64,000 bases of DNA, from assembly GCA_927407015.1 (NCBI GenBank), contig CAKMJT010000021.1, forward strand, positions 1-64,000, given 5' to 3'. The notes beneath the pieces were generated by a model. That model made no database searches. It was not told where the DNA came from and saw only the letters and a program-made list of their open reading frames with translations. Position numbers and translations under genes: made by a program. This stretch comes from an uncultured Proteiniphilum sp. GTDB taxonomy: Bacteria; Bacteroidota; Bacteroidia; Bacteroidales; Dysgonomonadaceae. Positions 1 through 64,000 of this stretch are shown one piece after another; the stretch's first letter is position 1, and the number at the start of each line of letters is the position of its first letter.

Positions 1-2
1 TA

Positions 3-191
3 GGAGAAAAGGTGAGTTTATCAAGCAGGTACAAGTCTCATTTCTCTCAGCTGCTGGACAAGAAAGTTATAGTGACCGTTCATTCTCTGCATTTTTTCAT
101 AAAGTTCATCTTTTTGATTATGTATTCTGTAGTCTTTAATAAAATAATTTTTGTTTTCATACTGATTTATAATATATTATTTATTCATTAA
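3..191 (+). CDS. Possible C-terminal end of a LytTR-type regulator (partial)
   Basis: An open plus-strand frame enters from the left edge and stops with TAA at 189-191. Its first residues (GEKVSLSSRY, then a short helix-like stretch) resemble the last strand and SRxY motif that end LytTR DNA-binding domains. The remaining residues are hydrophobic and AT-rich and do not look like a conserved domain. If real, it converges on the minus-strand PUL. The similarity is about 20 residues judged by eye, so this is weak. The rest of 1-276 is AT-rich and shows no clear terminator or other feature. Confidence 0.2.
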   Translation, partial: GEKVSLSSRYKSHFSQLLDKKVIVTVHSLHFFIKFIFLIMYSVVFNKIIFVFILIYNILFIH

Positions 192-276
192 CATGCGATA
201 AGGGCACAAATTCAATGGCATCGTGTATCTTTTTGATATGGTTACCGTGCACGCTACACAGACATTTCTGGATAGG

Positions 277-2544
277 TCATTTCAATGAAAACAGTTCAAT
301 AGCCATAGGAATGCCTGGTTCAAAAATCACGGGCTTTTCAAATGGGTTCGCGGTTGTTTTAAGTCCTATTTCGTCGAATTGGACAGATACTTGACTTGTT
401 ATGGGTTTGTCTGAAACATTTACGAAAAAATATACCGCAGAAACCGTATTGTCCTTTTCATCGGTTTTTCTCCAGGCTCCCGACAGCACTGCGCCCATTG
501 TGATGATTTGTTCCCCCTGCCACTGCCAGTCTGCAGAAATTTCCGAGATGTTATCCAATAATTTTGGAGGACGAATCATCTCGCCTTTATAGAAATAGTC
601 ACGGAATTGATAACGGGTATTTACGATTTTCCGGAAAAATGGAAACTGGCGGGGATCGTCAACAATTCTTGGATCAATCCAACCGATCTGCTCACCGAAC
701 ACAAGTTGTTGTGCCATCTTCATCCTATTTGCGAGTGTATGGCGTGATTCAATCTGAAAAGATCTCCCGAACATTTGCAACGATCCTCCATATACGGCCG
801 CAAAAGCTGGGACCTGGTTTTGATACTGAAAGTGCCAAGTCAAAAATCCGTCGTATACATTTACAAATGTTTCAGCGTTGCATTCTGTTGTCAACACTGT
901 TTCCCGGGGCATTTTTTCACGGATTCCCTCAAACATTTTCCAATATTCACTATTCCACCAATACCCGCCAGCGAGAGGGTGTCCGTGTGATTTATCAAAA
1001 CATAATACCGGTTTGGCTGCTCCAACCTGGTCAACATATACACCGGCAACGCCACAATCGTTTGTTAAAAGGGAGATGTTCTCTTCCAATTTTTTCTTCC
1101 AGACGTCTGTTGATGGACACATTACTGCTAGTTCAACCTCTGAGCCGTCAGGTTCTTTGCTTCCGTATTTTTCGACATATGGCTTTCCATTTTCTTTCTT
1201 TGTTGTTGCCTGCAGGGCAAGCGATGTGAATTGAAAATCATCAACTCCCTTATCCCGCGTATCCCACAAGCGGCCATTTATATATGGCATCACGTAACAA
1301 TCCCCGTTTTTTTGGATTTCCGCAACCGCTTCCCTGAATCCCTCTTTTGCAGGAAAATAGTGGGGATAATCGTTGTCGAAAGGGATTTGATGCCAGTTAT
1401 ACCAATGTAGTGCCGTAGTTATTCCGAGCGAGTCTGTGAATTTTCTCATCGTTTCCGGCATTTTTTCGATGGATTGGGAAGAAATTGCCCAGACACAGAG
1501 CTCTTTAAACCATTGTGGCGTGTCCAAACGTCCATTTTCACCCATAATCTTTTTGGGATACCAATTGGAAAAGTTTCGCGTCCAATGGCGATAAATAATT
1601 GCAGCGTCAAACTAGTCTCCTTTGAAGGTCCGCCAAACACCGCCGTCGTGTTCAGCAGCTGTTGTTGTTCCGTCCAAAGCCAAAAAATGTTCGAATTGAA
1701 TCATCAGGGAATTGCCGGTTGAATCAGCAGTAAGATGCATATCCTTGACAGAGCCATCCGGATCATGCATGGCCACATACAAACCGGTTTTTTGGGATTC
1801 ATCGTAGATTGCGGTCCATTGCATCGAGCTTGTCCATCCGCTCGGGTAGTTCCCACTCCAGCGAAATATCTTTCCGCAAGGATCTTCCGTCACAACTCCC
1901 GACGCATACGGATAAAATACGTTCATGGTTGGGCCAAGGTTTCGTAATGAAATTTGTGGACACTTGAGTTTCCGGAATTCATATCGGTCACCACCCTGCC
2001 TGGCAGCCCAATGCCAGTTAATGCCTCGCTTTCCCTCCTCATTTTTTCCTGATGGATCGCTCGATGTCTGTAGATTGATACACAGTTTATTCCCTTCCGG
2101 CAGATCTGCGCCCATAAACATAAACAGTTCCGACTCCTTGTCGTAATCGATTCTTTGCCATCCTCCCTCGGAATGAATAGTGACAATTCTTCCATTCATT
2201 TTATCCAGAAGTTCCACCGAAAATATCGGGATTGATTCTTTGGCAGAGAGAATTGTATTTGTATGCTTGTCGACCAGAGAGAGCAACCGTAGCCCTTTTC
2301 CTAAATTATCATCTTCTGTTTTTTCGAGTATTATCCCAAGGTCGCTTCGTTCAATAATGATCCAGTTTGACGGAATATTCCCGACATTTTTGAATGGCTC
2401 AAGTTCTTCACCGGCGGTGATTTTACCAGACATAAACAAGTCGTTCAAAGCAACATTCTTCCAGGAGTTTTGTTTTGTGCCAACTGAGAAAGAAATGGAC
2501 GCTGTCAAAAAAAGTTCTACAAATAAAAGAATGATGCGTTTCAT
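277..2544 (-). pseudogene. DUF6259-like putative glycoside hydrolase, interrupted by an in-frame TAG
   Basis: This would be one secreted protein of about 755 residues, but codon 311 (1612-1614) is TAG. The reading frame is unchanged on both sides: the N-terminal part ends TFKGD, the stop follows, then FDAAIIYRHW continues to the natural TGA at 277. The N-terminal half starts with a signal peptide and is beta-rich. The C-terminal half looks like a TIM barrel, with motifs such as YVDQVG and TTECNAE, as in DUF6259 proteins. Family members have an aromatic-rich GDWYDAA-like stretch at the break, so a TGG tryptophan codon mutated to TAG is the simplest explanation. It is the last gene of the PUL, 101 bp after the sulfatase. 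The alternatives are a sequencing error or translational readthrough. The break is certain; the family call is moderate. Confidence 0.75.
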
Positions 2545-2645
2545 TTTATCGATGTTTTTGATTTCCTAAATAATGCGCAATCAGGCAACAGTTTCAATTA
2601 CAGAGTGTTTGGAGAAAAGGATGGAATAGGTGCTCGTCAGATTCT

Positions 2646-4208
2646 TTATTCTATTATTTCCTTTTCATAATCATCGGAGTTGACCCACTTTGTCTGATAA
2701 TTTTTGATTTCTCCGTTCATGAACCGTTCATAGAAGTTATGGCTGTTTTTATCCATGAAAGGATATTGGTCGAAAACATCGCCATATCCCAATAAGCGAG
2801 GGTCTTTGAATTTTCGTAAATCGGTGAAAAGTTTTTCTTTCATCTTTTTTTTCAACTCATTAAAATCCGAATTTTCGGCTAAATTTATAAGGCATTCCGG
2901 ATCAGTAGAGATGTGGTAGAGTTCTTCCTCAGGATGTTTGCCAAAAGACATTTCCCAAAAATGAGTGTCGCGCCCATCCCTGCGCAAGCGGAGAATTTCT
3001 GATTTTGTGGGGGATCCATCTGTATTGAGATAGCCTGTTTCGGGATTTCCGGCAGGCCAAAGACCGGGTTTAAAATTATGAATATACAAATATCCATTTT
3101 CGATGATAGAGCGTATGGGGTAGCCTTGATTCAATGGCCTTCCGTAATCGTGTCTTTCCTGACCCAATAAAGTGTATGACCGGTCCTTGTCGGGGCTATT
3201 TGCAAATATATCGGTCATCTCTTTACCTGATGTTTGCATCTCGTGCTTTTTGATGCCTGCAATTTCCAGGAAAGTCGGAGCAAAATCAACAAAGTTAATA
3301 TACGTATCAAAAACTCTTCCGGGATTTGTAATACCTTCGGGCCACATTATCGCCAAAGGCACATGATTTGAACATTCATACTGCAACCCTTTGCTGCGCG
3401 GGAAGGGCATTCCATTGTCGGCTGTAATGATGATAAGGGTGTTATTTAGTTCCCCCCTCTCTTCGAGCATTTCTATCATTCGTTTTAAATGAGAATCAAA
3501 ATGTGCTATCTCGAAGGCATAATCCAGCATGTCATTCCTGACAATCTCGTTGTCTGGCCAGAACCCCGGGACTTTATCTATTTCTCCGATATCTTTTTTA
3601 CCTATTGTGACTCCTGTTCCATATTCGTAAGCTCGATGCGGTTCGTGACTTCCATACCAAAAAACCCAGGGTTTTGATGAGGGAATATCTTTTAAGAAAT
3701 CACCAAAATTACCGGCATAGTCTATATTTGAAATATATTTTGTCGGGGGGATCAATTTTTTATTGTTATAGAGGGATCCGGTTAACTTACGTTGTCCGGG
3801 ATCACCGGGCTCCCAGCCTTTTCCTGTGTAAGCGGCAGAATAACCATTACTGGCGAGTGTTTCAATAAATGTGGGGAACTTATCTTCTGGCCAAAATCCA
3901 ATATGGTTGGCAGCTTCCTCCAACTGCCAGGAATATCGGCCGGTAAGGATACTTGCCCTTGCGGGTGCGGATTTGGCATTTGAAGTATAGGCATTGGTGA
4001 ATAATATTCCCCCGGAAGCAACTCGATCGAAGGCGGGTGTATTTACCCAGGGAGATCCGTATGTTCCTGTGTGAGGATAGGACATGTCATCGGCTATAAC
4101 GATGAGAATGTTTGGACGCTTTGGGCTGGATGCTCTTGCCTGCCATCCCAGCATCGTCAATGTTAAAGTGCCGGCAAGAAAGTTTATTTTATTAGAAAAT
4201 GCATCCAT
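2646..4208 (-). CDS. Secreted S1-family sulfatase, Ser-type
   Basis: A 520-residue type I (formylglycine-dependent) sulfatase that would remove sulfate esters from the glycan. An N-terminal export signal precedes RPNILIVIADD, whose D40-D41 pair binds calcium. The maturation motif is S80-A-P-A-R84 followed by LTGR. It uses serine instead of cysteine at the formylglycine position, so an anaerobic radical-SAM maturase (anSME) is needed, and none is encoded in this window. The TADNG motif (D264-N265) supplies the remaining metal ligands. Length is normal for the family. The subfamily, and hence the sulfated sugar, cannot be assigned by eye. It lies 97 bp downstream of the putative TIM-barrel gene in the distal part of the PUL. 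Confidence 0.93.
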   Translation of the reverse strand: MDAFSNKINFLAGTLTLTMLGWQARASSPKRPNILIVIADDMSYPHTGTYGSPWVNTPAFDRVASGGILFTNAYTSNAKSAPARASILTGRYSWQLEEAANHIGFWPEDKFPTFIETLASNGYSAAYTGKGWEPGDPGQRKLTGSLYNNKKLIPPTKYISNIDYAGNFGDFLKDIPSSKPWVFWYGSHEPHRAYEYGTGVTIGKKDIGEIDKVPGFWPDNEIVRNDMLDYAFEIAHFDSHLKRMIEMLEERGELNNTLIIITADNGMPFPRSKGLQYECSNHVPLAIMWPEGITNPGRVFDTYINFVDFAPTFLEIAGIKKHEMQTSGKEMTDIFANSPDKDRSYTLLGQERHDYGRPLNQGYPIRSIIENGYLYIHNFKPGLWPAGNPETGYLNTDGSPTKSEILRLRRDGRDTHFWEMSFGKHPEEELYHISTDPECLINLAENSDFNELKKKMKEKLFTDLRKFKDPRLLGYGDVFDQYPFMDKNSHNFYERFMNGEIKNYQTKWVNSDDYEKEIIE

Positions 4209-4240
4209 AAAATGCTTTAATTGTAAATTTATTATTCAAT

Positions 4241-4259
4241 TTCCGCAAAAACAGCGGAA
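4241..4259. repeat. Short inverted repeat in the sulfatase leader
   Basis: TTCCGC and GCGGAA form a perfect 6-bp stem around a 7-nt AT-rich loop in the 97-bp gap between the TIM-barrel gene and the sulfatase. No clear T-run follows on the minus strand, so it is a poor terminator. It may be an RNA processing or stabilising hairpin. A TATGTTTG sequence (CAAACATA at 4275-4282) nearby matches a -7 element, but no -33 element sits at the right distance. Confidence 0.35.
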
Positions 4260-4305
4260 GTCGGGCGTTTGTGCCAAACATAAAAGCTTACGAAACTTAA
4301 ATCAC

Positions 4306-5640
4306 TTAATTCTCGACTGCAATTGTCCAATCAGACACGTAAGGAGCGTTGAATACATGATATCCGGGTTTTTTCGTGCCGAGGTGGATTTCTTGATACC
4401 TCCTTTTGGTATCGACAGCGATCACTTTTTTTGCCTTGCCTGAAAAACGGTACTCGATATTATTTGTATCTTCCTTGTAGAAAACGTATAAATTATCTGA
4501 ATCTCTCAGGCAATAGCCGTTGGTGATGTCATTCTTAATTTCCATATCTTTCCTGAAACGGTTGTTGTCGTTCCAGAATACTGAGAAGCATTTGAGTTCA
4601 TCTTTGTTGGAATAAACGCACGTTGAATCCAGGTTCCCCCAAATGGCACCAATGCCTCCCGCCATGGTGTGATGCCACAAACTTTGCCTGGTCATCTCTT
4701 CGGTATAGTCCTTCCAAATGTAGGGGCTGGGAGGATTATTTCTCACCCTGTACCTGTCACCCGACAAAGAAGGTTTCGTTGGCCTTGTGTTTATCATTTT
4801 AACAAGATCATCATACCCTGGGCGGAATAACTCATAATCTGACAAATCCAATCCTTCATAAATCTGGTTCAGGGTTTTGTCTGAAATTGGAGCACCCATG
4901 TGGCCCTTTGAAAATGTTCCAAGTCTACCTGAGCGGGCTCCAAGCAGGTGATTCCATCCGGGTTTACCCCACATATAAGCATGCCATTTTTTTAAATTCT
5001 CTTCGGTAACCCACTCCCATAAATCAAATCCATAACCCATAAACCAGCCCTTTAAAGGCCCCAGTTTTTCAGCGATCATATCCATTACGGCCTGCTCCTG
5101 TTTGCCCATGATTCCGTCTTTGGTGCTTTTGGAGGTCCATCTTCGTTGATGGTCTCCCCAAACCCAAAGGTATGTTGATCCACCTGCCCGGTATACTTTC
5201 TCAATGATCATTGCAAGTTTGTCAAAGGTTCGAAGATCGGGGATGAAGTCCTTTTCGGTCACAACATTGTCTCCAATGTGAAACCATTGTCCGAATACAG
5301 GTAAATGAATTCCGTTGAATCCATGACCGTGCATAAATTCATCAATGAATCCATCGATATTTTCTTCGTTTATAAAACGGTAATCGTACTCTTGAAATTG
5401 TCCGGGTTCACGGGGAATCAAATTGCGGGTCAATGCATCAAGCATGATGAAATTAGGAACAAAAGCCTGGTTAGTACCGGTCCAAAGAAACTTGTTTTTA
5501 AATGTGCCCACCTCGCCTCTGTCACCGGATAATGATTTTGACAAGTCATAACCACCGAGTGAAAACATTTTATTTTTCAACCCTTGCGAAAAACCCATTA
5601 CTCCATGTAATGTGAGGATTACAATAATAAATATTTTCAT
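4306..5640 (-). CDS. Secreted putative TIM-barrel glycoside hydrolase
   Basis: A 444-residue protein with a short signal peptide (cleavage after about residue 19). I do not recognise a named family with certainty. The body has the pattern of a (beta/alpha)8 hydrolase: GFNGIHLPVFGQWFH, YLWVWGDHQR and GWFMGYGFDLWEW look like successive strand ends, and HHTMAGGIGAIWGN resembles the region before the last helix in DUF4038/GH140-like enzymes. The C-terminal 80 residues form a small beta domain, as in DUF5060/DUF4038-type proteins. It lies between the GH28-like gene (142 bp upstream) and the sulfatase, so a role in the same degradation is likely. The substrate is unknown. Confidence 0.6.
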   Translation of the reverse strand: MKIFIIVILTLHGVMGFSQGLKNKMFSLGGYDLSKSLSGDRGEVGTFKNKFLWTGTNQAFVPNFIMLDALTRNLIPREPGQFQEYDYRFINEENIDGFIDEFMHGHGFNGIHLPVFGQWFHIGDNVVTEKDFIPDLRTFDKLAMIIEKVYRAGGSTYLWVWGDHQRRWTSKSTKDGIMGKQEQAVMDMIAEKLGPLKGWFMGYGFDLWEWVTEENLKKWHAYMWGKPGWNHLLGARSGRLGTFSKGHMGAPISDKTLNQIYEGLDLSDYELFRPGYDDLVKMINTRPTKPSLSGDRYRVRNNPPSPYIWKDYTEEMTRQSLWHHTMAGGIGAIWGNLDSTCVYSNKDELKCFSVFWNDNNRFRKDMEIKNDITNGYCLRDSDNLYVFYKEDTNNIEYRFSGKAKKVIAVDTKRRYQEIHLGTKKPGYHVFNAPYVSDWTIAVEN

Positions 5641-5782
5641 GTTAATAATAGGGTTTGCTTATTTATACGCAACCACGCACAGAAATTCAATTGCTGTGAG
5701 AATGGATAAATGTTTAAACTTATCGGAGTAGGGCAGGGTAATGCATTTCCCGTACAGATAATTGGAATAAAAGGGAGGCTAT

Positions 5783-7258
5783 TTATTTCACGTTCACATT
5801 ATAAACAAATTCGTTCATTGCAATGCCCTCTTTAGCTTCCCTGCTACCTATCCTTGGATTAATCTTGATATCTTCCCGGGTGATTTTCCTGCCATTGATC
5901 ACGACATTATCTATTAACACGTTTTTGATTGCATGATCCTTGTCATAACCCAGAAATTCGAAATCCCGGTGGAGCTGATACCCATTATTGTTAACGGTAA
6001 TGTTCCTGAACACTACATCTTCTATATGACCACGCGCGGTATCTGAGGTCCAAACAGCCGAATTGATCCACAATGATGCAAATTGAACAGATTCCTCAAT
6101 TCGGATATTTTCGAAACGCACATTCTTTACGGTTGCCGCATCGGTGTGATAAACACGCAACGTCCACTCACGGCCGTGATCGCCGATGATATCGCAATCT
6201 TCAAACAAGACATCTTCCACGTCACGTGTGAGTTCTGCCCCGATACTTAACGCATGCGCAATCTCGTTAAAGAGCACACATTTTCTCACATGGATATGAC
6301 GGGCATCCTGAGTGACGCCTCTCAAGGTTTTAACCACGATAAGATCGTCCCATGTCCGTAAGAAACAGTTCTCCACCAATACGTCGATAGATGAGGTAAT
6401 GTCTATACCGTCGGCATTGGCACGGTGGCCGAATAATTTTATGTTGTCTATATGTACATCATTGCAATCGCGTAAAGAAACAGTCCATAGGCTTGAATTA
6501 CATAATATGACTCCCTCCAGATAAAATCCATCGACGGTAACATTCATCGATTGGCGGCCCGTTACGCGCGATATGGCTCCTTGGTCGAATATCCCCCTGC
6601 CGCGAAAAGTAATGTTTTTACCTCTCAGCACGAAAGAGGCTTTCCCACGCGATGTCTGATTTTCTTCCAGGACACCTCTCACGATAGCCCCGCCGGCAAT
6701 ATAAACGGTTTGATTGTCGCCCACAGGAACCGAGGTGATTTCGTGGATTCCTGGGCCAAAATAAATAACATTCGGATCTTTCGGATCGGGGATATCTTTC
6801 TCTTCCGGATTCACAAAGAGGTGCAGCGAACGTATATGGTCACCATTGATCTCAACCGTGATGTGTTGGGGTTTGTCTGCTTCGAAGGTGAGTGTCTTTC
6901 CCTTGATTGTCGGAATTGTACCGAAGGAGGTGGGCAGGATTTTGGCTGATGCAATTAATTCGTTTACAGTTATACTGACTTTTGCGGGACCTTTTTTCAG
7001 GTCGAATGAGGCAAAACCAGCAATATCGTAAGCTGAATCTGCTTGGGCAACAATCCCTGCCCGGTGGCGGCCCTGTATGTCTTCTGTACATATTCTGGTA
7101 TTGTAGACAGGAACATTCATGCCGTTAACGGCAACGTTGTATTTTTCGTTTAGCGCTTCACCATCAGGAGCACTGTAAACAACTACGTCACCTTTAGAAT
7201 ACTTGCATGAAGTGATTAACATAGATATGCTCAACAACAAAAAAAAAGTTTTTTTCAT
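5783..7258 (-). CDS. GH28-like parallel beta-helix glycosidase, lipoprotein
   Basis: A 491-residue lipoprotein (lipobox ITSC, Cys18) with an N-terminal beta domain of about 150 residues, then a right-handed parallel beta-helix. The polygalacturonase (GH28) active-site pattern is visible but diverged: N281-A-D283 for NTD, D304-D305 for the DD motif, and A334-H335-A336 where GH28 usually has GHG. GH28 enzymes hydrolyse alpha-linked galacturonic acid or rhamnose-galacturonic acid bonds. The changed GHG suggests a different sugar, so GH28-like is safer than polygalacturonase. It has its own predicted promoter at 7279-7310 and heads the distal group of genes. Confidence 0.8.
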   Translation of the reverse strand: MKKTFFLLLSISMLITSCKYSKGDVVVYSAPDGEALNEKYNVAVNGMNVPVYNTRICTEDIQGRHRAGIVAQADSAYDIAGFASFDLKKGPAKVSITVNELIASAKILPTSFGTIPTIKGKTLTFEADKPQHITVEINGDHIRSLHLFVNPEEKDIPDPKDPNVIYFGPGIHEITSVPVGDNQTVYIAGGAIVRGVLEENQTSRGKASFVLRGKNITFRGRGIFDQGAISRVTGRQSMNVTVDGFYLEGVILCNSSLWTVSLRDCNDVHIDNIKLFGHRANADGIDITSSIDVLVENCFLRTWDDLIVVKTLRGVTQDARHIHVRKCVLFNEIAHALSIGAELTRDVEDVLFEDCDIIGDHGREWTLRVYHTDAATVKNVRFENIRIEESVQFASLWINSAVWTSDTARGHIEDVVFRNITVNNNGYQLHRDFEFLGYDKDHAIKNVLIDNVVINGRKITREDIKINPRIGSREAKEGIAMNEFVYNVNVK

Positions 7259-7278
7259 GATAAATTTTATTTAAAACT

Positions 7279-7310
7279 CAAAGATATGCTAATTTATTTA
7301 AAATCATCAA
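7279..7310 (-). promoter_or_regulatory. Predicted Bacteroidota promoter for the GH28-like gene
   Basis: On the minus strand, TATCTTTG (plus-strand CAAAGATA at 7279-7286) matches TAnnTTTG exactly. A TTG (CAA at 7308-7310) lies 21 bp upstream. Transcription would start near 7272, about 14 nt before the ATG at 7258. This suggests the four distal genes can be transcribed separately from the main enzyme run. Confidence 0.5.
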
Positions 7311-7374
7311 TAGGTGATAACAAGAATTTATGCGGTAATATCTGCCTTTGAATCGTTATTAAGGATCGATTATT

Positions 7375-7834
7375 CTACATTTTTCGATAGATGCAATCAT
7401 TGTTGGCACAGAGTGTGCAGACACTTGCCCGGTATTTCACATTTTTCCCTATCCCGATCACTCCGCTCACCGATTTTTACTGGATTCATCAAAAAGGTGG
7501 GCTTGAGTGAAACGCCGCAGAAATTGTCGGGGAAAAATGAGAAAAGTTTCCGCTGGTCAGTCAGCGACCATTGGCTGGTACCCGGACAATAACGGTTGGT
7601 CAACAGTTCCCCATTTAATCCGATGTCATCCTGTAGGCACGCATGCAATTTTGCGGCTGCAGCTTCGGTAATGACATTGCCCAAGACATCAAAGACATAG
7701 CCCAATACAGGATTATCACTTTGAAGCAGGCATTTTGATTTCTCACAGATCGTTTTACCGGCAGTACAGATAAAAATAGCTAATTGTTCAGCTCCACTTA
7801 ATTTCATTTGATTTATTATAACGGTTTTTAGCAA
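7375..7834 (-). pseudogene. Degraded MetH-activation-domain protein (N-truncated, frameshifted)
   Basis: The remnant resembles the vitamin-B12-dependent methionine synthase activation domain: LSGAEQLAIFICTAG, RYCPGTSQWSL and LKPTFLMNPVK are typical. Two defects are visible. The first is a run of five A on the minus strand (plus-strand T's at 7474-7478) with one base too many. Removing one A restores SVSGVIGIG, the cysteine-rich ending CTLC and a stop at 7375-7377; as written the frame ends near 7397. The second is that the N-terminal part of the family (about 80 residues) is missing: a TAA lies in frame just upstream of the TTG at 7834, and the GH3 gene ends only 45 bp away. It has no evident link to glycan breakdown and looks like a genomic fossil inside the PUL. 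Confidence 0.8.
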
Positions 7835-7879
7835 ATATTGTTCGTTGAGAATCGGAATGGTTTATGAATGATAGGATGA

Positions 7880-10507
7880 TTAGGGAACGATCCATTTTTT
7901 GCCTGTCAGCATCAGCTCCTTCTGAACAGCTTTTCCGGCTTTCAGGGTCACGTCGGAAGGCTGCTGCCCGCCTATACCCACGGTGATCTTGTCGGGCACC
8001 ACACAGCGCTGCATCAACGCATCGATTGCGGAAAACTGTTCGGGCGCGAGCGTGAAGTCGACTTTGCGCGATTCCCCGGGATCGAGCTTGATGCGCTGTA
8101 CGCCCTGCAACGAGCGTAGCGGCACGTGAACCTGCTGATTGGAGAGGGAGACGTAGAGCTGCACCACTTCTTCGCCGAGGCGACTGCCGGTATTGGTGAC
8201 CGACACCGACACGTTCACGGAGTCACCCGCGACCGTAGTCCCGGGAGCCCGAAGATCGGAATAGGTAAAGTCGGTATAGCTCAACCCGTGACCGAAAGGA
8301 TACAGTGGTTTGCCGGTAAAATAGCGGTAGGTCCTTTCTTTCATGCTGTAATCCTCATAAGGAGGGAGATCGTTGTCAGATGCATAAAAGGTGACCGGCA
8401 ACCGCCCCGAGGGATTGTAATCACCGAAGAGCACATCGGCCAGGGCGGTACCTGCATCCTGCCCGCCATACCAAGCATTGACAATGGCGGGGAGATGATC
8501 GTCTTCCCATTGAATCGCCAACGCACTCCCGGTAAGCATCACGAAAATCACCGGCTTACCCGTGGCCTGCAACGCTTGCAGGGCTTCGGTCTGCACGTGG
8601 GGAAGGGCAATCGAGGTGCGATCGCCCTTGTTGAAGCCGGGCACATGTACCGGCATCTCCTCGCCCTCGAGAGAAGGGGAAATATCTCCAACGAATACGA
8701 TGGCATCGGCCGACTTCACGGAAGCGGCTAGCGCATCGAGGTCGCTTTTCCGGCGCTCTACCGTGGTGAGGCTCACACCTCCACCTTCGTTCTCCTGCGC
8801 AAACTCAAAACGCAACGTGCGCTTCTGGCCTGCTTTAACCGGTACTCGACAGTATTCTACACGTGCCTCCTGATTTGAAAAGCGGTTCATCACCAGCTTA
8901 TCATCTACAAACAGGCGAAAGGCACTGTCGTCGCTGGTGATTTCAAATACAACTTCTTCATCTTTTTTGGAGGAGAGGACGCTCATCCAGCGTGCAGCGA
9001 CCTTACCGGGCTTTAGATTGGCCAAGATACGGTGTTGTGCTGTACCAAAGAAATCGATTTCCTTTTCATGTTGTACAAACGCGGGGGTTCCTTCAAAATT
9101 GCTGTTGTTAAAATACTCTGCTTTGAATCCGACTTTGCCGTCAGCCAGCAACAGATTTTTGTTGTTCACGGGAATGGAAACCGAATCATCGGTCAGACCC
9201 ACGCCTTGATGATAGATAATCCGGGTGTTTTTACCCACCTTGCGGCGTATTCCTTCGAGCGGTGTCACTATGTAGGAGGGGGAGCCGTTATAGTTTGCCA
9301 GCAGACAGGTTGGATTGTCGGCATTGGGACCGATCACGGCAATGGTCTTGATCTTCTTGTCGAGTGGCAACGTCTGCTGTTCGTTTTTTAACAGGACGAT
9401 GGACTTCCGCGCCATCTCCAGCGACTGCTCGCTGCTTTTTTTGGAGGCGACCACTGAAAAGGGTATCTTACTGTAGGGTACCATCTCATCGGGATCGAAC
9501 ATACCCAACCTCATGCGGGCGGTAAAGAGTCGTTTGACAGATATATTGATCTCCTCTTCCGTGATTTCGCCGCGCTTCACAGCCTCCAGCAACGTGCTGT
9601 AGCTGCCACCACACTCAAGGTCGGTTCCTGCTATCACAGTCTGGGCAGAGGCTGCTGCCGCATCGGGCGATGTCTTGTGGGTGCGGTAGAAATTATTGAT
9701 GGCGCCACAGTCGGATACCACGTATCCTTCAAATCCCCACTGGTTACGCAGGATATCGACCAACAGTTCGTCACTTCCGCAACAGGGTTCTCCTTCATAG
9801 CGGTTGTAGGCGCACATGAGAGAATAGGCGTGACCGTTTTTGATCAGCTTCTCGAATGCCGTTAGGTAGGTGTCCCACACATCCCGCAGGGATGGACGGA
9901 CATCAAAAGAGTGGCGATTGTACTCGGGAACGCTGTGCACGGCATAGTGTTTGGCCGTGGCAATGGTCTTGAAATATTTTTCGCCGTCTCCCTGAAGTCC
10001 TTTTACAAACGCTACACCCAAAGCGGAAGTCAGATAGGGATCCTCCCCATACGTTTCCTGTCCCCTGCCCCACCGAGGGTCACGGAAGATGTTGATATTG
10101 GGTGTCCAGAAGGTCAGTCCGTTGTACTGATCCTGGCTGCCGGTGCGCAAAGCCTGATGATATTTTGCCCTTGCTTCGTCGGAGATCACTTCTGCCGTGC
10201 GAAACATGGCGTCGGCATCGAACGTGGCCGCCATACCGATAGCCTGGGGAAAGACCGTGGCGATACCCGATCGTGCAACCCCATGGAGGCATTCGTTCCA
10301 CCAGTTGTAGGCAGGAATGCCAAGGCGGTCGATGGATGGGGCATCATTCATCATCTGACTGATTTTCTCTTGGAGTGTCATGCGACCGACCAGGTCATCC
10401 ACCCGTACGTCGACGGGCAAATTGGGGTCCTGATAGAGCAGAGTTTGTGCCGACACAGAAAAGGTCAGCAAAAGTGCCGATAAGCTGAATAAATAAAAGA
10501 ATTTCAT
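7880..10507 (-). CDS. GH3 beta-glycosidase with PA14 insert
   Basis: An 875-residue secreted exo-acting glycoside hydrolase with a signal peptide ending near Ala20. Order of parts: GH3 N-terminal barrel with KHYAVHS and nucleophile D266 in VVSDCGA; start of the C-terminal sandwich domain; a PA14 insert at about 455-590 (begins FKAEYFNNSNFEG); the rest of the sandwich (WYGGQDAGTALADVLFGDYNPSGRLP); and a fibronectin-III-like end. PA14 in GH3 shapes the active site and often limits substrates to short oligosaccharides. The closest named activities are beta-glucosidase and beta-xylosidase, and sequence does not decide between them. Its ATG overlaps the stop of the upstream GH2 gene by 4 bp, so the two are translationally coupled. 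Confidence 0.93.
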   Translation of the reverse strand: MKFFYLFSLSALLLTFSVSAQTLLYQDPNLPVDVRVDDLVGRMTLQEKISQMMNDAPSIDRLGIPAYNWWNECLHGVARSGIATVFPQAIGMAATFDADAMFRTAEVISDEARAKYHQALRTGSQDQYNGLTFWTPNINIFRDPRWGRGQETYGEDPYLTSALGVAFVKGLQGDGEKYFKTIATAKHYAVHSVPEYNRHSFDVRPSLRDVWDTYLTAFEKLIKNGHAYSLMCAYNRYEGEPCCGSDELLVDILRNQWGFEGYVVSDCGAINNFYRTHKTSPDAAAASAQTVIAGTDLECGGSYSTLLEAVKRGEITEEEINISVKRLFTARMRLGMFDPDEMVPYSKIPFSVVASKKSSEQSLEMARKSIVLLKNEQQTLPLDKKIKTIAVIGPNADNPTCLLANYNGSPSYIVTPLEGIRRKVGKNTRIIYHQGVGLTDDSVSIPVNNKNLLLADGKVGFKAEYFNNSNFEGTPAFVQHEKEIDFFGTAQHRILANLKPGKVAARWMSVLSSKKDEEVVFEITSDDSAFRLFVDDKLVMNRFSNQEARVEYCRVPVKAGQKRTLRFEFAQENEGGGVSLTTVERRKSDLDALAASVKSADAIVFVGDISPSLEGEEMPVHVPGFNKGDRTSIALPHVQTEALQALQATGKPVIFVMLTGSALAIQWEDDHLPAIVNAWYGGQDAGTALADVLFGDYNPSGRLPVTFYASDNDLPPYEDYSMKERTYRYFTGKPLYPFGHGLSYTDFTYSDLRAPGTTVAGDSVNVSVSVTNTGSRLGEEVVQLYVSLSNQQVHVPLRSLQGVQRIKLDPGESRKVDFTLAPEQFSAIDALMQRCVVPDKITVGIGGQQPSDVTLKAGKAVQKELMLTGKKWIVP

Positions 10508-13500
10508 TCGAATGAGGTCATTAACTGTTGAATAAATGAGGGTTTGTTATCGCTCTTGAATCGGATCGACACATTGTTATCCCTTGTATTGCGGACACTG
10601 ATGCTCACATGGTTCCATCCTTGCTTGAGGGGTATGGTGAGAAACTGTCCATTTGTCCCTTCTATTTTCTGTCGATTGATGAACAATTCTCCTTGCTCTG
10701 CCGGTTGTATGACGACATCCAACTTGGGCATGTCGGGTTCAATCAACAGGTCGTCGAGGTCTCTGGGACTCCATACCTTAAAGCTGTAGAGCGTTTGATT
10801 TCCTCTTCGTACGGGAGGCAGGTTTTCGATGTGCAGAATTCCGTCCTTGCCGATCAGTGTTTCGGCTATCTTGCTTCCGTTGGTAGGGATGCCAGCACCG
10901 GTAAGCAGTTTGCCGAAGGTGTCGTATCCTTTTGAGGAGGTAATAAAATGGGATAACGTACTGACAAAAAATGCGGCATTTTTATTTTGGTGTTTAACCA
11001 GCACGGCTGAGGCACCTTTCGCTTCATTTTCACTGCGAAGGAGTGCGGCTGTTTTCAACTCTTCGGGTCGCTGGTTCCATGCTCTCCAATTGGTGTTGCA
11101 GGCCTCCAGCAGTACAATACCTTCGTCTACAAAATCGGAACTCAATTCGTAATCAGTCACCTCTTCGCGCTGAATCTCACAAAAGTAGAAATCGGAATTG
11201 AGTAACCATTTTGTCCATGATCTCTTCGCCGGTAAAAAGGAGGATGCTTTTCGTTCGTCGAGAGTCAGCTTTGCCGGCAACACTTGGTTGTAGGCTTCGA
11301 TGGTTTCGGGTGTGGGACACCACAACCACAGGTCGGCTCCCCGACTGGTCAGATCTTTCATCTGCTTTACCTCTTTTTCCGATGGAAATACTGCACCATC
11401 TACAATGACAATGATACTTTTCTTGGGATCGAACTTCTCCTGGAAGAGCACACCATTGCCTTCAAATAATTTCTTGACGGACGAGTCGGCGCTGCCAACA
11501 AACAGAACATTGTCGTATTTCTTTTCTACCTCGATGTTTTGAGCTTCCTGCTTTTGCGGCATCACCGACCAAGGACTCCAAGCGGGTCCACCGGGGGCAT
11601 TAGCCGCCTTGATGGCATCGAACATGGGCCAAGTGCGATAGAGCGGAAGAGTAGGATCGTAGCCGGGATTGAATGTAGAGCTGTAGGCCCCCATTCTTTC
11701 GGGTTGTATACCCGGCATGCCTTCTATATATTCCGTAAAGTGAATGCCATCGGTCAGCTCGGGTGCCGTGGTAATATCCTGCTTGCCGAATGGCAGCGGC
11801 TGAAGGCCATACCATGCCAAGTTAAATACCGACACATACGAAGCACCTTGATTGCGCTGTTGGGCTATCAGATCATAGCATTCGTAGGCTAATCCTTCCA
11901 TGCGGCCCAGCTGAGATTCGAATGCCCGTTCACCGTTGTACTTGGATACCTGTAGCGGCGTACCGTAATAGGCCATACTGTGCTCACCGATGCCCCAAGG
12001 CTTGCCAATCTCTATCCAATGCTTCATGGAGTTTTGATCGCCATAATGTCCTACCGTAACCGGAAGAATGCCATCGCCATCGTCTTCGCCATCGCTGGAA
12101 ATCCAAGGACGAGTGGGATCATTTTCACGTACAATATCGCGCCAATCTTGCCATGCCTGCTTTTGCATTCCCATCCATTCGGGTTTATTGAAAACATGCA
12201 GAATAACCGGCTTGTTTTCGTTACTCACACTCCAGCCGAAAACACTGGCGTGGTTGCGGTCACGCAGGACCATGCGACGGATGTGCGATTTGCAGTTCTC
12301 CCAAAAGATGGGTGAGTCCATCTTCGGACCGCCATCGCTGGCCCAGATGGCTGTTTCTGCCAATACACAAATACCCATTTCGTCTGCCATATCGAGGTAG
12401 AAGCGCGGGTATATTTGTGCGTGGGGACGAACAGCGTTGGCGTTGGCATCTTTCAATGCCGTAAACCAGGCCCATGCATAACGACGGGTCATTTGCGGTA
12501 CGCCCATAAAATGCCAAGAATCGCTTCGCAGTTCAATGGGTTTTCCGTTCAATAGCTGTGTTGTGCCGGAAATGGTCCATTCGCGCCAGCCAAAACGTTC
12601 GTACTTGATATCGCTTTTCGTATCCTTGTCGCCCAGCGTCAGGGTCAATCCATACAAATTGGGATGCTCGGGAGTCCAGTAGTCCAATTCGCCCGCTTTC
12701 ACCGGGATTTGAACAACCAGGCGATGCGTTCCTTTTGAGGGGATGCTTATTTTTTGTTTGGTCAGCAGGAGTGCCGGTGAATCGGCCAATGTCCAATCGG
12801 GTACCGGTGCGGTATGTACATCCTTGCCTGCCCTGTTAATCCATCTCCTGACATCTCCTGCGAGTGTTGTTTGCACATCGCGAGCTGAGGTGTTCTCAAT
12901 CTCGATTTCGGCTTCCAAAACAGATTGAGAAACCAACGGTTTCACATACACATTCCGAATATGTACGGATGGTACGGCTGTGAGGAAGACATCCTGCCAG
13001 ATGCCCGCTACATGATAGCCCCACATGGAACCGGCGGGCACAATGCGTCTTCCTTTGGTACTGTTGTCTTCAAATAGCGACTGGCTACGGACTCCGACTA
13101 ATACTTCAATCTGTTGTCCTGCTTTTGCATACTGTGTGATGTCGGCATCGAAAGGAAGAAACAGATCGAAGTTTTCGGCAACTTTGTGGTCGTCGACGTA
13201 GACTTCGGCAAATCCTGCCACTGCCTCAAAATGCAGGCCGATCTGATATCCGTCCCAGTCGGCAGGTATCTGTACGGTGCGGCGCATCCAGGCCATCTTC
13301 ACATCGTTCCAATTTTCGGGGTACGAGGGATAATTGCGGTGATCGGGACCTTCGAGGTTCCTATTTGCGAACGAATTGATGTTCCAGGGAGAGGGTATTT
13401 TTATCTTCGTCTCCTCCCAGTTGTTTTGATAGGGCAGTGGCAGTGTAGGGGCTACTCCTCCTCCTTGCCGGTAACCTTCGGGCAAGGGCAAGGCCTGAAA

Positions 13501-13671
13501 ATCCCAACGTCCGTTCAAACAGATCTCTTTTCTGATTTCCTTCTCTACCTTGCTGAAGAATCCATCAGAAGGAGCAAAAACAAAGGGATAAATGAGCTTG
13601 TCAGCAGCAGCCAGCGAAGTGGTTATGCACAGCGCAAGGATGAGGAACAAACTTTTATGGTACTTTTTCAT
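10504..13671 (-). CDS. GH2-family glycosidase, secreted
   Basis: A 1055-residue secreted protein with a GH2 layout: signal peptide to about Ala23, a jelly-roll sugar-binding domain (about 50-230, with MAWMRRTVQIP), an immunoglobulin-like domain (about 230-370), then a TIM barrel. The acid/base is E485 in the SNE motif, and the likely nucleophile is E563 in GIGEHS. The last 350 residues are beta-rich and contain a domain, perhaps flavodoxin or glutamine-amidotransferase-like, with ILHIENLPPVRR near its end. GH2 covers beta-galactosidase, beta-mannosidase, beta-glucuronidase and others; the activity here is open. The N-terminal motifs match the GH2 half of the fusion at 33486-38087, so the two are paralogs. 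Confidence 0.9.
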   Translation of the reverse strand: MKKYHKSLFLILALCITTSLAAADKLIYPFVFAPSDGFFSKVEKEIRKEICLNGRWDFQALPLPEGYRQGGGVAPTLPLPYQNNWEETKIKIPSPWNINSFANRNLEGPDHRNYPSYPENWNDVKMAWMRRTVQIPADWDGYQIGLHFEAVAGFAEVYVDDHKVAENFDLFLPFDADITQYAKAGQQIEVLVGVRSQSLFEDNSTKGRRIVPAGSMWGYHVAGIWQDVFLTAVPSVHIRNVYVKPLVSQSVLEAEIEIENTSARDVQTTLAGDVRRWINRAGKDVHTAPVPDWTLADSPALLLTKQKISIPSKGTHRLVVQIPVKAGELDYWTPEHPNLYGLTLTLGDKDTKSDIKYERFGWREWTISGTTQLLNGKPIELRSDSWHFMGVPQMTRRYAWAWFTALKDANANAVRPHAQIYPRFYLDMADEMGICVLAETAIWASDGGPKMDSPIFWENCKSHIRRMVLRDRNHASVFGWSVSNENKPVILHVFNKPEWMGMQKQAWQDWRDIVRENDPTRPWISSDGEDDGDGILPVTVGHYGDQNSMKHWIEIGKPWGIGEHSMAYYGTPLQVSKYNGERAFESQLGRMEGLAYECYDLIAQQRNQGASYVSVFNLAWYGLQPLPFGKQDITTAPELTDGIHFTEYIEGMPGIQPERMGAYSSTFNPGYDPTLPLYRTWPMFDAIKAANAPGGPAWSPWSVMPQKQEAQNIEVEKKYDNVLFVGSADSSVKKLFEGNGVLFQEKFDPKKSIIVIVDGAVFPSEKEVKQMKDLTSRGADLWLWCPTPETIEAYNQVLPAKLTLDERKASSFLPAKRSWTKWLLNSDFYFCEIQREEVTDYELSSDFVDEGIVLLEACNTNWRAWNQRPEELKTAALLRSENEAKGASAVLVKHQNKNAAFFVSTLSHFITSSKGYDTFGKLLTGAGIPTNGSKIAETLIGKDGILHIENLPPVRRGNQTLYSFKVWSPRDLDDLLIEPDMPKLDVVIQPAEQGELFINRQKIEGTNGQFLTIPLKQGWNHVSISVRNTRDNNVSIRFKSDNKPSFIQQLMTSFE

Positions 13672-13686
13672 GTGGAATGGGTTCGT

Positions 13687-14532
13687 TTATAAAATGGGTA
13701 TATAACTGTGTTCGATTTGTCTATTGGTAATTTTTATGAGCCGATAACCGGGTTGAGCATTCCCCAATGGCTTCCCGGCAGCATTTGTCGTGATCACCAG
13801 GATCTGATTGTGTGATGCTTCGGCATTGTTATGCAGATGTCCGGCAAAGATGGCATCGACGCCATACTTTTCAAACAATTCAAAATATTGGATGCGCTTC
13901 GGCATTTGTTGGTTGCTGTAGGTCTCTTTCTCACTGAAGTTCTCCATAAAAAAGGGATAATGGGTAAACAGAAGAATGGGATCGGACGAGTTTGCCTTCT
14001 TTAATTCTTTTTTCAGCCATTTGAATTGCTTTCTTTCCTCTATTCGACTCTCATCTGATTTGATGATGACCGAATTGAAACCAATGAAGTGGGCATTTTT
14101 ATGGCGAAAAGAAAAACGGTCGGCCCCTTTCCCATACATTGAGTAATACCATTCAAAATCCTGTTTTGACGGATTGTTTGACAGATCGTGGTTCCCGGGA
14201 CTCAGATACACAGGTATGCGCTTATCGATGCATGCCGTGATCCTTTTAAATTCATTTATTTGCAAGGTATCCTTGCTGTTATTCACAAAATCACCTGTGA
14301 TAACCACAAAATCGGGCTTGATCTGATTTATCTGTCGGACTGCCTCCGCATAGAGCTCTGTCTCTTTTTCAAAGTCGGCATTGTTTGTGAAGAAGCCAAA
14401 TTGAGGGTCTGAAATCTGAACAATCAAGAAGGAATCTTGCTGGGCATAGGAATTCAAAAAGAGTATTCCAATACAAACAAGAAGGAACAGTCGCTTCGGA
14501 AAGTTTTTCAACTGAATAATTTTTTGTTTCAT
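13687..14532 (-). CDS. Secreted calcineurin-like metallophosphoesterase, CPPED1-like
   Basis: A 281-residue exported phosphoesterase with a signal peptide ending near residue 31 (NSYAQQ). The dinuclear metal motifs are present in order: D42-P-Q44 in ISDPQFG, D81 in VITGDFVNN, N114-H115 in SPGNHD, and GHLH near residue 235. The DPQ in place of DxH is typical of the CPPED1/CSTP1-like branch. It starts 4 bp inside the end of the second metallophosphoesterase, and both sit between a GH92 and a GH2 gene. A role in removing phosphate or a phosphodiester from the glycan is plausible but inferred. Confidence 0.88.
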   Translation of the reverse strand: MKQKIIQLKNFPKRLFLLVCIGILFLNSYAQQDSFLIVQISDPQFGFFTNNADFEKETELYAEAVRQINQIKPDFVVITGDFVNNSKDTLQINEFKRITACIDKRIPVYLSPGNHDLSNNPSKQDFEWYYSMYGKGADRFSFRHKNAHFIGFNSVIIKSDESRIEERKQFKWLKKELKKANSSDPILLFTHYPFFMENFSEKETYSNQQMPKRIQYFELFEKYGVDAIFAGHLHNNAEASHNQILVITTNAAGKPLGNAQPGYRLIKITNRQIEHSYIPIL

Positions 14533-15614
14533 AGTCGTTTCATGAGATCCGAGATACAGATCCTTTCATAAGAGGTTTTGTTCACCCCGGCATAGTATTC
14601 CAGAAACATCTCTTCCGTGTTGGGATTTGTTGTAATCAATCCATAACCCGGAAGGTCCTGTTGCTTGAAAAAAGTGACATACCTGCTTTCTTCATCCAGC
14701 AGACGAATCCGCTTCGCCAATGTGGCTGGTTCCCATTCGGGATGATCGGTGGCCAGATTCCAACCGAACGTTGTATATACTTTATCTGCAGTTTTCTTCT
14801 CCAGGTCTCTTATCACACTATTGAAAGTTATCTGCACAATTGATCCCTGATCTGTCTCCCTGCGCACAACAGCATAGAGATGCAGGTGTGCGGTTAAAAC
14901 CACAGCCCTGTTTTTGGCAATGATCTCAAGCAGCCGTTCTCTCTTCTGGGGTTCGTCTCTGTAAACATACCAGCAACGCTCGTTGATGGGGATGACAGGC
15001 ATGTGGACCATTACAAACTTGAATTGGGCATCGGAGGATGAGAGATTCTTGTCCAGTTGATCCAGCACATCATCGCTTTTATCCCATGGGTCGAAGGCGA
15101 CAAACAGGTTATCCCCAGTTTGATGGGCATAGCCGGATGAAGTGATGTCGTTTCTTTTTAATTGCTTTTTGATCTGCGAAATATAATGATTGTCAAAAGC
15201 TTCCACGGCACCCGGACCGGTGATGTCGTGGTTGCCTTTGATGAGTAACCAAGGTACGGGCATGTTCACCGCTTCCACGGCTGCAACGGCCGCACGTGCC
15301 ATTTGATCTGCCATTTTCTCATTTCCGGCCAGTCCTTCCGAAAGATCACCCAGCTGCACCACTGCTTTCACTGCGGGATCATGCTGCAGTGCGCGCTGAC
15401 GCAGGTGGCTGCTGAATACAGGCCAGATCTCTTTCGAGATCTGGGTGTATTCTTTTACCTGCCTCAGATCATCGGGTTTCTCCGAGAGCCAAGTCATCTC
15501 GTGATCCTCCATCCGGTCGTAATGGATATCTCCCAAGACCAAAAAGCTCTGCTCTTGCGCAATGGCTGTTGAAACAGTCAATAAGACAAAAAAACAGATC
15601 AAACTTCGTTTCAT
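14529..15614 (-). CDS. Secreted metallophosphoesterase
   Basis: A 361-residue calcineurin-like phosphoesterase. I chose the ATG at 15614 because MKRSLICFFVLL begins a good signal peptide ending near Gln20. An upstream in-frame start at 15665 would add a charged extension and overlap the GH92 stop. Motifs: D29-x-H31 in LVLGDIHYD, LGDLSEG, GNHD in LIKGNHDITG, and HLH near the end of the fold. The C-terminal part (about 90 residues) has no recognised domain. It is 10 bp downstream of the GH92 gene and overlaps the next metallophosphoesterase by 4 bp. Sequence alone does not tell a phosphomonoesterase from a phosphodiesterase. Confidence 0.88.
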   Translation of the reverse strand: MKRSLICFFVLLTVSTAIAQEQSFLVLGDIHYDRMEDHEMTWLSEKPDDLRQVKEYTQISKEIWPVFSSHLRQRALQHDPAVKAVVQLGDLSEGLAGNEKMADQMARAAVAAVEAVNMPVPWLLIKGNHDITGPGAVEAFDNHYISQIKKQLKRNDITSSGYAHQTGDNLFVAFDPWDKSDDVLDQLDKNLSSSDAQFKFVMVHMPVIPINERCWYVYRDEPQKRERLLEIIAKNRAVVLTAHLHLYAVVRRETDQGSIVQITFNSVIRDLEKKTADKVYTTFGWNLATDHPEWEPATLAKRIRLLDEESRYVTFFKQQDLPGYGLITTNPNTEEMFLEYYAGVNKTSYERICISDLMKRL

Positions 15615-15624
15615 AATCCTTGTC

Positions 15625-17877
15625 TTATATTCCCCAGTTCCGGTTGGCCTTGTCACCCATTTCAAACACTAGTTTTCCACCTTTCATGATTTCATCGTGG
15701 TGGATGAAGGGTTTGTCCAGGGGTTTGCCGTTCAATGTGGCCGACTGGATATATTTATTTTCGGGGATATTGTTGATCGCTTCAATTTCAAAAATCTTCC
15801 CATTACCTAATTCAATCCGGGCGTTATCGAAGAACGGACTGCCAATGCTGTACTCGGGACTTCCCGGGGTGACAGGATAAAAGCCCATCTGCGAGAAGAC
15901 GATGAAAGAAGACATGCCCCCTCCATCTTCATCGCCCGGAACGCCCATCAGGTCGTCACGAAACCACTGGTGGATGAGGGTTCTGATTCGTTTCTGGGTC
16001 TTCCAAGGTTCGCCGGCATAATTATACAAATAAGGGATGTGCAGGGAGGGCTCATTGGCCATAGAGAATTGTCCCACATTGCCGGTATGGTCGGGTATCT
16101 GACTGTAAAATTCAGGCTTACCCTTTCCAAGAGGAGTGGCAAACATTTCGTCGAGATTGTGGACAAACGCCTCTTTACCACCCATCAGGTCGATCAAGTC
16201 GGGTATATTGTGTTGTACATCCCAACGATAAATCCATCCGTTGTTTTCTCCATAATAACCGCGTGCACCCATGCCTCCCGAATAGCGATAGTCGAAGGGC
16301 TGGATGAATTCTCCTTTTTTATCCTTGGGGTGGAAAAATCCGGTCTCCTTGTTGTAGAGATTGCGATAGTTAAAGGATGCCTCTGTAAAGTATGCATGAT
16401 CTTCGGACAGTCCAAGATCCTTCGCCAGCTGTGCCAAGCACCACTGATCGTAGGAGGTACCCAGCGTCACAGCGACAGGCTGCCGGCGCTCGAAACCATG
16501 CACTTCTGGAATGGTTTCTTCCTCTCCATCTCGCAAAGCGGGTATGTATCCATGCTCCTTGTAAAAATGATCTAACTCTCCTGCAGGCTTACCCGACCAG
16601 GGTGCCAAGGTCTTCTCCATGATCGCTCCTTTAGCGGCAAGGTATGCCTTTTCCAAATCGAAATTGGTGAGACCCTTGCGATTGGCATCTAATACCGAGG
16701 CAACACCGTGATTGGAGTTCATGCGGCGACTGTCGCCAGTGATTTCGGGGAAGGTAGGCATCCAGAAATGTTCCATCTGCTCGGCCATCAACACAAAAGA
16801 ATTCAGGATATCCTGTTCTCTTTCCGGATCAATGAGAATACGCAGCGGATGGTGTGCTCTGTATGAGTCCCAAATCCAGTCGTCGGTATAAAACGGGCGT
16901 CCTCCATCTTCGTGAACTGTTCCGTCAAAAGCGCTGTAATAACGTCCATCTTCTGAAATGCATACTGGTCGCTCATAAGTACGATACAGCGAGGTATAAA
17001 AGACTGTATTGTCTTCTTCCATGCCGCCCGATATCTGGATCTTATTCAACGCATCATTCCATATCGTACGTCCTGTTTTAAGGAGAAAGGCCAGGTCATT
17101 ATAAGTCAATTCCCGTTCCATGTTCTTTTTTGCCTGCGTGGCGTCGATGAACGAGATTCCGTAGCGCAAGGTGAGATTTTTGGTGCCTTTGGGGTAGCTC
17201 ATAATGAGACAGGCATTCCTTCCGTTGGCAGTAGTATTGCTCACCAGTGCTCCTTTCTCCAACAGTGATACGTTCTCCGGCATTTGCTCGGGGAGTAGAT
17301 AGAGATAAACTTTTGTGTTGTTCTCTATCATTTGAAATCCTGAGAAGGCTGTTCCATCCCAGGTAAGCTCTCCCATTCTGGAATTAAGTGCCACCTTGAC
17401 TGCTTCCTCTTTTTCGAAAGAAAGTTCGTAGATAGCAGATTGATGAGAGAGGCCGTACTCCACTGAGATACCCTCCTCATCGAGGTATACCGAGTAGGAA
17501 TAGGGAGTGATCTTTTCTTTGTCGTAACTGTAGGCAACGACGGGCCTTAACCCTTTCTTACTTTCGTAAAATGGACTCAGGTTGAATGCCGAGCTTCCCC
17601 GGTGACTGGTGACCACGATGGGGAGTCCTTCCAGCACGTCGCCTGTAAAATCACGTCGCTCGGGATACACGCGTAGCATGCTGTTGGGCAGGTGAATGGT
17701 GGGGAAGGTAGGCACCAGCAAATGACTGATGTTTCCCATATAGGGATTCACGTAATCGACTGGATCCTTGGATGTTTGGATTTTTACGGACGTACACGAC
17801 AGCAGCCACATGGCGATGCAGATTGCCGTAATGGAATAAATGATGTTTGATTTTCTCAAAAATGACAAATGTTTCAT
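15625..17877 (-). CDS. GH92 exo-alpha-mannosidase, lipoprotein
   Basis: A 750-residue GH92 family enzyme. These are calcium-dependent exo-acting alpha-mannosidases, usually acting on alpha-1,2 links. A lipobox (LLSC, Cys28) anchors it. The family opening VDYVNPYMGN, the TDDWIWDSYRAHHP motif and the catalytic-acid region GDEDGG (E650) followed by FYPVTPGSPEYSIGSP are all clear. The opening after VNPYMGN is atypical: it reads LLVPTFPTIHLPNSM rather than the usual G-rich loop, so the specificity may be altered. The second GH92 in this locus (31126-33351) has the ordinary loop. The two metallophosphoesterases follow directly. Confidence 0.92.
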   Translation of the reverse strand: MKHLSFLRKSNIIYSITAICIAMWLLSCTSVKIQTSKDPVDYVNPYMGNISHLLVPTFPTIHLPNSMLRVYPERRDFTGDVLEGLPIVVTSHRGSSAFNLSPFYESKKGLRPVVAYSYDKEKITPYSYSVYLDEEGISVEYGLSHQSAIYELSFEKEEAVKVALNSRMGELTWDGTAFSGFQMIENNTKVYLYLLPEQMPENVSLLEKGALVSNTTANGRNACLIMSYPKGTKNLTLRYGISFIDATQAKKNMERELTYNDLAFLLKTGRTIWNDALNKIQISGGMEEDNTVFYTSLYRTYERPVCISEDGRYYSAFDGTVHEDGGRPFYTDDWIWDSYRAHHPLRILIDPEREQDILNSFVLMAEQMEHFWMPTFPEITGDSRRMNSNHGVASVLDANRKGLTNFDLEKAYLAAKGAIMEKTLAPWSGKPAGELDHFYKEHGYIPALRDGEEETIPEVHGFERRQPVAVTLGTSYDQWCLAQLAKDLGLSEDHAYFTEASFNYRNLYNKETGFFHPKDKKGEFIQPFDYRYSGGMGARGYYGENNGWIYRWDVQHNIPDLIDLMGGKEAFVHNLDEMFATPLGKGKPEFYSQIPDHTGNVGQFSMANEPSLHIPYLYNYAGEPWKTQKRIRTLIHQWFRDDLMGVPGDEDGGGMSSFIVFSQMGFYPVTPGSPEYSIGSPFFDNARIELGNGKIFEIEAINNIPENKYIQSATLNGKPLDKPFIHHDEIMKGGKLVFEMGDKANRNWGI

Positions 17878-17897
17878 TCTATCTAGTTGCTAATTTT

Positions 17898-19634
17898 TTA
17901 CATTCTTTCTATAATGTCGCTTCCTTTGGTGATTCCTCTTTCATTGAATGCATCAATTGAAAAATAATATTTTGAATCACGATTGAAAAAACGACCTTCG
18001 AATTGGTTTTCAAAGACCATGACGGCATTATTCAGTTGATCTCTTTTTATCCCCCAACGTAGGATGTATCCAGTGGTATTATCCTGAACCTCCCAGTGAA
18101 ATGTGATTTTTCGTCGGTCGCTGTCTCGCAAGACTTCGAATTTAGACACCTCCTTGGGTAGTTCGTTGTTTCCCTTTCCGAAAACTCGGAAGTCGTAGAT
18201 AGAAAATTTTCCTTCCATCTCTTTCGTATTGGTGATGCGAAGGAATTGCATTTCTATGCCTCCATCAAAAACAAACAACTCATGGGATCTGTCGTTTTCA
18301 TTTTTCGACTGGTCGGTCAGCACTTTCCACTGATCGCCATCATTCGAATATTCGATCAGATACTGGTAATTGAAAAATGAATCGGGTGCTTTGATGTCAA
18401 AATCCTGGTCTGCAAAGTTGACCTGCAGGGCATGAACGGTCATTGCTTCACCCAAATCTACCTGCCACCACTCCCCTTTATTACCGGTCTGTGATGCCCA
18501 CCATGTTTCTACTTGCTCGTCATTGCCTAATTCAGCTTCATGATCGCTTAATGAGGACGAAGCAAGCACTTTCTTCCGATAGGAAAGCAGGTTCCAGTTC
18601 ATGGAAAGATCGTGTGTCTCCAGATCGATTTTCTCCTGGGGTATTTGGAAGGGATAATCGGTAAATACTGTGTGGGCATGGAGGCTATTGTCGTCTGAAA
18701 AATAGACAGGAAACAGACCTAGTCGCCGCTCAAACATATGTCGTACAGAAATACGCATGGTGGCTACATGCCAGTTATTACCATATTTATCCTGAAAAGT
18801 GTGCCCATGGCCGGCTCCCCCGATGAAACCTCCCGGTTTGAAGGAAAAAGGACTGTTTTCTTCGTAGGTGTATGGACCAAGTGGTTTGTCGGCCACATAA
18901 GTTCCGTCACCATAGACTCGGAATTCGGTGCCCGGTGCCGCATAGTGCAGGTAATATCTCCCCTTGTACTTGATGAGACAGGGACCTTCGTTCCACCCAT
19001 CCCTTTCGTTGTCGTTGTTGTTTCCGGAGACCTCCCAACCGTACGTATCGGAATGGTGTTCAATCAGTACAGATGCTTCACCGATCACGTTGAAACCGTC
19101 TTTGGGATCCACTTCCACTCCAATGATGGGATCTTTATCTGAACAACCCCAATAAAGGTAGACCCGCCCATCGTCGTCTTGAAAAAAAGCGGGGTCTATG
19201 GAACCGACCAATGGATAACGAAATTTTGTATCAATTGCTTCCCAATTGTCTGTATCGGGATCAGCGGTTTTAAAGATCCTTGGATGACCGGAACCCATGT
19301 AGTATAATTCATCATCAAGGGCAATTACTGCCGGGGCATACTCTTCGATGTTGCCAATGGATTTACAAGGAATGTAGGTCCATTCGCACAGGTCCTCCGA
19401 ACTCCAATATCCGCCCGATTTAGAGGCAAAAAGATAATATTTGCCTTTAAACAAGACGATAACCGGATCGGCAGCTTCCCTCCTTGACGGCTCATCAAAC
19501 TGAAACCGATAATTCAAGTTCATCGGATTCGCCACAACATTGCTAGTGTTGTGGCGAACTTCTGATTTGGTACAGCCAAGCATCAGGAAAGACAAGATTG
19601 CGATAAAACAATTAATAGATTTCCTTTTTGACAT
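17898..19634 (-). CDS. GH43 glycosidase with F5/8-type C domain, lipoprotein
   Basis: A 578-residue lipoprotein. The start at 19634 (MSKRKSIN) is preferred over 19700 because it places the lipobox (LMLGC, Cys20) at a normal distance. GH43 five-bladed propeller residues: D56 in AADPVIV (base), D147 in IDPAFF (pKa modulator) and E216 in EGPCLI (acid). A discoidin/F5-8C-like carbohydrate-binding module follows at about 360-480 (WWQVDLGEAMTVHALQV), then a fibronectin-III-like tail. GH43 enzymes remove arabinofuranose, xylose or galactose. It is 20 bp upstream of the GH92 gene and 78 bp downstream of the Gfo/Idh/MocA gene. Confidence 0.92.
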   Translation of the reverse strand: MSKRKSINCFIAILSFLMLGCTKSEVRHNTSNVVANPMNLNYRFQFDEPSRREAADPVIVLFKGKYYLFASKSGGYWSSEDLCEWTYIPCKSIGNIEEYAPAVIALDDELYYMGSGHPRIFKTADPDTDNWEAIDTKFRYPLVGSIDPAFFQDDDGRVYLYWGCSDKDPIIGVEVDPKDGFNVIGEASVLIEHHSDTYGWEVSGNNNDNERDGWNEGPCLIKYKGRYYLHYAAPGTEFRVYGDGTYVADKPLGPYTYEENSPFSFKPGGFIGGAGHGHTFQDKYGNNWHVATMRISVRHMFERRLGLFPVYFSDDNSLHAHTVFTDYPFQIPQEKIDLETHDLSMNWNLLSYRKKVLASSSLSDHEAELGNDEQVETWWASQTGNKGEWWQVDLGEAMTVHALQVNFADQDFDIKAPDSFFNYQYLIEYSNDGDQWKVLTDQSKNENDRSHELFVFDGGIEMQFLRITNTKEMEGKFSIYDFRVFGKGNNELPKEVSKFEVLRDSDRRKITFHWEVQDNTTGYILRWGIKRDQLNNAVMVFENQFEGRFFNRDSKYYFSIDAFNERGITKGSDIIERM

Positions 19635-19712
19635 AGCTATGCACTCTTTATTATTGTTTGTTGTACCATTTCGACCGTTGTTTTTGGGTATAGTGCACAA
19701 AACAACCGTTTC

Positions 19713-21077
19713 TTATATGGGCGCTTTGGGGTCTTTTCCTGGCACGGGTATCACCCCTTCCTGATAATCTGACAAAGGTCCCATCTCATAGGATTCCGGT
19801 CCGTAACGGAGCGTGGATGCCATGATCTCATCCCAGCTGATTTCTTTGCCTGTATAGGCGGCTTCTCTACCCAATATGGCGACCATGTTGGAATAAGCCA
19901 GATCTTCGGCCTGGTTGATTTTCTTATTTAAACGGATCGATTCCACAAAATGGATATGTTCCTGGTTGTAGGGATTCTTTACGGGTTTGTTTTCATAGTC
20001 GTATTCCCACAAAATGTTACCGTTCCAATCGAGGATCTTTATCTCTCCCCGGTCGTTCAGCTGTGCCATTCCTTTTGTGCCCAGAATCTGTTCCGATACA
20101 TTGCCATCGCATCCATCTATCTGACGGGCGGTGTGTAAGCCTCGTTTATTATTGTTGTAATAATAATCCACACTGAAGAAATCGAATATATCTCCGGTCA
20201 GTCTGCGTGCGCGTCCTCCGAAACCGACTGCTTTTAGTGGCTTGTCGCCCATAAACCAGGTGACTACGTCGATATTGTGGATTCCCTGATCGAGAATGTG
20301 ATCCCCGCTCAGCCATTTTATATTAAACCAGTTGCGAATGCAATACTCCATGTCGCTCCATTCAGGACGCTTGGCTTTGTTCCACCAGGCTCCCTGATCC
20401 CAATGTGAAGTGGTGGAAACAATGTCTCCGATAATTCCGTTTTTTATTTCAATATATGCTTCCCAATAGTCGCGGCGATGCCTGCGTTGGTTACCGGTCA
20501 CCACAGTCAATCCTTTCCCCGTAGCCACCTTCGATGCAGCAATGACCGTGCGAATGCCTGTAGGATCTACCGCGCAAGGTTTCTCCATAAAGACATGTTT
20601 GCCAGCCTCAACCGCAGCTTTGAATTGTTCCGCCCTGAAATGAGTTGGCGTACACAAGAGGACCACATCGATGTCCGGTATTTCCATGATCTTTTGATAG
20701 GCATCAAATCCAAAAAAGCAATTGTTGTCTGCTACGTGGTTGTCGAAATTTTCAGAGAGGACTTTCCGGCAAAATCCCATTCTGTCGGGAAACAGATCGG
20801 CCAATGCAATGATTGATACATTCGGTCCGGACTCCAGAAATTGGGAAGCAGCACCGGTACCCCGATCTCCGCAGCCGATGAGCGCTGCCTTTAACGGCTC
20901 TCCATCGGGAGCTATCTCCACAAAGGAAAACATGCCCAGTTCTTCAGGGGTATATTTTTTGCCGGATGTCTTTTTCTCTCCGGTGGAGCAGGATGTAATT
21001 AGAGCGGGTGAGACAATACCCAAGGGAAGTGATGCACCCAGGATGGCTGAATTGGATAAAAAGTTACGTCGTTTCAT
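19713..21077 (-). CDS. Exported Gfo/Idh/MocA-family oxidoreductase
   Basis: A 454-residue NAD(P)-binding protein. It starts with a twin-arginine-like signal (KRRNFL) and a possible lipobox (ITSC, Cys30), so it is probably exported folded with its cofactor. The Rossmann fold begins ALIGCGDRGTG (residues 66-75), and the family EKP motif (FMEKPC) lies near residue 165. Some exported relatives are GH109 glycosidases that use NAD+ in an oxidation-elimination mechanism, which would suit a PUL. Plain sugar dehydrogenases are the other option. It lies between a GH71/99-like and a GH43 gene. Confidence 0.88.
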   Translation of the reverse strand: MKRRNFLSNSAILGASLPLGIVSPALITSCSTGEKKTSGKKYTPEELGMFSFVEIAPDGEPLKAALIGCGDRGTGAASQFLESGPNVSIIALADLFPDRMGFCRKVLSENFDNHVADNNCFFGFDAYQKIMEIPDIDVVLLCTPTHFRAEQFKAAVEAGKHVFMEKPCAVDPTGIRTVIAASKVATGKGLTVVTGNQRRHRRDYWEAYIEIKNGIIGDIVSTTSHWDQGAWWNKAKRPEWSDMEYCIRNWFNIKWLSGDHILDQGIHNIDVVTWFMGDKPLKAVGFGGRARRLTGDIFDFFSVDYYYNNNKRGLHTARQIDGCDGNVSEQILGTKGMAQLNDRGEIKILDWNGNILWEYDYENKPVKNPYNQEHIHFVESIRLNKKINQAEDLAYSNMVAILGREAAYTGKEISWDEIMASTLRYGPESYEMGPLSDYQEGVIPVPGKDPKAPI

Positions 21078-21106
21078 AGTCGTTAATTGTTTATTGATAA
21101 ATAGAG

Positions 21107-22372
21107 TTAGTTTCTTTCGGGCATTTTAAAGGACAATGGCTTCTCGCAGCGGAGCATCCGAGCTGCTTCACCAGTAAGCCACAAGTAATGATCTGAAGAC
21201 TTGCCATCGAGATCCACAAACTTGGCATGCTCGCTCACGGGTGGGTTGTCGCTGACTTTAAAAATGGCTGTACCTTCGTTTACTTCATCGAACATGGCCA
21301 CGTAAATCATTTGAGCTCCCGAACGAATGGCCGTTGATAGCTGCTGCCAGTAGAAGCGTCCTCCTTGACGGGGTATGGAACCCGAAGGTTTGATGTCGTC
21401 GGGGAACTCATACCGGCTCAGGTTGTGCCAGCTGAATCCGGGTGTTACACAAGGTACGTAATCGATATTATTTTCTTTGCACCATTTGATGTCGTTTACA
21501 ATCACATCGCGATAGCGGTCCATATCATTGTGAATCAAAGGGGTAAACCGTTGCACCATCCAGGGGAGGACAATATCGACACTCCGGATAAGTTCATGAA
21601 GGTATGGGTCGGGAAGACAGTCGGCATTCAGGTCTCTCCAGAAAGTAGGTACACCCAGCATTACACTACAGCCCCCGTATACCGGGTCGTTTTTCAGGAA
21701 ATCGATAAAACGTTCAAGGCCAATATTGCGGATATTGTAGGGACGATCGGGGAAACCCACTCCCCAAATGGTTACCAATGGCTTGCCGTTATGATGGAGA
21801 TATGTTTTGTTCCCTTTCTGATTTGTCACTTTCAGCGAGTCAACCAGAAATTTCCAATCTTCGATGAGGATAGAACAATCTTCTCCAATACTGCGTAAGC
21901 CTGATAGATCGTACATGATGGCGATGGCACGGTCGTACTTCGATGCGGCCTCAAAGGCGTGGGTTAGCACATCGGTACCGTGTCCTTTTCGGGCATTTGG
22001 TCTTGCAGCGCTGAAAAAACGTTGCATGAACACTCCGTCCACACCATATTCCTGCATCCAGCTGAAATGAGTGTCGATAGTGCTTTTATCGGCTGAATTA
22101 AAAAAGCGTGCTGTGCTGCCATCGGCGTGTTTCAAACCGGTGGGATAGGTCTGTTTGTATTCACTTACATCGGGCCACATGTCGATGCGGACTTGTTTCT
22201 CATCGGGGTACATCACCCCATCGGCCGGCAGACGGAACCAACCTTGGTAACCGGCCATCACAAGGCCTTTATAGGAGGGATACTTTGTTGCTGCAGCATG
22301 CTTATTTCCTGCAAAAATGCTTGATACGCACAGCAGTGTGGCGATAAAAAATAGTGTAATTCTTGTTTTCAT
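21107..22372 (-). CDS. Glycoside hydrolase family 71/99-like protein, secreted
   Basis: A 421-residue secreted protein with a signal peptide ending near Ala21. The start of the mature domain, YKGLVMAGYQGWFR, with later motifs HFSWMQEYGVDGVFMQRF, IMYDLSG, LVTIWGVGF and AMFDEVNEGTAIFK, is typical of the group related to GH71 and GH99 (endo-acting alpha-mannosidases and alpha-glucanases). It is a clear paralog of 42006-43481. The activity of this group is not well established; in a locus with two GH92 genes an alpha-mannan-directed role is reasonable inference. It sits 18 bp downstream of the ceramidase-like gene. Confidence 0.85.
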   Translation of the reverse strand: MKTRITLFFIATLLCVSSIFAGNKHAAATKYPSYKGLVMAGYQGWFRLPADGVMYPDEKQVRIDMWPDVSEYKQTYPTGLKHADGSTARFFNSADKSTIDTHFSWMQEYGVDGVFMQRFFSAARPNARKGHGTDVLTHAFEAASKYDRAIAIMYDLSGLRSIGEDCSILIEDWKFLVDSLKVTNQKGNKTYLHHNGKPLVTIWGVGFPDRPYNIRNIGLERFIDFLKNDPVYGGCSVMLGVPTFWRDLNADCLPDPYLHELIRSVDIVLPWMVQRFTPLIHNDMDRYRDVIVNDIKWCKENNIDYVPCVTPGFSWHNLSRYEFPDDIKPSGSIPRQGGRFYWQQLSTAIRSGAQMIYVAMFDEVNEGTAIFKVSDNPPVSEHAKFVDLDGKSSDHYLWLTGEAARMLRCEKPLSFKMPERN

Positions 22373-22390
22373 TTTATTTCGTTTTTCATT

Positions 22391-23632
22391 TTATTGGAAT
22401 ATTCCCATCATATGGTAGTAATTCTCCAATTGTTTATTCATGATTTTTTCTCCTGCACCCACTTCTATCAAATCTGGTCCATGATCAGCACCATATCCCC
22501 CATACGCAGCGGAGCGGATATCCGGGATATAAACAGGCCAGTCACCGGCATTCCATGTGTACCCAAATAGGAATGGCACACCCTGCGTTTGCATCTCTCT
22601 TTTCCAGTCAATCTGAAATTTGATAAACGGCTCCCCAGGCACTGTGGCGATAATATACCTGTCGTTGATTGCTATCACTGAGAAGTGAACTTTTAAATGA
22701 ATCTTCTTATCATGTCTCCCTGTAAAAGAAAGCGAGTCAGTTTTCAATTTGATACTGGGAATATCATGTGGATTGGGATACAGTTCCTTGGCGAGTTTCA
22801 CGGTTTCGATAGAGAGGAGCTTTCCCATGCGATCAATCAAGTCGTAGTTGGAAGGACGGGGATCATCGGGACCTGTTCTTCCTCCATCTTTGGAGAGAGG
22901 TGCCTGGTTTCCAGCTCCTCCTTGGATAAACAGGCAATTTACCGTGTTGTTAAACGCTTCCTCGGTATACTTGGTGGCATACCCTACATAATCGGCCGTA
23001 ATTTCAAAATTATTCCATGCCACATCTGGATGGCAGGCATAATTCATGATAATTACTCTCGGGTTTCCTTCCAGGTCTTCCAGTTTGATTACACCTACAG
23101 CAGGATCTACAGGACCATGAGGTATTCGTTCTGGATTAACGGCCCTGTAGTGGTCATCACCTAACCACGACTCCCGGGCTCGCCCATCGTAACGCATGAT
23201 CAATCGGTTAAAACTTAATTGAGGAAAATTGCGGTAACCACCTGATATTTTTGTCTCAAACATGTTTTTGGCTGCCTCTTCCATCACAGAGATGATCTGT
23301 TTCTCCAACCATTCCTTCGGTGCGTTTTCTGCGGAATGTGTATGTTGTTGGCAGAAGTAGACCTCTATTAAATCGAACTGTTTTTTTAGTTGCTCCGATA
23401 AAGAGGCATTACTAAAATCCAACAAATCCAACGTAATAAAAGCTATTCGTTGATTATTGGATTCAATAATTAAACTTCTGGCATGGAGAGAGTCATGTAC
23501 TGGATATTTGGGATTAGGAGGAGTTATATTTATCTTTGCCGAACCAGCTATTAACTTGCCTGGATTTGCCACCAATTCACCACTAAAAGTAATGGCCAGC
23601 AAACTAAACAAAAGTATTATTTTATTCTTCAT
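22391..23632 (-). CDS. Secreted neutral/alkaline ceramidase-like protein
   Basis: A 413-residue secreted protein with a signal peptide to about Ala22 and the N-terminal fold of neutral/alkaline ceramidases: KLIAGSAKINITPP, then QQHTHSAENAP (zinc-site His residues, compare HTHS in ceramidases) and NYACHPDV. The C-terminal immunoglobulin-like domain of true ceramidases is missing; normal ceramidases are about 650 residues or more. PULs often carry such short relatives, and they may be esterases or amidases acting on glycan decorations rather than on sphingolipid. It lies between a GH3 gene (31 bp upstream) and a GH71/99-like gene. Confidence 0.82.
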   Translation of the reverse strand: MKNKIILLFSLLAITFSGELVANPGKLIAGSAKINITPPNPKYPVHDSLHARSLIIESNNQRIAFITLDLLDFSNASLSEQLKKQFDLIEVYFCQQHTHSAENAPKEWLEKQIISVMEEAAKNMFETKISGGYRNFPQLSFNRLIMRYDGRARESWLGDDHYRAVNPERIPHGPVDPAVGVIKLEDLEGNPRVIIMNYACHPDVAWNNFEITADYVGYATKYTEEAFNNTVNCLFIQGGAGNQAPLSKDGGRTGPDDPRPSNYDLIDRMGKLLSIETVKLAKELYPNPHDIPSIKLKTDSLSFTGRHDKKIHLKVHFSVIAINDRYIIATVPGEPFIKFQIDWKREMQTQGVPFLFGYTWNAGDWPVYIPDIRSAAYGGYGADHGPDLIEVGAGEKIMNKQLENYYHMMGIFQ

Positions 23633-23663
23633 AACTACATAACTATATAATTATATACTTGAT

Positions 23664-26237
23664 TTAAAGAACAGTAGACTCCTGCTGTAACACAAATTCT
23701 TTGGTCAGACGAATATCTTCGGATGAGGAGCCGATCATGAAGGTATAGGTGCCCTGGGGGGTCACAAAGCTACTCGTCTTTTCGTCCCAATAACGCAACA
23801 GGTCTTTCCGGACCTTGATCTCGACACGTTTGTTATCTCCTTTTCGAATAGTGGTACGTGCAAACCCTTTCAACTCCTTGTTGGGGGTGACGACTCCCAC
23901 ATCAGGCAATTTTACGTATACTTGGGAGACTTCGTCCCCATCGTACTTCCCTGTGTTTTTCACATCGAACGACAAGAGCAATTCATTGCCCAAGTCTTTG
24001 ATCTCCGGCTTGCCGTATCGGAACGTGGTATAACTTAAGCCATACCCGAAAGGATAAAGGGGTTTCCCTGTGAAATACTGATACGTACGTCCCTTGGTCA
24101 CATCGTAATCTCCAAAGGGAGGTAATTCTTCGAGCGAGTTATAATAGGTCAGCGGCAATCTACCGCCTGGGTTATAGCGTCCAAAAAGCACTTCTGCTAC
24201 GGCCGTACCACCCTGCTCTCCGGGGTACCACGCATTCACCACCGCGGGGAGATGTTCTTGCATCCAGTTGATGGCAAGCGAACTTCCGGCGACAAGTACC
24301 ACCACCGTATTAGGGTTGATCTTGTAGAGTTCTTCGATGAACTCGCGTTGGTCTTCGGGCAGGAAGATGTCTTCCCGGTCTTTGCCTTCCCGTTCGATGG
24401 TTTTATTGATCCCTAGCACGGCAACGACCATGTCGCACTCTCTGGCTGCATTTCCGGCTTCGCCGTACAATTCAATCCTTTCTTTCATCCCTACTTGCGG
24501 CACCCGCCACTGCAATCGTGCCAGGGCATAGTCGCGGTCGTCATAATATTCGGCTTTCAATTCATAATCTTTTCCGGCTTCAAGATAAATATCCACCGTA
24601 TCCTTGGATATAGAGGCACCCCTCCACTTATCAATCAGCAGCTTGCCGTCGATACTCAGCCTGGCTCCATCGTCATAGCTTAAGCAGAATGTGTAGTTCC
24701 CTGAGACAGGAGGTCGCAATGTGCCGGTCCATCGGATAGAAAGCGGGGATGCGGGTAGGAAAGGGTCTGGTGCCTGGTTGGCCGGTTCAAAGTTAATCCA
24801 CTCTTCGGTACGTACCACGGGATCTCCTTCCAACTTCATGTTGTCGAAATACTCGGCTTTCAATCCGTTGGGGAAACTCGCTCCTTGAATAAGCTCCATG
24901 CCGTCTTTGGCCGATTTCCAGGGGGCATGCACGATCCTGACTATGTCGCCTACCAGGTTTCGGATACCCTGAAGAACGGATATGGGCTCGTTGGCAGGCG
25001 TTCCGCTGTAATCGCCAAACTCCGCATTGGCTGCATTAATTCCTACCACGGCGATAGATTTCACCTTCCTCGTATCGATGGGAAGGGTGTTGTGACTGTT
25101 TTTCAATAGCACGATGCTCTGACGGGCAGCTTCCAGCGCCAGCGCTTTGTGTTTTTTCGAGCCGATCACGGTTACCGGGATCTTGCTATAGGGGTTGTGA
25201 TCGGGATCATCGAAGAATCCAAGTTTCATGCGGGCACGCAACACACGATAGGTCGCCGTATCGATATCGGCTTGCGTAACCATGTATTGCCTGTAAGCGT
25301 TGAGCAGGGGTGCCATGTAAACATCGTCTCCACACTCCAGATCGAGGCCAGCCTTGATGGACAATGTGGCGGCGGCTTCTTTTGTCTTGACGTACTTCAT
25401 GGCAGAAACCAACAGACTGGGTCCACCGCAATCGGATACCACGTAACCGTTGAATCCCCAGTCGTGTCGCAGCACTTTGGTGAGCAACCAGGGATTAGCC
25501 GTACAAGGCACATCGTTTAGGGCGTTATATGCCGACATGATTGAGGCTGCCTTACCATCCTTCACACTCATCTCGAATGCCGGGAGATAGTACTCCCGCA
25601 GTTGCCGTTCCGATATCTGGGGGTTGGCGGTGAAGCGATTGTGTTCCTCGTTGTTCGCAGCGAAATGCTTGGGTGTGGCAACAATCTTCAGGTATCGGTC
25701 ATCGTCTCCCTGAAGTCCTTTTACGAACGCCGTGCCAAGTACCCCAGACAGATAGGGATCTTCGCCGTATGTCTCGGGGGTGCGCCCCCAGCGAGGATCT
25801 CTAGCCATGTTGATGGTGGGCGACCAGAAGGTCAGCAGGTCCGTAAAACGGGCAGTCTGCAAGCGGCCCTGTTCAAGCTCGTTCCACCGTGCACGGGCTT
25901 CATCGGAGATCGCTGTTGCCACTTTTTGGTGCAGTTCGGGGTTCCACATGCTGGCAAGGCCAATGGCCTGGGGAAAGACCGTAAAGCGACCCGGGCGTAC
26001 CACTCCATGGAGAGCTTCGTTCCCGTGATAGTATTTGGGAATCTGCAGTCGGGGTATCCCGGGAGAGGTGGCATAGAGCAGACTAATTTTTTCTTCTATG
26101 GTCAGGTGGGACAACAGGTCCATCACCCGATCGTGTGTGGGTAAATTTTCGTTTCTGAAGGGCATCTCCTCCTGTGCCTGGATAAGCGGCATTGCCATTC
26201 CCAATATAAGCACGAAAAGCATAAGTCTCTTATTCAT
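23664..26237 (-). CDS. GH3 beta-glycosidase with PA14 insert
   Basis: An 857-residue secreted GH3 enzyme with a signal peptide ending near Ala21. The nucleophile is D269 in VVSDCGGP, and the barrel motif is TPKHFAANNEEHNR. The sandwich domain is interrupted by a PA14 module at about 455-600 (GLKAEYFDNMKLEG) and ends in WYPGEQGGTAVAEVLFGRYNPGGRLP. A fibronectin-III-like domain closes the protein. Its layout matches the GH3 at 7880-10507, but the sequences differ throughout, so it is an older paralog and probably handles another linkage. It lies 90 bp downstream of the GH43-GH95 fusion gene. Confidence 0.93.
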   Translation of the reverse strand: MNKRLMLFVLILGMAMPLIQAQEEMPFRNENLPTHDRVMDLLSHLTIEEKISLLYATSPGIPRLQIPKYYHGNEALHGVVRPGRFTVFPQAIGLASMWNPELHQKVATAISDEARARWNELEQGRLQTARFTDLLTFWSPTINMARDPRWGRTPETYGEDPYLSGVLGTAFVKGLQGDDDRYLKIVATPKHFAANNEEHNRFTANPQISERQLREYYLPAFEMSVKDGKAASIMSAYNALNDVPCTANPWLLTKVLRHDWGFNGYVVSDCGGPSLLVSAMKYVKTKEAAATLSIKAGLDLECGDDVYMAPLLNAYRQYMVTQADIDTATYRVLRARMKLGFFDDPDHNPYSKIPVTVIGSKKHKALALEAARQSIVLLKNSHNTLPIDTRKVKSIAVVGINAANAEFGDYSGTPANEPISVLQGIRNLVGDIVRIVHAPWKSAKDGMELIQGASFPNGLKAEYFDNMKLEGDPVVRTEEWINFEPANQAPDPFLPASPLSIRWTGTLRPPVSGNYTFCLSYDDGARLSIDGKLLIDKWRGASISKDTVDIYLEAGKDYELKAEYYDDRDYALARLQWRVPQVGMKERIELYGEAGNAARECDMVVAVLGINKTIEREGKDREDIFLPEDQREFIEELYKINPNTVVVLVAGSSLAINWMQEHLPAVVNAWYPGEQGGTAVAEVLFGRYNPGGRLPLTYYNSLEELPPFGDYDVTKGRTYQYFTGKPLYPFGYGLSYTTFRYGKPEIKDLGNELLLSFDVKNTGKYDGDEVSQVYVKLPDVGVVTPNKELKGFARTTIRKGDNKRVEIKVRKDLLRYWDEKTSSFVTPQGTYTFMIGSSSEDIRLTKEFVLQQESTVL

Positions 26238-26327
26238 TTAATTCGTTGTTCTATTCTCGATTGTAATCTGTTTACTGCTAAACTCATTTTCATTTAGGTA
26301 AATAATTACATGAGAGAATTCAGTTAG

Positions 26328-29300
26328 TTATTTCGATTTATTGATTCTTTTCAGTTGAGCGTCGACATTAATTGTCTCTCCCTGCTTTGTGTTGTATGTT
26401 TTTTTGATGTTTCCAGCCCGGAGATACAATTTGCCTCCCAATTGGGAATGCACTTGTGCTTCGGTTACCGCACCCTCTGTCCAGGAGAGGTCCACAGTGA
26501 ATCCACCTCTGGCTTTCAACCCTTTTACCGATCCACTTTTCGCCATTGTCGAGGGGAGGGACGGGAGCAAGTGTATCTCAAAACTTCCGTTTTTCATTTT
26601 CAACTGGCTTTGAAGGAACATCTCGGCAATCGCTGCTGTGGCTCCGAAGTTCCCGTCGATCTGGAAGGGCGGATGGTCGTCGAACAGGTTGGGGAGTGTT
26701 TTCTCTGACAGCAGTACGGAGAGGAGTTTGAAGGCATGATCACCATCGTGAAGGCGGTTCCACATATTGATCTTCCAGGCCAATCCCCAACCTGTTCCAT
26801 CATCGCCACGGGCGACCAAGGTTTTGCGGGCAGCTTCAGCCAATTCGGGAGTTCCCACCTGTGTGATCTGGTTTCCAGGGTGTAAACCAAACAAGTGGGA
26901 AGTATGTCTGTGGTGCGGTTCTGCTTCCTCGTAATCTTCGGCCCATTCCAGGATGCGACCGGTCTTATCGCTGATACGGATGCCGGGAATCCTTTTCAGG
27001 GTTGTTTCGCACTCTTTTCTGAAATCGGCATCCACTTTCAAGATGGTAGCTGCCTCGATACAGTTTGTCAGCAGGTTGTGGATGATCTCCAGGTCCATGG
27101 TTGCTCCATAGGTGAACACCGAATGTTCGCCATTGGGCAGGATAAATGCATTTTCGGGAGAATAGGAAGGATTGGTTACCAGTTTCCCGGCGTACGCTGT
27201 GCCGGCCGGTGCCTCCACCAAGAAGTCCATGATAAAGCGAGCAGCTCCTTTCATGAGGGGCCAGGCACGTTGAGCGAGAAACTCCTTGTCACCAGTGAAG
27301 CAATAGTGTTCCCAGGGGTGTTGTGCCAACCATGCGGCTCCCATGGGCCATATTCCCTGTGGGCCATCGGCGGGAGCAGTAAATCCCCAGGCATCGGTCA
27401 GGTGATGCACCACCCATCCGCGTGCTCCGTAGATGACTTCGGCACTCCGCTCCCCTGGTGTGACCAGCATATCCATCAGATCGAACAGGGGCAGGTGCAT
27501 TTCCGGCAGGTTGGTGAGGTCGGACGGCCAGTAGTTCATCTGGAAATTGATGTTTGTATGAAAATCGGCGTTCCAGGGGGCATTCATCTGCCACGCCCAG
27601 AGTCCCTGCAGGTTGGCGGGCATCCCTCCGGGCCGGGAAGAGCCGATGAGCAGGTAACGACCGAACTGGAAATAGGTGGAGACCAGTCCCAGGTCGGGTT
27701 CTCCTTTTTGCCGTGCCCTCCTTAACCGCTCATTGGTGGGCAACGCATCTACCTCTTCCGATACCGACTCCAGATCAAGGTCCACCCGTCCAAAATAGTG
27801 CTGATGATCGGCGATGTGGGTCGATTTAATCTTGTCGTACGTTTGAGAAGTCGCTTTTGCGATTGTTTCGGCACATTTTTTCAAGGGGTCTCCCGATAAG
27901 TCGGTCATTCCTCTGGCGAGGTTGCCCATGCCGGGGTAATTGGTAGCTCCGGTAATATAGAGCGTGAGGGTATTGGCATCGTTCACCTTCAGCAGGTATC
28001 CTTGTTCTGCACTTTCTACCACAGCTACATCTCCTCCGTCGGTAATGGCCTTCACCTGAGCAGCAAAGCTTATTCCACGTTGGTTCCCATTTCTGTCCTT
28101 CCTTGCAATCTGTCCGCTGAGCAGCAGTCCGTCATTTTCCAGTTTCCCGGTTTTCGCGTCCTGTGCTCTTTTAAGGGCCATGGAAAGGTTGATGCTGCTC
28201 TTTTTGTCGGCTGTAATCTGCACGACAATCACGTTATCGGGTGCCGAGGCAAAATATTCGCGCTTGTAATTCACCCCGTTCGAACGATAGTGCACGGTTG
28301 AAACGGCCGTCGAGAGATCCAGGGTTCTCACGTAATCATGCGCATTCAGTTCGGGGGTATCAAACCACAGCTCTCCCAGGGACTGGTATGATTTAACGCC
28401 CTTCGGGTTGCCCATCATCGTGGTCTCGGCCAATTTGACGGCTTCGTTATTTTTATCGCCGAACAGCAGACGTTGTACTTCGGGCAAAGCCTCGCGTCCG
28501 GCCGGGTTGTTGGGATCGAGTGGGTAGCCGTCCCACAAGGTATTTTCATTCAATTGAATGCGTTCGTCCGCGACTCCTCCGAAAACCATGGCTCCCAAGC
28601 GACCGTTGCCTAAGGGAAGTGCTTCCTCCCAAACATTCGCCGACTTGCGGTACCACAGTACATTTTTGGTGTTGGCCGGTTTGTCCGCTTTGCCGGTAAA
28701 TTCGGCACGGTCGAACCACCTGGCGTTGATGGGTACGTTTCGCTCGCTGGCAGCCAAGCAGGAAGTCTGTACTACTTTTTGGATTGTCCCGTCGGGATTG
28801 TAATAGAGCTTATCGAAGCAGATGGATCGCAACCAATCGTTGGGTTCGCCATTCACTCTAGACAGCATGCTGTTATGATAGAAGGCATACCATTGCCCCT
28901 TGTACTCCACAATGGAACCATGGTTTGTATAACTGTCGGTAGGATCCATATAGACCCCCTGATGTTTCCAGGGACCCAGGGGATGATTGCTGGTGGCGTA
29001 GCGCATCCGGTTGTCACCTTTCACGCCCTCCTTGTCATTTCCTTCGTCATGATTGTCGGAATAGGAAAGATAGTATATACCATTTCTCTTGTGCACCCAT
29101 GTAGCTTCGTGAAAATCATACAGTCCTTCCATCTGCTGCAGTTCACCATCCAACTCTGTCATGTTGTCCTTCAGTTTGGCACCGAAGCATCTACCTCCAC
29201 CTCCATAGTAAAAGTAGGCCTGGCCATCGTCATCCACAAAAATATTGGGATCGATCTCACCATTCTCCGGAAGTCCTTTCAGCCAGCTATCCAGCACAAC

Positions 29301-29795
29301 AAAATCGGAAGCAGGTTTGTCACTCACTGCAATACCGATCTTCCAGTTCTTGCCCCAAGGATCTTTATCGGGATGGGGGAAGTAGAAATAATATTTCCCA
29401 TCTTTATAGACACAATCGGGAGCCCACATGAACTTTGCATTGTTGGAGAGTGGCTTTCCCCAGGGTACTTGGCTAGCTTGAAGGATTTCTCCGTGATCTT
29501 TCCAGTTCACCATGTCATCGGTTGAAAAAACATGATACTGATCCATCAGGTCGCACCCTCTGGGAGGAGCTATATCGTGTGAGGCATACACATACAGACG
29601 ACCATCTGCCCATACCCTTGCAGACGGATCGGCGGTGTACATATGCCGGATAAAAGGGCTTGGGTGTGGTCCGGCTGATTTACCTTGTGCTTTGGAAAGC
29701 ATCGGATACATCAAAAAGAGACCTGCAAGTAATGCACAGGTAAAATGAATTGTGCTTTTTCGCTTAAAAGAACATGAGTCTTTCATGATTGTCAT
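26328..29795 (-). CDS. GH43-GH95 fusion glycosidase
   Basis: An 1155-residue secreted two-enzyme protein. After a signal peptide (to about Ala36), residues 45-360 are a GH43 propeller: D56 in TADPSARVW, IDPNIFVDDDG, and HEATWV for the acid. From about 375 a complete GH95 enzyme follows, starting LWYRKSANVWEEALPLGNG. Its (alpha/alpha)6 active-site motifs NINFQMNYWPSDL, EEAEPHHRHTSHL and QIDGNFGATAAIAEM are intact. GH95 enzymes remove alpha-1,2-L-fucose or alpha-L-galactose. Both halves appear active. The GH43 half is very close to the stand-alone GH43 at 40982-41962. An alternative start lies 9 nt inside, at 29786. Confidence 0.93.
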   Translation of the reverse strand: MTIMKDSCSFKRKSTIHFTCALLAGLFLMYPMLSKAQGKSAGPHPSPFIRHMYTADPSARVWADGRLYVYASHDIAPPRGCDLMDQYHVFSTDDMVNWKDHGEILQASQVPWGKPLSNNAKFMWAPDCVYKDGKYYFYFPHPDKDPWGKNWKIGIAVSDKPASDFVVLDSWLKGLPENGEIDPNIFVDDDGQAYFYYGGGGRCFGAKLKDNMTELDGELQQMEGLYDFHEATWVHKRNGIYYLSYSDNHDEGNDKEGVKGDNRMRYATSNHPLGPWKHQGVYMDPTDSYTNHGSIVEYKGQWYAFYHNSMLSRVNGEPNDWLRSICFDKLYYNPDGTIQKVVQTSCLAASERNVPINARWFDRAEFTGKADKPANTKNVLWYRKSANVWEEALPLGNGRLGAMVFGGVADERIQLNENTLWDGYPLDPNNPAGREALPEVQRLLFGDKNNEAVKLAETTMMGNPKGVKSYQSLGELWFDTPELNAHDYVRTLDLSTAVSTVHYRSNGVNYKREYFASAPDNVIVVQITADKKSSINLSMALKRAQDAKTGKLENDGLLLSGQIARKDRNGNQRGISFAAQVKAITDGGDVAVVESAEQGYLLKVNDANTLTLYITGATNYPGMGNLARGMTDLSGDPLKKCAETIAKATSQTYDKIKSTHIADHQHYFGRVDLDLESVSEEVDALPTNERLRRARQKGEPDLGLVSTYFQFGRYLLIGSSRPGGMPANLQGLWAWQMNAPWNADFHTNINFQMNYWPSDLTNLPEMHLPLFDLMDMLVTPGERSAEVIYGARGWVVHHLTDAWGFTAPADGPQGIWPMGAAWLAQHPWEHYCFTGDKEFLAQRAWPLMKGAARFIMDFLVEAPAGTAYAGKLVTNPSYSPENAFILPNGEHSVFTYGATMDLEIIHNLLTNCIEAATILKVDADFRKECETTLKRIPGIRISDKTGRILEWAEDYEEAEPHHRHTSHLFGLHPGNQITQVGTPELAEAARKTLVARGDDGTGWGLAWKINMWNRLHDGDHAFKLLSVLLSEKTLPNLFDDHPPFQIDGNFGATAAIAEMFLQSQLKMKNGSFEIHLLPSLPSTMAKSGSVKGLKARGGFTVDLSWTEGAVTEAQVHSQLGGKLYLRAGNIKKTYNTKQGETINVDAQLKRINKSK

Positions 29796-29806
29796 TTATA
29801 TGTTTG

Positions 29807-31069
29807 TTAATGATTATTCCACAATTCCTTGATAGTTTCTTCCACATTCAACCCATCCGGATTATCTGCAGATTTGTTATTTGCGCGGTATTTCCCGCGT
29901 CCTTTTCCTTCGCAAAGGCTGACCAAACGACTTACGGGCATTTGTAAGTAACCATTTGGATCATTATCTTTGACCCAATTATATGCATACCTCAACCAAG
30001 CTTGCCGGTATGCTTCATCTTGCAGGTAGAACCAGGTAATTTCGTCGTAGCCCCAAACGAAATGACTTTCGATGGTTGACTCTCCCGGTGTGCGGCTACA
30101 ACCAAAGTTATCGAATTCAACCAGATAGGGCAGTGACTGGCAATTCCAACCACTTGGTGTTTTTCCGCCTTTGCTTTTGAGATACAAGCCATCCAAATAA
30201 CCCACCTCCAACAAGGCCTGCAGAGGTTTGTCTGGTATTTCTTTTATCCGCAATGGAAAAGAATTGAAATCCAACAAACTCACTCCATCAACGACCATTC
30301 CTCCAAATGGGACATGGGCATCCAGCAATACCCATCCTCGACGAGTGGCTGTTTTCGCAAAACTCCGCAGTTTATTTATGAACGAATGCCAATGCTGCAA
30401 CTTGGGATCAGCCATACCTATCAGGGCAGTTTGTCCGAGGTGAAGCGCTTCGCATCCGATATCAAAATAGGTACCTGCTAGAAAAATAAACCACAACTGG
30501 GTTTCCTGTCGCGAGATGTCGGGCACACTGGAACCTTCATGCCAATGGTTCACCAACTTTCCATCGGGATTCAGCATCAGGTCATACCTGAAATGTCGGT
30601 TTTCGGCGGGCATTCCCATATTCTCGAATGCCCAGGAAGGAATCGGAATATTTTCCACATTCCGTGTAACTATTTCAAAAAGACAAGCCTGTAAAATAAC
30701 ATCCGAGTCAAATGAGTGTACTTCTTCGGCGAGCTTTCTGGCTCCCTCCAGATATTCGGGAGCGATCAGGACCTCTTCCCTTCCCCACCGGTAAATGGCT
30801 CTACCTATAAATTTTGTACCCGTATTTTTTATTAGTCTGACATCGTCTTCTTTGTAAAGATAGGGGCCATCATTCGTGTAAGGGTTAACTTCCAGGAATT
30901 CGGTCATGGTAACCGATCTTTTCAGGTAGTTTTCCAGTACCGTTCGTGCGATACCCGATGCGTCGAAATGGTAAGAATGGGGGTTGGCAAAACACACTGC
31001 GGACAATATGCATAACCATATTACCAAACTTAATCTCATCGTAAATGCATAAAATCTCAATTTCTCCAT
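29807..31069 (-). CDS. Secreted protein of unknown function
   Basis: I do not recognise this protein. It would be 420 residues from the ATG at 31069. An upstream TTG at 31129 overlaps the GH92 stop but adds a charged stretch before the signal peptide, so I reject it. After a hydrophobic signal (LVIWLCILSAVCFA) the mature part has many aromatic residues, with segments such as VNPYTNDGPYLYKEDD, KFIGRAIYRWG, LQACLFEIV and FVWGYDEITWFYLQD, consistent with a TIM-barrel or other sugar-binding fold. It ends with a short basic stretch and no second domain is evident. It lies 56 bp after a GH92 gene and 11 bp before the GH43-GH95 fusion, so it is surely part of the PUL. Confidence 0.85.
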   Translation of the reverse strand: MEKLRFYAFTMRLSLVIWLCILSAVCFANPHSYHFDASGIARTVLENYLKRSVTMTEFLEVNPYTNDGPYLYKEDDVRLIKNTGTKFIGRAIYRWGREEVLIAPEYLEGARKLAEEVHSFDSDVILQACLFEIVTRNVENIPIPSWAFENMGMPAENRHFRYDLMLNPDGKLVNHWHEGSSVPDISRQETQLWFIFLAGTYFDIGCEALHLGQTALIGMADPKLQHWHSFINKLRSFAKTATRRGWVLLDAHVPFGGMVVDGVSLLDFNSFPLRIKEIPDKPLQALLEVGYLDGLYLKSKGGKTPSGWNCQSLPYLVEFDNFGCSRTPGESTIESHFVWGYDEITWFYLQDEAYRQAWLRYAYNWVKDNDPNGYLQMPVSRLVSLCEGKGRGKYRANNKSADNPDGLNVEETIKELWNNH

Positions 31070-31125
31070 CGTGTGATACTTTTTTGAGTAGCCCCATCGG
31101 CGTCCATGATCAAACTTCTGAATTA

Positions 31126-33351
31126 TCAACTACCAAAATCATAATTTGGTTTATTGCCCATTTTAATTTTCAGGATACCACCCTGCATGATCTCTTCATG
31201 AGAAATAAAACTGGAATCGCGTTTCTTTCCGTTTAGTTCAACACTTTGAATATAGATATTTTCAGTCGAATTACCAATGGCATCCACAGTCAAGCTTTTT
31301 CCGTTTTCAAGGTTGACTGTTGCCTTGTCGAATAAAGGACTCCCAAGTACATATTCTCCGGAAGCAGTAAAGACAGGATAAAAACCTAGAGATGAAAGGA
31401 TATACCACGCCGACATTTGGCCACAATCTTCATTTCCGATGAGTCCATCGGGTTGATCGTGATAAAACTCGCTCATGATATAGCGAGTAAGACGGGCTGT
31501 TTTCCATTGTTGTCCGACATAAGCATAAAGATAAGTAATGTGATGGCTGGGTTCGTTTCCATGGGCATACTGGCCGATACTGCCCGTTAAATCCACCAAT
31601 ACATCGGAATCGTTATCTACGGTGAGCGCAAAGAATTGATCGAGCCGGTCTATAAAAGCTTTCTCTCCTCCCAACAGTTCTGTCAAACCTTCTACGTCAT
31701 GCGGTACAAGCCACAAGTACTGCCACGGGTTTCCTTCGGCATAATCAGTCGCCCAGGGTCTTTTTGACTTAATGGGGTGAAAAATGGGATTCCAGCTACC
31801 ATCTGCCATCTTCCCACGGAAAAAGCCCACTTCCGGATCAAAATAAAGCTTGTAGTTTTCCGACCTCTTCTGGAAATAGACAGCATCTTCTGTTTTTCCC
31901 ATTTTCTTTGCCATCCGGGCAATACTTCCAGTACCGATTGCGTATTCAAGAGCAGTAGATACAGGACTTCCTCTCATGACATCGGAAGGAATTGCTTTCA
32001 GGTCACGGTCGTAATTCAAACCACGTATATCGCTCATTGCAGAAGCTTTGAGTGCCGTAAACGCCCGTTCGGGATCGAATCCTTTGATACCTTTCATATA
32101 TGCTTCGGCAATAATTTCAAAGCTGCTGATTCCCACCATTGTCCCGGTTTCATATCCTCTTAGGTGCCAAATAGGCAGCATGCCTGTCTGATCGAATATG
32201 TCCAGCATACTGTTTACAAAATCGGCGGTCCTTTTCTGATCGATCAGTGTATACAAAGGATGTGCGGCCCGATAGGTATCCCACAAAGAAAAGATGGTAT
32301 AATTATCGTATCCCGGGTTCTTATGGGTTTTCCAATCTGCTCCCCGATATGCTCCATTGTAGTCGTTAAACAAGGAAGGATGCATCATGGAGTGATACAG
32401 AGCTGTATAAAAAATTCGCTTGTCAGCTTCATTTTTTGTTTCCACCACAATCTTCGACAGTTCTTTTTCCCATTTCTCGTCGGCTTGTCGGGTTATTTCT
32501 TCAAAATTCCATTCTGGAATTTCCGATTGGATATTCTTGAGTGCATTATCCGAACTCACAGGCGAGATTCCGACCTTCAGCAACAGGGTTCCCGGTGATT
32601 TTTCAAAACTGATCAATCCGTTCGACGATTTCCCTTTTGCTTTTTTGCCTTTGAGCGGCGTTGTGTCTTCGTAAACAGAAAAATGATTGATCGGGACAGA
32701 CGATTTTATCGCAAAGAACAGTTGTTGTTTTTTTGCCCAACCTTCCGATGAGCGGTACCCTTTGATGGTATATTTATCGGTTAATTCGATATAGGTATCG
32801 ACCGATTTATCGTTGATTCCGTCTTTGAGATCCACGATCACACGTGCATTTTCTCCTTCGGGAAAGGTGTATTTATGGAACCCGACACGTTCTGTGGCAG
32901 TCAGCTCAACATCAATATTATAATCTTCAAGTTTTACACGGTAATACCCTGGTTGTACTGCTTCATTCTTATGAGAAAACTTGGAAGCATACCCGCTGTA
33001 TCGTTCGGTTTCCTTTCCTTTATCCAATTTAATCTCTCCCACATAAGGCATGAGGAGCACATCGCCCAGATCACCGATTCCTGTACCGCTCAGATGCAGT
33101 TGTGGAAACCCGATGATCACACTATCCTGGTAGTTATAGCCGGAACACCAATCCCAGCCTTTGTAAAAATTGGAAGGACCAACCTGGACAGCACCGTAAG
33201 GAACACTTGCTCCAACAAACACATGTCCATGTCCTCCGGAGCCGATGTATGGATCAACATAACGGGTATAGTCAGGTTGACTTGCCTGTATGGGGTACAG
33301 AAAATTGAATGTTATCAGTACATTCAACAGTATCATTTTTTTTGCATTCAT
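31126..33351 (-). CDS. GH92 exo-alpha-mannosidase, secreted
   Basis: A 741-residue GH92 enzyme. The ATG at 33351 (MNAKKMILLN) starts a normal signal peptide; an in-frame start at 33381 gives an unlikely charged leader. Family motifs are canonical: RYVDPYIGSGGHGHVFVGAS, LWDTYRAAHPLYTL, and IGNEDCGQMSAWYILSSLGF with catalytic acid E641. Alpha-1,2- or alpha-1,3-mannosidase activity is usual for the family. It is 134 bp downstream of the GH2/beta-helix fusion gene and closely followed by the unknown secreted protein. Confidence 0.94.
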   Translation of the reverse strand: MNAKKMILLNVLITFNFLYPIQASQPDYTRYVDPYIGSGGHGHVFVGASVPYGAVQVGPSNFYKGWDWCSGYNYQDSVIIGFPQLHLSGTGIGDLGDVLLMPYVGEIKLDKGKETERYSGYASKFSHKNEAVQPGYYRVKLEDYNIDVELTATERVGFHKYTFPEGENARVIVDLKDGINDKSVDTYIELTDKYTIKGYRSSEGWAKKQQLFFAIKSSVPINHFSVYEDTTPLKGKKAKGKSSNGLISFEKSPGTLLLKVGISPVSSDNALKNIQSEIPEWNFEEITRQADEKWEKELSKIVVETKNEADKRIFYTALYHSMMHPSLFNDYNGAYRGADWKTHKNPGYDNYTIFSLWDTYRAAHPLYTLIDQKRTADFVNSMLDIFDQTGMLPIWHLRGYETGTMVGISSFEIIAEAYMKGIKGFDPERAFTALKASAMSDIRGLNYDRDLKAIPSDVMRGSPVSTALEYAIGTGSIARMAKKMGKTEDAVYFQKRSENYKLYFDPEVGFFRGKMADGSWNPIFHPIKSKRPWATDYAEGNPWQYLWLVPHDVEGLTELLGGEKAFIDRLDQFFALTVDNDSDVLVDLTGSIGQYAHGNEPSHHITYLYAYVGQQWKTARLTRYIMSEFYHDQPDGLIGNEDCGQMSAWYILSSLGFYPVFTASGEYVLGSPLFDKATVNLENGKSLTVDAIGNSTENIYIQSVELNGKKRDSSFISHEEIMQGGILKIKMGNKPNYDFGS

Positions 33352-33485
33352 AGCATGATCACGAGTTTCTTTATTATACAAATAAATACGGATGCACTTA
33401 ATAGAGCGATTAAAAATCCGGTTAATAGGAAAATAAATGAAGCTTTTGTCATATATAACGGATTAGTTTGGTATAACTCCCAAAG

Positions 33486-36400
33486 TTACCTTGTGGAGCA
33501 TGCCTTATCTTTCGTAAAATTAAATTCCTCGGTCATCACTCCAAAGTTGTCGTCTCCCACATTTTCAAATAACATGTTACAGTACGATGCTTCACCTACA
33601 GCATTGTTGAAAGAGATGCCATACCTTCCGGTACCTTTGATGTAAATATTTTTAAATCGAATATTTTTCATCATTTTATCCTTTCCTGAATCAAGATAGA
33701 TTGCATCGGATCTTGAATGATAAATATCAATATTTGAAAATTGTACATTCAACAAATCATAATGACCATAACTGGTAAGATGTATGGCCCCTGCTGTTTT
33801 TCCGCTGATAATATCACCTTTGTAACCCAGGGGGCCATCTTGTGCTCCACAATTGTAGATAGAGATGTTCTCGTAAAGATGTGTGTCTTCCTCACTGAAA
33901 GGCTGACCAGGGAAGTCCGTTGTTGCTCGCAGAGCTGCTTCCATACCATCTGTGATGAGTAGATTTAATGCTTTGTGTCCTTTGCCGCCAAAAAAGCCGA
34001 CGCTAGAAGCTCTCCAATTGTTCTCTGCTGTGCAGAAGCGGTAGGTAATATTCTCGCACATAATTTTACCACTTGACCATGATGCCATATCGTCGTCGCC
34101 ATTGTTGCGGAAACTACAAAATTCAACGACTGAATTTTTACTACCAGTTGCTAAATTGATTCCATCGGCATACTGATTTCGAAAGCGACAATGTTGTACA
34201 GTGAGGTGATTGGTATCAGTGATCCATCCTCCACATTCAAAATGCTCTATCCACACGTTTCTGATGGTAGAATTGGAGCCAAACGACCCCATAAGTCCTT
34301 TTCCAACCCCTCCATTCTGTCCATCAGGCATGACAAAATAGCGCCGGTCGTTGGCCGTGGTTATGTACAATCCATCCAGCAGGATGTTATCCTGATTCGT
34401 TTGAATACCTCTTTTTGCATAGGTCAGCACATTATCTGCAGGAGAAGCAAAATAGATTTCGGTATGCCACATACCGGCACCGAAAATTCTGGTGTTGGGT
34501 TTATGAATGAAAATTCTCTCAAAAACTTCGTACTTCCCGGCAGGTATATAAATAGTTTTTCCTTCGTTGTTGGCAATAAACTGATCCAAGGGACCGTCCG
34601 ACAAGTGGTAACTCACTTTATTCTGATCGGGAATCGATTCGTATGTAACTGGCAAGGGAACAGCTTCGAGCTCAACGAAATCGATTGTGTAGGGAATTTT
34701 ATTATTGTCAACCTTGACCAATTTAAAGGTGGCTCCTTTGGGTATTTTCTTGTCTAGCTTAATCCGCAAATCGTCGAACCGCATGCGGGCAAATTTGTTC
34801 ACTGCGGGGAGGTTATCGGGATAGGTTTGACCTGTCTTTAAAGCATGTTGCCAAGCCCAATAGGAATCGAGGGTGATGTTTGCAACAAACTTGTCATCGA
34901 CGTACAGGGCAATTTCTCCTTTAGTCCCTTCTCCATGCGCGCCATCGGGAATAGAAAAGCGAATGACGAGTCCATCAGCAGCCTCTTCGTTCTTCCACTG
35001 AATATAAGAGCCTTTCTCTATCAGCTGGGTTGCCGTGGAATTCGAGGCTTCGCTCTGTAATTCAGATTGATCGGAAGTGGGTGATAGGAATAATCCGGTT
35101 GTGAAACATTTTTCTGATTCTGCTTCGTAACGCTTGTAGGATCTGTTATAATATCCCCGTTTTTGTGTGTCTTCGGGGAAAGATACACTTTGCGACAACG
35201 AACCGTTGACAGGTCCATCCATTAACAGATCATGTTCCTTTTTACTTTCCTCTTTCATCCATTCTGATACCGTATTTAATTTAACCCCCATCACCGGAAA
35301 TAACTTTCTCCAGAAAGCAAATGTTTCCTTCGTGCTGAGGGTATAATCCAGTGCCGATACGATAATTGATGCATTGCCGTCATTCAGGGATACCAAGGCT
35401 GCTCCTTCGGGCTTCTGCAGTTGCTCGTAGAGAACAACCTGTGCACATTTTCTATTTTCAGGGTTGTCATTGAACAGGGACCAGTCTGTTCTTGAGGCGG
35501 TCAGAATGACTTCTCCTTTTGTGGTAAGATCTCCCGCGAGACCACATTTCAAAATTTGTTTATCCCCTTTTATCTCACTGAAATAGAGAGCAGGCAGATC
35601 GAAATGTTGGCCCCATGCACTTTGTTTGTTGCTTTCCAACGCGGTAGCTTCTCTCTTGGTGAGTTCCATGCGTTCGGGCAACAGCCTCCCGATTGCCGGG
35701 CTGATATCCTGGTTGCGAAGCATCAACAGGATGGCTCCACCTTCTCTTTTTACCTCCTCTATCAGCTTCTCCTGCCCTCCCTGGTAGGTATGTGCGTCCA
35801 CAATAAGCAGACGGGACGGTTTTCCCGAAAAGTTGACTCCTATTTTCTCCAATTGACGGTGTAACAATCCGTTTTCATCGCCTAAAAAAAGAGAACTCCT
35901 ATATTTATCCGCATGAACTGCGGGCTTTTCGGTGTATTTATATTCGGTATAGCTGTCCCAGGGCGATGGTTCTCCGGCTATTGCGGCTTTCAGTGCTTCG
36001 AACATCGGCAACGGCTTGTAGAGGGGCTTTCCCGGATCGATCCCCGGGTTGAAGGTGGTTACATAGGGAGGAATTCTTTCAAACTGATAACCCGGCTTCC
36101 CTTCCTTATACATTTTACCTGCGAAGATGCCATCACGCATATCCGGCAAGCGGGAGTAATCGTAGTAACCGAGACCCAGATGCTCAATCCCAAACCAGCA
36201 GACTTCGGAAGGTGAGAAATAAGCCAGGCAGGGACGCGCCATTTTGGTGACATTCTGGTATAAATCGACAGCCAAGGCTTCGCTTCGTCCATGGTACGAT
36301 GCATAAGCCTTGTCACCTGCAAAAGAATACAACTGTGTGGGCTTACCGTAATAAGTAGCACCCGATTCGCCCACGATCAGGGGCTTATTCAGACCTTCCG

Positions 36401-38087
36401 GTAAATCCTGTAGATTCAGGCCATGTCCAAAATGTTTGCTCCACACGGGGAGACGTCCATTCATATCCCGGTCGCCATCCAAGGTAATAAAGTCCCGGGT
36501 TGGATCAATCTCTTTTGCCGTAAGTGTCATGGCCACCATCTTGTCATCCCATACATCAGAAACTGATTTCTCCGGTTTGTTCAGCAACGCGATCGCGAAC
36601 ATCTCATTTCCGGCGCTCCATCCGATGACGGATGGGTGGTTTCTGTCACGCAAAATTAACTGGCGAAAGTGTTCTCTTGAGCGCTGCCAGGTGATCTCTT
36701 CTTCCAGGTTAAGGCGTATGGAACTTCCAAATAACGCAGTTTCGTCGAGGACCATCAGTCCCATTTCATCAGCCAGGTCATAATAAACTCGGGGCCAGGG
36801 CTGTGCATGGGGACGGACAGCATTTCCACCAAAGTCTTTGATCATGGTATACCATGCCCAGGCAAAACGGCGGGAGCAGACATAGGGACCAAAAGGGTGC
36901 TGGATATCTCCAAAGCATTTTATTTTGCTTCCATTCAGATGAAATTCATCCCCTACAATTTTAAATTGTCGCCATCCGAACCGGGTCGCTTTGCGGTCAA
37001 CCGTTTGTTTACCACTCTTTATGTCTAACAAAAGGGTGTATAAATTGGGAGAATCGGGTGACCAGGTGTCCAGCTTGTTGTCAACGCTTGTCGACAGGTA
37101 AACCGTTTTTGTTTCACCCGGTTTCAATTCAATCTTTTGTGCGTTTACCTTCAATGCGGATGCATGTTCCAACTCCCAAGAAATTTCGGGAGCGAACAAG
37201 GGCTCTTTCGATGAGTTGTTGTTGATCCATTTGCGAATATCCCCTTCCAGACTTATCCCCCGTTTTTTCTTAGAACTGTTCGTGATGCGTACTTCCAGAT
37301 CCAACTCGTTGCGGTCGACCCATGGTTTCACAAAAACATCGGATATCCTTACTGCCGGCAGACCAAACAGATAAACATCCTGCCATATTCCAATCAGGTC
37401 GTCGGTGTTGGAGCCGGGAGGGTAAACCGCTCCGAACTTGTCATAAAGTGGATGACGTTTGTCAAATAATTTACTGTGTCTCAGTCCCAACAGCACTTCT
37501 GCTTTTTCACCCGGCTGGATGTATCCGGTAATATCCACTTCAAAAGGCAGATAGGAATCGAAATGGGTATAGACTTCCTTGCCATTCACATACACGACAC
37601 ATTCACCGGCCACTGCTTCGAAATGAAGGAAGACCTGCTTCGACTCCCATTCCGTGGGTATTGTCATGCTTTTGCGTAACCAGGCCATGCGCGCATTCAC
37701 CCAATGTTTGGGATAACTGGGATAATATACCGAGCTCGGGGCATAGGGGGAACGAGTGCCTTCTCCTACATCCTGACCGCCACCCCAGTTATTCACATTT
37801 ATGGGCGACGGGATCTTGATTCTGGTTTTCTCCCATGCTGTATCGACAGCCCCGGGGAGTGTGGGAGGAACACCGCTTCCGCTCTTCCAGCCGGCAGGCA
37901 AATGAATGATCTGCACATCCCAGTAGCCGTTTAGACAGATCTCGTCGCGAAAATCTTTTTCATACCTGTTTACCAGTCCCTCAGCAGGTGAGAAATCTCT
38001 TTGAAATAAAACCTGCCCCTGGACATGTGGAAGAGAAACAAGGAAGAACAAGAGACCGTAAATTATTTTCGATATAGAGACATCCAT
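33486..38087 (-). CDS. GH2 glycosidase fused to a right-handed beta-helix
   Basis: A 1533-residue secreted multidomain protein. Residues 1-24 are a signal peptide. GH2 follows: sugar-binding domain about 40-230, immunoglobulin-like about 230-380, TIM barrel from about 380. The acid/base is E495 in GNEM and the likely nucleophile E574 in VGESGA. Residues about 730-960 form a further domain matching the C-terminal part of the GH2 at 10504-13671. A beta-sandwich at about 980-1130 (GLVIRFSIPDGAHGEGTKGE) looks like a carbohydrate-binding module. Residues about 1140-1533 are a pectate-lyase-fold beta-helix (GKTIYIPAGKYEVFERIFIH, FRNNGDDDMASWSS). A GH2 and a beta-helix in one chain could attack two adjacent bonds. 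The beta-helix active site is not assigned. Confidence 0.9.
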   Translation of the reverse strand: MDVSISKIIYGLLFFLVSLPHVQGQVLFQRDFSPAEGLVNRYEKDFRDEICLNGYWDVQIIHLPAGWKSGSGVPPTLPGAVDTAWEKTRIKIPSPINVNNWGGGQDVGEGTRSPYAPSSVYYPSYPKHWVNARMAWLRKSMTIPTEWESKQVFLHFEAVAGECVVYVNGKEVYTHFDSYLPFEVDITGYIQPGEKAEVLLGLRHSKLFDKRHPLYDKFGAVYPPGSNTDDLIGIWQDVYLFGLPAVRISDVFVKPWVDRNELDLEVRITNSSKKKRGISLEGDIRKWINNNSSKEPLFAPEISWELEHASALKVNAQKIELKPGETKTVYLSTSVDNKLDTWSPDSPNLYTLLLDIKSGKQTVDRKATRFGWRQFKIVGDEFHLNGSKIKCFGDIQHPFGPYVCSRRFAWAWYTMIKDFGGNAVRPHAQPWPRVYYDLADEMGLMVLDETALFGSSIRLNLEEEITWQRSREHFRQLILRDRNHPSVIGWSAGNEMFAIALLNKPEKSVSDVWDDKMVAMTLTAKEIDPTRDFITLDGDRDMNGRLPVWSKHFGHGLNLQDLPEGLNKPLIVGESGATYYGKPTQLYSFAGDKAYASYHGRSEALAVDLYQNVTKMARPCLAYFSPSEVCWFGIEHLGLGYYDYSRLPDMRDGIFAGKMYKEGKPGYQFERIPPYVTTFNPGIDPGKPLYKPLPMFEALKAAIAGEPSPWDSYTEYKYTEKPAVHADKYRSSLFLGDENGLLHRQLEKIGVNFSGKPSRLLIVDAHTYQGGQEKLIEEVKREGGAILLMLRNQDISPAIGRLLPERMELTKREATALESNKQSAWGQHFDLPALYFSEIKGDKQILKCGLAGDLTTKGEVILTASRTDWSLFNDNPENRKCAQVVLYEQLQKPEGAALVSLNDGNASIIVSALDYTLSTKETFAFWRKLFPVMGVKLNTVSEWMKEESKKEHDLLMDGPVNGSLSQSVSFPEDTQKRGYYNRSYKRYEAESEKCFTTGLFLSPTSDQSELQSEASNSTATQLIEKGSYIQWKNEEAADGLVIRFSIPDGAHGEGTKGEIALYVDDKFVANITLDSYWAWQHALKTGQTYPDNLPAVNKFARMRFDDLRIKLDKKIPKGATFKLVKVDNNKIPYTIDFVELEAVPLPVTYESIPDQNKVSYHLSDGPLDQFIANNEGKTIYIPAGKYEVFERIFIHKPNTRIFGAGMWHTEIYFASPADNVLTYAKRGIQTNQDNILLDGLYITTANDRRYFVMPDGQNGGVGKGLMGSFGSNSTIRNVWIEHFECGGWITDTNHLTVQHCRFRNQYADGINLATGSKNSVVEFCSFRNNGDDDMASWSSGKIMCENITYRFCTAENNWRASSVGFFGGKGHKALNLLITDGMEAALRATTDFPGQPFSEEDTHLYENISIYNCGAQDGPLGYKGDIISGKTAGAIHLTSYGHYDLLNVQFSNIDIYHSRSDAIYLDSGKDKMMKNIRFKNIYIKGTGRYGISFNNAVGEASYCNMLFENVGDDNFGVMTEEFNFTKDKACSTR

Positions 38088-38128
38088 CGTGAAGATTTTA
38101 ATTCATGCAACTTTTGTTATTACCCTAT

Positions 38129-40936
38129 TTATCTGGCAGTGATATCTGATCCAAGGATATCCTTCGCCCCTTCGTTATTGATTCTCACGCCGGACTTGTA
38201 ATAGTTGTTTGTGAGCTCAATGGATCGGCCCGTCGACTGAAGCCGAACGTACACATTGTCTCCCGCCGGATCTCCCGCAAAGGGTTGTGCGAAATAGGAG
38301 GAATAGACGTGTGCACTTCCCCCCCTGACATCTACACCCGGTGTTCCCGTGCGCTGGAAATTGGCTTGCTGGAAACGTACGGTTCCGTTATTGATGATGG
38401 CACCTACGGTAGGACTACCCCAGAAAGCGCTGTTGTAAAGTATCAGTTGTGCTTCGGGATGAACTTTACCGGTATTTGTCCCATCTCCCATCAGGACGTA
38501 AGATCTGACAGGTTGGCCCTGAATGCGGGTGTTCACCAGTTCGGAGTTGATGGCCACGATTTTGCTATTTTCATCTGCATCTTCTACAAATAAGGCATAG
38601 GTACAACCGTCGGATCCATGACCTACCATCGTCATCTCTCCCGGGTATTTACCGGTGATCGCATCTTTCAAAAAGTGAATGCCATAGACCGATCCGTATA
38701 CGAAATTGTTGAAGATGGTCTGCTGCTTCACATCGGCAAATTTAAAAGCACTGCAATTTGCCTGGATGAACCTGCCCAAGGCAACCCGGGGATATCCCTG
38801 TCCTTCACGGGGAAGTCTTGTTCCATAATGCGGATTAAACTGTATGTTCCTGATGAATCCGCCCTCTGCACCGCCACCTACCCAGATGCCTGCCCTGGCC
38901 AGTACGCCGGCGAAATAATCCACATAATGTCCACTGGTATTGTATGATGCGAGATCAATACCTTTATCACCAACTGGAATTGTTACATTGACAATATACA
39001 CATTCTCACCCCGTCCCTGAATCAGGAAGGGAGTTTTCCTCGGATTGCCCACATCAAACCCATCACTGGCTATGTTGAGCTGTACAATATTCATTCCGCG
39101 TATGCCTGCGTTTGCTTCAAGCTGTATGAGTGAGGTGCCCTTTTCCCCGGCTTCACCTCCCACATAATTTGTGAATATTGCTGTACCTCCGCTTTGTGTA
39201 TGGTGTTGTACATCCCAGGTACCCCTTAATTCCACTCCCGAAGGAATGGTGACTGGTTTGTCTACCAGGTATCTTCCGGCAGGCATGAAAACGGTGCCAC
39301 CACCTGCGACTTTCATCCTGTTGAGTGCGGTTTGCAATGCTGCAGAAATGTCTATCGTCGGCTCGTCGCCGTTAAGACCAGCCGCTTTCGTCAAGTCGAC
39401 CCGCAGTAACTTGTTCGATACCGGTTTGGGGTGTTTGCCAATATCGGTCTTGATATTTTTTGGTATCGGGTCGAACAGATATTGATCATCGGCAACGGAC
39501 TCCACGTACGCCCGCTGACCTTGTTTTTTCACCATTAACTTACTATGATACCCTGAATTGATCGATTTTAATGTATCCACCTCTTCGGTCAGGTAGACAT
39601 GGTTGCCAGGTTTCGAAAATTCCGTCTGACTGAGCAACACATTTCCGTTATTTATTTTAAGTGCGTAATCTTTGTAGTCTGCGAATGTGCAATTTTCAAA
39701 AGATATGACACCTCCTCCACCATCACTGACGACAGAACCATGGAAATCAACCCCATTGAATTGCACTGAAGAACTGAAGAGTTCGTAGAAATATACGGCC
39801 TGTCCATTCTTGTCTGCACCCAATACAGAGTTTGAAAAGAGCAATCCGTAGGGATTGACATCCTGTACATAGAGGCCAACTCCACAATTCTCAATATGTA
39901 TTCCATAGAACTGTGCATTGGGGGCATTCGCAAATCCGGGCTCTCTTCCGATCCACATGCCTGTCTTGTATCCGGATATATTCAGATAGGATACATACTC
40001 CCAGTCGGAACGATGCATCTGAAATCCCGTACCGTGTGCTTTTGTAAAGGCAGTTACCTCCTTGAGTGAAGGCGCCCCCGGTAGTCCCGAATTTGCCCAG
40101 TAGGCAGGATTGATCTTCACGTTTTCGATACGGCCTATGTCTGTGCATACATGCACCTCCAGCCCCGTATTCAATGCCGTCATGTAACTGTTCAGCACAT
40201 AATGCAACTCGCTTGGTGCGGAATAAAAACCGTTGTAAGCATTCACCAGCGTAACATTTTCGACCGTTGCACTGTTACCTGTGGCCTGATACAGCGACCA
40301 CGGATAAGGTCTCACATCCTTTATATCCTGTTCCGGATACCAGATTGAAAGGTTGGTTACGCCTGTACCTTCCCGCATGTCGATGAATCTGTCGGCTATG
40401 CTGGTATAGGTCGTGTGGAGCACGTTATTTGCCTGCGGATCGTTCCACCAACTTTCCACCGTTCCGTTGTGATTGGGCGAATCTTTTCCGGTGTATACTT
40501 CCAGGATCGTTCCGAGCACCTTTCCCCCATGCAGTTCCGGGTTTGCCCAATCGCCGCGAATCTGCACCCCTGGAGGAAGTTGCAGCACATATTCATAATT
40601 GAAATCTTTAATCGATTCTGCCCCCCCCTCGCGTACTCTGACCCTGCTTGTAGCGATTCGGGTAGTGTGAAATTCATAATTCCCCGCCGGGATGTACACC
40701 ACACCACCGCCATCATGATATGCGGCGTCGATGGCAGCCTGAAAAGCAGCTCTGTTGTCGAAACCGGGTTCAGCTTTCGCTCCAAACATCGGCTCGGTTA
40801 CTACATAGTCGGACACCACCCAATCTTTTGTTGAATAGGCCGTTGCGATGGTACTTCTCATTTCCGTCTGAGCCAGTGAGGCATGCAGAACGAGAAAGAG
40901 AAACCAGGTGACGAATACATACTTTCTTTTATTCAT
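38129..40936 (-). CDS. Tandem beta-helix protein, GH55/pectate-lyase-3-like
   Basis: A 935-residue secreted protein with two copies of a pectate-lyase-3-type parallel beta-helix. The first begins near residue 60 (NRAAFQAAIDAAYHDGGGVVYIPAGNY) and the second near residue 530 (ISAALQTALNRMKVAGGGTVFMPAGRY). Two linked helices are the plan of GH55 beta-1,3-glucanases, but no GH55 catalytic glutamate can be confirmed by eye, so only the fold is secure. The signal peptide ends near Ala22. It lies 45 bp downstream of the GH43 gene and 41 bp upstream of the GH2/beta-helix gene, giving three beta-helix units in a row. Confidence 0.82.
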   Translation of the reverse strand: MNKRKYVFVTWFLFLVLHASLAQTEMRSTIATAYSTKDWVVSDYVVTEPMFGAKAEPGFDNRAAFQAAIDAAYHDGGGVVYIPAGNYEFHTTRIATSRVRVREGGAESIKDFNYEYVLQLPPGVQIRGDWANPELHGGKVLGTILEVYTGKDSPNHNGTVESWWNDPQANNVLHTTYTSIADRFIDMREGTGVTNLSIWYPEQDIKDVRPYPWSLYQATGNSATVENVTLVNAYNGFYSAPSELHYVLNSYMTALNTGLEVHVCTDIGRIENVKINPAYWANSGLPGAPSLKEVTAFTKAHGTGFQMHRSDWEYVSYLNISGYKTGMWIGREPGFANAPNAQFYGIHIENCGVGLYVQDVNPYGLLFSNSVLGADKNGQAVYFYELFSSSVQFNGVDFHGSVVSDGGGGVISFENCTFADYKDYALKINNGNVLLSQTEFSKPGNHVYLTEEVDTLKSINSGYHSKLMVKKQGQRAYVESVADDQYLFDPIPKNIKTDIGKHPKPVSNKLLRVDLTKAAGLNGDEPTIDISAALQTALNRMKVAGGGTVFMPAGRYLVDKPVTIPSGVELRGTWDVQHHTQSGGTAIFTNYVGGEAGEKGTSLIQLEANAGIRGMNIVQLNIASDGFDVGNPRKTPFLIQGRGENVYIVNVTIPVGDKGIDLASYNTSGHYVDYFAGVLARAGIWVGGGAEGGFIRNIQFNPHYGTRLPREGQGYPRVALGRFIQANCSAFKFADVKQQTIFNNFVYGSVYGIHFLKDAITGKYPGEMTMVGHGSDGCTYALFVEDADENSKIVAINSELVNTRIQGQPVRSYVLMGDGTNTGKVHPEAQLILYNSAFWGSPTVGAIINNGTVRFQQANFQRTGTPGVDVRGGSAHVYSSYFAQPFAGDPAGDNVYVRLQSTGRSIELTNNYYKSGVRINNEGAKDILGSDITAR

Positions 40937-40981
40937 AGGATTATTTATTTTTTTGTGATGGTGTATGGAACCCCCAAAGAG

Positions 40982-41962
40982 TCATCTCGTTTGTTGCACC
41001 ATTTGAATGGTTCCGTCTTCATTAAAATACAACTTATCCACACAGATAGAACGAAGGTTGCCGCGTCCAGAAATATCACTGCTGTGATAGAACACATACC
41101 ATTGACCCTTGTATTCCACCACCGACCCGTGGCTGGTGTCACTGCTCGTGGGTGCCAAAAATTCGCCCTGATAGGTCCAGGGACCCAGTGGTTGATTGCT
41201 TGTTGCATATACCATCCGGTTTGCACCCTTTCCATTTTCGGTATGATTATCGGAATAAGTAAGAAAATAGGTTCCATTTCTTTTAAAGACCCAAGTGGCT
41301 TCGTGGAAATCTTTCAGACCTTCCATGAAAGTCGAAGGTTCAGCCAATTGAGTCATGTTGTCGTGCATTCTGGCTCCGGCACATCTTCCTCCGCCGCCAT
41401 AATAAAAATAAGTCTGCCCGTCGTCATCGATGAAGAGGTTCGGATCGATCATGGCAAAGGTATCATCTCCCAACCCTTCGAGCCAATGATCTAGGACTAC
41501 AAAATCGGATGCGGGCTTGTCACTCACGGCGAATCCGATCTTCCAATTGTCGTTCCAGGGATCGTCGCTGGGATGGGGGAAATAAAAATAATATTTCCCG
41601 TTCCTGTACACACAATCGGGTGCCCACATAAATGTAGCACCTCCCGCAAGAGAAGGTTTTTTACCCCAGGGAACGTCTGCTGCATCCGCAATTTGACCGT
41701 GATCCGTCCAATTCACCATATCGTTTGTCGAAAAAACATGGTACTTGTCCATCAAGTCACAACCCCGGGGAGGATCGATATCATGCGAAGGATACACATA
41801 CAACCGTCCGTCTTCCCAGACACGGGCGGAGGGATCGGCAGTGTAAATATGGGTAATAAACGGATTGGACCCCAGAACAACGGGACTCGCGTTCTCTTTT
41901 TGCGCTTGACAGCCGGACAATGTAAAAACTACCACAGCTGCGGATAATAAAAATCTTCTCAT
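40982..41962 (-). CDS. GH43 glycosidase, lipoprotein
   Basis: A 326-residue single-domain GH43 enzyme with a lipobox (LSGC, Cys18). Catalytic pattern: D43 in YTADPSARVW, IDPNLFIDDDG and HEATWVFKRNG. It is nearly colinear with residues 45-360 of the GH43-GH95 fusion at 26328-29795, sharing runs such as PPRGCDLMD and DDPW/KDPW contexts. One likely arose from the other by duplication, with loss or gain of GH95. It is 43 bp downstream of a GH71/99-like gene. The released sugar (arabinose, xylose or galactose) is not resolved. Confidence 0.92.
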   Translation of the reverse strand: MRRFLLSAAVVVFTLSGCQAQKENASPVVLGSNPFITHIYTADPSARVWEDGRLYVYPSHDIDPPRGCDLMDKYHVFSTNDMVNWTDHGQIADAADVPWGKKPSLAGGATFMWAPDCVYRNGKYYFYFPHPSDDPWNDNWKIGFAVSDKPASDFVVLDHWLEGLGDDTFAMIDPNLFIDDDGQTYFYYGGGGRCAGARMHDNMTQLAEPSTFMEGLKDFHEATWVFKRNGTYFLTYSDNHTENGKGANRMVYATSNQPLGPWTYQGEFLAPTSSDTSHGSVVEYKGQWYVFYHSSDISGRGNLRSICVDKLYFNEDGTIQMVQQTR

Positions 41963-42005
41963 AACGATTTGTTTCTAATTATTTTATCTGGTTTTATTTT
42001 TCAAT

Positions 42006-43481
42006 TCATTTTCTGATCGGGAGTGACTGACGCAAGGGAATTTCACCCCTCAACATCTTCCGGCCTTGTCCGGTAAGCCATAGATAATGATCGGTGGGCA
42101 AGTCATCTTCAATCCCTAGGAAGGAAATATTCAGTTCGTCGGGAACAAGTTTGCACCAATCCTTTTCGCCGGGCAGGTCGATTATCCGATTCGATCCGAT
42201 GCTGTAGCTACCTCCCCGATAGGTCACGTAATAGGGATTGTCGGGCACATTTCCCGGTACGTCTTTCTGATTCAATACCTTGTAAAGTGCGGTGCCTTCG
42301 TCTATTTCATCGAACATGGCCATATACAGCATCTGTGCTCCCGATTTGATGCTGTGGTACATTTGATCCCATAAAAACTGCCCTTTGTACCGGTCGTTTC
42401 TGGTGACATGATGCGGGTGCATATTCAAATCGGATGAGCCGGGGAAACAAAGTGGTGCGTACTCCACCTTGTTGGTTTTACACCACTGGATATCGTTTTC
42501 TATTAACTTGCGAAAATCGGGGAAATTGCCCATCCCGTATCGACCGACAAACCAGGGCATGATTACATCCGCCGATTTGATCACTTCATGTAGTTTGGGA
42601 TCGGATAACGCATCGTTTCTTCTTTCACGCCAATAAGTAGGTACCCCCAGCATGATGCTGTAACCCAATTTTTTTAATCCACCGACAAGAGACTCTACAT
42701 CTGTAAGTGAGAAAGGCCGTCCATCGTTAAAGCCGACCCCCCACAGGGTGATAAGTGGTTTCCCATTCTGATAAAGATAAAATTTCTGTTTTGTCCGGTC
42801 TTTTAATTGATACGCATTCATGATTGCCTGTGCATCCGCCAGTGTTTTACCCAGTCGTTCCGGAGTAAATCCACCCAGATCATACATGACACAAATGGCG
42901 CGCTGATGTGTATTTGAAGCTTCCATGGCATGCCGCAGCACCGTATCGAAATGATCTTTGCCATCGAGATTGTCTATGACTTCACCCACAAAACGTTGTA
43001 CAAAAGCCCCATCAATACCATATTCTTTCATCCATTTGAAATGGAGCAACACGGTGGATTTATCGTAATTACTGTAGACCTGTGCTTTTTGTCCATTGGG
43101 AAGGATAAAATTGCCGGGCGTATATTTCACCTCATACTCCCTCATATCGGGCCACATATCGATGCTGTTTCTGCGCACTCCCGGTGCAAACATCTCACTC
43201 TCCCTGTAATGATACCATTCGGTATTTTTGTGTTTGCTGTGTGAACAGTTGCCGCCCGGTGCACAAAACCAGCCCTGATATCCCGCCATAACCAGTCCAC
43301 GGTAAGAATCGAAGGGTTCACCCTTTTGATGTGGACTGAAATCAGGTTTATTGAAAATCTCACCCATCACCGGAGGAGGTTCCGGCGGCTTCACCAGATC
43401 CGCAATTTCTTTTTCTCCGCTATTACAGGCAAATAAGAGAAACAAGATGTGTAGTATCGTAAGACTGTAAAAAGTTTTCAT
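42006..43481 (-). CDS. Glycoside hydrolase family 71/99-like protein, lipoprotein
   Basis: A 491-residue lipoprotein (lipobox LLFAC, Cys19). The core motifs repeat those of the paralog at 21107-22372: YRGLVMAGYQGWF, HFKWMKEYGIDGAFVQRF, VMYDLGGF, LITLWGVGF and AMFDEIDEGTALYK. It is longer, with extra segments around residues 75-100 and 415-450. It is 11 bp downstream of the GH3 gene. A surface lipoprotein with an endo-acting fold placed early in the enzyme run would suit initial chain cutting, but this is inference. Confidence 0.86.
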   Translation of the reverse strand: MKTFYSLTILHILFLLFACNSGEKEIADLVKPPEPPPVMGEIFNKPDFSPHQKGEPFDSYRGLVMAGYQGWFCAPGGNCSHSKHKNTEWYHYRESEMFAPGVRRNSIDMWPDMREYEVKYTPGNFILPNGQKAQVYSNYDKSTVLLHFKWMKEYGIDGAFVQRFVGEVIDNLDGKDHFDTVLRHAMEASNTHQRAICVMYDLGGFTPERLGKTLADAQAIMNAYQLKDRTKQKFYLYQNGKPLITLWGVGFNDGRPFSLTDVESLVGGLKKLGYSIMLGVPTYWRERRNDALSDPKLHEVIKSADVIMPWFVGRYGMGNFPDFRKLIENDIQWCKTNKVEYAPLCFPGSSDLNMHPHHVTRNDRYKGQFLWDQMYHSIKSGAQMLYMAMFDEIDEGTALYKVLNQKDVPGNVPDNPYYVTYRGGSYSIGSNRIIDLPGEKDWCKLVPDELNISFLGIEDDLPTDHYLWLTGQGRKMLRGEIPLRQSLPIRK

Positions 43482-43492
43482 ACCTCATGACG

Positions 43493-46360
43493 TTATTTAT
43501 CCTCATCAATCGTTAACTTCTTATATTTTGTAACGAATGTCAGATTTTGTATTTCTGAATCCTTTTCAATGTCAAAATTGATTTTCGTTTCTTGTCCCGG
43601 ATCCAGTTCAAAATGATGCACCTCATCCGCCCGGCTATCGTTCATATAGAGATATATTTTACCCGTATCGGTTAAGTTTCCTTTATTTTTAACCGTCACA
43701 AACACGTTTTTCTCGTGGTTCACGAGATTCTCCTCCATACCCGTGTACAGGATATCAAAATCAGCAGAAAATGAGAAGGGATACTCGATTATTCCATTCA
43801 GTCCCTCTGATGCTTGCTGAAAGCCCACACTGTGTTTGATCCTGTCGGCAGCTTTATAAGAAGGGCTTTTTCCGCCCACCATGATTTTGAATTCACCCGG
43901 TTCAACAACACGATCCATTTTGTCATTCAGTAAAGAGAGATCGTAAGGGGACAGTTTAAATATCACTTCCCTGGTTTCCCGGGGTGCTAACGTTATTCTT
44001 TCGAAATCTTTCAACTCCATTACCCGCGTTTTCACACTTGCATACATGTCGGTCATGTACAGTTGAACCACTTCGTCTCCTTTCCGCTCACCCGTATTGG
44101 ATACCTTTACTTTTACAAGCACGTTCCCGTCCGATTGTACTTCGGTTTTCAAATCGGTATAGCTGAACTGTGTATAGCTCAATCCATATCCGAACGGATA
44201 AAGCGGGTAATATTCCATATCAGCATATTCGTACCTGCGACCCGATGTTTTAAAATTATAATAAAGGGGTAATTGTCCCACGTGACGTGGAAAGGTCATG
44301 GGCAGACGTCCCGCCGGGTTATAATCTCCGAAGAGGACATCGGCTGTAGCATGCCCACCCTCCTGTCCCGGGAGCCAGTTCACTAGAATGGCTTGACAAT
44401 TTTCGGCTGCATGGGAAAGATTATAGGGTCGACCGGCCTGTAAGACCAATATTATCGGTTTTCCCGTTTTGCAAACGTCCTCCAGCATCTTTTGCTGGTA
44501 TCCCGGCAAGTCAAGCGTCGCCAAGTCATGATTCTCGCCTGAGGTCTTTACCAATCCCTCGATATTCTCACTCGTGGAACAATCACCCAACACAATGACA
44601 ACGACGTCTGACCTGTCGACTACAGCCAATACCTTATCAATATCATATCTTTCCTGACTAAAAAACTCGCAACCTTTCTCATAGAGAACTTTCGTATTGG
44701 GCCCCACAGCAGTTTTGATACCTGTCAAAACAGACTTCAGCTGACCGGGTTGCAGTTGTTGTGTGTAATCTCCCGGCTGCAGATCATCGGCGCCGGGGCC
44801 GATTACCGCGATGGTATTGATCGACTTTGACAGTGGCAGGATATTGTTTTTATTTTCAAGCAACACGACAGCCTGTCGTGCTGCTTCGCGTGCTACGTCC
44901 TTATGCTCGGGACTATTCCATCCCGGATATATCAGATCCCAATCCAAAGGTTTAGAGGGATTATGCTCGAAGAGTCCATTTCTATATATCACACGCAGCA
45001 AACTTCGACAAACGTTGTCGAGGTTTTCCCTATTTAATTCTCCCTTTTTTGCGGCTTCGATCACCTCCCTGTTATTGTAGGTATCCCCACAGTTGGTGGC
45101 AATACCTGCCGCTAAGGCTTGATTGGCTGCTTCGACAACATCTTTTGCGGTATAATGCTTTCTGCTGGTGAGGTTACCCAGAGCGCCACAATCGCTGACT
45201 ATATAACCATCGAATCCCCACTCTTCCCGTAAAATGCCATGAAGCAGCTCCTCGCTTTTGGCAATGGGAACGCCCAAATAGTCGGAATAAGCCATCATAA
45301 TCGACTGGCAATCGTAGTGCTTCACCACGTGGCGAAATGGAACCAGATGAACCTCACGAGCCTCTCTTTCCGATAAGCCGATATCATGTGAATCCCTTCC
45401 TCCAAGAGGTGCTCCATGCATTCCAAAGTGTTTTGGTGTAGTCAACAACCCTTTGGACTGGTAACCTTTGATCCAGGCTCCTCCTATTTGAGAAACAAGT
45501 ACAGGATCTTCTCCATAGGTCTCTTCACACCGTCCCCAGCGAGCATCTTGGGCAACGTCCAGAACAGGTGACCACGCTTGTAATGTATGGGCACTGACTG
45601 TTTCATCTCCAATAATCATGGCTACTTTTTCAACCAGCTCTTTGTTCCATGTTGCACCCATGGCTATGGATTGGGGAAATATGGTCGCACCGCTTCCATA
45701 GGAGTACCCATGGATCGCTTCTACTTTATTTAAAAAAGGAATTCCCAAACGGGGTATACCAGGTATTCCCCAACCTTCCCTGAGCAATTCCATTTTATCT
45801 GCTGGAGTCATGGCGGCCAACAACAACTCAACTCGCTTTTCTACTGGAAGTTGCGAATCTCTCCAAGGTTGTTCAACCTTTTCTTCCACGACGTTATTCT
45901 TTTCTTCAAAAACAACATCTATCTCATTGATAGATATGCTTTTGTTCACAATTCCACTTTTGAATGATATTCTTACATGGACACCGTATTTAGGAGAAAA
46001 ATTTATTGTAAACCGATTATTTCCTTTTACAGTGTAATCAATGGCATCGCCAAGATTCATTGGATCATAGGTGACAAAAATATCAACCAGATCCCTCAAT
46101 TCTCTGTTTGAAATACCTTTCGAATCAATTACCAATCCTTTTACATCACTCGGCGTTTGCAATGTAAACATCAAAAAATGATTGTCTTTCACATGATCTG
46201 AAGAAAGCACCCAACCGGTAGAAGGATTACCATCCAACGTCAAGACCGACTGATTGGCATTGACTGAGGCTGATACGGCAACAATTCCCTTTTCTTGTGA
46301 TAAAACCGGCGCAAAAGAAAACAGAGAAAAAAGGATAATACAAAATAATGCTTTATTCAT
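43493..46360 (-). CDS. GH3 beta-glycosidase with N-terminal discoidin-like domain
   Basis: A 955-residue secreted GH3 enzyme with a different layout from the two others here. After the signal peptide (to about residue 21), residues 25-150 form a beta-sandwich resembling F5/8C modules (TLDGNPSTGWVLSS). GH3 then starts at about 165; nucleophile D390 lies in IVSDCGALGN, and there is no PA14 insert (LVNWLPGQEGGHATADVLFGDYNP is continuous). After the fibronectin-III-like domain an extra beta domain of about 110 residues ends the chain. It is the first enzyme gene after the SusC/D module, 153 bp past the DUF3823 gene, with a large inverted repeat between. Confidence 0.93.
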   Translation of the reverse strand: MNKALFCIILFSLFSFAPVLSQEKGIVAVSASVNANQSVLTLDGNPSTGWVLSSDHVKDNHFLMFTLQTPSDVKGLVIDSKGISNRELRDLVDIFVTYDPMNLGDAIDYTVKGNNRFTINFSPKYGVHVRISFKSGIVNKSISINEIDVVFEEKNNVVEEKVEQPWRDSQLPVEKRVELLLAAMTPADKMELLREGWGIPGIPRLGIPFLNKVEAIHGYSYGSGATIFPQSIAMGATWNKELVEKVAMIIGDETVSAHTLQAWSPVLDVAQDARWGRCEETYGEDPVLVSQIGGAWIKGYQSKGLLTTPKHFGMHGAPLGGRDSHDIGLSEREAREVHLVPFRHVVKHYDCQSIMMAYSDYLGVPIAKSEELLHGILREEWGFDGYIVSDCGALGNLTSRKHYTAKDVVEAANQALAAGIATNCGDTYNNREVIEAAKKGELNRENLDNVCRSLLRVIYRNGLFEHNPSKPLDWDLIYPGWNSPEHKDVAREAARQAVVLLENKNNILPLSKSINTIAVIGPGADDLQPGDYTQQLQPGQLKSVLTGIKTAVGPNTKVLYEKGCEFFSQERYDIDKVLAVVDRSDVVVIVLGDCSTSENIEGLVKTSGENHDLATLDLPGYQQKMLEDVCKTGKPIILVLQAGRPYNLSHAAENCQAILVNWLPGQEGGHATADVLFGDYNPAGRLPMTFPRHVGQLPLYYNFKTSGRRYEYADMEYYPLYPFGYGLSYTQFSYTDLKTEVQSDGNVLVKVKVSNTGERKGDEVVQLYMTDMYASVKTRVMELKDFERITLAPRETREVIFKLSPYDLSLLNDKMDRVVEPGEFKIMVGGKSPSYKAADRIKHSVGFQQASEGLNGIIEYPFSFSADFDILYTGMEENLVNHEKNVFVTVKNKGNLTDTGKIYLYMNDSRADEVHHFELDPGQETKINFDIEKDSEIQNLTFVTKYKKLTIDEDK

Positions 46361-46432
46361 GTGATTTAATTATAAATTAATTCGATCATTTTTGTTGCCT
46401 GACAAGATCGCATAAGCACAACTGTATTTACA

Positions 46433-46488
46433 ATAATCACCTTAAATCAATTTCTTATTCATTAAAGAGACTGATTCAAGGTGATTAT
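46433..46488 (-). repeat. 17-bp inverted repeat between the SusC/D module and the enzyme genes
   Basis: Arms 46433-46449 (ATAATCACCTTAAATCA) and 46472-46488 (TGATTCAAGGTGATTAT) match at 16 of 17 positions around a 22-nt loop. In minus-strand RNA the single mismatch becomes a G-U wobble, so all 17 pairs can form. That is the pattern of a selected RNA hairpin rather than a DNA operator. There is no T-run, so simple intrinsic termination is not expected. An mRNA stabiliser or processing site that keeps SusC/D transcripts higher than enzyme transcripts is the likely job. No promoter was seen between it and the GH3 gene. Confidence 0.7.
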
Positions 46489-46513
46489 ATGTTCAGCTTT
46501 TCACTTTTAGAAT

Positions 46514-47305
46514 TTAATTATTTGGAACCTCAATTTTAACTATCGGTGAATAAACATGCTTGCGATAGGTGTCGTCAACAGCTGCTCCTGCACGTACATA
46601 GTAGGTGTATCCATTTTTAACTTGCATCAGAGCAAACTGATATTCAGGAGTTGTATTGTTACCCGGACCTTTACTGATTAAAGTCGCCCAACTATTATCA
46701 TTGTTATTGGCAGGCCGAATCCTGACGTAATCATTGTACTCGGGTATACCGATGCTGCTGTCCGCACCGTTGCCGCAATAAGGCGTGAGACTCAGAAAGG
46801 GTCTCAATTCGTAGAGCCGGGGGAGTATTTTCCCATCTTTCTCCAATAGCGGAGCTTTTACCTTAAAAGACATCTTCACGTAATACTTCGCATCATTCGA
46901 AATCAATTCAGCCTTGTAATCCACGATCTGTATATAGGGAGTAACCGTGAAGTTATGCTCCAGCGCTTTTTTCAATTCCAGATTCTTGATCGTGTCCATG
47001 GGCCAGAAAGGACCATTGTAGGGAAGCATATCGTAAGTTCCGGCGAAAAGCTTAGTGTTTTGATATGTTCCATCCTGCTTTATCCGCAAATCCTGAAAGT
47101 TAGATGCGCCACCTTCTAGTCCAGTCCAGGATCTTTCCCAAATACGAATTTGCCAGTCGTTCTGGGACGAAAGCAGCGGTTCATTCGTATATGAATCCAT
47201 TACTGTTCCCTTCCAGACGCAATTGGGTTCTTCCCAATTATCTAATTCAAAACAAGAGGAGAAACTAAACAGTATCACTCCCATTAAAAATAGTATTTTT
47301 TTCAT
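46514..47305 (-). CDS. DUF3823 surface lipoprotein
   Basis: A 263-residue lipoprotein (lipobox FSSC, Cys18) with the DUF3823 pattern: a short Asp/Asn-rich leader (LDNWEEPN), then WKGTVMDSYTNEPL, the start of a transthyretin-like beta-sandwich, and a second beta domain in the C-terminal half. Such genes lie directly after susD in many PULs and are believed to be surface glycan-binding or scaffold proteins of the SusCD complex. It is 27 bp downstream of the SusD gene. The binding role is inferred from position and family. Confidence 0.85.
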   Translation of the reverse strand: MKKILFLMGVILFSFSSCFELDNWEEPNCVWKGTVMDSYTNEPLLSSQNDWQIRIWERSWTGLEGGASNFQDLRIKQDGTYQNTKLFAGTYDMLPYNGPFWPMDTIKNLELKKALEHNFTVTPYIQIVDYKAELISNDAKYYVKMSFKVKAPLLEKDGKILPRLYELRPFLSLTPYCGNGADSSIGIPEYNDYVRIRPANNNDNSWATLISKGPGNNTTPEYQFALMQVKNGYTYYVRAGAAVDDTYRKHVYSPIVKIEVPNN

Positions 47306-47332
47306 GAATTCTCTAAATTTATTAATGATACA

Positions 47333-49336
47333 TTAACGGAATGGATTTTGGGGTAAGAGGTTCGGGTTTTTATTGATTTCGCCCGAAGGTATTGACTGAT
47401 AATAACAGATTCTATTAGCAGTCCAAGTTCGATTACCCATTTCACGCTCATCCAGATAAATATATTTATCTTCATCCAGCACGTAATAACAGGAAAGAAT
47501 TCGGGGTCTAAACTGTTCTAGAACTTTGTCAGCCACTCTCCAGCGCCGCAAATCCCACCAGCGGTGATTTTCACCCCATAATTCACGATATCGCTCATCC
47601 CGGATAAACTGTAATTCGCTGTCGATGGGGTAAACCGTGGTTGTTTTTTCATAATCCCAGGCTATCAGGTCGGCAGGATCATTTGAAATATCAAGGTTGG
47701 TGCAACCTGCTCTTTCCCTGATTTTACGAATATAGGTATTGGCTTCGTCCTTGTGACCTAATTCATAAGCGGCTTCTGCATGATTCAGATAAACTTCGCC
47801 TAAGCGGAATGCTACCCAAGGCTGGAAACTGGCATGTTCAATAATTTTACCTTTCTCCATTTTTGGGTTGATATATTTTTGTACATATGCACCCGTGAGG
47901 CAATTGTTCTCTCTGCCGGTAGAAGTTCTTGTTCCGTGTGCACCAATCACATTGATGTAATAAGTGCCCCCTTCTTCCTTTACCGTGATGTTATGAATAT
48001 TGGCAGCTTCCTGGGCGGTAAGCGTATACTTCGTGTTATAATCATTACTCAGTAAACGATTACCATTCGTATTGTGCGGAGACTCGTTGTTCAGCCCATC
48101 TATTACAACGTCTGCTTCCCACTGGAAAGTTTTGTACAAACCGCGACGAATTTCAAATGATACATCCTGAAATACATCCCCATTAAAAAACATGCTACCG
48201 CGCATACGGGGTTCCATACCGTTTTTGATATCAGCAGGGCTGTCCCAACGCTTCGGGGTTCCATCTTCTGCAACAAGATCCGGAAAGCCTTCAAATGACT
48301 GCATGGTTGTGAGGGAAGGATAAGCCTGCGCACCCACAAAATTTGACATACTGGGATTCGGAAGCATCAAGGCATCCCAGTTGTGTCCAATCAGGTAAGC
48401 ATTGCGATTAAATATGTCGTGGTGGAGATAATTCTTGAAAAAGATCGTTTCCTTTGACTCGGTGTCCAAAAGCATCTCATGGAAATTTACTGCCAAATCG
48501 GTATACTCATTGTATAATTGGTAGGGACCGGACTCGATTAGCTCTTTGCTGGCATCGTATGAATATTGGAAAAACTCATTGGCCTTGCTGGCATCAATTC
48601 CTGCTAATCCTTTCTCATAAGCTTCCTCACCTGCAAAAGGCACATACTGGGTATATTTTGCAATCGTTGCTGCATATAGCATCAGACGCGACTGCAAGGC
48701 AAGAGCGGTCCATTTGGTACCACGATATTTATCTGCCTTTTCGGTCATATTCTCTGACGCAAACTTCAAATCTTCGTAAATGAACTTATAACAGTCATAT
48801 TCGGTGTCACGTTTCACCCGCAAAGTCTCTACATCCGCCATGGGGTCCTGTACTTCACTGATGATGGGTATTCCACCGTAACGTTTCACCATACCCGAAA
48901 AAATGAATGCGCGCAGAAAACGAGCTTCGCCCAATAGTTCATTAAATTTTTTCTCCGTATAGAGATGTTTATATTTCTCAAAGTTATTGATAAACATGTT
49001 CACATCGCGTATACGATCATATCGCCAGTAATCGTTGCCGTTGTTATTCACCTGGGGATCTCCCACATACTCGGCCGACATGGTTGCCTGTTGTTGTTTC
49101 GGAGACTCCCATGTACCCCATGCATCACCGGGGCGATAACCGTTATTCTGTTGATAATGAAAATCCTCAATGGGTAACCATCCGTATAAACCTGCAAAAT
49201 AGGTTTGTACGCCTGCCTCCGTACCGAAAAATTCAGCCTCTGTAAACTGTCCTTTAGGTTCCAAATCTAAATCTGCACACGAATAGAAACCACAACAAAA
49301 GGCTATGAATACAATGATAATTTTTTTTATTTTCAT
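47333..49336 (-). CDS. SusD/RagB-family outer-membrane glycan-binding lipoprotein
   Basis: A 667-residue lipoprotein (lipobox FYSC, Cys20) starting ADLDLEPKGQFTEAEFF, the usual SusD opening. The N-terminal tetratricopeptide-like region contains LGEARFLRAFIFSGMVKRYGGIPI, and the C-terminal RagB/SusD part contains FRLGEVYLNHAEAAYELG and the closing ERYRELWGENHRWWDLRRW. It forms the hinged lid over SusC at the cell surface and captures the oligosaccharide. It is 13 bp downstream of susC and clearly cotranscribed. Confidence 0.97.
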   Translation of the reverse strand: MKIKKIIIVFIAFCCGFYSCADLDLEPKGQFTEAEFFGTEAGVQTYFAGLYGWLPIEDFHYQQNNGYRPGDAWGTWESPKQQQATMSAEYVGDPQVNNNGNDYWRYDRIRDVNMFINNFEKYKHLYTEKKFNELLGEARFLRAFIFSGMVKRYGGIPIISEVQDPMADVETLRVKRDTEYDCYKFIYEDLKFASENMTEKADKYRGTKWTALALQSRLMLYAATIAKYTQYVPFAGEEAYEKGLAGIDASKANEFFQYSYDASKELIESGPYQLYNEYTDLAVNFHEMLLDTESKETIFFKNYLHHDIFNRNAYLIGHNWDALMLPNPSMSNFVGAQAYPSLTTMQSFEGFPDLVAEDGTPKRWDSPADIKNGMEPRMRGSMFFNGDVFQDVSFEIRRGLYKTFQWEADVVIDGLNNESPHNTNGNRLLSNDYNTKYTLTAQEAANIHNITVKEEGGTYYINVIGAHGTRTSTGRENNCLTGAYVQKYINPKMEKGKIIEHASFQPWVAFRLGEVYLNHAEAAYELGHKDEANTYIRKIRERAGCTNLDISNDPADLIAWDYEKTTTVYPIDSELQFIRDERYRELWGENHRWWDLRRWRVADKVLEQFRPRILSCYYVLDEDKYIYLDEREMGNRTWTANRICYYQSIPSGEINKNPNLLPQNPFR

Positions 49337-49349
49337 ATTGTTCAGTTAT

Positions 49350-52300
49350 TTAGAATTTAAAACTTACTCCAACTGTATAAGTTTTATTGTTGGGATATAC
49401 ATACATTCCTGCTGCGCCACCTTCAGAGCCCCCTGCTCTTTCCGTCGAGCTTGGGCGTTCCGGGTCAATATCCTTATCCAATTTTGAGAAAGTCAACAGG
49501 TTATATCCATTCAGATAAATCCGGATATCCTTAATTTTCGCCTTGGTCAACAAGGATTTGGGTATGGAGTATCCCAGCTCCAGCGTTTTCATACGAACAT
49601 AAGAAGCATCCATAATTCCATTTGAATTATCTCTACGAGAGCCGCCGCCTGTAAGGGGATAGTACCCCGAAATCCATTCGGTATCCGGATGCCAAAAATC
49701 GGCATTCGGGTCTATCGGGTGCCATCTGTCCAGGAACCAGTTCAAACTGTTTTGTCCACCAAAAGGCAACGCTTCTGTAAAGACTTCCGATAATTGGGTA
49801 TAAACTTTGTGAGCACCTTGGAAATTGGCAGCGAGATCAAAACCTTTATAATTTGCAGCCAATGTAAACCCGTAATTGAAATAAGGCAATCCTCTGGTAG
49901 CCATCGGGCGATTATCACCTCCATCCACAATGCCGTCGCCATTCCAGTCAGTCAGATACCAGTCGCCGGGCAAAGTGGCCTGACCGATGGGATATGTTGT
50001 ATAGTTGCGGATTTCTTCCATGCTTGTAAACATTCCTTTTGATTCATTTGACCACCAGAAATCGTCACTCGGAAATCTCCCATTGTACCGGTTCCGCCAT
50101 TGATCATACGAGTTACTGGCTGGGGACTCTTGCAGATACAACCACTTCCTTCGTGTAGATGAAATCTGTCCTGAGATAGAATAATTAAAATCTTCGATCC
50201 GACTGCGATAGATCAACTCAAATTCCCATCCATAATAGCGGTCACTATTCATGTTTACTTGCGGTAAAACTGCACCAACAGTACCGGGAATAACCGCTGT
50301 ATTGGTAGCCATTAAACCATCGCGATCGCGTCTGAACAGATCAAAAGTTCCACTTATTTTGTTTCCCAGGAAGCCAAAATCCAATGCCACGTTTTGAGAA
50401 GTGATCTCTATCCATGTCTTCTGCAGATTTGGAATAGCGGTAGCGCGCAGCCCCTGTGATCCCACGCCCTTGGAGTAAATCCATCCAAAATCACCATGGG
50501 TTTGGTATCCCACAAAAACTTCCGGATAATTGCCGGCATTTGCTTCATCTCCTAATTTACCGTGTGATACCCTTAACTTCAGGTTGGAGATAAAATCAAA
50601 ATTATTCTTGATGAAATTTTCTTCGCTTACACGCCATGCAGCCGCTACTGATGGGAAGAATCCCCAACGCTTTTCGGCAGCCCAGCGTGAATTTCCTTCA
50701 TAACGGCCAATAAGGCTGAGCATATATTTTCCGACGTAATCGTAGTTCACCCTTCCAATGTATGCACTTTGTGAACGATCACCAGGTGTACCGCCCGACC
50801 CGGTTTGCCCACTGGTCTCACCAGCAAAAAGGTCCTCTGCGTTCAGTCTCAATATACGAGAAGCACTGAAGTTATCCCATTCCGAATAATTTTCTTCATA
50901 AATGATCTTCCCGTCGACATTGTGATCTCCAAAAGTATTTTTATAAGCCAAAGCCAATTGCATAGTGGTTCCGGTAGAATAGCTTGCGGAACGTGTGGCA
51001 GTATTGGTTGGACCATTTTCCAGTTTCGCCAATACATATGAATCGGATTCCTCTACATATTTATAGGTACTATACATTTGTTTGTATGTTTTTGTATCCG
51101 GTGCATTGACAGAATAGTCATAAAATGCAGATGCCGACAAGCCTTTTACTCCGGGTATATCGTAGTTGAGTGACAAGGATCCATTCATTCTGCGGTCTTT
51201 TCTGTGGGTGTATCCTGTATACTTTTCATCCATTTTCCCTATCAGGTTTGTGAACTCATTGTTCCATGGCGTGTACCCATTGAGAAATTCAGGATTATCA
51301 TTGGCATAGAACGGAGTGCCTGGAATGGCAAGAAAAGCCACTTTATAATTGTCCCACAGACCAGCGGCTGGTTCATGTACGGCTCCTATGACTCCTCCTA
51401 AAGAAACTCTCATGCTTAGACGGTCGGTGATTTTCGCGTCGATGTTCGAACGTAAATTGTACCTGTCTGCCCATAATGAGCCACTGGCATATGCACCATC
51501 TTGTTTCAAATAACCCAAACTGAAGAAGTAACGCAGTGTTTCTGTACCTCCATTAATACTCATATTGTGCTGAGTCTGAGGAGTTAGTTTGTTAAAGACG
51601 CGATCCTGCCAATTATATTCACTTGCATTGAGCGCTTCAACCATTTCTTCGTCGGAATGTATCGGCGACTTGCGAGAGAAATACATATTGTTGAAGTCCC
51701 TGTAATTTTGTTCATTCCTCAGTGTTTTCCATTCATGAACAGTATAGCCTCCGGGGATAAAAATCATTTCTTGCATGGTAATATTTCCCGAGTAGCTGAT
51801 ATCTACCTTCCCATTTTGTGAAGTACCACTCTTTGTTGTAATTAGCATGACTCCGTTGGCTGCTCGAATACCGTAAATTGCTGCCGATGCATCTTTTAAC
51901 AAAGATATGGATTCAATTTCTTCCGGATCCATGCGTGCAAAATCGTCTTTACTGCGTGCTACACCATCAATTACAAACAACGGTTCGCCAAAACCACGGA
52001 CATCAATCACCGTGTTGTATTGCCCTGGTTGTGATGTCCTTTGTGTGATACGCAATCCTGGCATTTTACCACTCAACATGTTCACCACGTTCTCATTCTT
52101 CGTGATCGTCAATTCTTCGCTGTTCACCGATGAAATCGAGCCGGTTAACGTTGCTTTTCTTTGTGTTCCATACCCTGTAACAACTACCTCTTCCAGAGCC
52201 TGCACATCTTCTAACAATGTGACGTTGATGTTTGCTCTGTTGTTTACATTTATTTCTTGAGGAATGTACCCCAGAAAGGAAACTACAAGAGTTGCATTCC

Positions 52301-52511
52301 CCGGTATATTCAGGGAAAAATTGCCATCAATATCTGTTGCCGTCCCGATTGTTGTCCCCTTTTGGGTTACATTGGCTCCAATGATAGCTTCTCCTGTGTT
52401 GTCCGTTACTTTTCCAGTAACCTGAATGTTTTGAGCAAAGGCAGATAAAGAAATTGTACAAAACAAGATGTACATAATTCCTCTTGATAGATTTAAAATT
52501 TTTCTTTTCAT
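49350..52511 (-). CDS. SusC/RagA-family TonB-dependent outer-membrane transporter
   Basis: A 1053-residue SusC-type importer. After the signal peptide (to about Ala26), residues 28-105 are a carboxypeptidase-D-like sandwich (VTGKVTDNTGEAIIGANV), followed by the TonB-box/plug entry LEEVVVTGYGTQRKATLTGS. The plug domain carries FVIDGV and IRAANGVMLITTKSG. The remaining 800 residues are the beta-barrel, ending VGVSFKF. No N-terminal STN domain is present, so it is not an ECF-sigma/anti-sigma-type transducer. It imports the oligosaccharide with energy from TonB and is the first gene of the module. Confidence 0.97.
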   Translation of the reverse strand: MKRKILNLSRGIMYILFCTISLSAFAQNIQVTGKVTDNTGEAIIGANVTQKGTTIGTATDIDGNFSLNIPGNATLVVSFLGYIPQEINVNNRANINVTLLEDVQALEEVVVTGYGTQRKATLTGSISSVNSEELTITKNENVVNMLSGKMPGLRITQRTSQPGQYNTVIDVRGFGEPLFVIDGVARSKDDFARMDPEEIESISLLKDASAAIYGIRAANGVMLITTKSGTSQNGKVDISYSGNITMQEMIFIPGGYTVHEWKTLRNEQNYRDFNNMYFSRKSPIHSDEEMVEALNASEYNWQDRVFNKLTPQTQHNMSINGGTETLRYFFSLGYLKQDGAYASGSLWADRYNLRSNIDAKITDRLSMRVSLGGVIGAVHEPAAGLWDNYKVAFLAIPGTPFYANDNPEFLNGYTPWNNEFTNLIGKMDEKYTGYTHRKDRRMNGSLSLNYDIPGVKGLSASAFYDYSVNAPDTKTYKQMYSTYKYVEESDSYVLAKLENGPTNTATRSASYSTGTTMQLALAYKNTFGDHNVDGKIIYEENYSEWDNFSASRILRLNAEDLFAGETSGQTGSGGTPGDRSQSAYIGRVNYDYVGKYMLSLIGRYEGNSRWAAEKRWGFFPSVAAAWRVSEENFIKNNFDFISNLKLRVSHGKLGDEANAGNYPEVFVGYQTHGDFGWIYSKGVGSQGLRATAIPNLQKTWIEITSQNVALDFGFLGNKISGTFDLFRRDRDGLMATNTAVIPGTVGAVLPQVNMNSDRYYGWEFELIYRSRIEDFNYSISGQISSTRRKWLYLQESPASNSYDQWRNRYNGRFPSDDFWWSNESKGMFTSMEEIRNYTTYPIGQATLPGDWYLTDWNGDGIVDGGDNRPMATRGLPYFNYGFTLAANYKGFDLAANFQGAHKVYTQLSEVFTEALPFGGQNSLNWFLDRWHPIDPNADFWHPDTEWISGYYPLTGGGSRRDNSNGIMDASYVRMKTLELGYSIPKSLLTKAKIKDIRIYLNGYNLLTFSKLDKDIDPERPSSTERAGGSEGGAAGMYVYPNNKTYTVGVSFKF

Positions 52512-52606
52512 TTCATTGTCTCATTTTTTTAGATTAATAAAATTGTTAGTGCGAATTAAGAACTAAAAGATTTATTCAATTATTGGTATTTTTAAAGAAT
52601 TATGAT

Positions 52607-52638
52607 AAAAGATAACTTGTGCTAGTTTGAATCACAAA
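52607..52638 (-). promoter_or_regulatory. Predicted susC promoter
   Basis: On the minus strand, TTTG (plus-strand CAAA at 52635-52638) is separated by 20 bp from TATCTTTT (AAAAGATA at 52607-52614). The latter differs from the TAnnTTTG consensus at one base. Transcription would start near 52600, giving a leader of about 90 nt before the susC ATG. A slightly imperfect -7 element is expected for an activator-dependent promoter. Confidence 0.5.
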
Positions 52639-52810
52639 GAAAGTTACACACGCTTAAAAGAGTAATTAAAATTTCGATTAATACCAACATTATTTTTATA
52701 ACTTTTATTATTTTAAAGAATAAAGAAACAATTATCCTTAATAAATTGATTAAAATATTAGATTAAGCTTATGATTGAATAACCAAGCCGAAATAAACGA
52801 AAAAGGCCTC

Positions 52811-52833
52811 TATCAACGTATAATATTGTGATA
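52811..52833. promoter_or_regulatory. Imperfect 23-bp palindrome, possible operator
   Basis: The outer arms TATCA and TGATA are exact. The inner TATAATA core is nearly symmetric, and about 16 of 23 positions match the reverse complement. It lies about 170 bp upstream of the predicted susC -33 element and about 105 bp past the end of the regulator gene, a reasonable place for a dimeric regulator site. No T-run follows, so it is not a terminator. Confidence 0.3.
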
Positions 52834-52936
52834 TAGACTTTTAGATAATTTCCTCAATTTTTCGTGAAGAAAATTCAGCAATACTTGGGATTAGTGAAAA
52901 TAAATCTGACCCAATTTTTCAACATAAAATATTAAC

Positions 52937-55480
52937 TCAGCGTAATTTGATCAAATCATCGAAAATCAAATAAGTTTTTTCAGCGAGTAAGGTTTCGTAA
53001 TCTGTGGAGAATTTGTTAAAGGCATCTAATGCCTGTTTCTTGTGTCCCATGTGAAATAAGGCGTAACATTTAAGCGAGATGGCATCTTCATCAATGTTAT
53101 CGTGTAATAAAATAACATCCGCCATTTTTAACAATAGAATTAAATCTTTCTTAACCTCTTCATGTTCCTTGTATTGAAGCAATGTCTCGATAAGCGTATT
53201 GGTGAATTCAGTTTGGTATGATTCAAGCCACTCAAATTGTGCATATGGCAAAAGTTTACCGGTCAGTGCCAGATCTGCTAATTCCATTATAATATTTTTC
53301 TTGAAATTAGAATTATTTTTCAACAGATTCATCAGACTCTGCACTTTGACATAATCACAAAAAATATGTTCAAGACCCTGAATCGTTTGACAACCATCAT
53401 CATTGATTATTTTGATTTCGTCAAACGACTTAAGAATTACTCTCAATTTATTGATATATACATTTCGGTTATTTCGGGCACTGTTATCATCCTTATCAAA
53501 CCACAAGATATTCTTTAACTCCTGGGAGGTTGTTCCTTTACCATTTTTGATGGTGTTCATCAGCAACAACAGAAACAATTGAAATGTCGTAGGTGCAAAA
53601 TCACCAGTAATGTCATTTCCTTTGCTGTCAATAATTTTAAAGTTACCCAACAAATAGATGGATGCCGGTTTATTCTGTTCCATGGGTTGAATCAGTTCCG
53701 AATAGCTCGAAAAAACAGGAAATTCATAAACCAGTTTATCTCTCCTTCGTTTCTTTTTCATTAAAATATACACGAATCCAGCTAAGAGTATTAAAACTAA
53801 AATTACCCAATATACAACCAAAGAATATTTATTTTTTCCTGTTTTCCGTAGTACGTCCTGTTCTAATTTAGGAGGATATGCAATTGAAAATATCTCAATT
53901 TTAGATCCGGTTGTAATATAGGTATATAGTTCGGATCTCTGTTCATCCAGAAAAAGGGTAGCCCACGATTCAACATCCAGGAAATTATAGGGAATAGAAT
54001 CATTAAATACAATAAATTCCCCATCATCTATGTTGAATTGGGCTAACCGAAGATGGGTATTGTGATACATATTGTTATATATCAAAGTGTAAAAACAATT
54101 CGACTCTTCATCATATACCAATGTCTCAATGGGCACAAAGGGTGTTTCGGGGGTAGGAAGCGTCCAAATCTTCTCAAAAGTATACTCATTCAAATCAAAA
54201 TAAAAAAGGTCGTAATAAAATTTCGGAGACAATTCCTGGTGACCGGTTTGACTGCCATAGCCGCCAAATACCAATGCTTTCTCTTTATTAATGATTGTTG
54301 ATCCACTTAGATAACGGGGGCCGATCTGATCTCTTCTGTCGATTGTTTCCCAGAAGTTTGACTCCCGGTTGTAATGATGGACATTACTTGAATAGGTATA
54401 ATGTCCATATCCCGATATTGTAATCAAAGAACTGTCGACAGGAGAAATAAACCGATTCTGATGAGCATACAATGACTCAATCGTTTTATTTGAATTTTCA
54501 GACCATGTATGTGTATCAAAATTAAAAATATTAATTCTTTCTGTATCAAAATCATAAGACCACAACTGATTGAAATATTCATTATAAATAATTTGCCTGG
54601 CGTAGTTATCCTCGTAAGGTTTTCCTTCCAGATAAGGTATAGTATCAACCGTAAAGGTGTCCATATTGACACAATATAGCTCTTTATCGTTCAGGAAAAA
54701 AATTCGCCTGTTCAGTAAATCATGAGTACTCCCTTTGATGTTCTCCATCTCCAGGTCCATGACTTTTTTCCATTTCACATGCCGGTCGATAATCCAGATG
54801 GGATTGGAGACCCAGGCTTCAGCATTTTTCAAATCATCATATGCTTTATCGTTGAAATGTTCTGACAATCTCCAGTATCTGCAAAGCTCACCATCGTTGA
54901 ATAATCGTACATTTCTCAATGACATGGGGCATACATCCACACTCACAAAATGTTGCAGATAAAGGGCACCAAAAACAACTTTAAACAGGTGCGTATTGAT
55001 AGATGAAGGAAATGTAGCCTCCTGCTTCACTTCATTAATAGATAAAGAGACACGGGAATTGGGTATATCTACATCAAGCCTTATTTTTACCCATTGATCA
55101 TATCCAACTCCCGGTAACTGCTCCCATTTAAAGGAAAGAAGCGTCTGCTCTTTGTAAACCAGCCAAAAATTGGATGAGGTGGATGCAAGGTTCGATACCA
55201 AATCAATATTGGTGGCATCATCTCCCACCAACCTGAAAATATAACCGTAAAAACCATCTCCTTCCCTGAAGTTAGCCTCAAATTCAATCGAAAAATGATC
55301 AGAGAATTTAAAAAAATCACGGGGTGTCAGATTAAAAGAAGTACGTTTGTCCTGGATGACCTCATGAGAAGAAAAATACAAACCGGATTGCAAATCATTC
55401 TGACCAGAGATCTTCAATGAGATGACAAAAAACAGCAGATAAATTACTGTTTTGCAACGATTCATATTTTCAAAAATCAT
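52937..55480 (-). CDS. Membrane-spanning sensor-regulator: LamG-like + beta-propeller + TM + SARP-type DNA-binding
   Basis: An 847-residue one-component sensor. Layout: signal peptide (to about residue 27; ATG at 55465 is an alternative start giving MNRCKTVIYLLFF); ConA/LamG-like sandwich about 30-200 (FSIEFEANF, WVKIRLDVDIPNSRVSLSIN); Kelch-like beta-propeller about 215-530 (RYLSGSTIINKEKALVFGGYG); one membrane helix about 549-573 followed by a basic stop-transfer run (KKKRRR); then an OmpR/SARP-like winged helix about 603-700 (IYLLGNFKI, TTFQLFLLLLM, NNRNVYINKLR) and a BTAD-like helical region about 705-847. The sandwich and propeller would sit in the periplasm and the DNA-binding part in the cytosol. 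It has no histidine kinase, receiver or AraC domain. Its place directly upstream of susC makes it the likely activator of this PUL. Confidence 0.85.
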   Translation of the reverse strand: MIFENMNRCKTVIYLLFFVISLKISGQNDLQSGLYFSSHEVIQDKRTSFNLTPRDFFKFSDHFSIEFEANFREGDGFYGYIFRLVGDDATNIDLVSNLASTSSNFWLVYKEQTLLSFKWEQLPGVGYDQWVKIRLDVDIPNSRVSLSINEVKQEATFPSSINTHLFKVVFGALYLQHFVSVDVCPMSLRNVRLFNDGELCRYWRLSEHFNDKAYDDLKNAEAWVSNPIWIIDRHVKWKKVMDLEMENIKGSTHDLLNRRIFFLNDKELYCVNMDTFTVDTIPYLEGKPYEDNYARQIIYNEYFNQLWSYDFDTERINIFNFDTHTWSENSNKTIESLYAHQNRFISPVDSSLITISGYGHYTYSSNVHHYNRESNFWETIDRRDQIGPRYLSGSTIINKEKALVFGGYGSQTGHQELSPKFYYDLFYFDLNEYTFEKIWTLPTPETPFVPIETLVYDEESNCFYTLIYNNMYHNTHLRLAQFNIDDGEFIVFNDSIPYNFLDVESWATLFLDEQRSELYTYITTGSKIEIFSIAYPPKLEQDVLRKTGKNKYSLVVYWVILVLILLAGFVYILMKKKRRRDKLVYEFPVFSSYSELIQPMEQNKPASIYLLGNFKIIDSKGNDITGDFAPTTFQLFLLLLMNTIKNGKGTTSQELKNILWFDKDDNSARNNRNVYINKLRVILKSFDEIKIINDDGCQTIQGLEHIFCDYVKVQSLMNLLKNNSNFKKNIIMELADLALTGKLLPYAQFEWLESYQTEFTNTLIETLLQYKEHEEVKKDLILLLKMADVILLHDNIDEDAISLKCYALFHMGHKKQALDAFNKFSTDYETLLAEKTYLIFDDLIKLR

Positions 55481-55532
55481 AAATAAATGTATAAAAACAA
55501 AATGGTATGTTTTTTTAGGTCCGCATTAAAGG

Positions 55533-55563
55533 CAAAGATAACCTATCTCAGGAATAATTCAAA
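55533..55563 (-). promoter_or_regulatory. Predicted promoter of the sensor-regulator gene
   Basis: On the minus strand TTTG (CAAA at 55560-55563), 19 bp, then TATCTTTG (CAAAGATA at 55533-55540): both elements match the Bacteroidota consensus and the spacing is ideal. Transcription would start near 55526. A strong consensus promoter agrees with constitutive expression of a sensor. Confidence 0.62.
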
Positions 55564-55591
55564 TTAATTCTGCAAATTTTGGGTCAGAACC

Positions 55592-55623
55592 AAAAAGAGA
55601 GCCATCCTTCACGGATAGCCCCC
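55592..55623 (-). terminator. Intrinsic terminator after the PspC gene
   Basis: The minus strand reads a GC-rich hairpin (arms 55613-55623 and 55597-55607, loop of 5 nt, about 11 pairs including G-U wobbles) followed by a run of five T (plus-strand A's at 55592-55596). It lies 43 bp after the PspC gene stop and just upstream of the regulator promoter, separating the chromosomal backbone from the PUL. Confidence 0.65.
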
Positions 55624-55665
55624 AGAATCACAATGAAAGTTATATAGAATAGAATAAAAAGTAGT

Positions 55666-57675
55666 TTATATGGAATCGGATGTGGCGGTGTGTTCGCTGT
55701 CCTCACCGGGCGTTGTCACATCGCCGGGCGTGTAGGTGCGGGAATATCTCCTGATCCTTTTCCGCACCACGGAGGGCGGCTGATTGTTCTTATAGTCGCT
55801 CAGCGCATCGTTGACCTCCACCGTTTTCCCTGCCGGGACGGAGATCTCCACGGTGATACTCTGTTCACGGAAGCCCTGGCTTACCGGTACGGACAGAAAC
55901 TCCGGCAATACCAGCACTGAGTCTCGTTGTACCACAGGGTAGCTGAATTGTCCGATAGTTGCTTTGGCACTGCGCAGGTCCTTGCCGCGGGATGCGGCAA
56001 TCGTCCGCACGTGGAAGAGCGAATCGTCGCTCTGCCGTATCTGCAGATGGATATCCCTGAAGAGCAGTGAATCTTCATTGACGGTTGTATAAGGCAGTTC
56101 ATCGATATCCATCCCTATCCCGAAGCCGGCTTTGAATTCTGCATAATCCTCGTTATACGGCTCCATCTCCACATACATTTTCCTGGATGTCACCGGTGCC
56201 AGCGTTATCGTCTTTTCACCGGAACTCTCCACCTTGTATTTCTCGGCTACGCTGGTGGCGAGTACACCTGCCAAGGCAAAGCCTACAAACCACAGGACGG
56301 TGGCGACGACCCCGATCACCGGACGTGATTTCGCTTTCATCACACGGCGGATAATCCATATAACGATTGTCACCACAGGGATCAGGATGATCAGCACCAG
56401 GGAGGCGATCAGCAGCTGTGTCTCCTGGCCCGGGTCGATGAACAACGACTTCAATGGCATCAGCTGTGCACCGGCAACCATGAATCCGATAAAGAGACCC
56501 ACCAGCACGAGGGCAAATATACTGACGATGGAGAAGAAGATAATCTTCAGCAGGATGATCAACCCGTTCACACATCCCGGCCGCTCCGACGAGGGCGGGG
56601 TGGTGACACGCGACGGGGCTGCGGGCGGCTCCGGCGGCATCGTATCCATCGTATCCATCGTTGTCCCTTCCATGGACACCCATTCCTCTTTGCTGTGCGT
56701 ATCCATGGCAGCATAAGAGACGGCGTTCACTGCCAGGCTCTGACCCGCGGCCGAAGTCGGCCCAGCGACCGATCCCTGGCTCTCGGTACGGCTTTTGGCA
56801 CTGGCTACATTGTCGTTTACTCTTTCACGTATGGAGCGGATATACTCCTCCTCACCCATCATCTCCAGCTTCTGCTTCACCGTTTTTGCCTCGGGTATGA
56901 TGATCCAGAGGACCACATACACCACCAGCATGCTCATATTGATATTCCAGCTGAAATGAACGTCACCGAACAGATGGTTCAGCGGGAAGAAGGAGATCAT
57001 ACCCATCAAATTCAGCAGCAGCGGGAGTAGAAACAGCACGCGCGGAATCCAGGAATCAATCTTGAAGTAGGCAGCCATACCACCGCAGATACCTGCCAGA
57101 AAACGGTCGTTGGGATTGCGGTAGAGCCGCTTGGTCACGTTTGTCTCGAGCGCTTTCGGCTTTAGCACGATCCATAACACGATGTATACCCAGAAAAGAA
57201 ATCCGAAGAGTAACACGAAGATGATCCGCAGCCATACGGGATCTGTCCTGAAATAGTGCGCCAGGCCGCTGCATACACCGCCAATGATGCGGTCGTTCGC
57301 ATTCCTGTAGAGCGAACGATGCTCCTCTGTCTTCGGTTGCGTCGTTTCATCGCTGCCGCCTGCCGTTGCTGCCTGCTGCCGCTCCGACGCTGTCTCCGTC
57401 GACGCTTCATAATCGGTGTCAAAATCCTCGGGCTTGCCGATACTGGTGATGATAGATTCCACATCTTCATCGGTGATACAGCTGATCCCATGCTTCAGCC
57501 TGTTGCCGAACAATTCGGCAATACGGCATTCGATGTCATTGACAATCTCATCACCATCCTCCTCACGCGAGAAATAGCGCTTGAGACTCTCAATATACTG
57601 TTTCAGAATCTCGTAGGCTGTCTCTTCAATGGCTATTACCTGTCCCTGAAAGTTAATGTTGATTACTTTTTTCAT
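55666..57675 (-). CDS. Double PspC-domain membrane protein
   Basis: A 669-residue inner-membrane protein. Residues 1-90 are a small cytosolic domain (KKVININFQGQ, then EIVNDIECRIAELF), common at the front of Bacteroidota PspC proteins. Two PspC domains follow at about 121-175 (LYRNANDRIIGGVCSGLAHYF) and 184-265 (LYRNPNDRFLAGICGGMAAYF). Then come a low-complexity linker, three more membrane helices (about 375-470) and a beta-rich C-terminal part (about 480-640) likely outside the membrane. PspC proteins sense or buffer envelope stress. The gene starts 4 bp after the PadR stop, so PadR almost certainly controls it. Confidence 0.9.
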   Translation of the reverse strand: MKKVININFQGQVIAIEETAYEILKQYIESLKRYFSREEDGDEIVNDIECRIAELFGNRLKHGISCITDEDVESIITSIGKPEDFDTDYEASTETASERQQAATAGGSDETTQPKTEEHRSLYRNANDRIIGGVCSGLAHYFRTDPVWLRIIFVLLFGFLFWVYIVLWIVLKPKALETNVTKRLYRNPNDRFLAGICGGMAAYFKIDSWIPRVLFLLPLLLNLMGMISFFPLNHLFGDVHFSWNINMSMLVVYVVLWIIIPEAKTVKQKLEMMGEEEYIRSIRERVNDNVASAKSRTESQGSVAGPTSAAGQSLAVNAVSYAAMDTHSKEEWVSMEGTTMDTMDTMPPEPPAAPSRVTTPPSSERPGCVNGLIILLKIIFFSIVSIFALVLVGLFIGFMVAGAQLMPLKSLFIDPGQETQLLIASLVLIILIPVVTIVIWIIRRVMKAKSRPVIGVVATVLWFVGFALAGVLATSVAEKYKVESSGEKTITLAPVTSRKMYVEMEPYNEDYAEFKAGFGIGMDIDELPYTTVNEDSLLFRDIHLQIRQSDDSLFHVRTIAASRGKDLRSAKATIGQFSYPVVQRDSVLVLPEFLSVPVSQGFREQSITVEISVPAGKTVEVNDALSDYKNNQPPSVVRKRIRRYSRTYTPGDVTTPGEDSEHTATSDSI

Positions 57676-57679
57676 ACAA

Positions 57680-58021
57680 TTATTTTATCTCATTCGTCTT
57701 CCGCGCTACGGTCTCAACTCCTGTAGCCAGTTCGTTCCATGTTGTCTCTAAAAGGGTGTAAAACTCAAATCCACGGTCGGTCAGTCTGAAATATTTCCGG
57801 GGTGGCCCCGAATTACTCTCCACCCACTGGTAAGTAAGGATCCCCGCATTCTTTAACCGGTTCAGCAACGGATAGAGCGTTCCTTCCAGCAGTTGCAGCC
57901 CTGCGCTCTTCATCTCGTCGATGATATCGCCCGGATAGGCCTCCCCTCGTTTGATGATGGAAAGAATGCAGTACTCGAGTACTCCCTTTCGCATTTGACT
58001 CTGTGTATTTTCTATATTCAT
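57680..58021 (-). CDS. PadR-family transcriptional regulator
   Basis: A 113-residue winged-helix repressor with the PadR pattern: MRKGVLEYCILSIIKRGEAYPGDI, LLEGTLYPLLNRLKNAGIL, and RKYFRLTDRG in the wing. It lacks the long C-terminal dimerisation extension, so it is a short subfamily-2 type. Palindromes over its own promoter (58051-58078) suggest autoregulation. PadR next to a PspC gene is a recurrent Bacteroidota pair and probably forms an envelope-stress module. Confidence 0.93.
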   Translation of the reverse strand: MNIENTQSQMRKGVLEYCILSIIKRGEAYPGDIIDEMKSAGLQLLEGTLYPLLNRLKNAGILTYQWVESNSGPPRKYFRLTDRGFEFYTLLETTWNELATGVETVARKTNEIK

Positions 58022-58045
58022 ATGTTGTTCCTGCTATTTACGATG

Positions 58046-58078
58046 CAAAGATACTTTAAGCAAAGTATTATGCAATAC
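58046..58078 (-). promoter_or_regulatory. padR-pspC promoter with overlapping palindromic operators
   Basis: The minus strand has TTG (58073-58075), 19 bp, then TATCTTTG (58046-58053), a consensus promoter with a start near 58040. Two inverted repeats cover it: ATACTTT-aagc-AAAGTAT at 58051-58068, between and over the elements, and GTATT-atgc-AATAC at 58065-58078, over the -33. A dimeric repressor bound here would block RNA polymerase. PadR autoregulation is inferred from the layout. Confidence 0.6.
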
Positions 58079-58367
58079 ATAGTACCAAAATAATTCTATA
58101 TTTTAATATTATTTAACAATACGGGCAGGTTTACGTATCACGCGCCCGGCTTCTTTTTTTTATCCGCAAGTCTCTCCAGCAATAGATTCCAGCAATTACA
58201 GACACGGGGAACGCCGGTTGTGACCGGTAAATCGAATCATCGGTTTCGCATCGCATAGGCGCTTTTCCGTGTGAGAAAATACCCGAGAACGGTGCTGTTT
58301 GTATTGTTTGCCGGAAGATCTGTACGCCGGTTGTGGTATTCCATTAGTCGGTTTCAGAAAAATCGTT
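58079..58367. other. Intergenic region between padR and coaBC
   Basis: No gene is seen between the divergent padR and coaBC promoters. A 12-bp direct repeat, ACGCCGGTTGTG, occurs at 58211-58222 and 58324-58335. The first copy continues into ACCGG, so CCGGT-tgtg-ACCGG can form a small hairpin. Function unknown. Confidence 0.4.
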
Positions 58368-58375
58368 TATATTTG
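58368..58375 (+). promoter_or_regulatory. Predicted coaBC -7 promoter element
   Basis: TATATTTG matches TAnnTTTG exactly, and transcription would start near 58382. No clear TTG lies 19-21 bp upstream, so the -33 is weak. The GTG at 58375 falls inside this element, which argues for the ATG at 58396 as the coaBC start. Confidence 0.5.
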
Positions 58376-58395
58376 TGTTCATTAAAATAGTTGAT

Positions 58396-59613
58396 ATGTC
58401 ACTAGCAGGTAAACATATTGTGCTGGGCATCACCGGCAGTATTGCCGCCTATAAATCGGCCACCCTCACCCGGCTGCTGATCAAAAAGGGGGCCGAGGTG
58501 CAGATTGTGATCACTCCCGCCGGCAAGGAGTTCATCACGCCGATCACGCTCTCTGCCCTGACGGGCAAGCCTGTCATCAGCGAGTTCTTCGCGGCAGGTG
58601 ACGGCACCTGGCACAGCCACGTGGATCTGGGGTTGTGGGCCGACCTGATGATCGTAGCCCCCGCCACCGCCTCCACCATCGGTAAGATGGCCCATGGCAT
58701 CGCCGACAACATGCTGATCACCACATACCTCTCCATGAAGGCGCCGGTGTTCGTAGCACCCGCGATGGACCTGGACATGTACCGCCATATCTCCACACAG
58801 CGCAATATTGAGATCCTCAGAAAAGACGGTGTCCAACTCATCGATCCTGCAGAGGGAGAGCTGGCAAGCCACCTGGAAGGTAAGGGGAGGATGGAGGAAC
58901 CGGAGAATATTGTGGCAGTGCTGGAACAGTTCTTTGCTACACCAAACGACCTCACTCATCAAAATATCCTGATCACGGCCGGCCCTACCTATGAGCGTAT
59001 CGACCCGGTACGTTTCATCGGTAACTTCTCTTCCGGCAAGATGGGTTTCGCCCTGGCGGTGGAATGTGCATCCCGTGGTGCGGAGGTGCTGCTGATCACC
59101 GGCCCCACCGCCTTATCGGCCTCCCACCCCAACATCCGGAGGGTAGATGTGGAATCGGCCCGGGAGATGTTCGATATCGCCGTGAAAGCCTTCCCCGGAA
59201 TGGATGCGGCTATCCTGTCGGCGGCAGTGGCCGACTACAGGCCACAACAGACTGTGGCAGAGAAGATCAAACGCAATGAACAGGAGCAAATTACCCTTAC
59301 ACTGACCCCCAACCCCGATATCGCGGCCACACTGGGAAAAATGAAAAAGCCCGGCCAAAAAATTATCGGCTTTGCTCTGGAGACCAACGACGAAGAGTCC
59401 CATGCGATAAAAAAGCTGGAGAAGAAAAATTTCGATTATATCGTCCTCAATTCCCTGCAAGACAAAGGTGCCGGCTTCGGCCATGACACCAACAAGGTAA
59501 CGATGCTCTCCCGCAGCGGTATGAAGCTGTCGTTTGAGTTAAAAACAAAAAAAGAGGTGGCAAAGGATATCGTTGATATCGCTTTTGGCTCTTCTTCGAA
59601 TAGATTCACCTGA
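58396..59613 (+). CDS. coaBC: Bifunctional phosphopantothenoylcysteine decarboxylase / phosphopantothenate-cysteine ligase
   Basis: A 405-residue coenzyme A biosynthesis enzyme. The N-terminal flavoprotein CoaC domain (about 1-180) has GITGSIAAYK, DLGLWADLMIVAPATA and APAMDLDMY. The C-terminal CoaB ligase domain (about 185-405) starts ILITAGPTYERIDPVRFI and has NFSSGKMG and SAAVADYRP. Length equals that of the E. coli protein. In the active-site flap region (ELASHLEGKGRM) Ser stands where E. coli has the catalytic Cys, which may be normal for the phylum. Start chosen at 58396; an earlier GTG overlaps the promoter. Its stop overlaps the next ATG (TGATG). Confidence 0.96.
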   Translation: MSLAGKHIVLGITGSIAAYKSATLTRLLIKKGAEVQIVITPAGKEFITPITLSALTGKPVISEFFAAGDGTWHSHVDLGLWADLMIVAPATASTIGKMAHGIADNMLITTYLSMKAPVFVAPAMDLDMYRHISTQRNIEILRKDGVQLIDPAEGELASHLEGKGRMEEPENIVAVLEQFFATPNDLTHQNILITAGPTYERIDPVRFIGNFSSGKMGFALAVECASRGAEVLLITGPTALSASHPNIRRVDVESAREMFDIAVKAFPGMDAAILSAAVADYRPQQTVAEKIKRNEQEQITLTLTPNPDIAATLGKMKKPGQKIIGFALETNDEESHAIKKLEKKNFDYIVLNSLQDKGAGFGHDTNKVTMLSRSGMKLSFELKTKKEVAKDIVDIAFGSSSNRFT

Positions 59614-61301
59614 TGAAAAGTATATTCCAAAACGTATTATTCCTATTATTTGCAACCACGCCGCTTCTCACTTATTCACAGCAATACAGCAATCCCGTCA
59701 CCATCACCCCCGCTCTCAGCGGCAACTTCGGTGAACTCAGAAGCAACCACTTTCACTCGGGGATAGACTTCAAAACCCAACAGGTGATCAACAAACCGAT
59801 CGTAGCCATCGAAGAAGGGTATGTGTCACGCATCAGTGTCTCCCCCGGAGGCTACGGGCTGGCATTATACATCGATCATCCTGCAACAGGGCATACCAGT
59901 GTCTACGGACATCTTGACAGCTTCTCCGCCAAGATCGCCGCCTATGTGCGGGAAAAACAGTATGAGCTGGAGAGCTTCAGCGTGAATCTGCATCCGGAGA
60001 AGGATCTGTTACCGGTAAAAAAAGGAGAGCAGATCGCTTTAAGCGGCAATACAGGCAGCTCGGGAGGGCCGCATCTCCACTTCGAGATACGGGATACTCC
60101 CACACAGGACCCGCTGGATGCACTGGCTCATCTGGCCCGCGTACCCGATACGCAGAAGCCCGACCTGCGGGGTATCGCCTTTTATCCCGTAGACGGTAAA
60201 GGGGTAGTGAACGTCAGCAGCAATCCCCTCCGACTACCTGTCAGCAAGGACAAATCGGGGAACCCGCTGGGTACGGGAAGAGTCATCACCGCCTGGGGAC
60301 GCATCGGTGTTGGTGTGAAAGCTTACGATAAGATGAACGGACAGCCCAATATCTATGGCGTGAAACAGATCCGGTTGTTCGTCGACGACGAACCGGTTTT
60401 CAGCAGTTCGATGGATCGCTTTCCACTGGCGAAGACACGCATGCTCAACTCCTTCATCGACTTTGAAGAGTGGAAGGAGAGACGATCTTTCTTTATGAAA
60501 TCGTTCATCGAGCCGGGAAACAGCCTCTCTCTCTATGAAGCAGTGAATAATGGATACATCGACATCACCGAGGAAAGAGACTATCGTTTTCGTTACCAGC
60601 TGGAGGACCACTATGGCAACAGGCTCACCTACTCCTTCACGGTGATGGGAAAAAAGCAGCCTATCCCCGCTCAGCAGCCGTGTGAACAATATATGGCCTG
60701 GAATTTCAACAACAGCTACATCGGTATGGGCTTTTCACTCTCTATCCCCGGCGGCAACCTGTATACCGATATCTGCTATTCGCATGCCGTCACAAAAGAC
60801 CCTGCCTACTATTCCGATGTGCATCGGGTGAACAATAAGCCCGTACCGCTGCATCAGCATGCACAGATGTGGATCAGGTTGAACAGTGATAAGCTGACGG
60901 AGAAGAACCGTTACGGCATCGTAAGCATCAGCGACAAGGGCACCGGGAGCTGGATAGGGGGAGAATACAAGCATGGGGGACTGACAGTAAGCATCAGGGA
61001 GTTGGGGAACAGGTACGCCATCACGGCCGACACCATTGCACCGGTGATCACACCGCTGGAAGCGGGGAAGTGGGCAAGCCGGCGACAAATCCGTATCCGG
61101 CTCAGGGATGATAAAAGCGGTATCGCCGCTTTCAGGGGGGAGATCAACGGCCGGTTCGTCCTCTTCACTCACGATGCCAAATCATCGGTATACACCTGCC
61201 GCATGGATGAATCACGGCTGCCCGAAAGCGAATCGAGGGAACTTATTTTTACTGCTGTTGACGGCGCCGGCAACAAAAGTGAGTACAGGGTTACCTTATA
61301 A
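59613..61301 (+). CDS. Secreted M23-family metallopeptidase
   Basis: A 562-residue exported LytM-type peptidase. The signal peptide ends near residue 23. The zinc site is H48-S-G-I-D52 in the first motif and H154-L-H156 in GGPHLHFEIRD. The domain starts unusually close to the N terminus (residues 38-170). About 390 residues follow without a recognised name; they look like several beta-sandwich domains, ending with a segment typical of bacterial Ig-like folds. It probably cuts peptidoglycan cross-bridges in the envelope. Translational coupling to coaBC is indicated by the 1-bp stop/start overlap. Confidence 0.92.
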   Translation: MKSIFQNVLFLLFATTPLLTYSQQYSNPVTITPALSGNFGELRSNHFHSGIDFKTQQVINKPIVAIEEGYVSRISVSPGGYGLALYIDHPATGHTSVYGHLDSFSAKIAAYVREKQYELESFSVNLHPEKDLLPVKKGEQIALSGNTGSSGGPHLHFEIRDTPTQDPLDALAHLARVPDTQKPDLRGIAFYPVDGKGVVNVSSNPLRLPVSKDKSGNPLGTGRVITAWGRIGVGVKAYDKMNGQPNIYGVKQIRLFVDDEPVFSSSMDRFPLAKTRMLNSFIDFEEWKERRSFFMKSFIEPGNSLSLYEAVNNGYIDITEERDYRFRYQLEDHYGNRLTYSFTVMGKKQPIPAQQPCEQYMAWNFNNSYIGMGFSLSIPGGNLYTDICYSHAVTKDPAYYSDVHRVNNKPVPLHQHAQMWIRLNSDKLTEKNRYGIVSISDKGTGSWIGGEYKHGGLTVSIRELGNRYAITADTIAPVITPLEAGKWASRRQIRIRLRDDKSGIAAFRGEINGRFVLFTHDAKSSVYTCRMDESRLPESESRELIFTAVDGAGNKSEYRVTL

Positions 61302-61414
61302 ACGAGGTATTGACCCGACTCGTTGCGCTGACGATTTGTCGCCCTCAACTCAACCGGGATTTGAAGTGATTTTCACAGGGTCATCACAGAATTATGCTGA
61401 AATAAACCGCTGTC

Positions 61415-62587
61415 CTATAACCCCAGTGTCTCCTGTGCCAGGCGGATCTCTTTCTCACTGCCGGTATGCTTTCCCTCCACATCCGACAGCTTCACACACT
61501 CCTGCCACGGCTCTTTGGCAGTCATTTTACACCGAAAAAGTTTCATCACAATATTCATTCCTTTGATATCGTTCCCCACATCGGCAGTAAGGTTGGTGCC
61601 AATTCCGAAAGTGGCCCCGATACGGTCGCCACAGTACTCTTTTATTTTGATGGCTTTCTCCGCGTTCAGGCTGTCGGAGAAGACGAGATACTTCAGTTTG
61701 GGGTTCACGCGCAGCTCTTCATAGCGTTTGATTACCTTATCCGCGAACACCAGCGGATCACCGCTGTCGTGCCGCAGGCTGGTGAACAGTGCTGCATGCT
61801 TCTTGCTGAAGTTGCGCAGGAACACATCCGTGGTATAGGTGTCGGTCAGTACCGTCCCCAGGTCGCCGTCAAATACGTTGATCCAGTCCTCCATCGACAT
61901 ATAATTGGCCATCTTGTAACCATAGATCGAGGCATGGAACTGCACCCATTCATGCGGATGAGTGCCCGACACGCTGACATTGTGCCGAAAAGCCATGTAT
62001 ACATTGCTGGTGCCGAACAGGCTGGCACCGGCATGCTGCTTCAGCAGGGCTGTCACCCGGTCCTCCACGTCGAAACTGAAGCGGCGGCGCATCCCGAACA
62101 GGGAGAAGGTGATGCCGTGCTCCTTCATTTTATCCGCTTTATTGATAGCAGCCTCCTCCATATATTTCAGGTCGGGGTACTGTCCGGTCTCCCGAAAGAA
62201 CAGTTCGGAGACGGTCGCCAGGATAGGTGTCTCCCACAGCGTGACACGGTAGAGCAACCCTGTGGCCCTGATATGCAGCTTACGTCCTTCCATCCGCACA
62301 TCCACCTCAGAAGGGTCGAAACGGAATCCTTTCAGAAAATCGATATAGATGGGAGGAAGATAAGGCATCTGCTTTCTCACAAAATTTTCTTCCTCTCCGG
62401 TGAGAGCCAGCCCTGCCATCCCGTCCAATTCTCTTCTCACCAGACGGTCGAATCCTTCCGGGTAGTCGCCGTTGCTTCGGTCCACGAACTCAAACTCGCC
62501 GAAGGCACGCGGAAACAGCTTTGAATAAGCATAACTGGTGGTAAACTTGTACAGGTCAGTATCGAGGATGCTTCTGATGATTCCCAT
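61415..62587 (-). CDS. pncB: Nicotinate phosphoribosyltransferase
   Basis: A 390-residue enzyme that makes nicotinate mononucleotide from nicotinate and PRPP in the NAD salvage pathway. It starts SILDTDLYKFTTSYAYSKLFP, the PncB opening. Other family marks are SVSGTHPHEWVQFHAS (region of the phosphorylated His), SLRHDSGDPLVFADK and FSDSLNAEKAIKI for PRPP/ribose binding, and GIGTNLTADVG. Length is as in E. coli PncB. It converges with the M23 gene across 113 bp where no obvious terminator was seen. Confidence 0.96.
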   Translation of the reverse strand: MGIIRSILDTDLYKFTTSYAYSKLFPRAFGEFEFVDRSNGDYPEGFDRLVRRELDGMAGLALTGEEENFVRKQMPYLPPIYIDFLKGFRFDPSEVDVRMEGRKLHIRATGLLYRVTLWETPILATVSELFFRETGQYPDLKYMEEAAINKADKMKEHGITFSLFGMRRRFSFDVEDRVTALLKQHAGASLFGTSNVYMAFRHNVSVSGTHPHEWVQFHASIYGYKMANYMSMEDWINVFDGDLGTVLTDTYTTDVFLRNFSKKHAALFTSLRHDSGDPLVFADKVIKRYEELRVNPKLKYLVFSDSLNAEKAIKIKEYCGDRIGATFGIGTNLTADVGNDIKGMNIVMKLFRCKMTAKEPWQECVKLSDVEGKHTGSEKEIRLAQETLGL

Positions 62588-62663
62588 ATTACATTCACTA
62601 TGAGATAATAACTATTTTTTAATCTTTCACGACGCCCCGGGAAATCTATCGTTTAAAATTGAA

Positions 62664-62957
62664 TCACATTTCCGCCTCTATATTCCAGACAAACGCCCTC
62701 AAACCGAGGTTGGCCGATTCGCTGTCCAGCTCCCTGAGGTAAGCCAGCAGCCCCTCCACCTTTTCGTCCGCCACCACCGTGAGGATGGCATTGTTTACCG
62801 AAGGCCAGGCATGGCTCCCGTAGTGGGGAATGCCGTCGTTGCTGCCCTTGCCGTACACCTCTTTCCAGGAGGTGAAACCACGTATGCTGAGTTTTTCCAG
62901 TTTTTCCACGATTATATCGTAGTGAGCCTGGTCCAGCATAATCATCACTGCTTTCAT
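62664..62957 (-). CDS. PII-like protein next to an RND efflux gene
   Basis: A 97-residue small protein that fits the ferredoxin-like PII fold: MKAVMIMLDQAHYDIIVEKLEKL for the first strand and helix, then a T-loop-like stretch (VYGKGSNDGIPHYGSH), then AILTVVADEKVEGLLAYLREL. It lacks the uridylylated Tyr context of GlnB. It starts 18 bp downstream of an RND transporter gene and should be cotranscribed. Related small PII-like proteins accompany heavy-metal or drug RND pumps, so it may modulate the pump. This link is inferred from position. Confidence 0.82.
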   Translation of the reverse strand: MKAVMIMLDQAHYDIIVEKLEKLSIRGFTSWKEVYGKGSNDGIPHYGSHAWPSVNNAILTVVADEKVEGLLAYLRELDSESANLGLRAFVWNIEAEM

Positions 62958-62975
62958 ATCTTTTGGGTTGTTTGT

Positions 62976-64000
62976 TTATCCATTTACTTGATTGTTCACC
63001 AGCACCTTGCGATGCTTCCTGCGTCTCCTGTGCACGCCGTAACCGGCCATCATGGAGTAAAGTGCCGGGATCAGCACGAGGGTGATGATCGTGGAGAAGG
63101 TCATACCGCCAATGATGGAGATACCGAGCGACTGCCATATCTCCGATCCCTGTCCCGTACCGATGGCCAGCGGCACCATTCCCAGGATGGTGGTGAGCGT
63201 GGTCATCAACACCGGCCGCAGACGGGAGCGTCCCCCGTGCACGACGGCGGTGATGATCGACATTCCCCGTTCCCGGTTCAGGTTGATGTAGTCGATCAGC
63301 ACGATGGCGTTCTTCACCACCATACCCACCAGCATGATCAGACCTATGAAGCCCATGATGCCAAACGGTTCACCGGTGAGTGACAGCAACAGGATCGATC
63401 CGGTGAAGGCGAAGGGAACAGTCAGGATGATCATAAAGGGATAGGTGAGCGACTCGAACTGCGATGCCAGCACAATGTACACCAACAGTGAGACTATCAG
63501 CAGCAACAGTCCCAGGTCGGAAAAGGTATCCTGCTGATCCTCGATCGCTCCACCGACTTCGATCTGCACGCCTGATGGAACCTCATACCCGGCCAGCAGG
63601 ATATCCACATCTGCCACCACATCACTCAGAACACGGCCATAGATGGTGCCGGTCACGGTGACGATGCGCTGGCGGTCCTGCCGGTCGATCTGCGGAAGGG
63701 TAGATGCCTCTACCACCGTTCCCAGGTCACGAACGCGGACACCGATACCCATCGGGTTGTAGATCATGATATTCTCGATATCTTCGATCGACTCGCGGTA
63801 TTGCTCATCGTAGCGCACCCTAATGTCATACTCCTCACCCTCCTCACGGTACCGCGACATGACGAGGCCATTGATCCTGTTGCGGATGGCACTTGCTGCA
63901 GTGCTCATATTCAGCCCGTTCAGAGCCAGCTTCTCCCGGTCGAACTGTATCTGGTACTCCATACGATAATCTTTTCGGGAAATGGCAATGTCCCTGAGAC
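62976..64000 (-). CDS. RND-family efflux permease, C-terminal part (partial)
   Basis: The last 341 residues or so of an AcrB/MexB-like inner-membrane pump. The frame stays open to the window edge and continues upstream (LRDIAISRKDYR precedes the internal Met at 63962). It contains the second periplasmic porter subdomains, then the helices with ASQFESLTYPFMIILTVPFAF, IGLIMLVGMVVKNAIVLIDY, GRSRLRPVLMTTLTTILGMVPLA and the end ALYSMMAGYG. The GMVVKNAIVLIDY helix is a family hallmark. The substrate cannot be told from this part. The 5' end lies beyond 64000. Confidence 0.95.
   Translation of the reverse strand, partial: LRDIAISRKDYRMEYQIQFDREKLALNGLNMSTAASAIRNRINGLVMSRYREEGEEYDIRVRYDEQYRESIEDIENIMIYNPMGIGVRVRDLGTVVEASTLPQIDRQDRQRIVTVTGTIYGRVLSDVVADVDILLAGYEVPSGVQIEVGGAIEDQQDTFSDLGLLLLIVSLLVYIVLASQFESLTYPFMIILTVPFAFTGSILLLSLTGEPFGIMGFIGLIMLVGMVVKNAIVLIDYINLNRERGMSIITAVVHGGRSRLRPVLMTTLTTILGMVPLAIGTGQGSEIWQSLGISIIGGMTFSTIITLVLIPALYSMMAGYGVHRRRRKHRKVLVNNQVNG

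Follow-up and report, generated by a model that had tools for sequence, protein, structure and literature searches.

A probable membrane-embedded SARP regulator of a polysaccharide utilization locus in an uncultured Proteiniphilum

The locus and its regulator gene

The window analysed here is a stretch of 64,000 nucleotides from an uncultured Proteiniphilum sp. (assembly GCA_927407015.1, contig CAKMJT010000021.1, positions 1 to 64,000). It contains a gene for a large putative regulator, followed by a set of genes for glycan uptake and breakdown (Table 1). The initial annotation had placed the regulator gene correctly but had given no strand; the gene lies on the minus strand, and the plus strand across the same interval has numerous stops. 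The susC gene follows 425 bp downstream and susD is next, so that the adjacent pair by which a polysaccharide utilization locus (PUL) is recognised is present. The enzymes encoded in the window are mixed, with GH2, GH3, GH28, GH43, GH92 and GH95 members and a sulfatase. Among the 27 main minus-strand frames between 277 and 52511, Pfam recognised no other regulator. A scan for sigma-70 promoters around the regulator gene found 14 where 14.1 were expected, and terminator-like sites there were in weak excess (4 found, 2.6 expected).

Table 1. Features of the regulator gene and of the adjoining locus (positions in the window)
Feature	Position	Strand	Basis
Regulator gene, 847 aa	52937..55480 (stop codon included)	minus	open frame, ATG start; full-length homologues
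Signal-peptide-like N-terminus, residues about 1-26	55403..55480	minus	hydrophobic in translation and in aligned homologues
Putative periplasmic beta-sandwich, residues about 33-225	54806..55384	minus	AlphaFold strands 48-225
Kelch-type propeller, about six blades, residues about 238-534	53879..54769	minus	Pfam Kelch models, PDB profile search, Foldseek, strand order
Single membrane helix, 551-578 in the model, then KKKRRR	53747..53830	minus	hydropathy, AlphaFold
OmpR-type winged helix, residues about 607-701	53378..53662	minus	model, Foldseek; weak RprY match
BTAD-type helical domain, residues about 709-832	52985..53356	minus	model, Foldseek
Predicted operator 1 upstream of susC: three direct repeats of TTAA with a 12-bp period	52651..52681	minus	
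Candidate susC promoter: TTTG 52635-52638, 20 bp spacer, TATCTTTT 52607-52614	52607..52638	minus	
SusC (TonB-dependent receptor), predicted target	49350..52511	minus	
SusD, predicted target	47333..49336	minus	
DUF3823 protein of the locus	46514..47305	minus	
GH3	43493-46360	minus	
GH99-like, weak	42006-43481	minus	
GH43	40982-41962	minus	
Predicted operator 2, spacing as in operator 1, similar letters, upstream of GH92 gene	33395..33425	minus	
GH92 enzyme, predicted target via operator 2	31126..33381	minus	

Architecture of the protein

Most of the parts that had been proposed from the sequence were recovered. The signal peptide stands as a hydrophobic N-terminal stretch, which the structural model renders as a helix (residues 2-31) at low confidence. 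The propeller is well supported, since a Pfam Kelch model matches 22/22 aligned family members (E<=0.05) and both the Foldseek comparison and the modelled strands agree. The membrane helix coincides with a hydropathy peak at 554-572 (mean 2.85), and a helix is found at the matching place in 22/22 aligned members, two of which have a further, weaker peak; the KKKRRR that follows leads into a basic linker (578-599) that is poorly ordered in the model. Also in agreement with the initial annotation, Pfam gave no match to a kinase, receiver or AraC domain at E<=1 over the 847 residues, and thus none of the parts of a hybrid two-component system. One label was not confirmed. The first domain had been called ConA/LamG-like, and a strand-rich domain is indeed modelled there, with a pLDDT of 80-95 in most ten-residue blocks; however, residues 33-225 gave no Pfam match, LamG and ConA included, in 22 members and no match up to E 10 in a PDB profile search, and an hhalign comparison with the LamG regions of two relatives returned a probability of 0.2, so that the domain is described here simply as a beta-sandwich. 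The domain order is retained in full-length relatives whose identity falls as low as 23-32%, which argues that the architecture is not a chance fusion. No description of it was found in the literature searched, which comprised titles and abstracts and included few subscription papers and no preprints.

The cytoplasmic part had been read as a winged helix plus BTAD in residues 600-847, and the fold is confirmed. The model is of high quality (pLDDT 90.9, pTM 0.84), and in a Foldseek search of 350,542 chains the only matches at E<=0.001 were three AfsR chains and three EmbR chains (best E 9.4e-7 and 1.3e-5, respectively). Both model and search thus give the order that marks a SARP, an OmpR-type winged helix followed by a BTA helical domain. 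The match in sequence is weak: Pfam BTAD (PF03704) reaches 14.0 bits in the window protein, under the cut-off of 22.1, and is listed at E<=0.1 for 5/39 module sequences, and by sequence alone the C-terminus is placed in neither BTAD nor Trans_reg_C above the Pfam cut-offs. Four other proteins (L076-L079) are also within reach of a profile built from the module, and in all four Pfam BTAD is above its cut-off. Judged by sequence comparison, then, the cytoplasmic domain is remote from known SARPs, whose DNA-binding domain is familiar chiefly from the antibiotic regulators of Streptomyces. A helix of the form NNRxVxIxKLR ranks with the best-conserved segments of the module, its W, N, V and L columns showing little or no variation; in the window protein, helix 665-686 of the winged helix carries NNRNVYINKLR.

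Distribution and neighbouring genes

Of 295 genomes sampled across the order, at least 13 encode a protein with this domain arrangement, which is rarer elsewhere in Bacteroidota. In part of these genome counts scoring was limited to two or three candidates in each genome, and further copies, or genomes with weak copies alone, may therefore be missed; in two genome sets (n=18 and n=5) all candidates were scored. The anticipated association of homologs with susC/D genes holds within Bacteroidia, where SusC or SusD was found nearby in 18/23 loci as against 6/20 control regions (P 0.002), and an adjacent susC/susD pair in 13/23 as against 3/20. The controls were taken from contigs that also bear the regulator, and all 20 were kept in the main counts, including L106, which contains a further regulator gene and partly coincides with the later test locus L194, and L102 and L108, which lie tens of kb from a regulator copy; a variant of the comparison without three controls was picked once the scores were known and is given no weight. 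One locus carries two numbers, being counted as L099 for SusC/D and as L029 for the arrays described below. In loci of other classes SusC/D was found in 0/9, which argues that use of the module is not confined to PULs.

The enzymes encoded nearby give a hint of the substrate. GH92 genes lie within 30 kb of 15/27 regulator copies, where 2.5 would be expected, and GH43 genes within 30 kb of at least 7/27, with 2.5 expected among the matches listed, which makes GH43 a weak comparison family. The P values for GH92 and GH43 are optimistic, because genome sizes were rounded, contig ends were ignored and paralogues were taken as independent. GH76, considered as a possible sign of alpha-mannan, gave few matches, at E<=0.001 in 8/15 genomes and above the cut-off in 6/15.

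TTAA arrays as predicted operators

Predicted operator 1 is conserved in two orthologous loci, L029, which is 80% identical and belongs to the culturable relative Seramator thermalis, and L030, in which the candidate susC promoter is not recognisable. At predicted operator 2 a TTTG lies at 33379-33382 and an in-frame ATG of the GH92 gene at 33336, and no -7-like box was found nearby. Across the 3.18 Mb genome, a pattern built from these two sites matches twice, each time within this locus. Similar arrays accompany the family more widely. Intergenic TTAA arrays with a period of 11-12 bp were found in 18/24 focal loci (21 arrays) and in 1/20 control regions, a second control array lying inside a gene, and they occupy gaps that adjoin the regulator gene or lie close to it. 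The difference persists when the four loci in which the motif was first seen are left out (the window, L029, L030 and L062; 14/20 versus 1/20, P 2e-5), and also without the six further loci in which the 11-12 bp period was settled (L082, L084, L085, L086, L090 and L096; 8/14 versus 1/20, P 0.001). The letters flanking TTAA are asymmetric, with C at +5 in 38/85 units as against 10/85 with G at -2, the mirror position, which argues that the repeats are direct.

The arrays also have a fixed relation to a promoter-like element. A TTTG lies exactly 15 nt past the last repeat in 11/27 oriented sites, and every other offset occurs at most twice. The arrays of L087, L089 and L090 were read both ways, those of L087 and L089 being reversed at a later stage; if the reversed L087 array, in which TTTG stands at 15, is left out, the spacing is found in 10/26 sites (P 2e-14), and if the two orthologues are omitted as well, in 8/24 (P 3e-11). 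TTAA arrays beside these regulator genes, often with the last repeat ending 15 bp before a TTTG (-33 box), are new here, and the arrangement would suit a SARP-type activator. Between the start of the window's regulator and the next gene no TTAA array is listed, and for this reason autoregulation is not proposed.

Several further counts bear on how strictly the arrays define the family. Strict arrays were present in 2/5 loci fetched later as a test, one of them unconvincing. A weight matrix scored 14.5 or more, a threshold chosen once the scores were known, in 9/11 loci (the five new ones and six focal loci without a strict array) as against 3/20 controls; a rank test on these scores gave P 0.0016. 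One promoter site is counted on both sides of that comparison through the overlap of L106 with L194, and without L106 the figures are 9/11 versus 2/19 (P 0.0002). The same score is reached in 5/13 other-class and variant loci (L065, L070, L072, L073 and L075). The TTAA core is palindromic and the DNA is AT-rich: exact 11-bp TTAA triples number 98 in 15 regulator-bearing genomes as against 40 in the reversed control, and 1 as against 3 in the window's genome; many of those listed are far from any regulator gene.

Proposed mechanism and alternative explanations

Taken together, these observations make it likely that the protein is a membrane-embedded SARP that acts as a one-component, glycan-sensing transcription activator of its own PUL and binds TTAA arrays. 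The reading in the initial annotation, in which a glycan is sensed in the periplasm and the signal passes to the DNA-binding part, is partly supported. The N-terminal sandwich and Kelch propeller would be periplasmic and would recognise an oligosaccharide released from a polymer, perhaps one with alpha-mannosyl units. Binding of this ligand may change how the protein pairs or clusters within the membrane, such that several winged-helix/BTAD units could align head to tail along TTAA repeats at intervals of 11-12 bp, and units bound directly upstream of the -33 box might recruit RNA polymerase as AfsR does. The predicted targets in the window are the susC-susD-GH operon and the internal GH92 transcription unit.

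Four other explanations have to be weighed, none of them likely. Foremost among these, the DNA-binding part might be freed from the membrane by regulated proteolysis, as happens with some membrane-tethered factors, so that the periplasmic domains would gate a cut rather than clustering. The single helix and the poorly ordered basic linker would suit such a release, and the SARP domain of AfsR is described, in the part of PMC10936776 drawn on here, as monomeric until it meets DNA; arrays of at least three repeats, however, fit a clustered membrane form equally well, and this route is considered unlikely. A second explanation, likewise unlikely, is that another, co-travelling regulator binds the TTAA arrays, while the membrane SARP has different targets or recognises different DNA. 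Indeed, the composite pattern of a TTAA array with TTTG at 15 nt also occurs in 279 genomes without a family match (139 versus 167 in the reversed control, about 0.5 per genome), and some of these family-free arrays look non-random, for example those made of repeated TTAATATT units. Against this, the composite pattern has 22 matches versus 1 reversed in 13 genomes with the full-length family (P 9e-7), a comparison that is partly circular in that the pattern was drawn from some of those loci; furthermore, the arrays lie close to the regulator gene, and the window's locus has no other regulator that Pfam recognises.

It is improbable that the protein is a repressor released by its ligand rather than an activator. 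The predicted operators adjoin the promoter and one-component sensors can repress, but in 11/27 sites the array stops 15 nt short of the -33 box on its upstream side, which is an activator position, and the SARPs described in the available portions of PMC10936776 and PMC5930380 activate. Least probable is a degenerate SARP fold that has lost DNA binding and acts instead as a scaffold for the sensor or as a partner, for instance of an ECF sigma factor, which the remoteness of the domain and an array (L061) preceding a 196-aa gene that adjoins a FecR gene might suggest, but which the highly conserved NNRxVxIxKLR helix and the operator-like arrays that accompany the module both speak against.

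PULs underlie much of the role of Bacteroidota in carbon turnover, and to our knowledge the switch of many of them is unknown. A class of membrane-embedded SARPs would, if real, add a new one. It would also extend SARP-type activation beyond its soluble actinobacterial setting and provide a natural glycan-to-promoter sensor within one polypeptide, and the predicted DNA code (TTAA repeats at 11-12 bp, 15 nt before TTTG) would help to list target genes, with GH92 as the hint to the substrate. A broader proposal can be offered tentatively, with somewhat more doubt than belief: that PUL regulators comprise, besides HTCS, SusR and ECF/anti-sigma pairs, a fourth class made up of transmembrane SARPs with swappable periplasmic sensors. 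The sensor forms would be sandwich-Kelch, LamG with a large N-terminal domain, and a short single domain; the Kelch form would read glycans that contain alpha-mannosides, and head-to-tail assembly from the membrane on phased TTAA repeats, at a fixed 15 nt before the Bacteroidota -33 box, would switch the genes on.

Comparison with known systems

The closest likeness is to the SARP family (AfsR, EmbR, PimR and DnrI), in which an OmpR-type winged helix likewise precedes an all-helical BTA domain. According to the parts of PMC10936776 and PMC5930380 used here, SARP operators are direct repeats with an 11-bp period near the -35 element. The arrays, as predicted operators, share the direct repeats about one helical turn apart beside a promoter, in keeping with the 11-bp (or 22-bp) period of SARP sites. 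The placement differs, in that a 3' repeat 8 bp from the -10 or overlapping the -35 was not found; the AfsR box overlaps the -35, whereas here the core is TTAA, the period is 11-12 bp and the last repeat lies upstream of the -33 box. The protein context differs as well: AfsR has cytoplasmic ATPase/TPR parts and small SARPs consist of the SARP domain alone (PMC10936776, in part), whereas here a membrane helix and a periplasmic propeller precede the SARP part.

SusR and SusR-like PUL regulators resemble the window protein in being one-component regulators of susC/D loci with a periplasmic sensor and a cytoplasmic DNA-binding part (PMC3878776, in part). In the excerpted text of that paper the DNA-binding domain of SusR does not significantly resemble that of any other known factor, and the motif predicted for it consists of two sites 67 or 77 bp apart, in contrast to the SARP fold and the three or more sites at 11-12 bp proposed here. 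Bacteroides HTCS, those for alpha-mannan included, have a kinase, receiver and AraC part, whereas the window protein has no such Pfam match, and their sites average 21 bp apart in the portion of PMC3878776 cited, versus 11-12 bp here.

The Kelch and galactose-oxidase-type propellers share the fold and the Kelch repeats, joined here to a transcription factor. ToxR and CadC also tether an OmpR-type winged helix by one membrane helix; their DNA-binding part is N-terminal and they are not known to have a BTAD. The window protein has the opposite topology, with a C-terminal DNA-binding part, like SusR, and a BTAD, and because of this difference in position CadC/ToxR, to which the initial annotation had likened the signalling, is a loose analogy only.

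The regulator gene and its locus

The regulator has a conserved anatomy, in which a sandwich, a Kelch propeller, a membrane helix and a winged helix with a BTAD-like region (the SARP fold) follow one another as predicted folds, and its genes are associated with SusC/D and GH92 genes and with TTAA arrays of fixed spacing. In the window, susC and susD are followed by a DUF3823 gene, after which an extended series of genes on the minus strand, many with carbohydrate-active products, reaches the window start; since this is also the contig start, the locus may be cut there. By Pfam, the series includes GH3, a weak GH99-like protein, GH43, a pectate-lyase-like protein, a GH2/alpha-1,3-glucanase-like fusion and GH92; a GH43/GH95 fusion, GH3 with PA14, a second weak GH99-like protein, an oxidoreductase, GH43 and a second GH92; and phosphoesterases, GH2, GH3, GH28 and a sulfatase. 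The two enzyme fusions in this polysaccharide utilization locus (PUL) are unusual: GH43 with GH95 (26328-29795) and GH2 with alpha-1,3-glucanase-type catalytic domains (33486-38087). In a Pfam scan that covered the 27 main frames of the minus strand between 277 and 52511, no recognisable regulator was found, and four frames (1612, 4306, 7397, 29807) had no Pfam match. PspC and PadR genes lie upstream of the regulator on the same strand and are separated from it by a terminator-like stem, with the frequency of stems there hardly above that of shuffles.

Coordinates of the regulator, its locus, its predicted domains and two variant genes
Feature	Position	Strand	Remarks
Regulator gene, 847 aa	52937-55480	minus	open frame, ATG start
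susC	49350-52511	minus	downstream of regulator, same direction, 425 bp away
susD	47333-49336	minus	after susC
Site 1, TTAA array	52651-52681		before susC
Site 2, TTAA array	33395-33425		12/12 spacing, TTTG at 15 nt; window scan
Sandwich strands	residues 48-225		AlphaFold model; no Pfam or PDB match
Propeller, about six four-stranded blades	residues 238-534		AlphaFold model
Membrane helix	residues 551-578		AlphaFold model
Winged helix	about residues 607-701		AlphaFold model
C-terminal helices	residues 709-832		AlphaFold model
LamG variant regulator	L073:7092-9632	plus	Pfam Laminin_G_3
LamG variant regulator	L074:9441-12032	minus	Pfam Laminin_G_3

Domains and fold

Kelch repeats are the only Pfam domain in the protein. 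A full-length AlphaFold model built from 22 homologues had a mean pLDDT of 85.1 and a pTM of 0.58, the latter making the mutual placing of the domains uncertain. The Kelch-like propeller recognized in the initial annotation is matched by Kelch propellers in the PDB, and the single membrane helix proposed there recurs at the matching place in 22/22 aligned family members. Among 40 proteins with the C-terminal module (helix, winged helix and BTAD), L070_10 is soluble and L066_0 is without a clear inner helix. The C-terminal 274 residues, modeled from 39 sequences, gave a pLDDT of 90.9 and a pTM of 0.84. Among 350,542 PDB chains, the only six to match this model at E<=0.001 were three AfsR and three EmbR chains. 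The earlier description of this part as SARP-type therefore stands for the fold, for which these are the sole matches at that threshold, but not for sequence profiles, which stayed under their cut-offs. An iterated profile of the module also picks up four proteins from other genomes of the phylum (L076-L079), in 4/4 of which Pfam BTAD is over its cut-off.

Distribution and alternative N-termini

The window's own genome has one regulator copy, and the relative in Seramator thermalis (Bacteroidales, Dysgonomonadaceae) is 80% identical over the whole length. Two or three candidates were scored per genome in searches of order, phylum and class samples. The order sample gave matches in 18 of 295 genomes; 13 of these have the sandwich-Kelch form (including G223, with a shortened propeller), G262, G143 and G121 have other N-termini, and in G023 and G137 the match is confined to the winged helix; the frames concerned are 238 aa long and at the N-terminus look like a response regulator. 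In the phylum sample 47/395 genomes matched, mostly in the Kelch or C-terminal part alone, with full-length matches in 10 genomes (the window's own counted) plus one split gene; in the class sample 5/395 genomes matched at E<=1e-30, in one case over the C-terminal part alone. A full-length family gene at G426:C1:1152946-1155455 (locus L071) is apparently split in two frames. When 18 selected genomes were searched again with the profile of the C-terminus, 31 genes were found, at most six per genome.

The module carries varied N-termini, which would amount to sensor swapping. In loci L073 and L074, LamG (Pfam Laminin_G_3, 3.4e-16 and 1.3e-19) follows a region of about 380 residues, which in L073, not L074, has a weak TIM-barrel match (1e-3); this large region may resemble phosphatidylinositol phospholipase C. 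Short forms of 479 aa (L075) and 500 aa (L072) also occur. Paired module genes are present in L068 (7328-11819) and L069 (7366-11857), full-length 853 aa with 646 aa, and in L070 (8532-12070) adjacent genes for 808 aa and a soluble 259 aa are separated by a four-unit TTAA(T/C)C array. None of the eight loci L072-L079, which comprise four variants and four soluble SARPs, had SusC/D. Next to L072-L075, 27 genes were scanned; five encode GFO/IDH/MocA oxidoreductases and a few encode transporters.

Association with SusC/D and glycoside hydrolases

SusC and SusD profiles were grown from the window's proteins and applied to loci of 20 kb, or less where the contig was shorter, with control regions from the same contigs. 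Either protein was encoded in 18/23 Bacteroidia loci versus 6/20 control regions (P 0.002), bearing out the predicted association of homologues with susC/D, and an adjacent pair in 13/23 versus 3/20 (P 0.006); the count in loci of other classes was 0/9. Among 85 genes that encode 120 aa or more and lie within two genes of a regulator were nine TonB plug, six GH92, four SusD_RagB and three GH99-family genes, versus two plug and two SusD among 79 control genes, where GH92 was not among the best 25 of 126 families. For 48 neighbors in other classes, no glycoside hydrolase family was among the best 25 of 59. When 15 genomes were mapped, GH92 lay within 30 kb of 15/27 regulator genes (2.5 expected), and GH43 of at least 7/27 among the matches listed (2.5 expected). 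This points, as an association, to substrates with alpha-mannosyl units, but the enzymes encoded in the window itself are of mixed kinds.

TTAA arrays as predicted operators

When the DNA upstream of susC was aligned between the window and its orthologous loci L029 and L030, a conserved island stood out amid otherwise diverged sequence; it holds TTAATCGAAATTTTAATTACTCTTTTAAGCG, three TTAA units at 12-bp steps. Three TTAA at 10-13 bp were present upstream of 9/20 focal SusC genes, leaving out separate rows for the window, L029 and L030, versus 0/6 control genes; shuffles of each region carried such a triple in 0-11% of cases. With the range then fixed at 11-12 bp, 24 focal loci (477 kb) contained 22 arrays, 21 of them intergenic, in 18 loci, versus two arrays, one intergenic, in 20 control regions (398 kb). 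That lone intergenic control array precedes, by 118 bp, a 734-aa gene at a GH92 position, and its contig also carries a regulator gene. If the four loci in which the motif was first seen are left out, the counts are 14/20 versus 1/20 (P 2e-5), and without the six further loci with an array in the SusC-upstream search, 8/14 versus 1/20 (P 0.001). Thirteen loci of other classes or variants had five arrays, three intergenic. The longest arrays have five units at exact 11-bp steps (L084, L085). The letters flanking TTAA are asymmetric, with a consensus of about (A)TTAAT(C), and the repeats are accordingly direct. In L061 (7929-8516 and 8740) an array precedes a 196-aa gene adjoining a FecR gene and SusC/SusD; this gene possibly encodes an ECF sigma factor, in which case the regulator might act through a sigma cascade.

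Promoters of Bacteroidota have TTTG as their -33 element and TAnnTTTG as their -7 consensus. TTTG starts exactly 15 nt past the last TTAA in 11/27 oriented sites and at any other offset in at most two (70 nt examined), an offset first noticed on the very sites counted, with three arrays read in both directions; without the window's two orthologues it is 9/25 (P 7e-13 versus other offsets). At site 1, TATCTTTT stands 20 bp beyond TTTG and is near the -7 consensus; in most other sites no such box was found at that distance. Site 2 directly precedes a GH92 gene, which likely starts at an in-frame ATG at 33336, and shares with site 1 12/19 letters outside the TTAA units (counted by eye). A degenerate 31-base pattern from the two sites, with up to three mismatches, matched the 3.18 Mb genome at those two places only, and a relative (G230) once.

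Exact 11-bp TTAA triples numbered 98 versus 40 in the reversed control across 15 regulator-bearing genomes, and 1 versus 3 in the window's own; many of the listed ones lie at a great distance from any regulator gene, and the repeat by itself therefore lacks specificity. A search of 295 genomes for the composite pattern, in which three TTAA are followed after 15 nt by TTTG, gave 22 matches versus 1 reversed in 13 genomes with the full regulator form, 0 versus 3 in three variant genomes and 139 versus 167 in the other 279. Strict arrays were present in 2/5 loci fetched once the motif was fixed; one is convincing (L196), preceding a 575-aa gene and then susC/D. A promoter weight matrix scored at least 14.5 in 9/11 loci that were new or without a strict array versus 3/20 controls (P 0.0005, with the threshold chosen after scores were seen; rank test P 0.0016), and one of these three controls, L106, itself carries a regulator and has its site in common with L194.

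Arrays with TTTG at 15 nt also occur in order-sample genomes without a family match, with partly similar letters at G179:C73:69365, G271:C14:12543 and G222:C37:32269, and likewise at G210:C262:12273 and G110:C77:37845; possibly these are operators of a related regulator. In G166 the composite pattern (C2:309165-309209) lies just beyond a GH92 match (C2:306851-308335), on the same strand and its upstream side; no regulator copy was found on that contig, and the site is a possible distant target.

Proposed mechanism and comparison with known systems

The proposed model is that the regulator would bind a ligand in the periplasm, that the signal would pass through the membrane helix, and that the inner part would then bind cooperatively, head to tail, to the array and activate transcription. 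The regulator is a SARP placed in the membrane and probably used for PUL control, of which no account was found in the literature searched. In Bacteroides, SusR-like motifs consist of two sites at a distance of 67 or 77 bp, and motifs of hybrid two-component systems average 21 bp (PMC3878776), both unlike the TTAA arrays. The operator logic here is that of SARPs, which have direct repeats at the promoter, spaced by one turn (PMC10936776, PMC5930380). The position differs from that of AfsR, whose operator lies over the -35/-33 element, whereas the TTAA arrays lie upstream of it.
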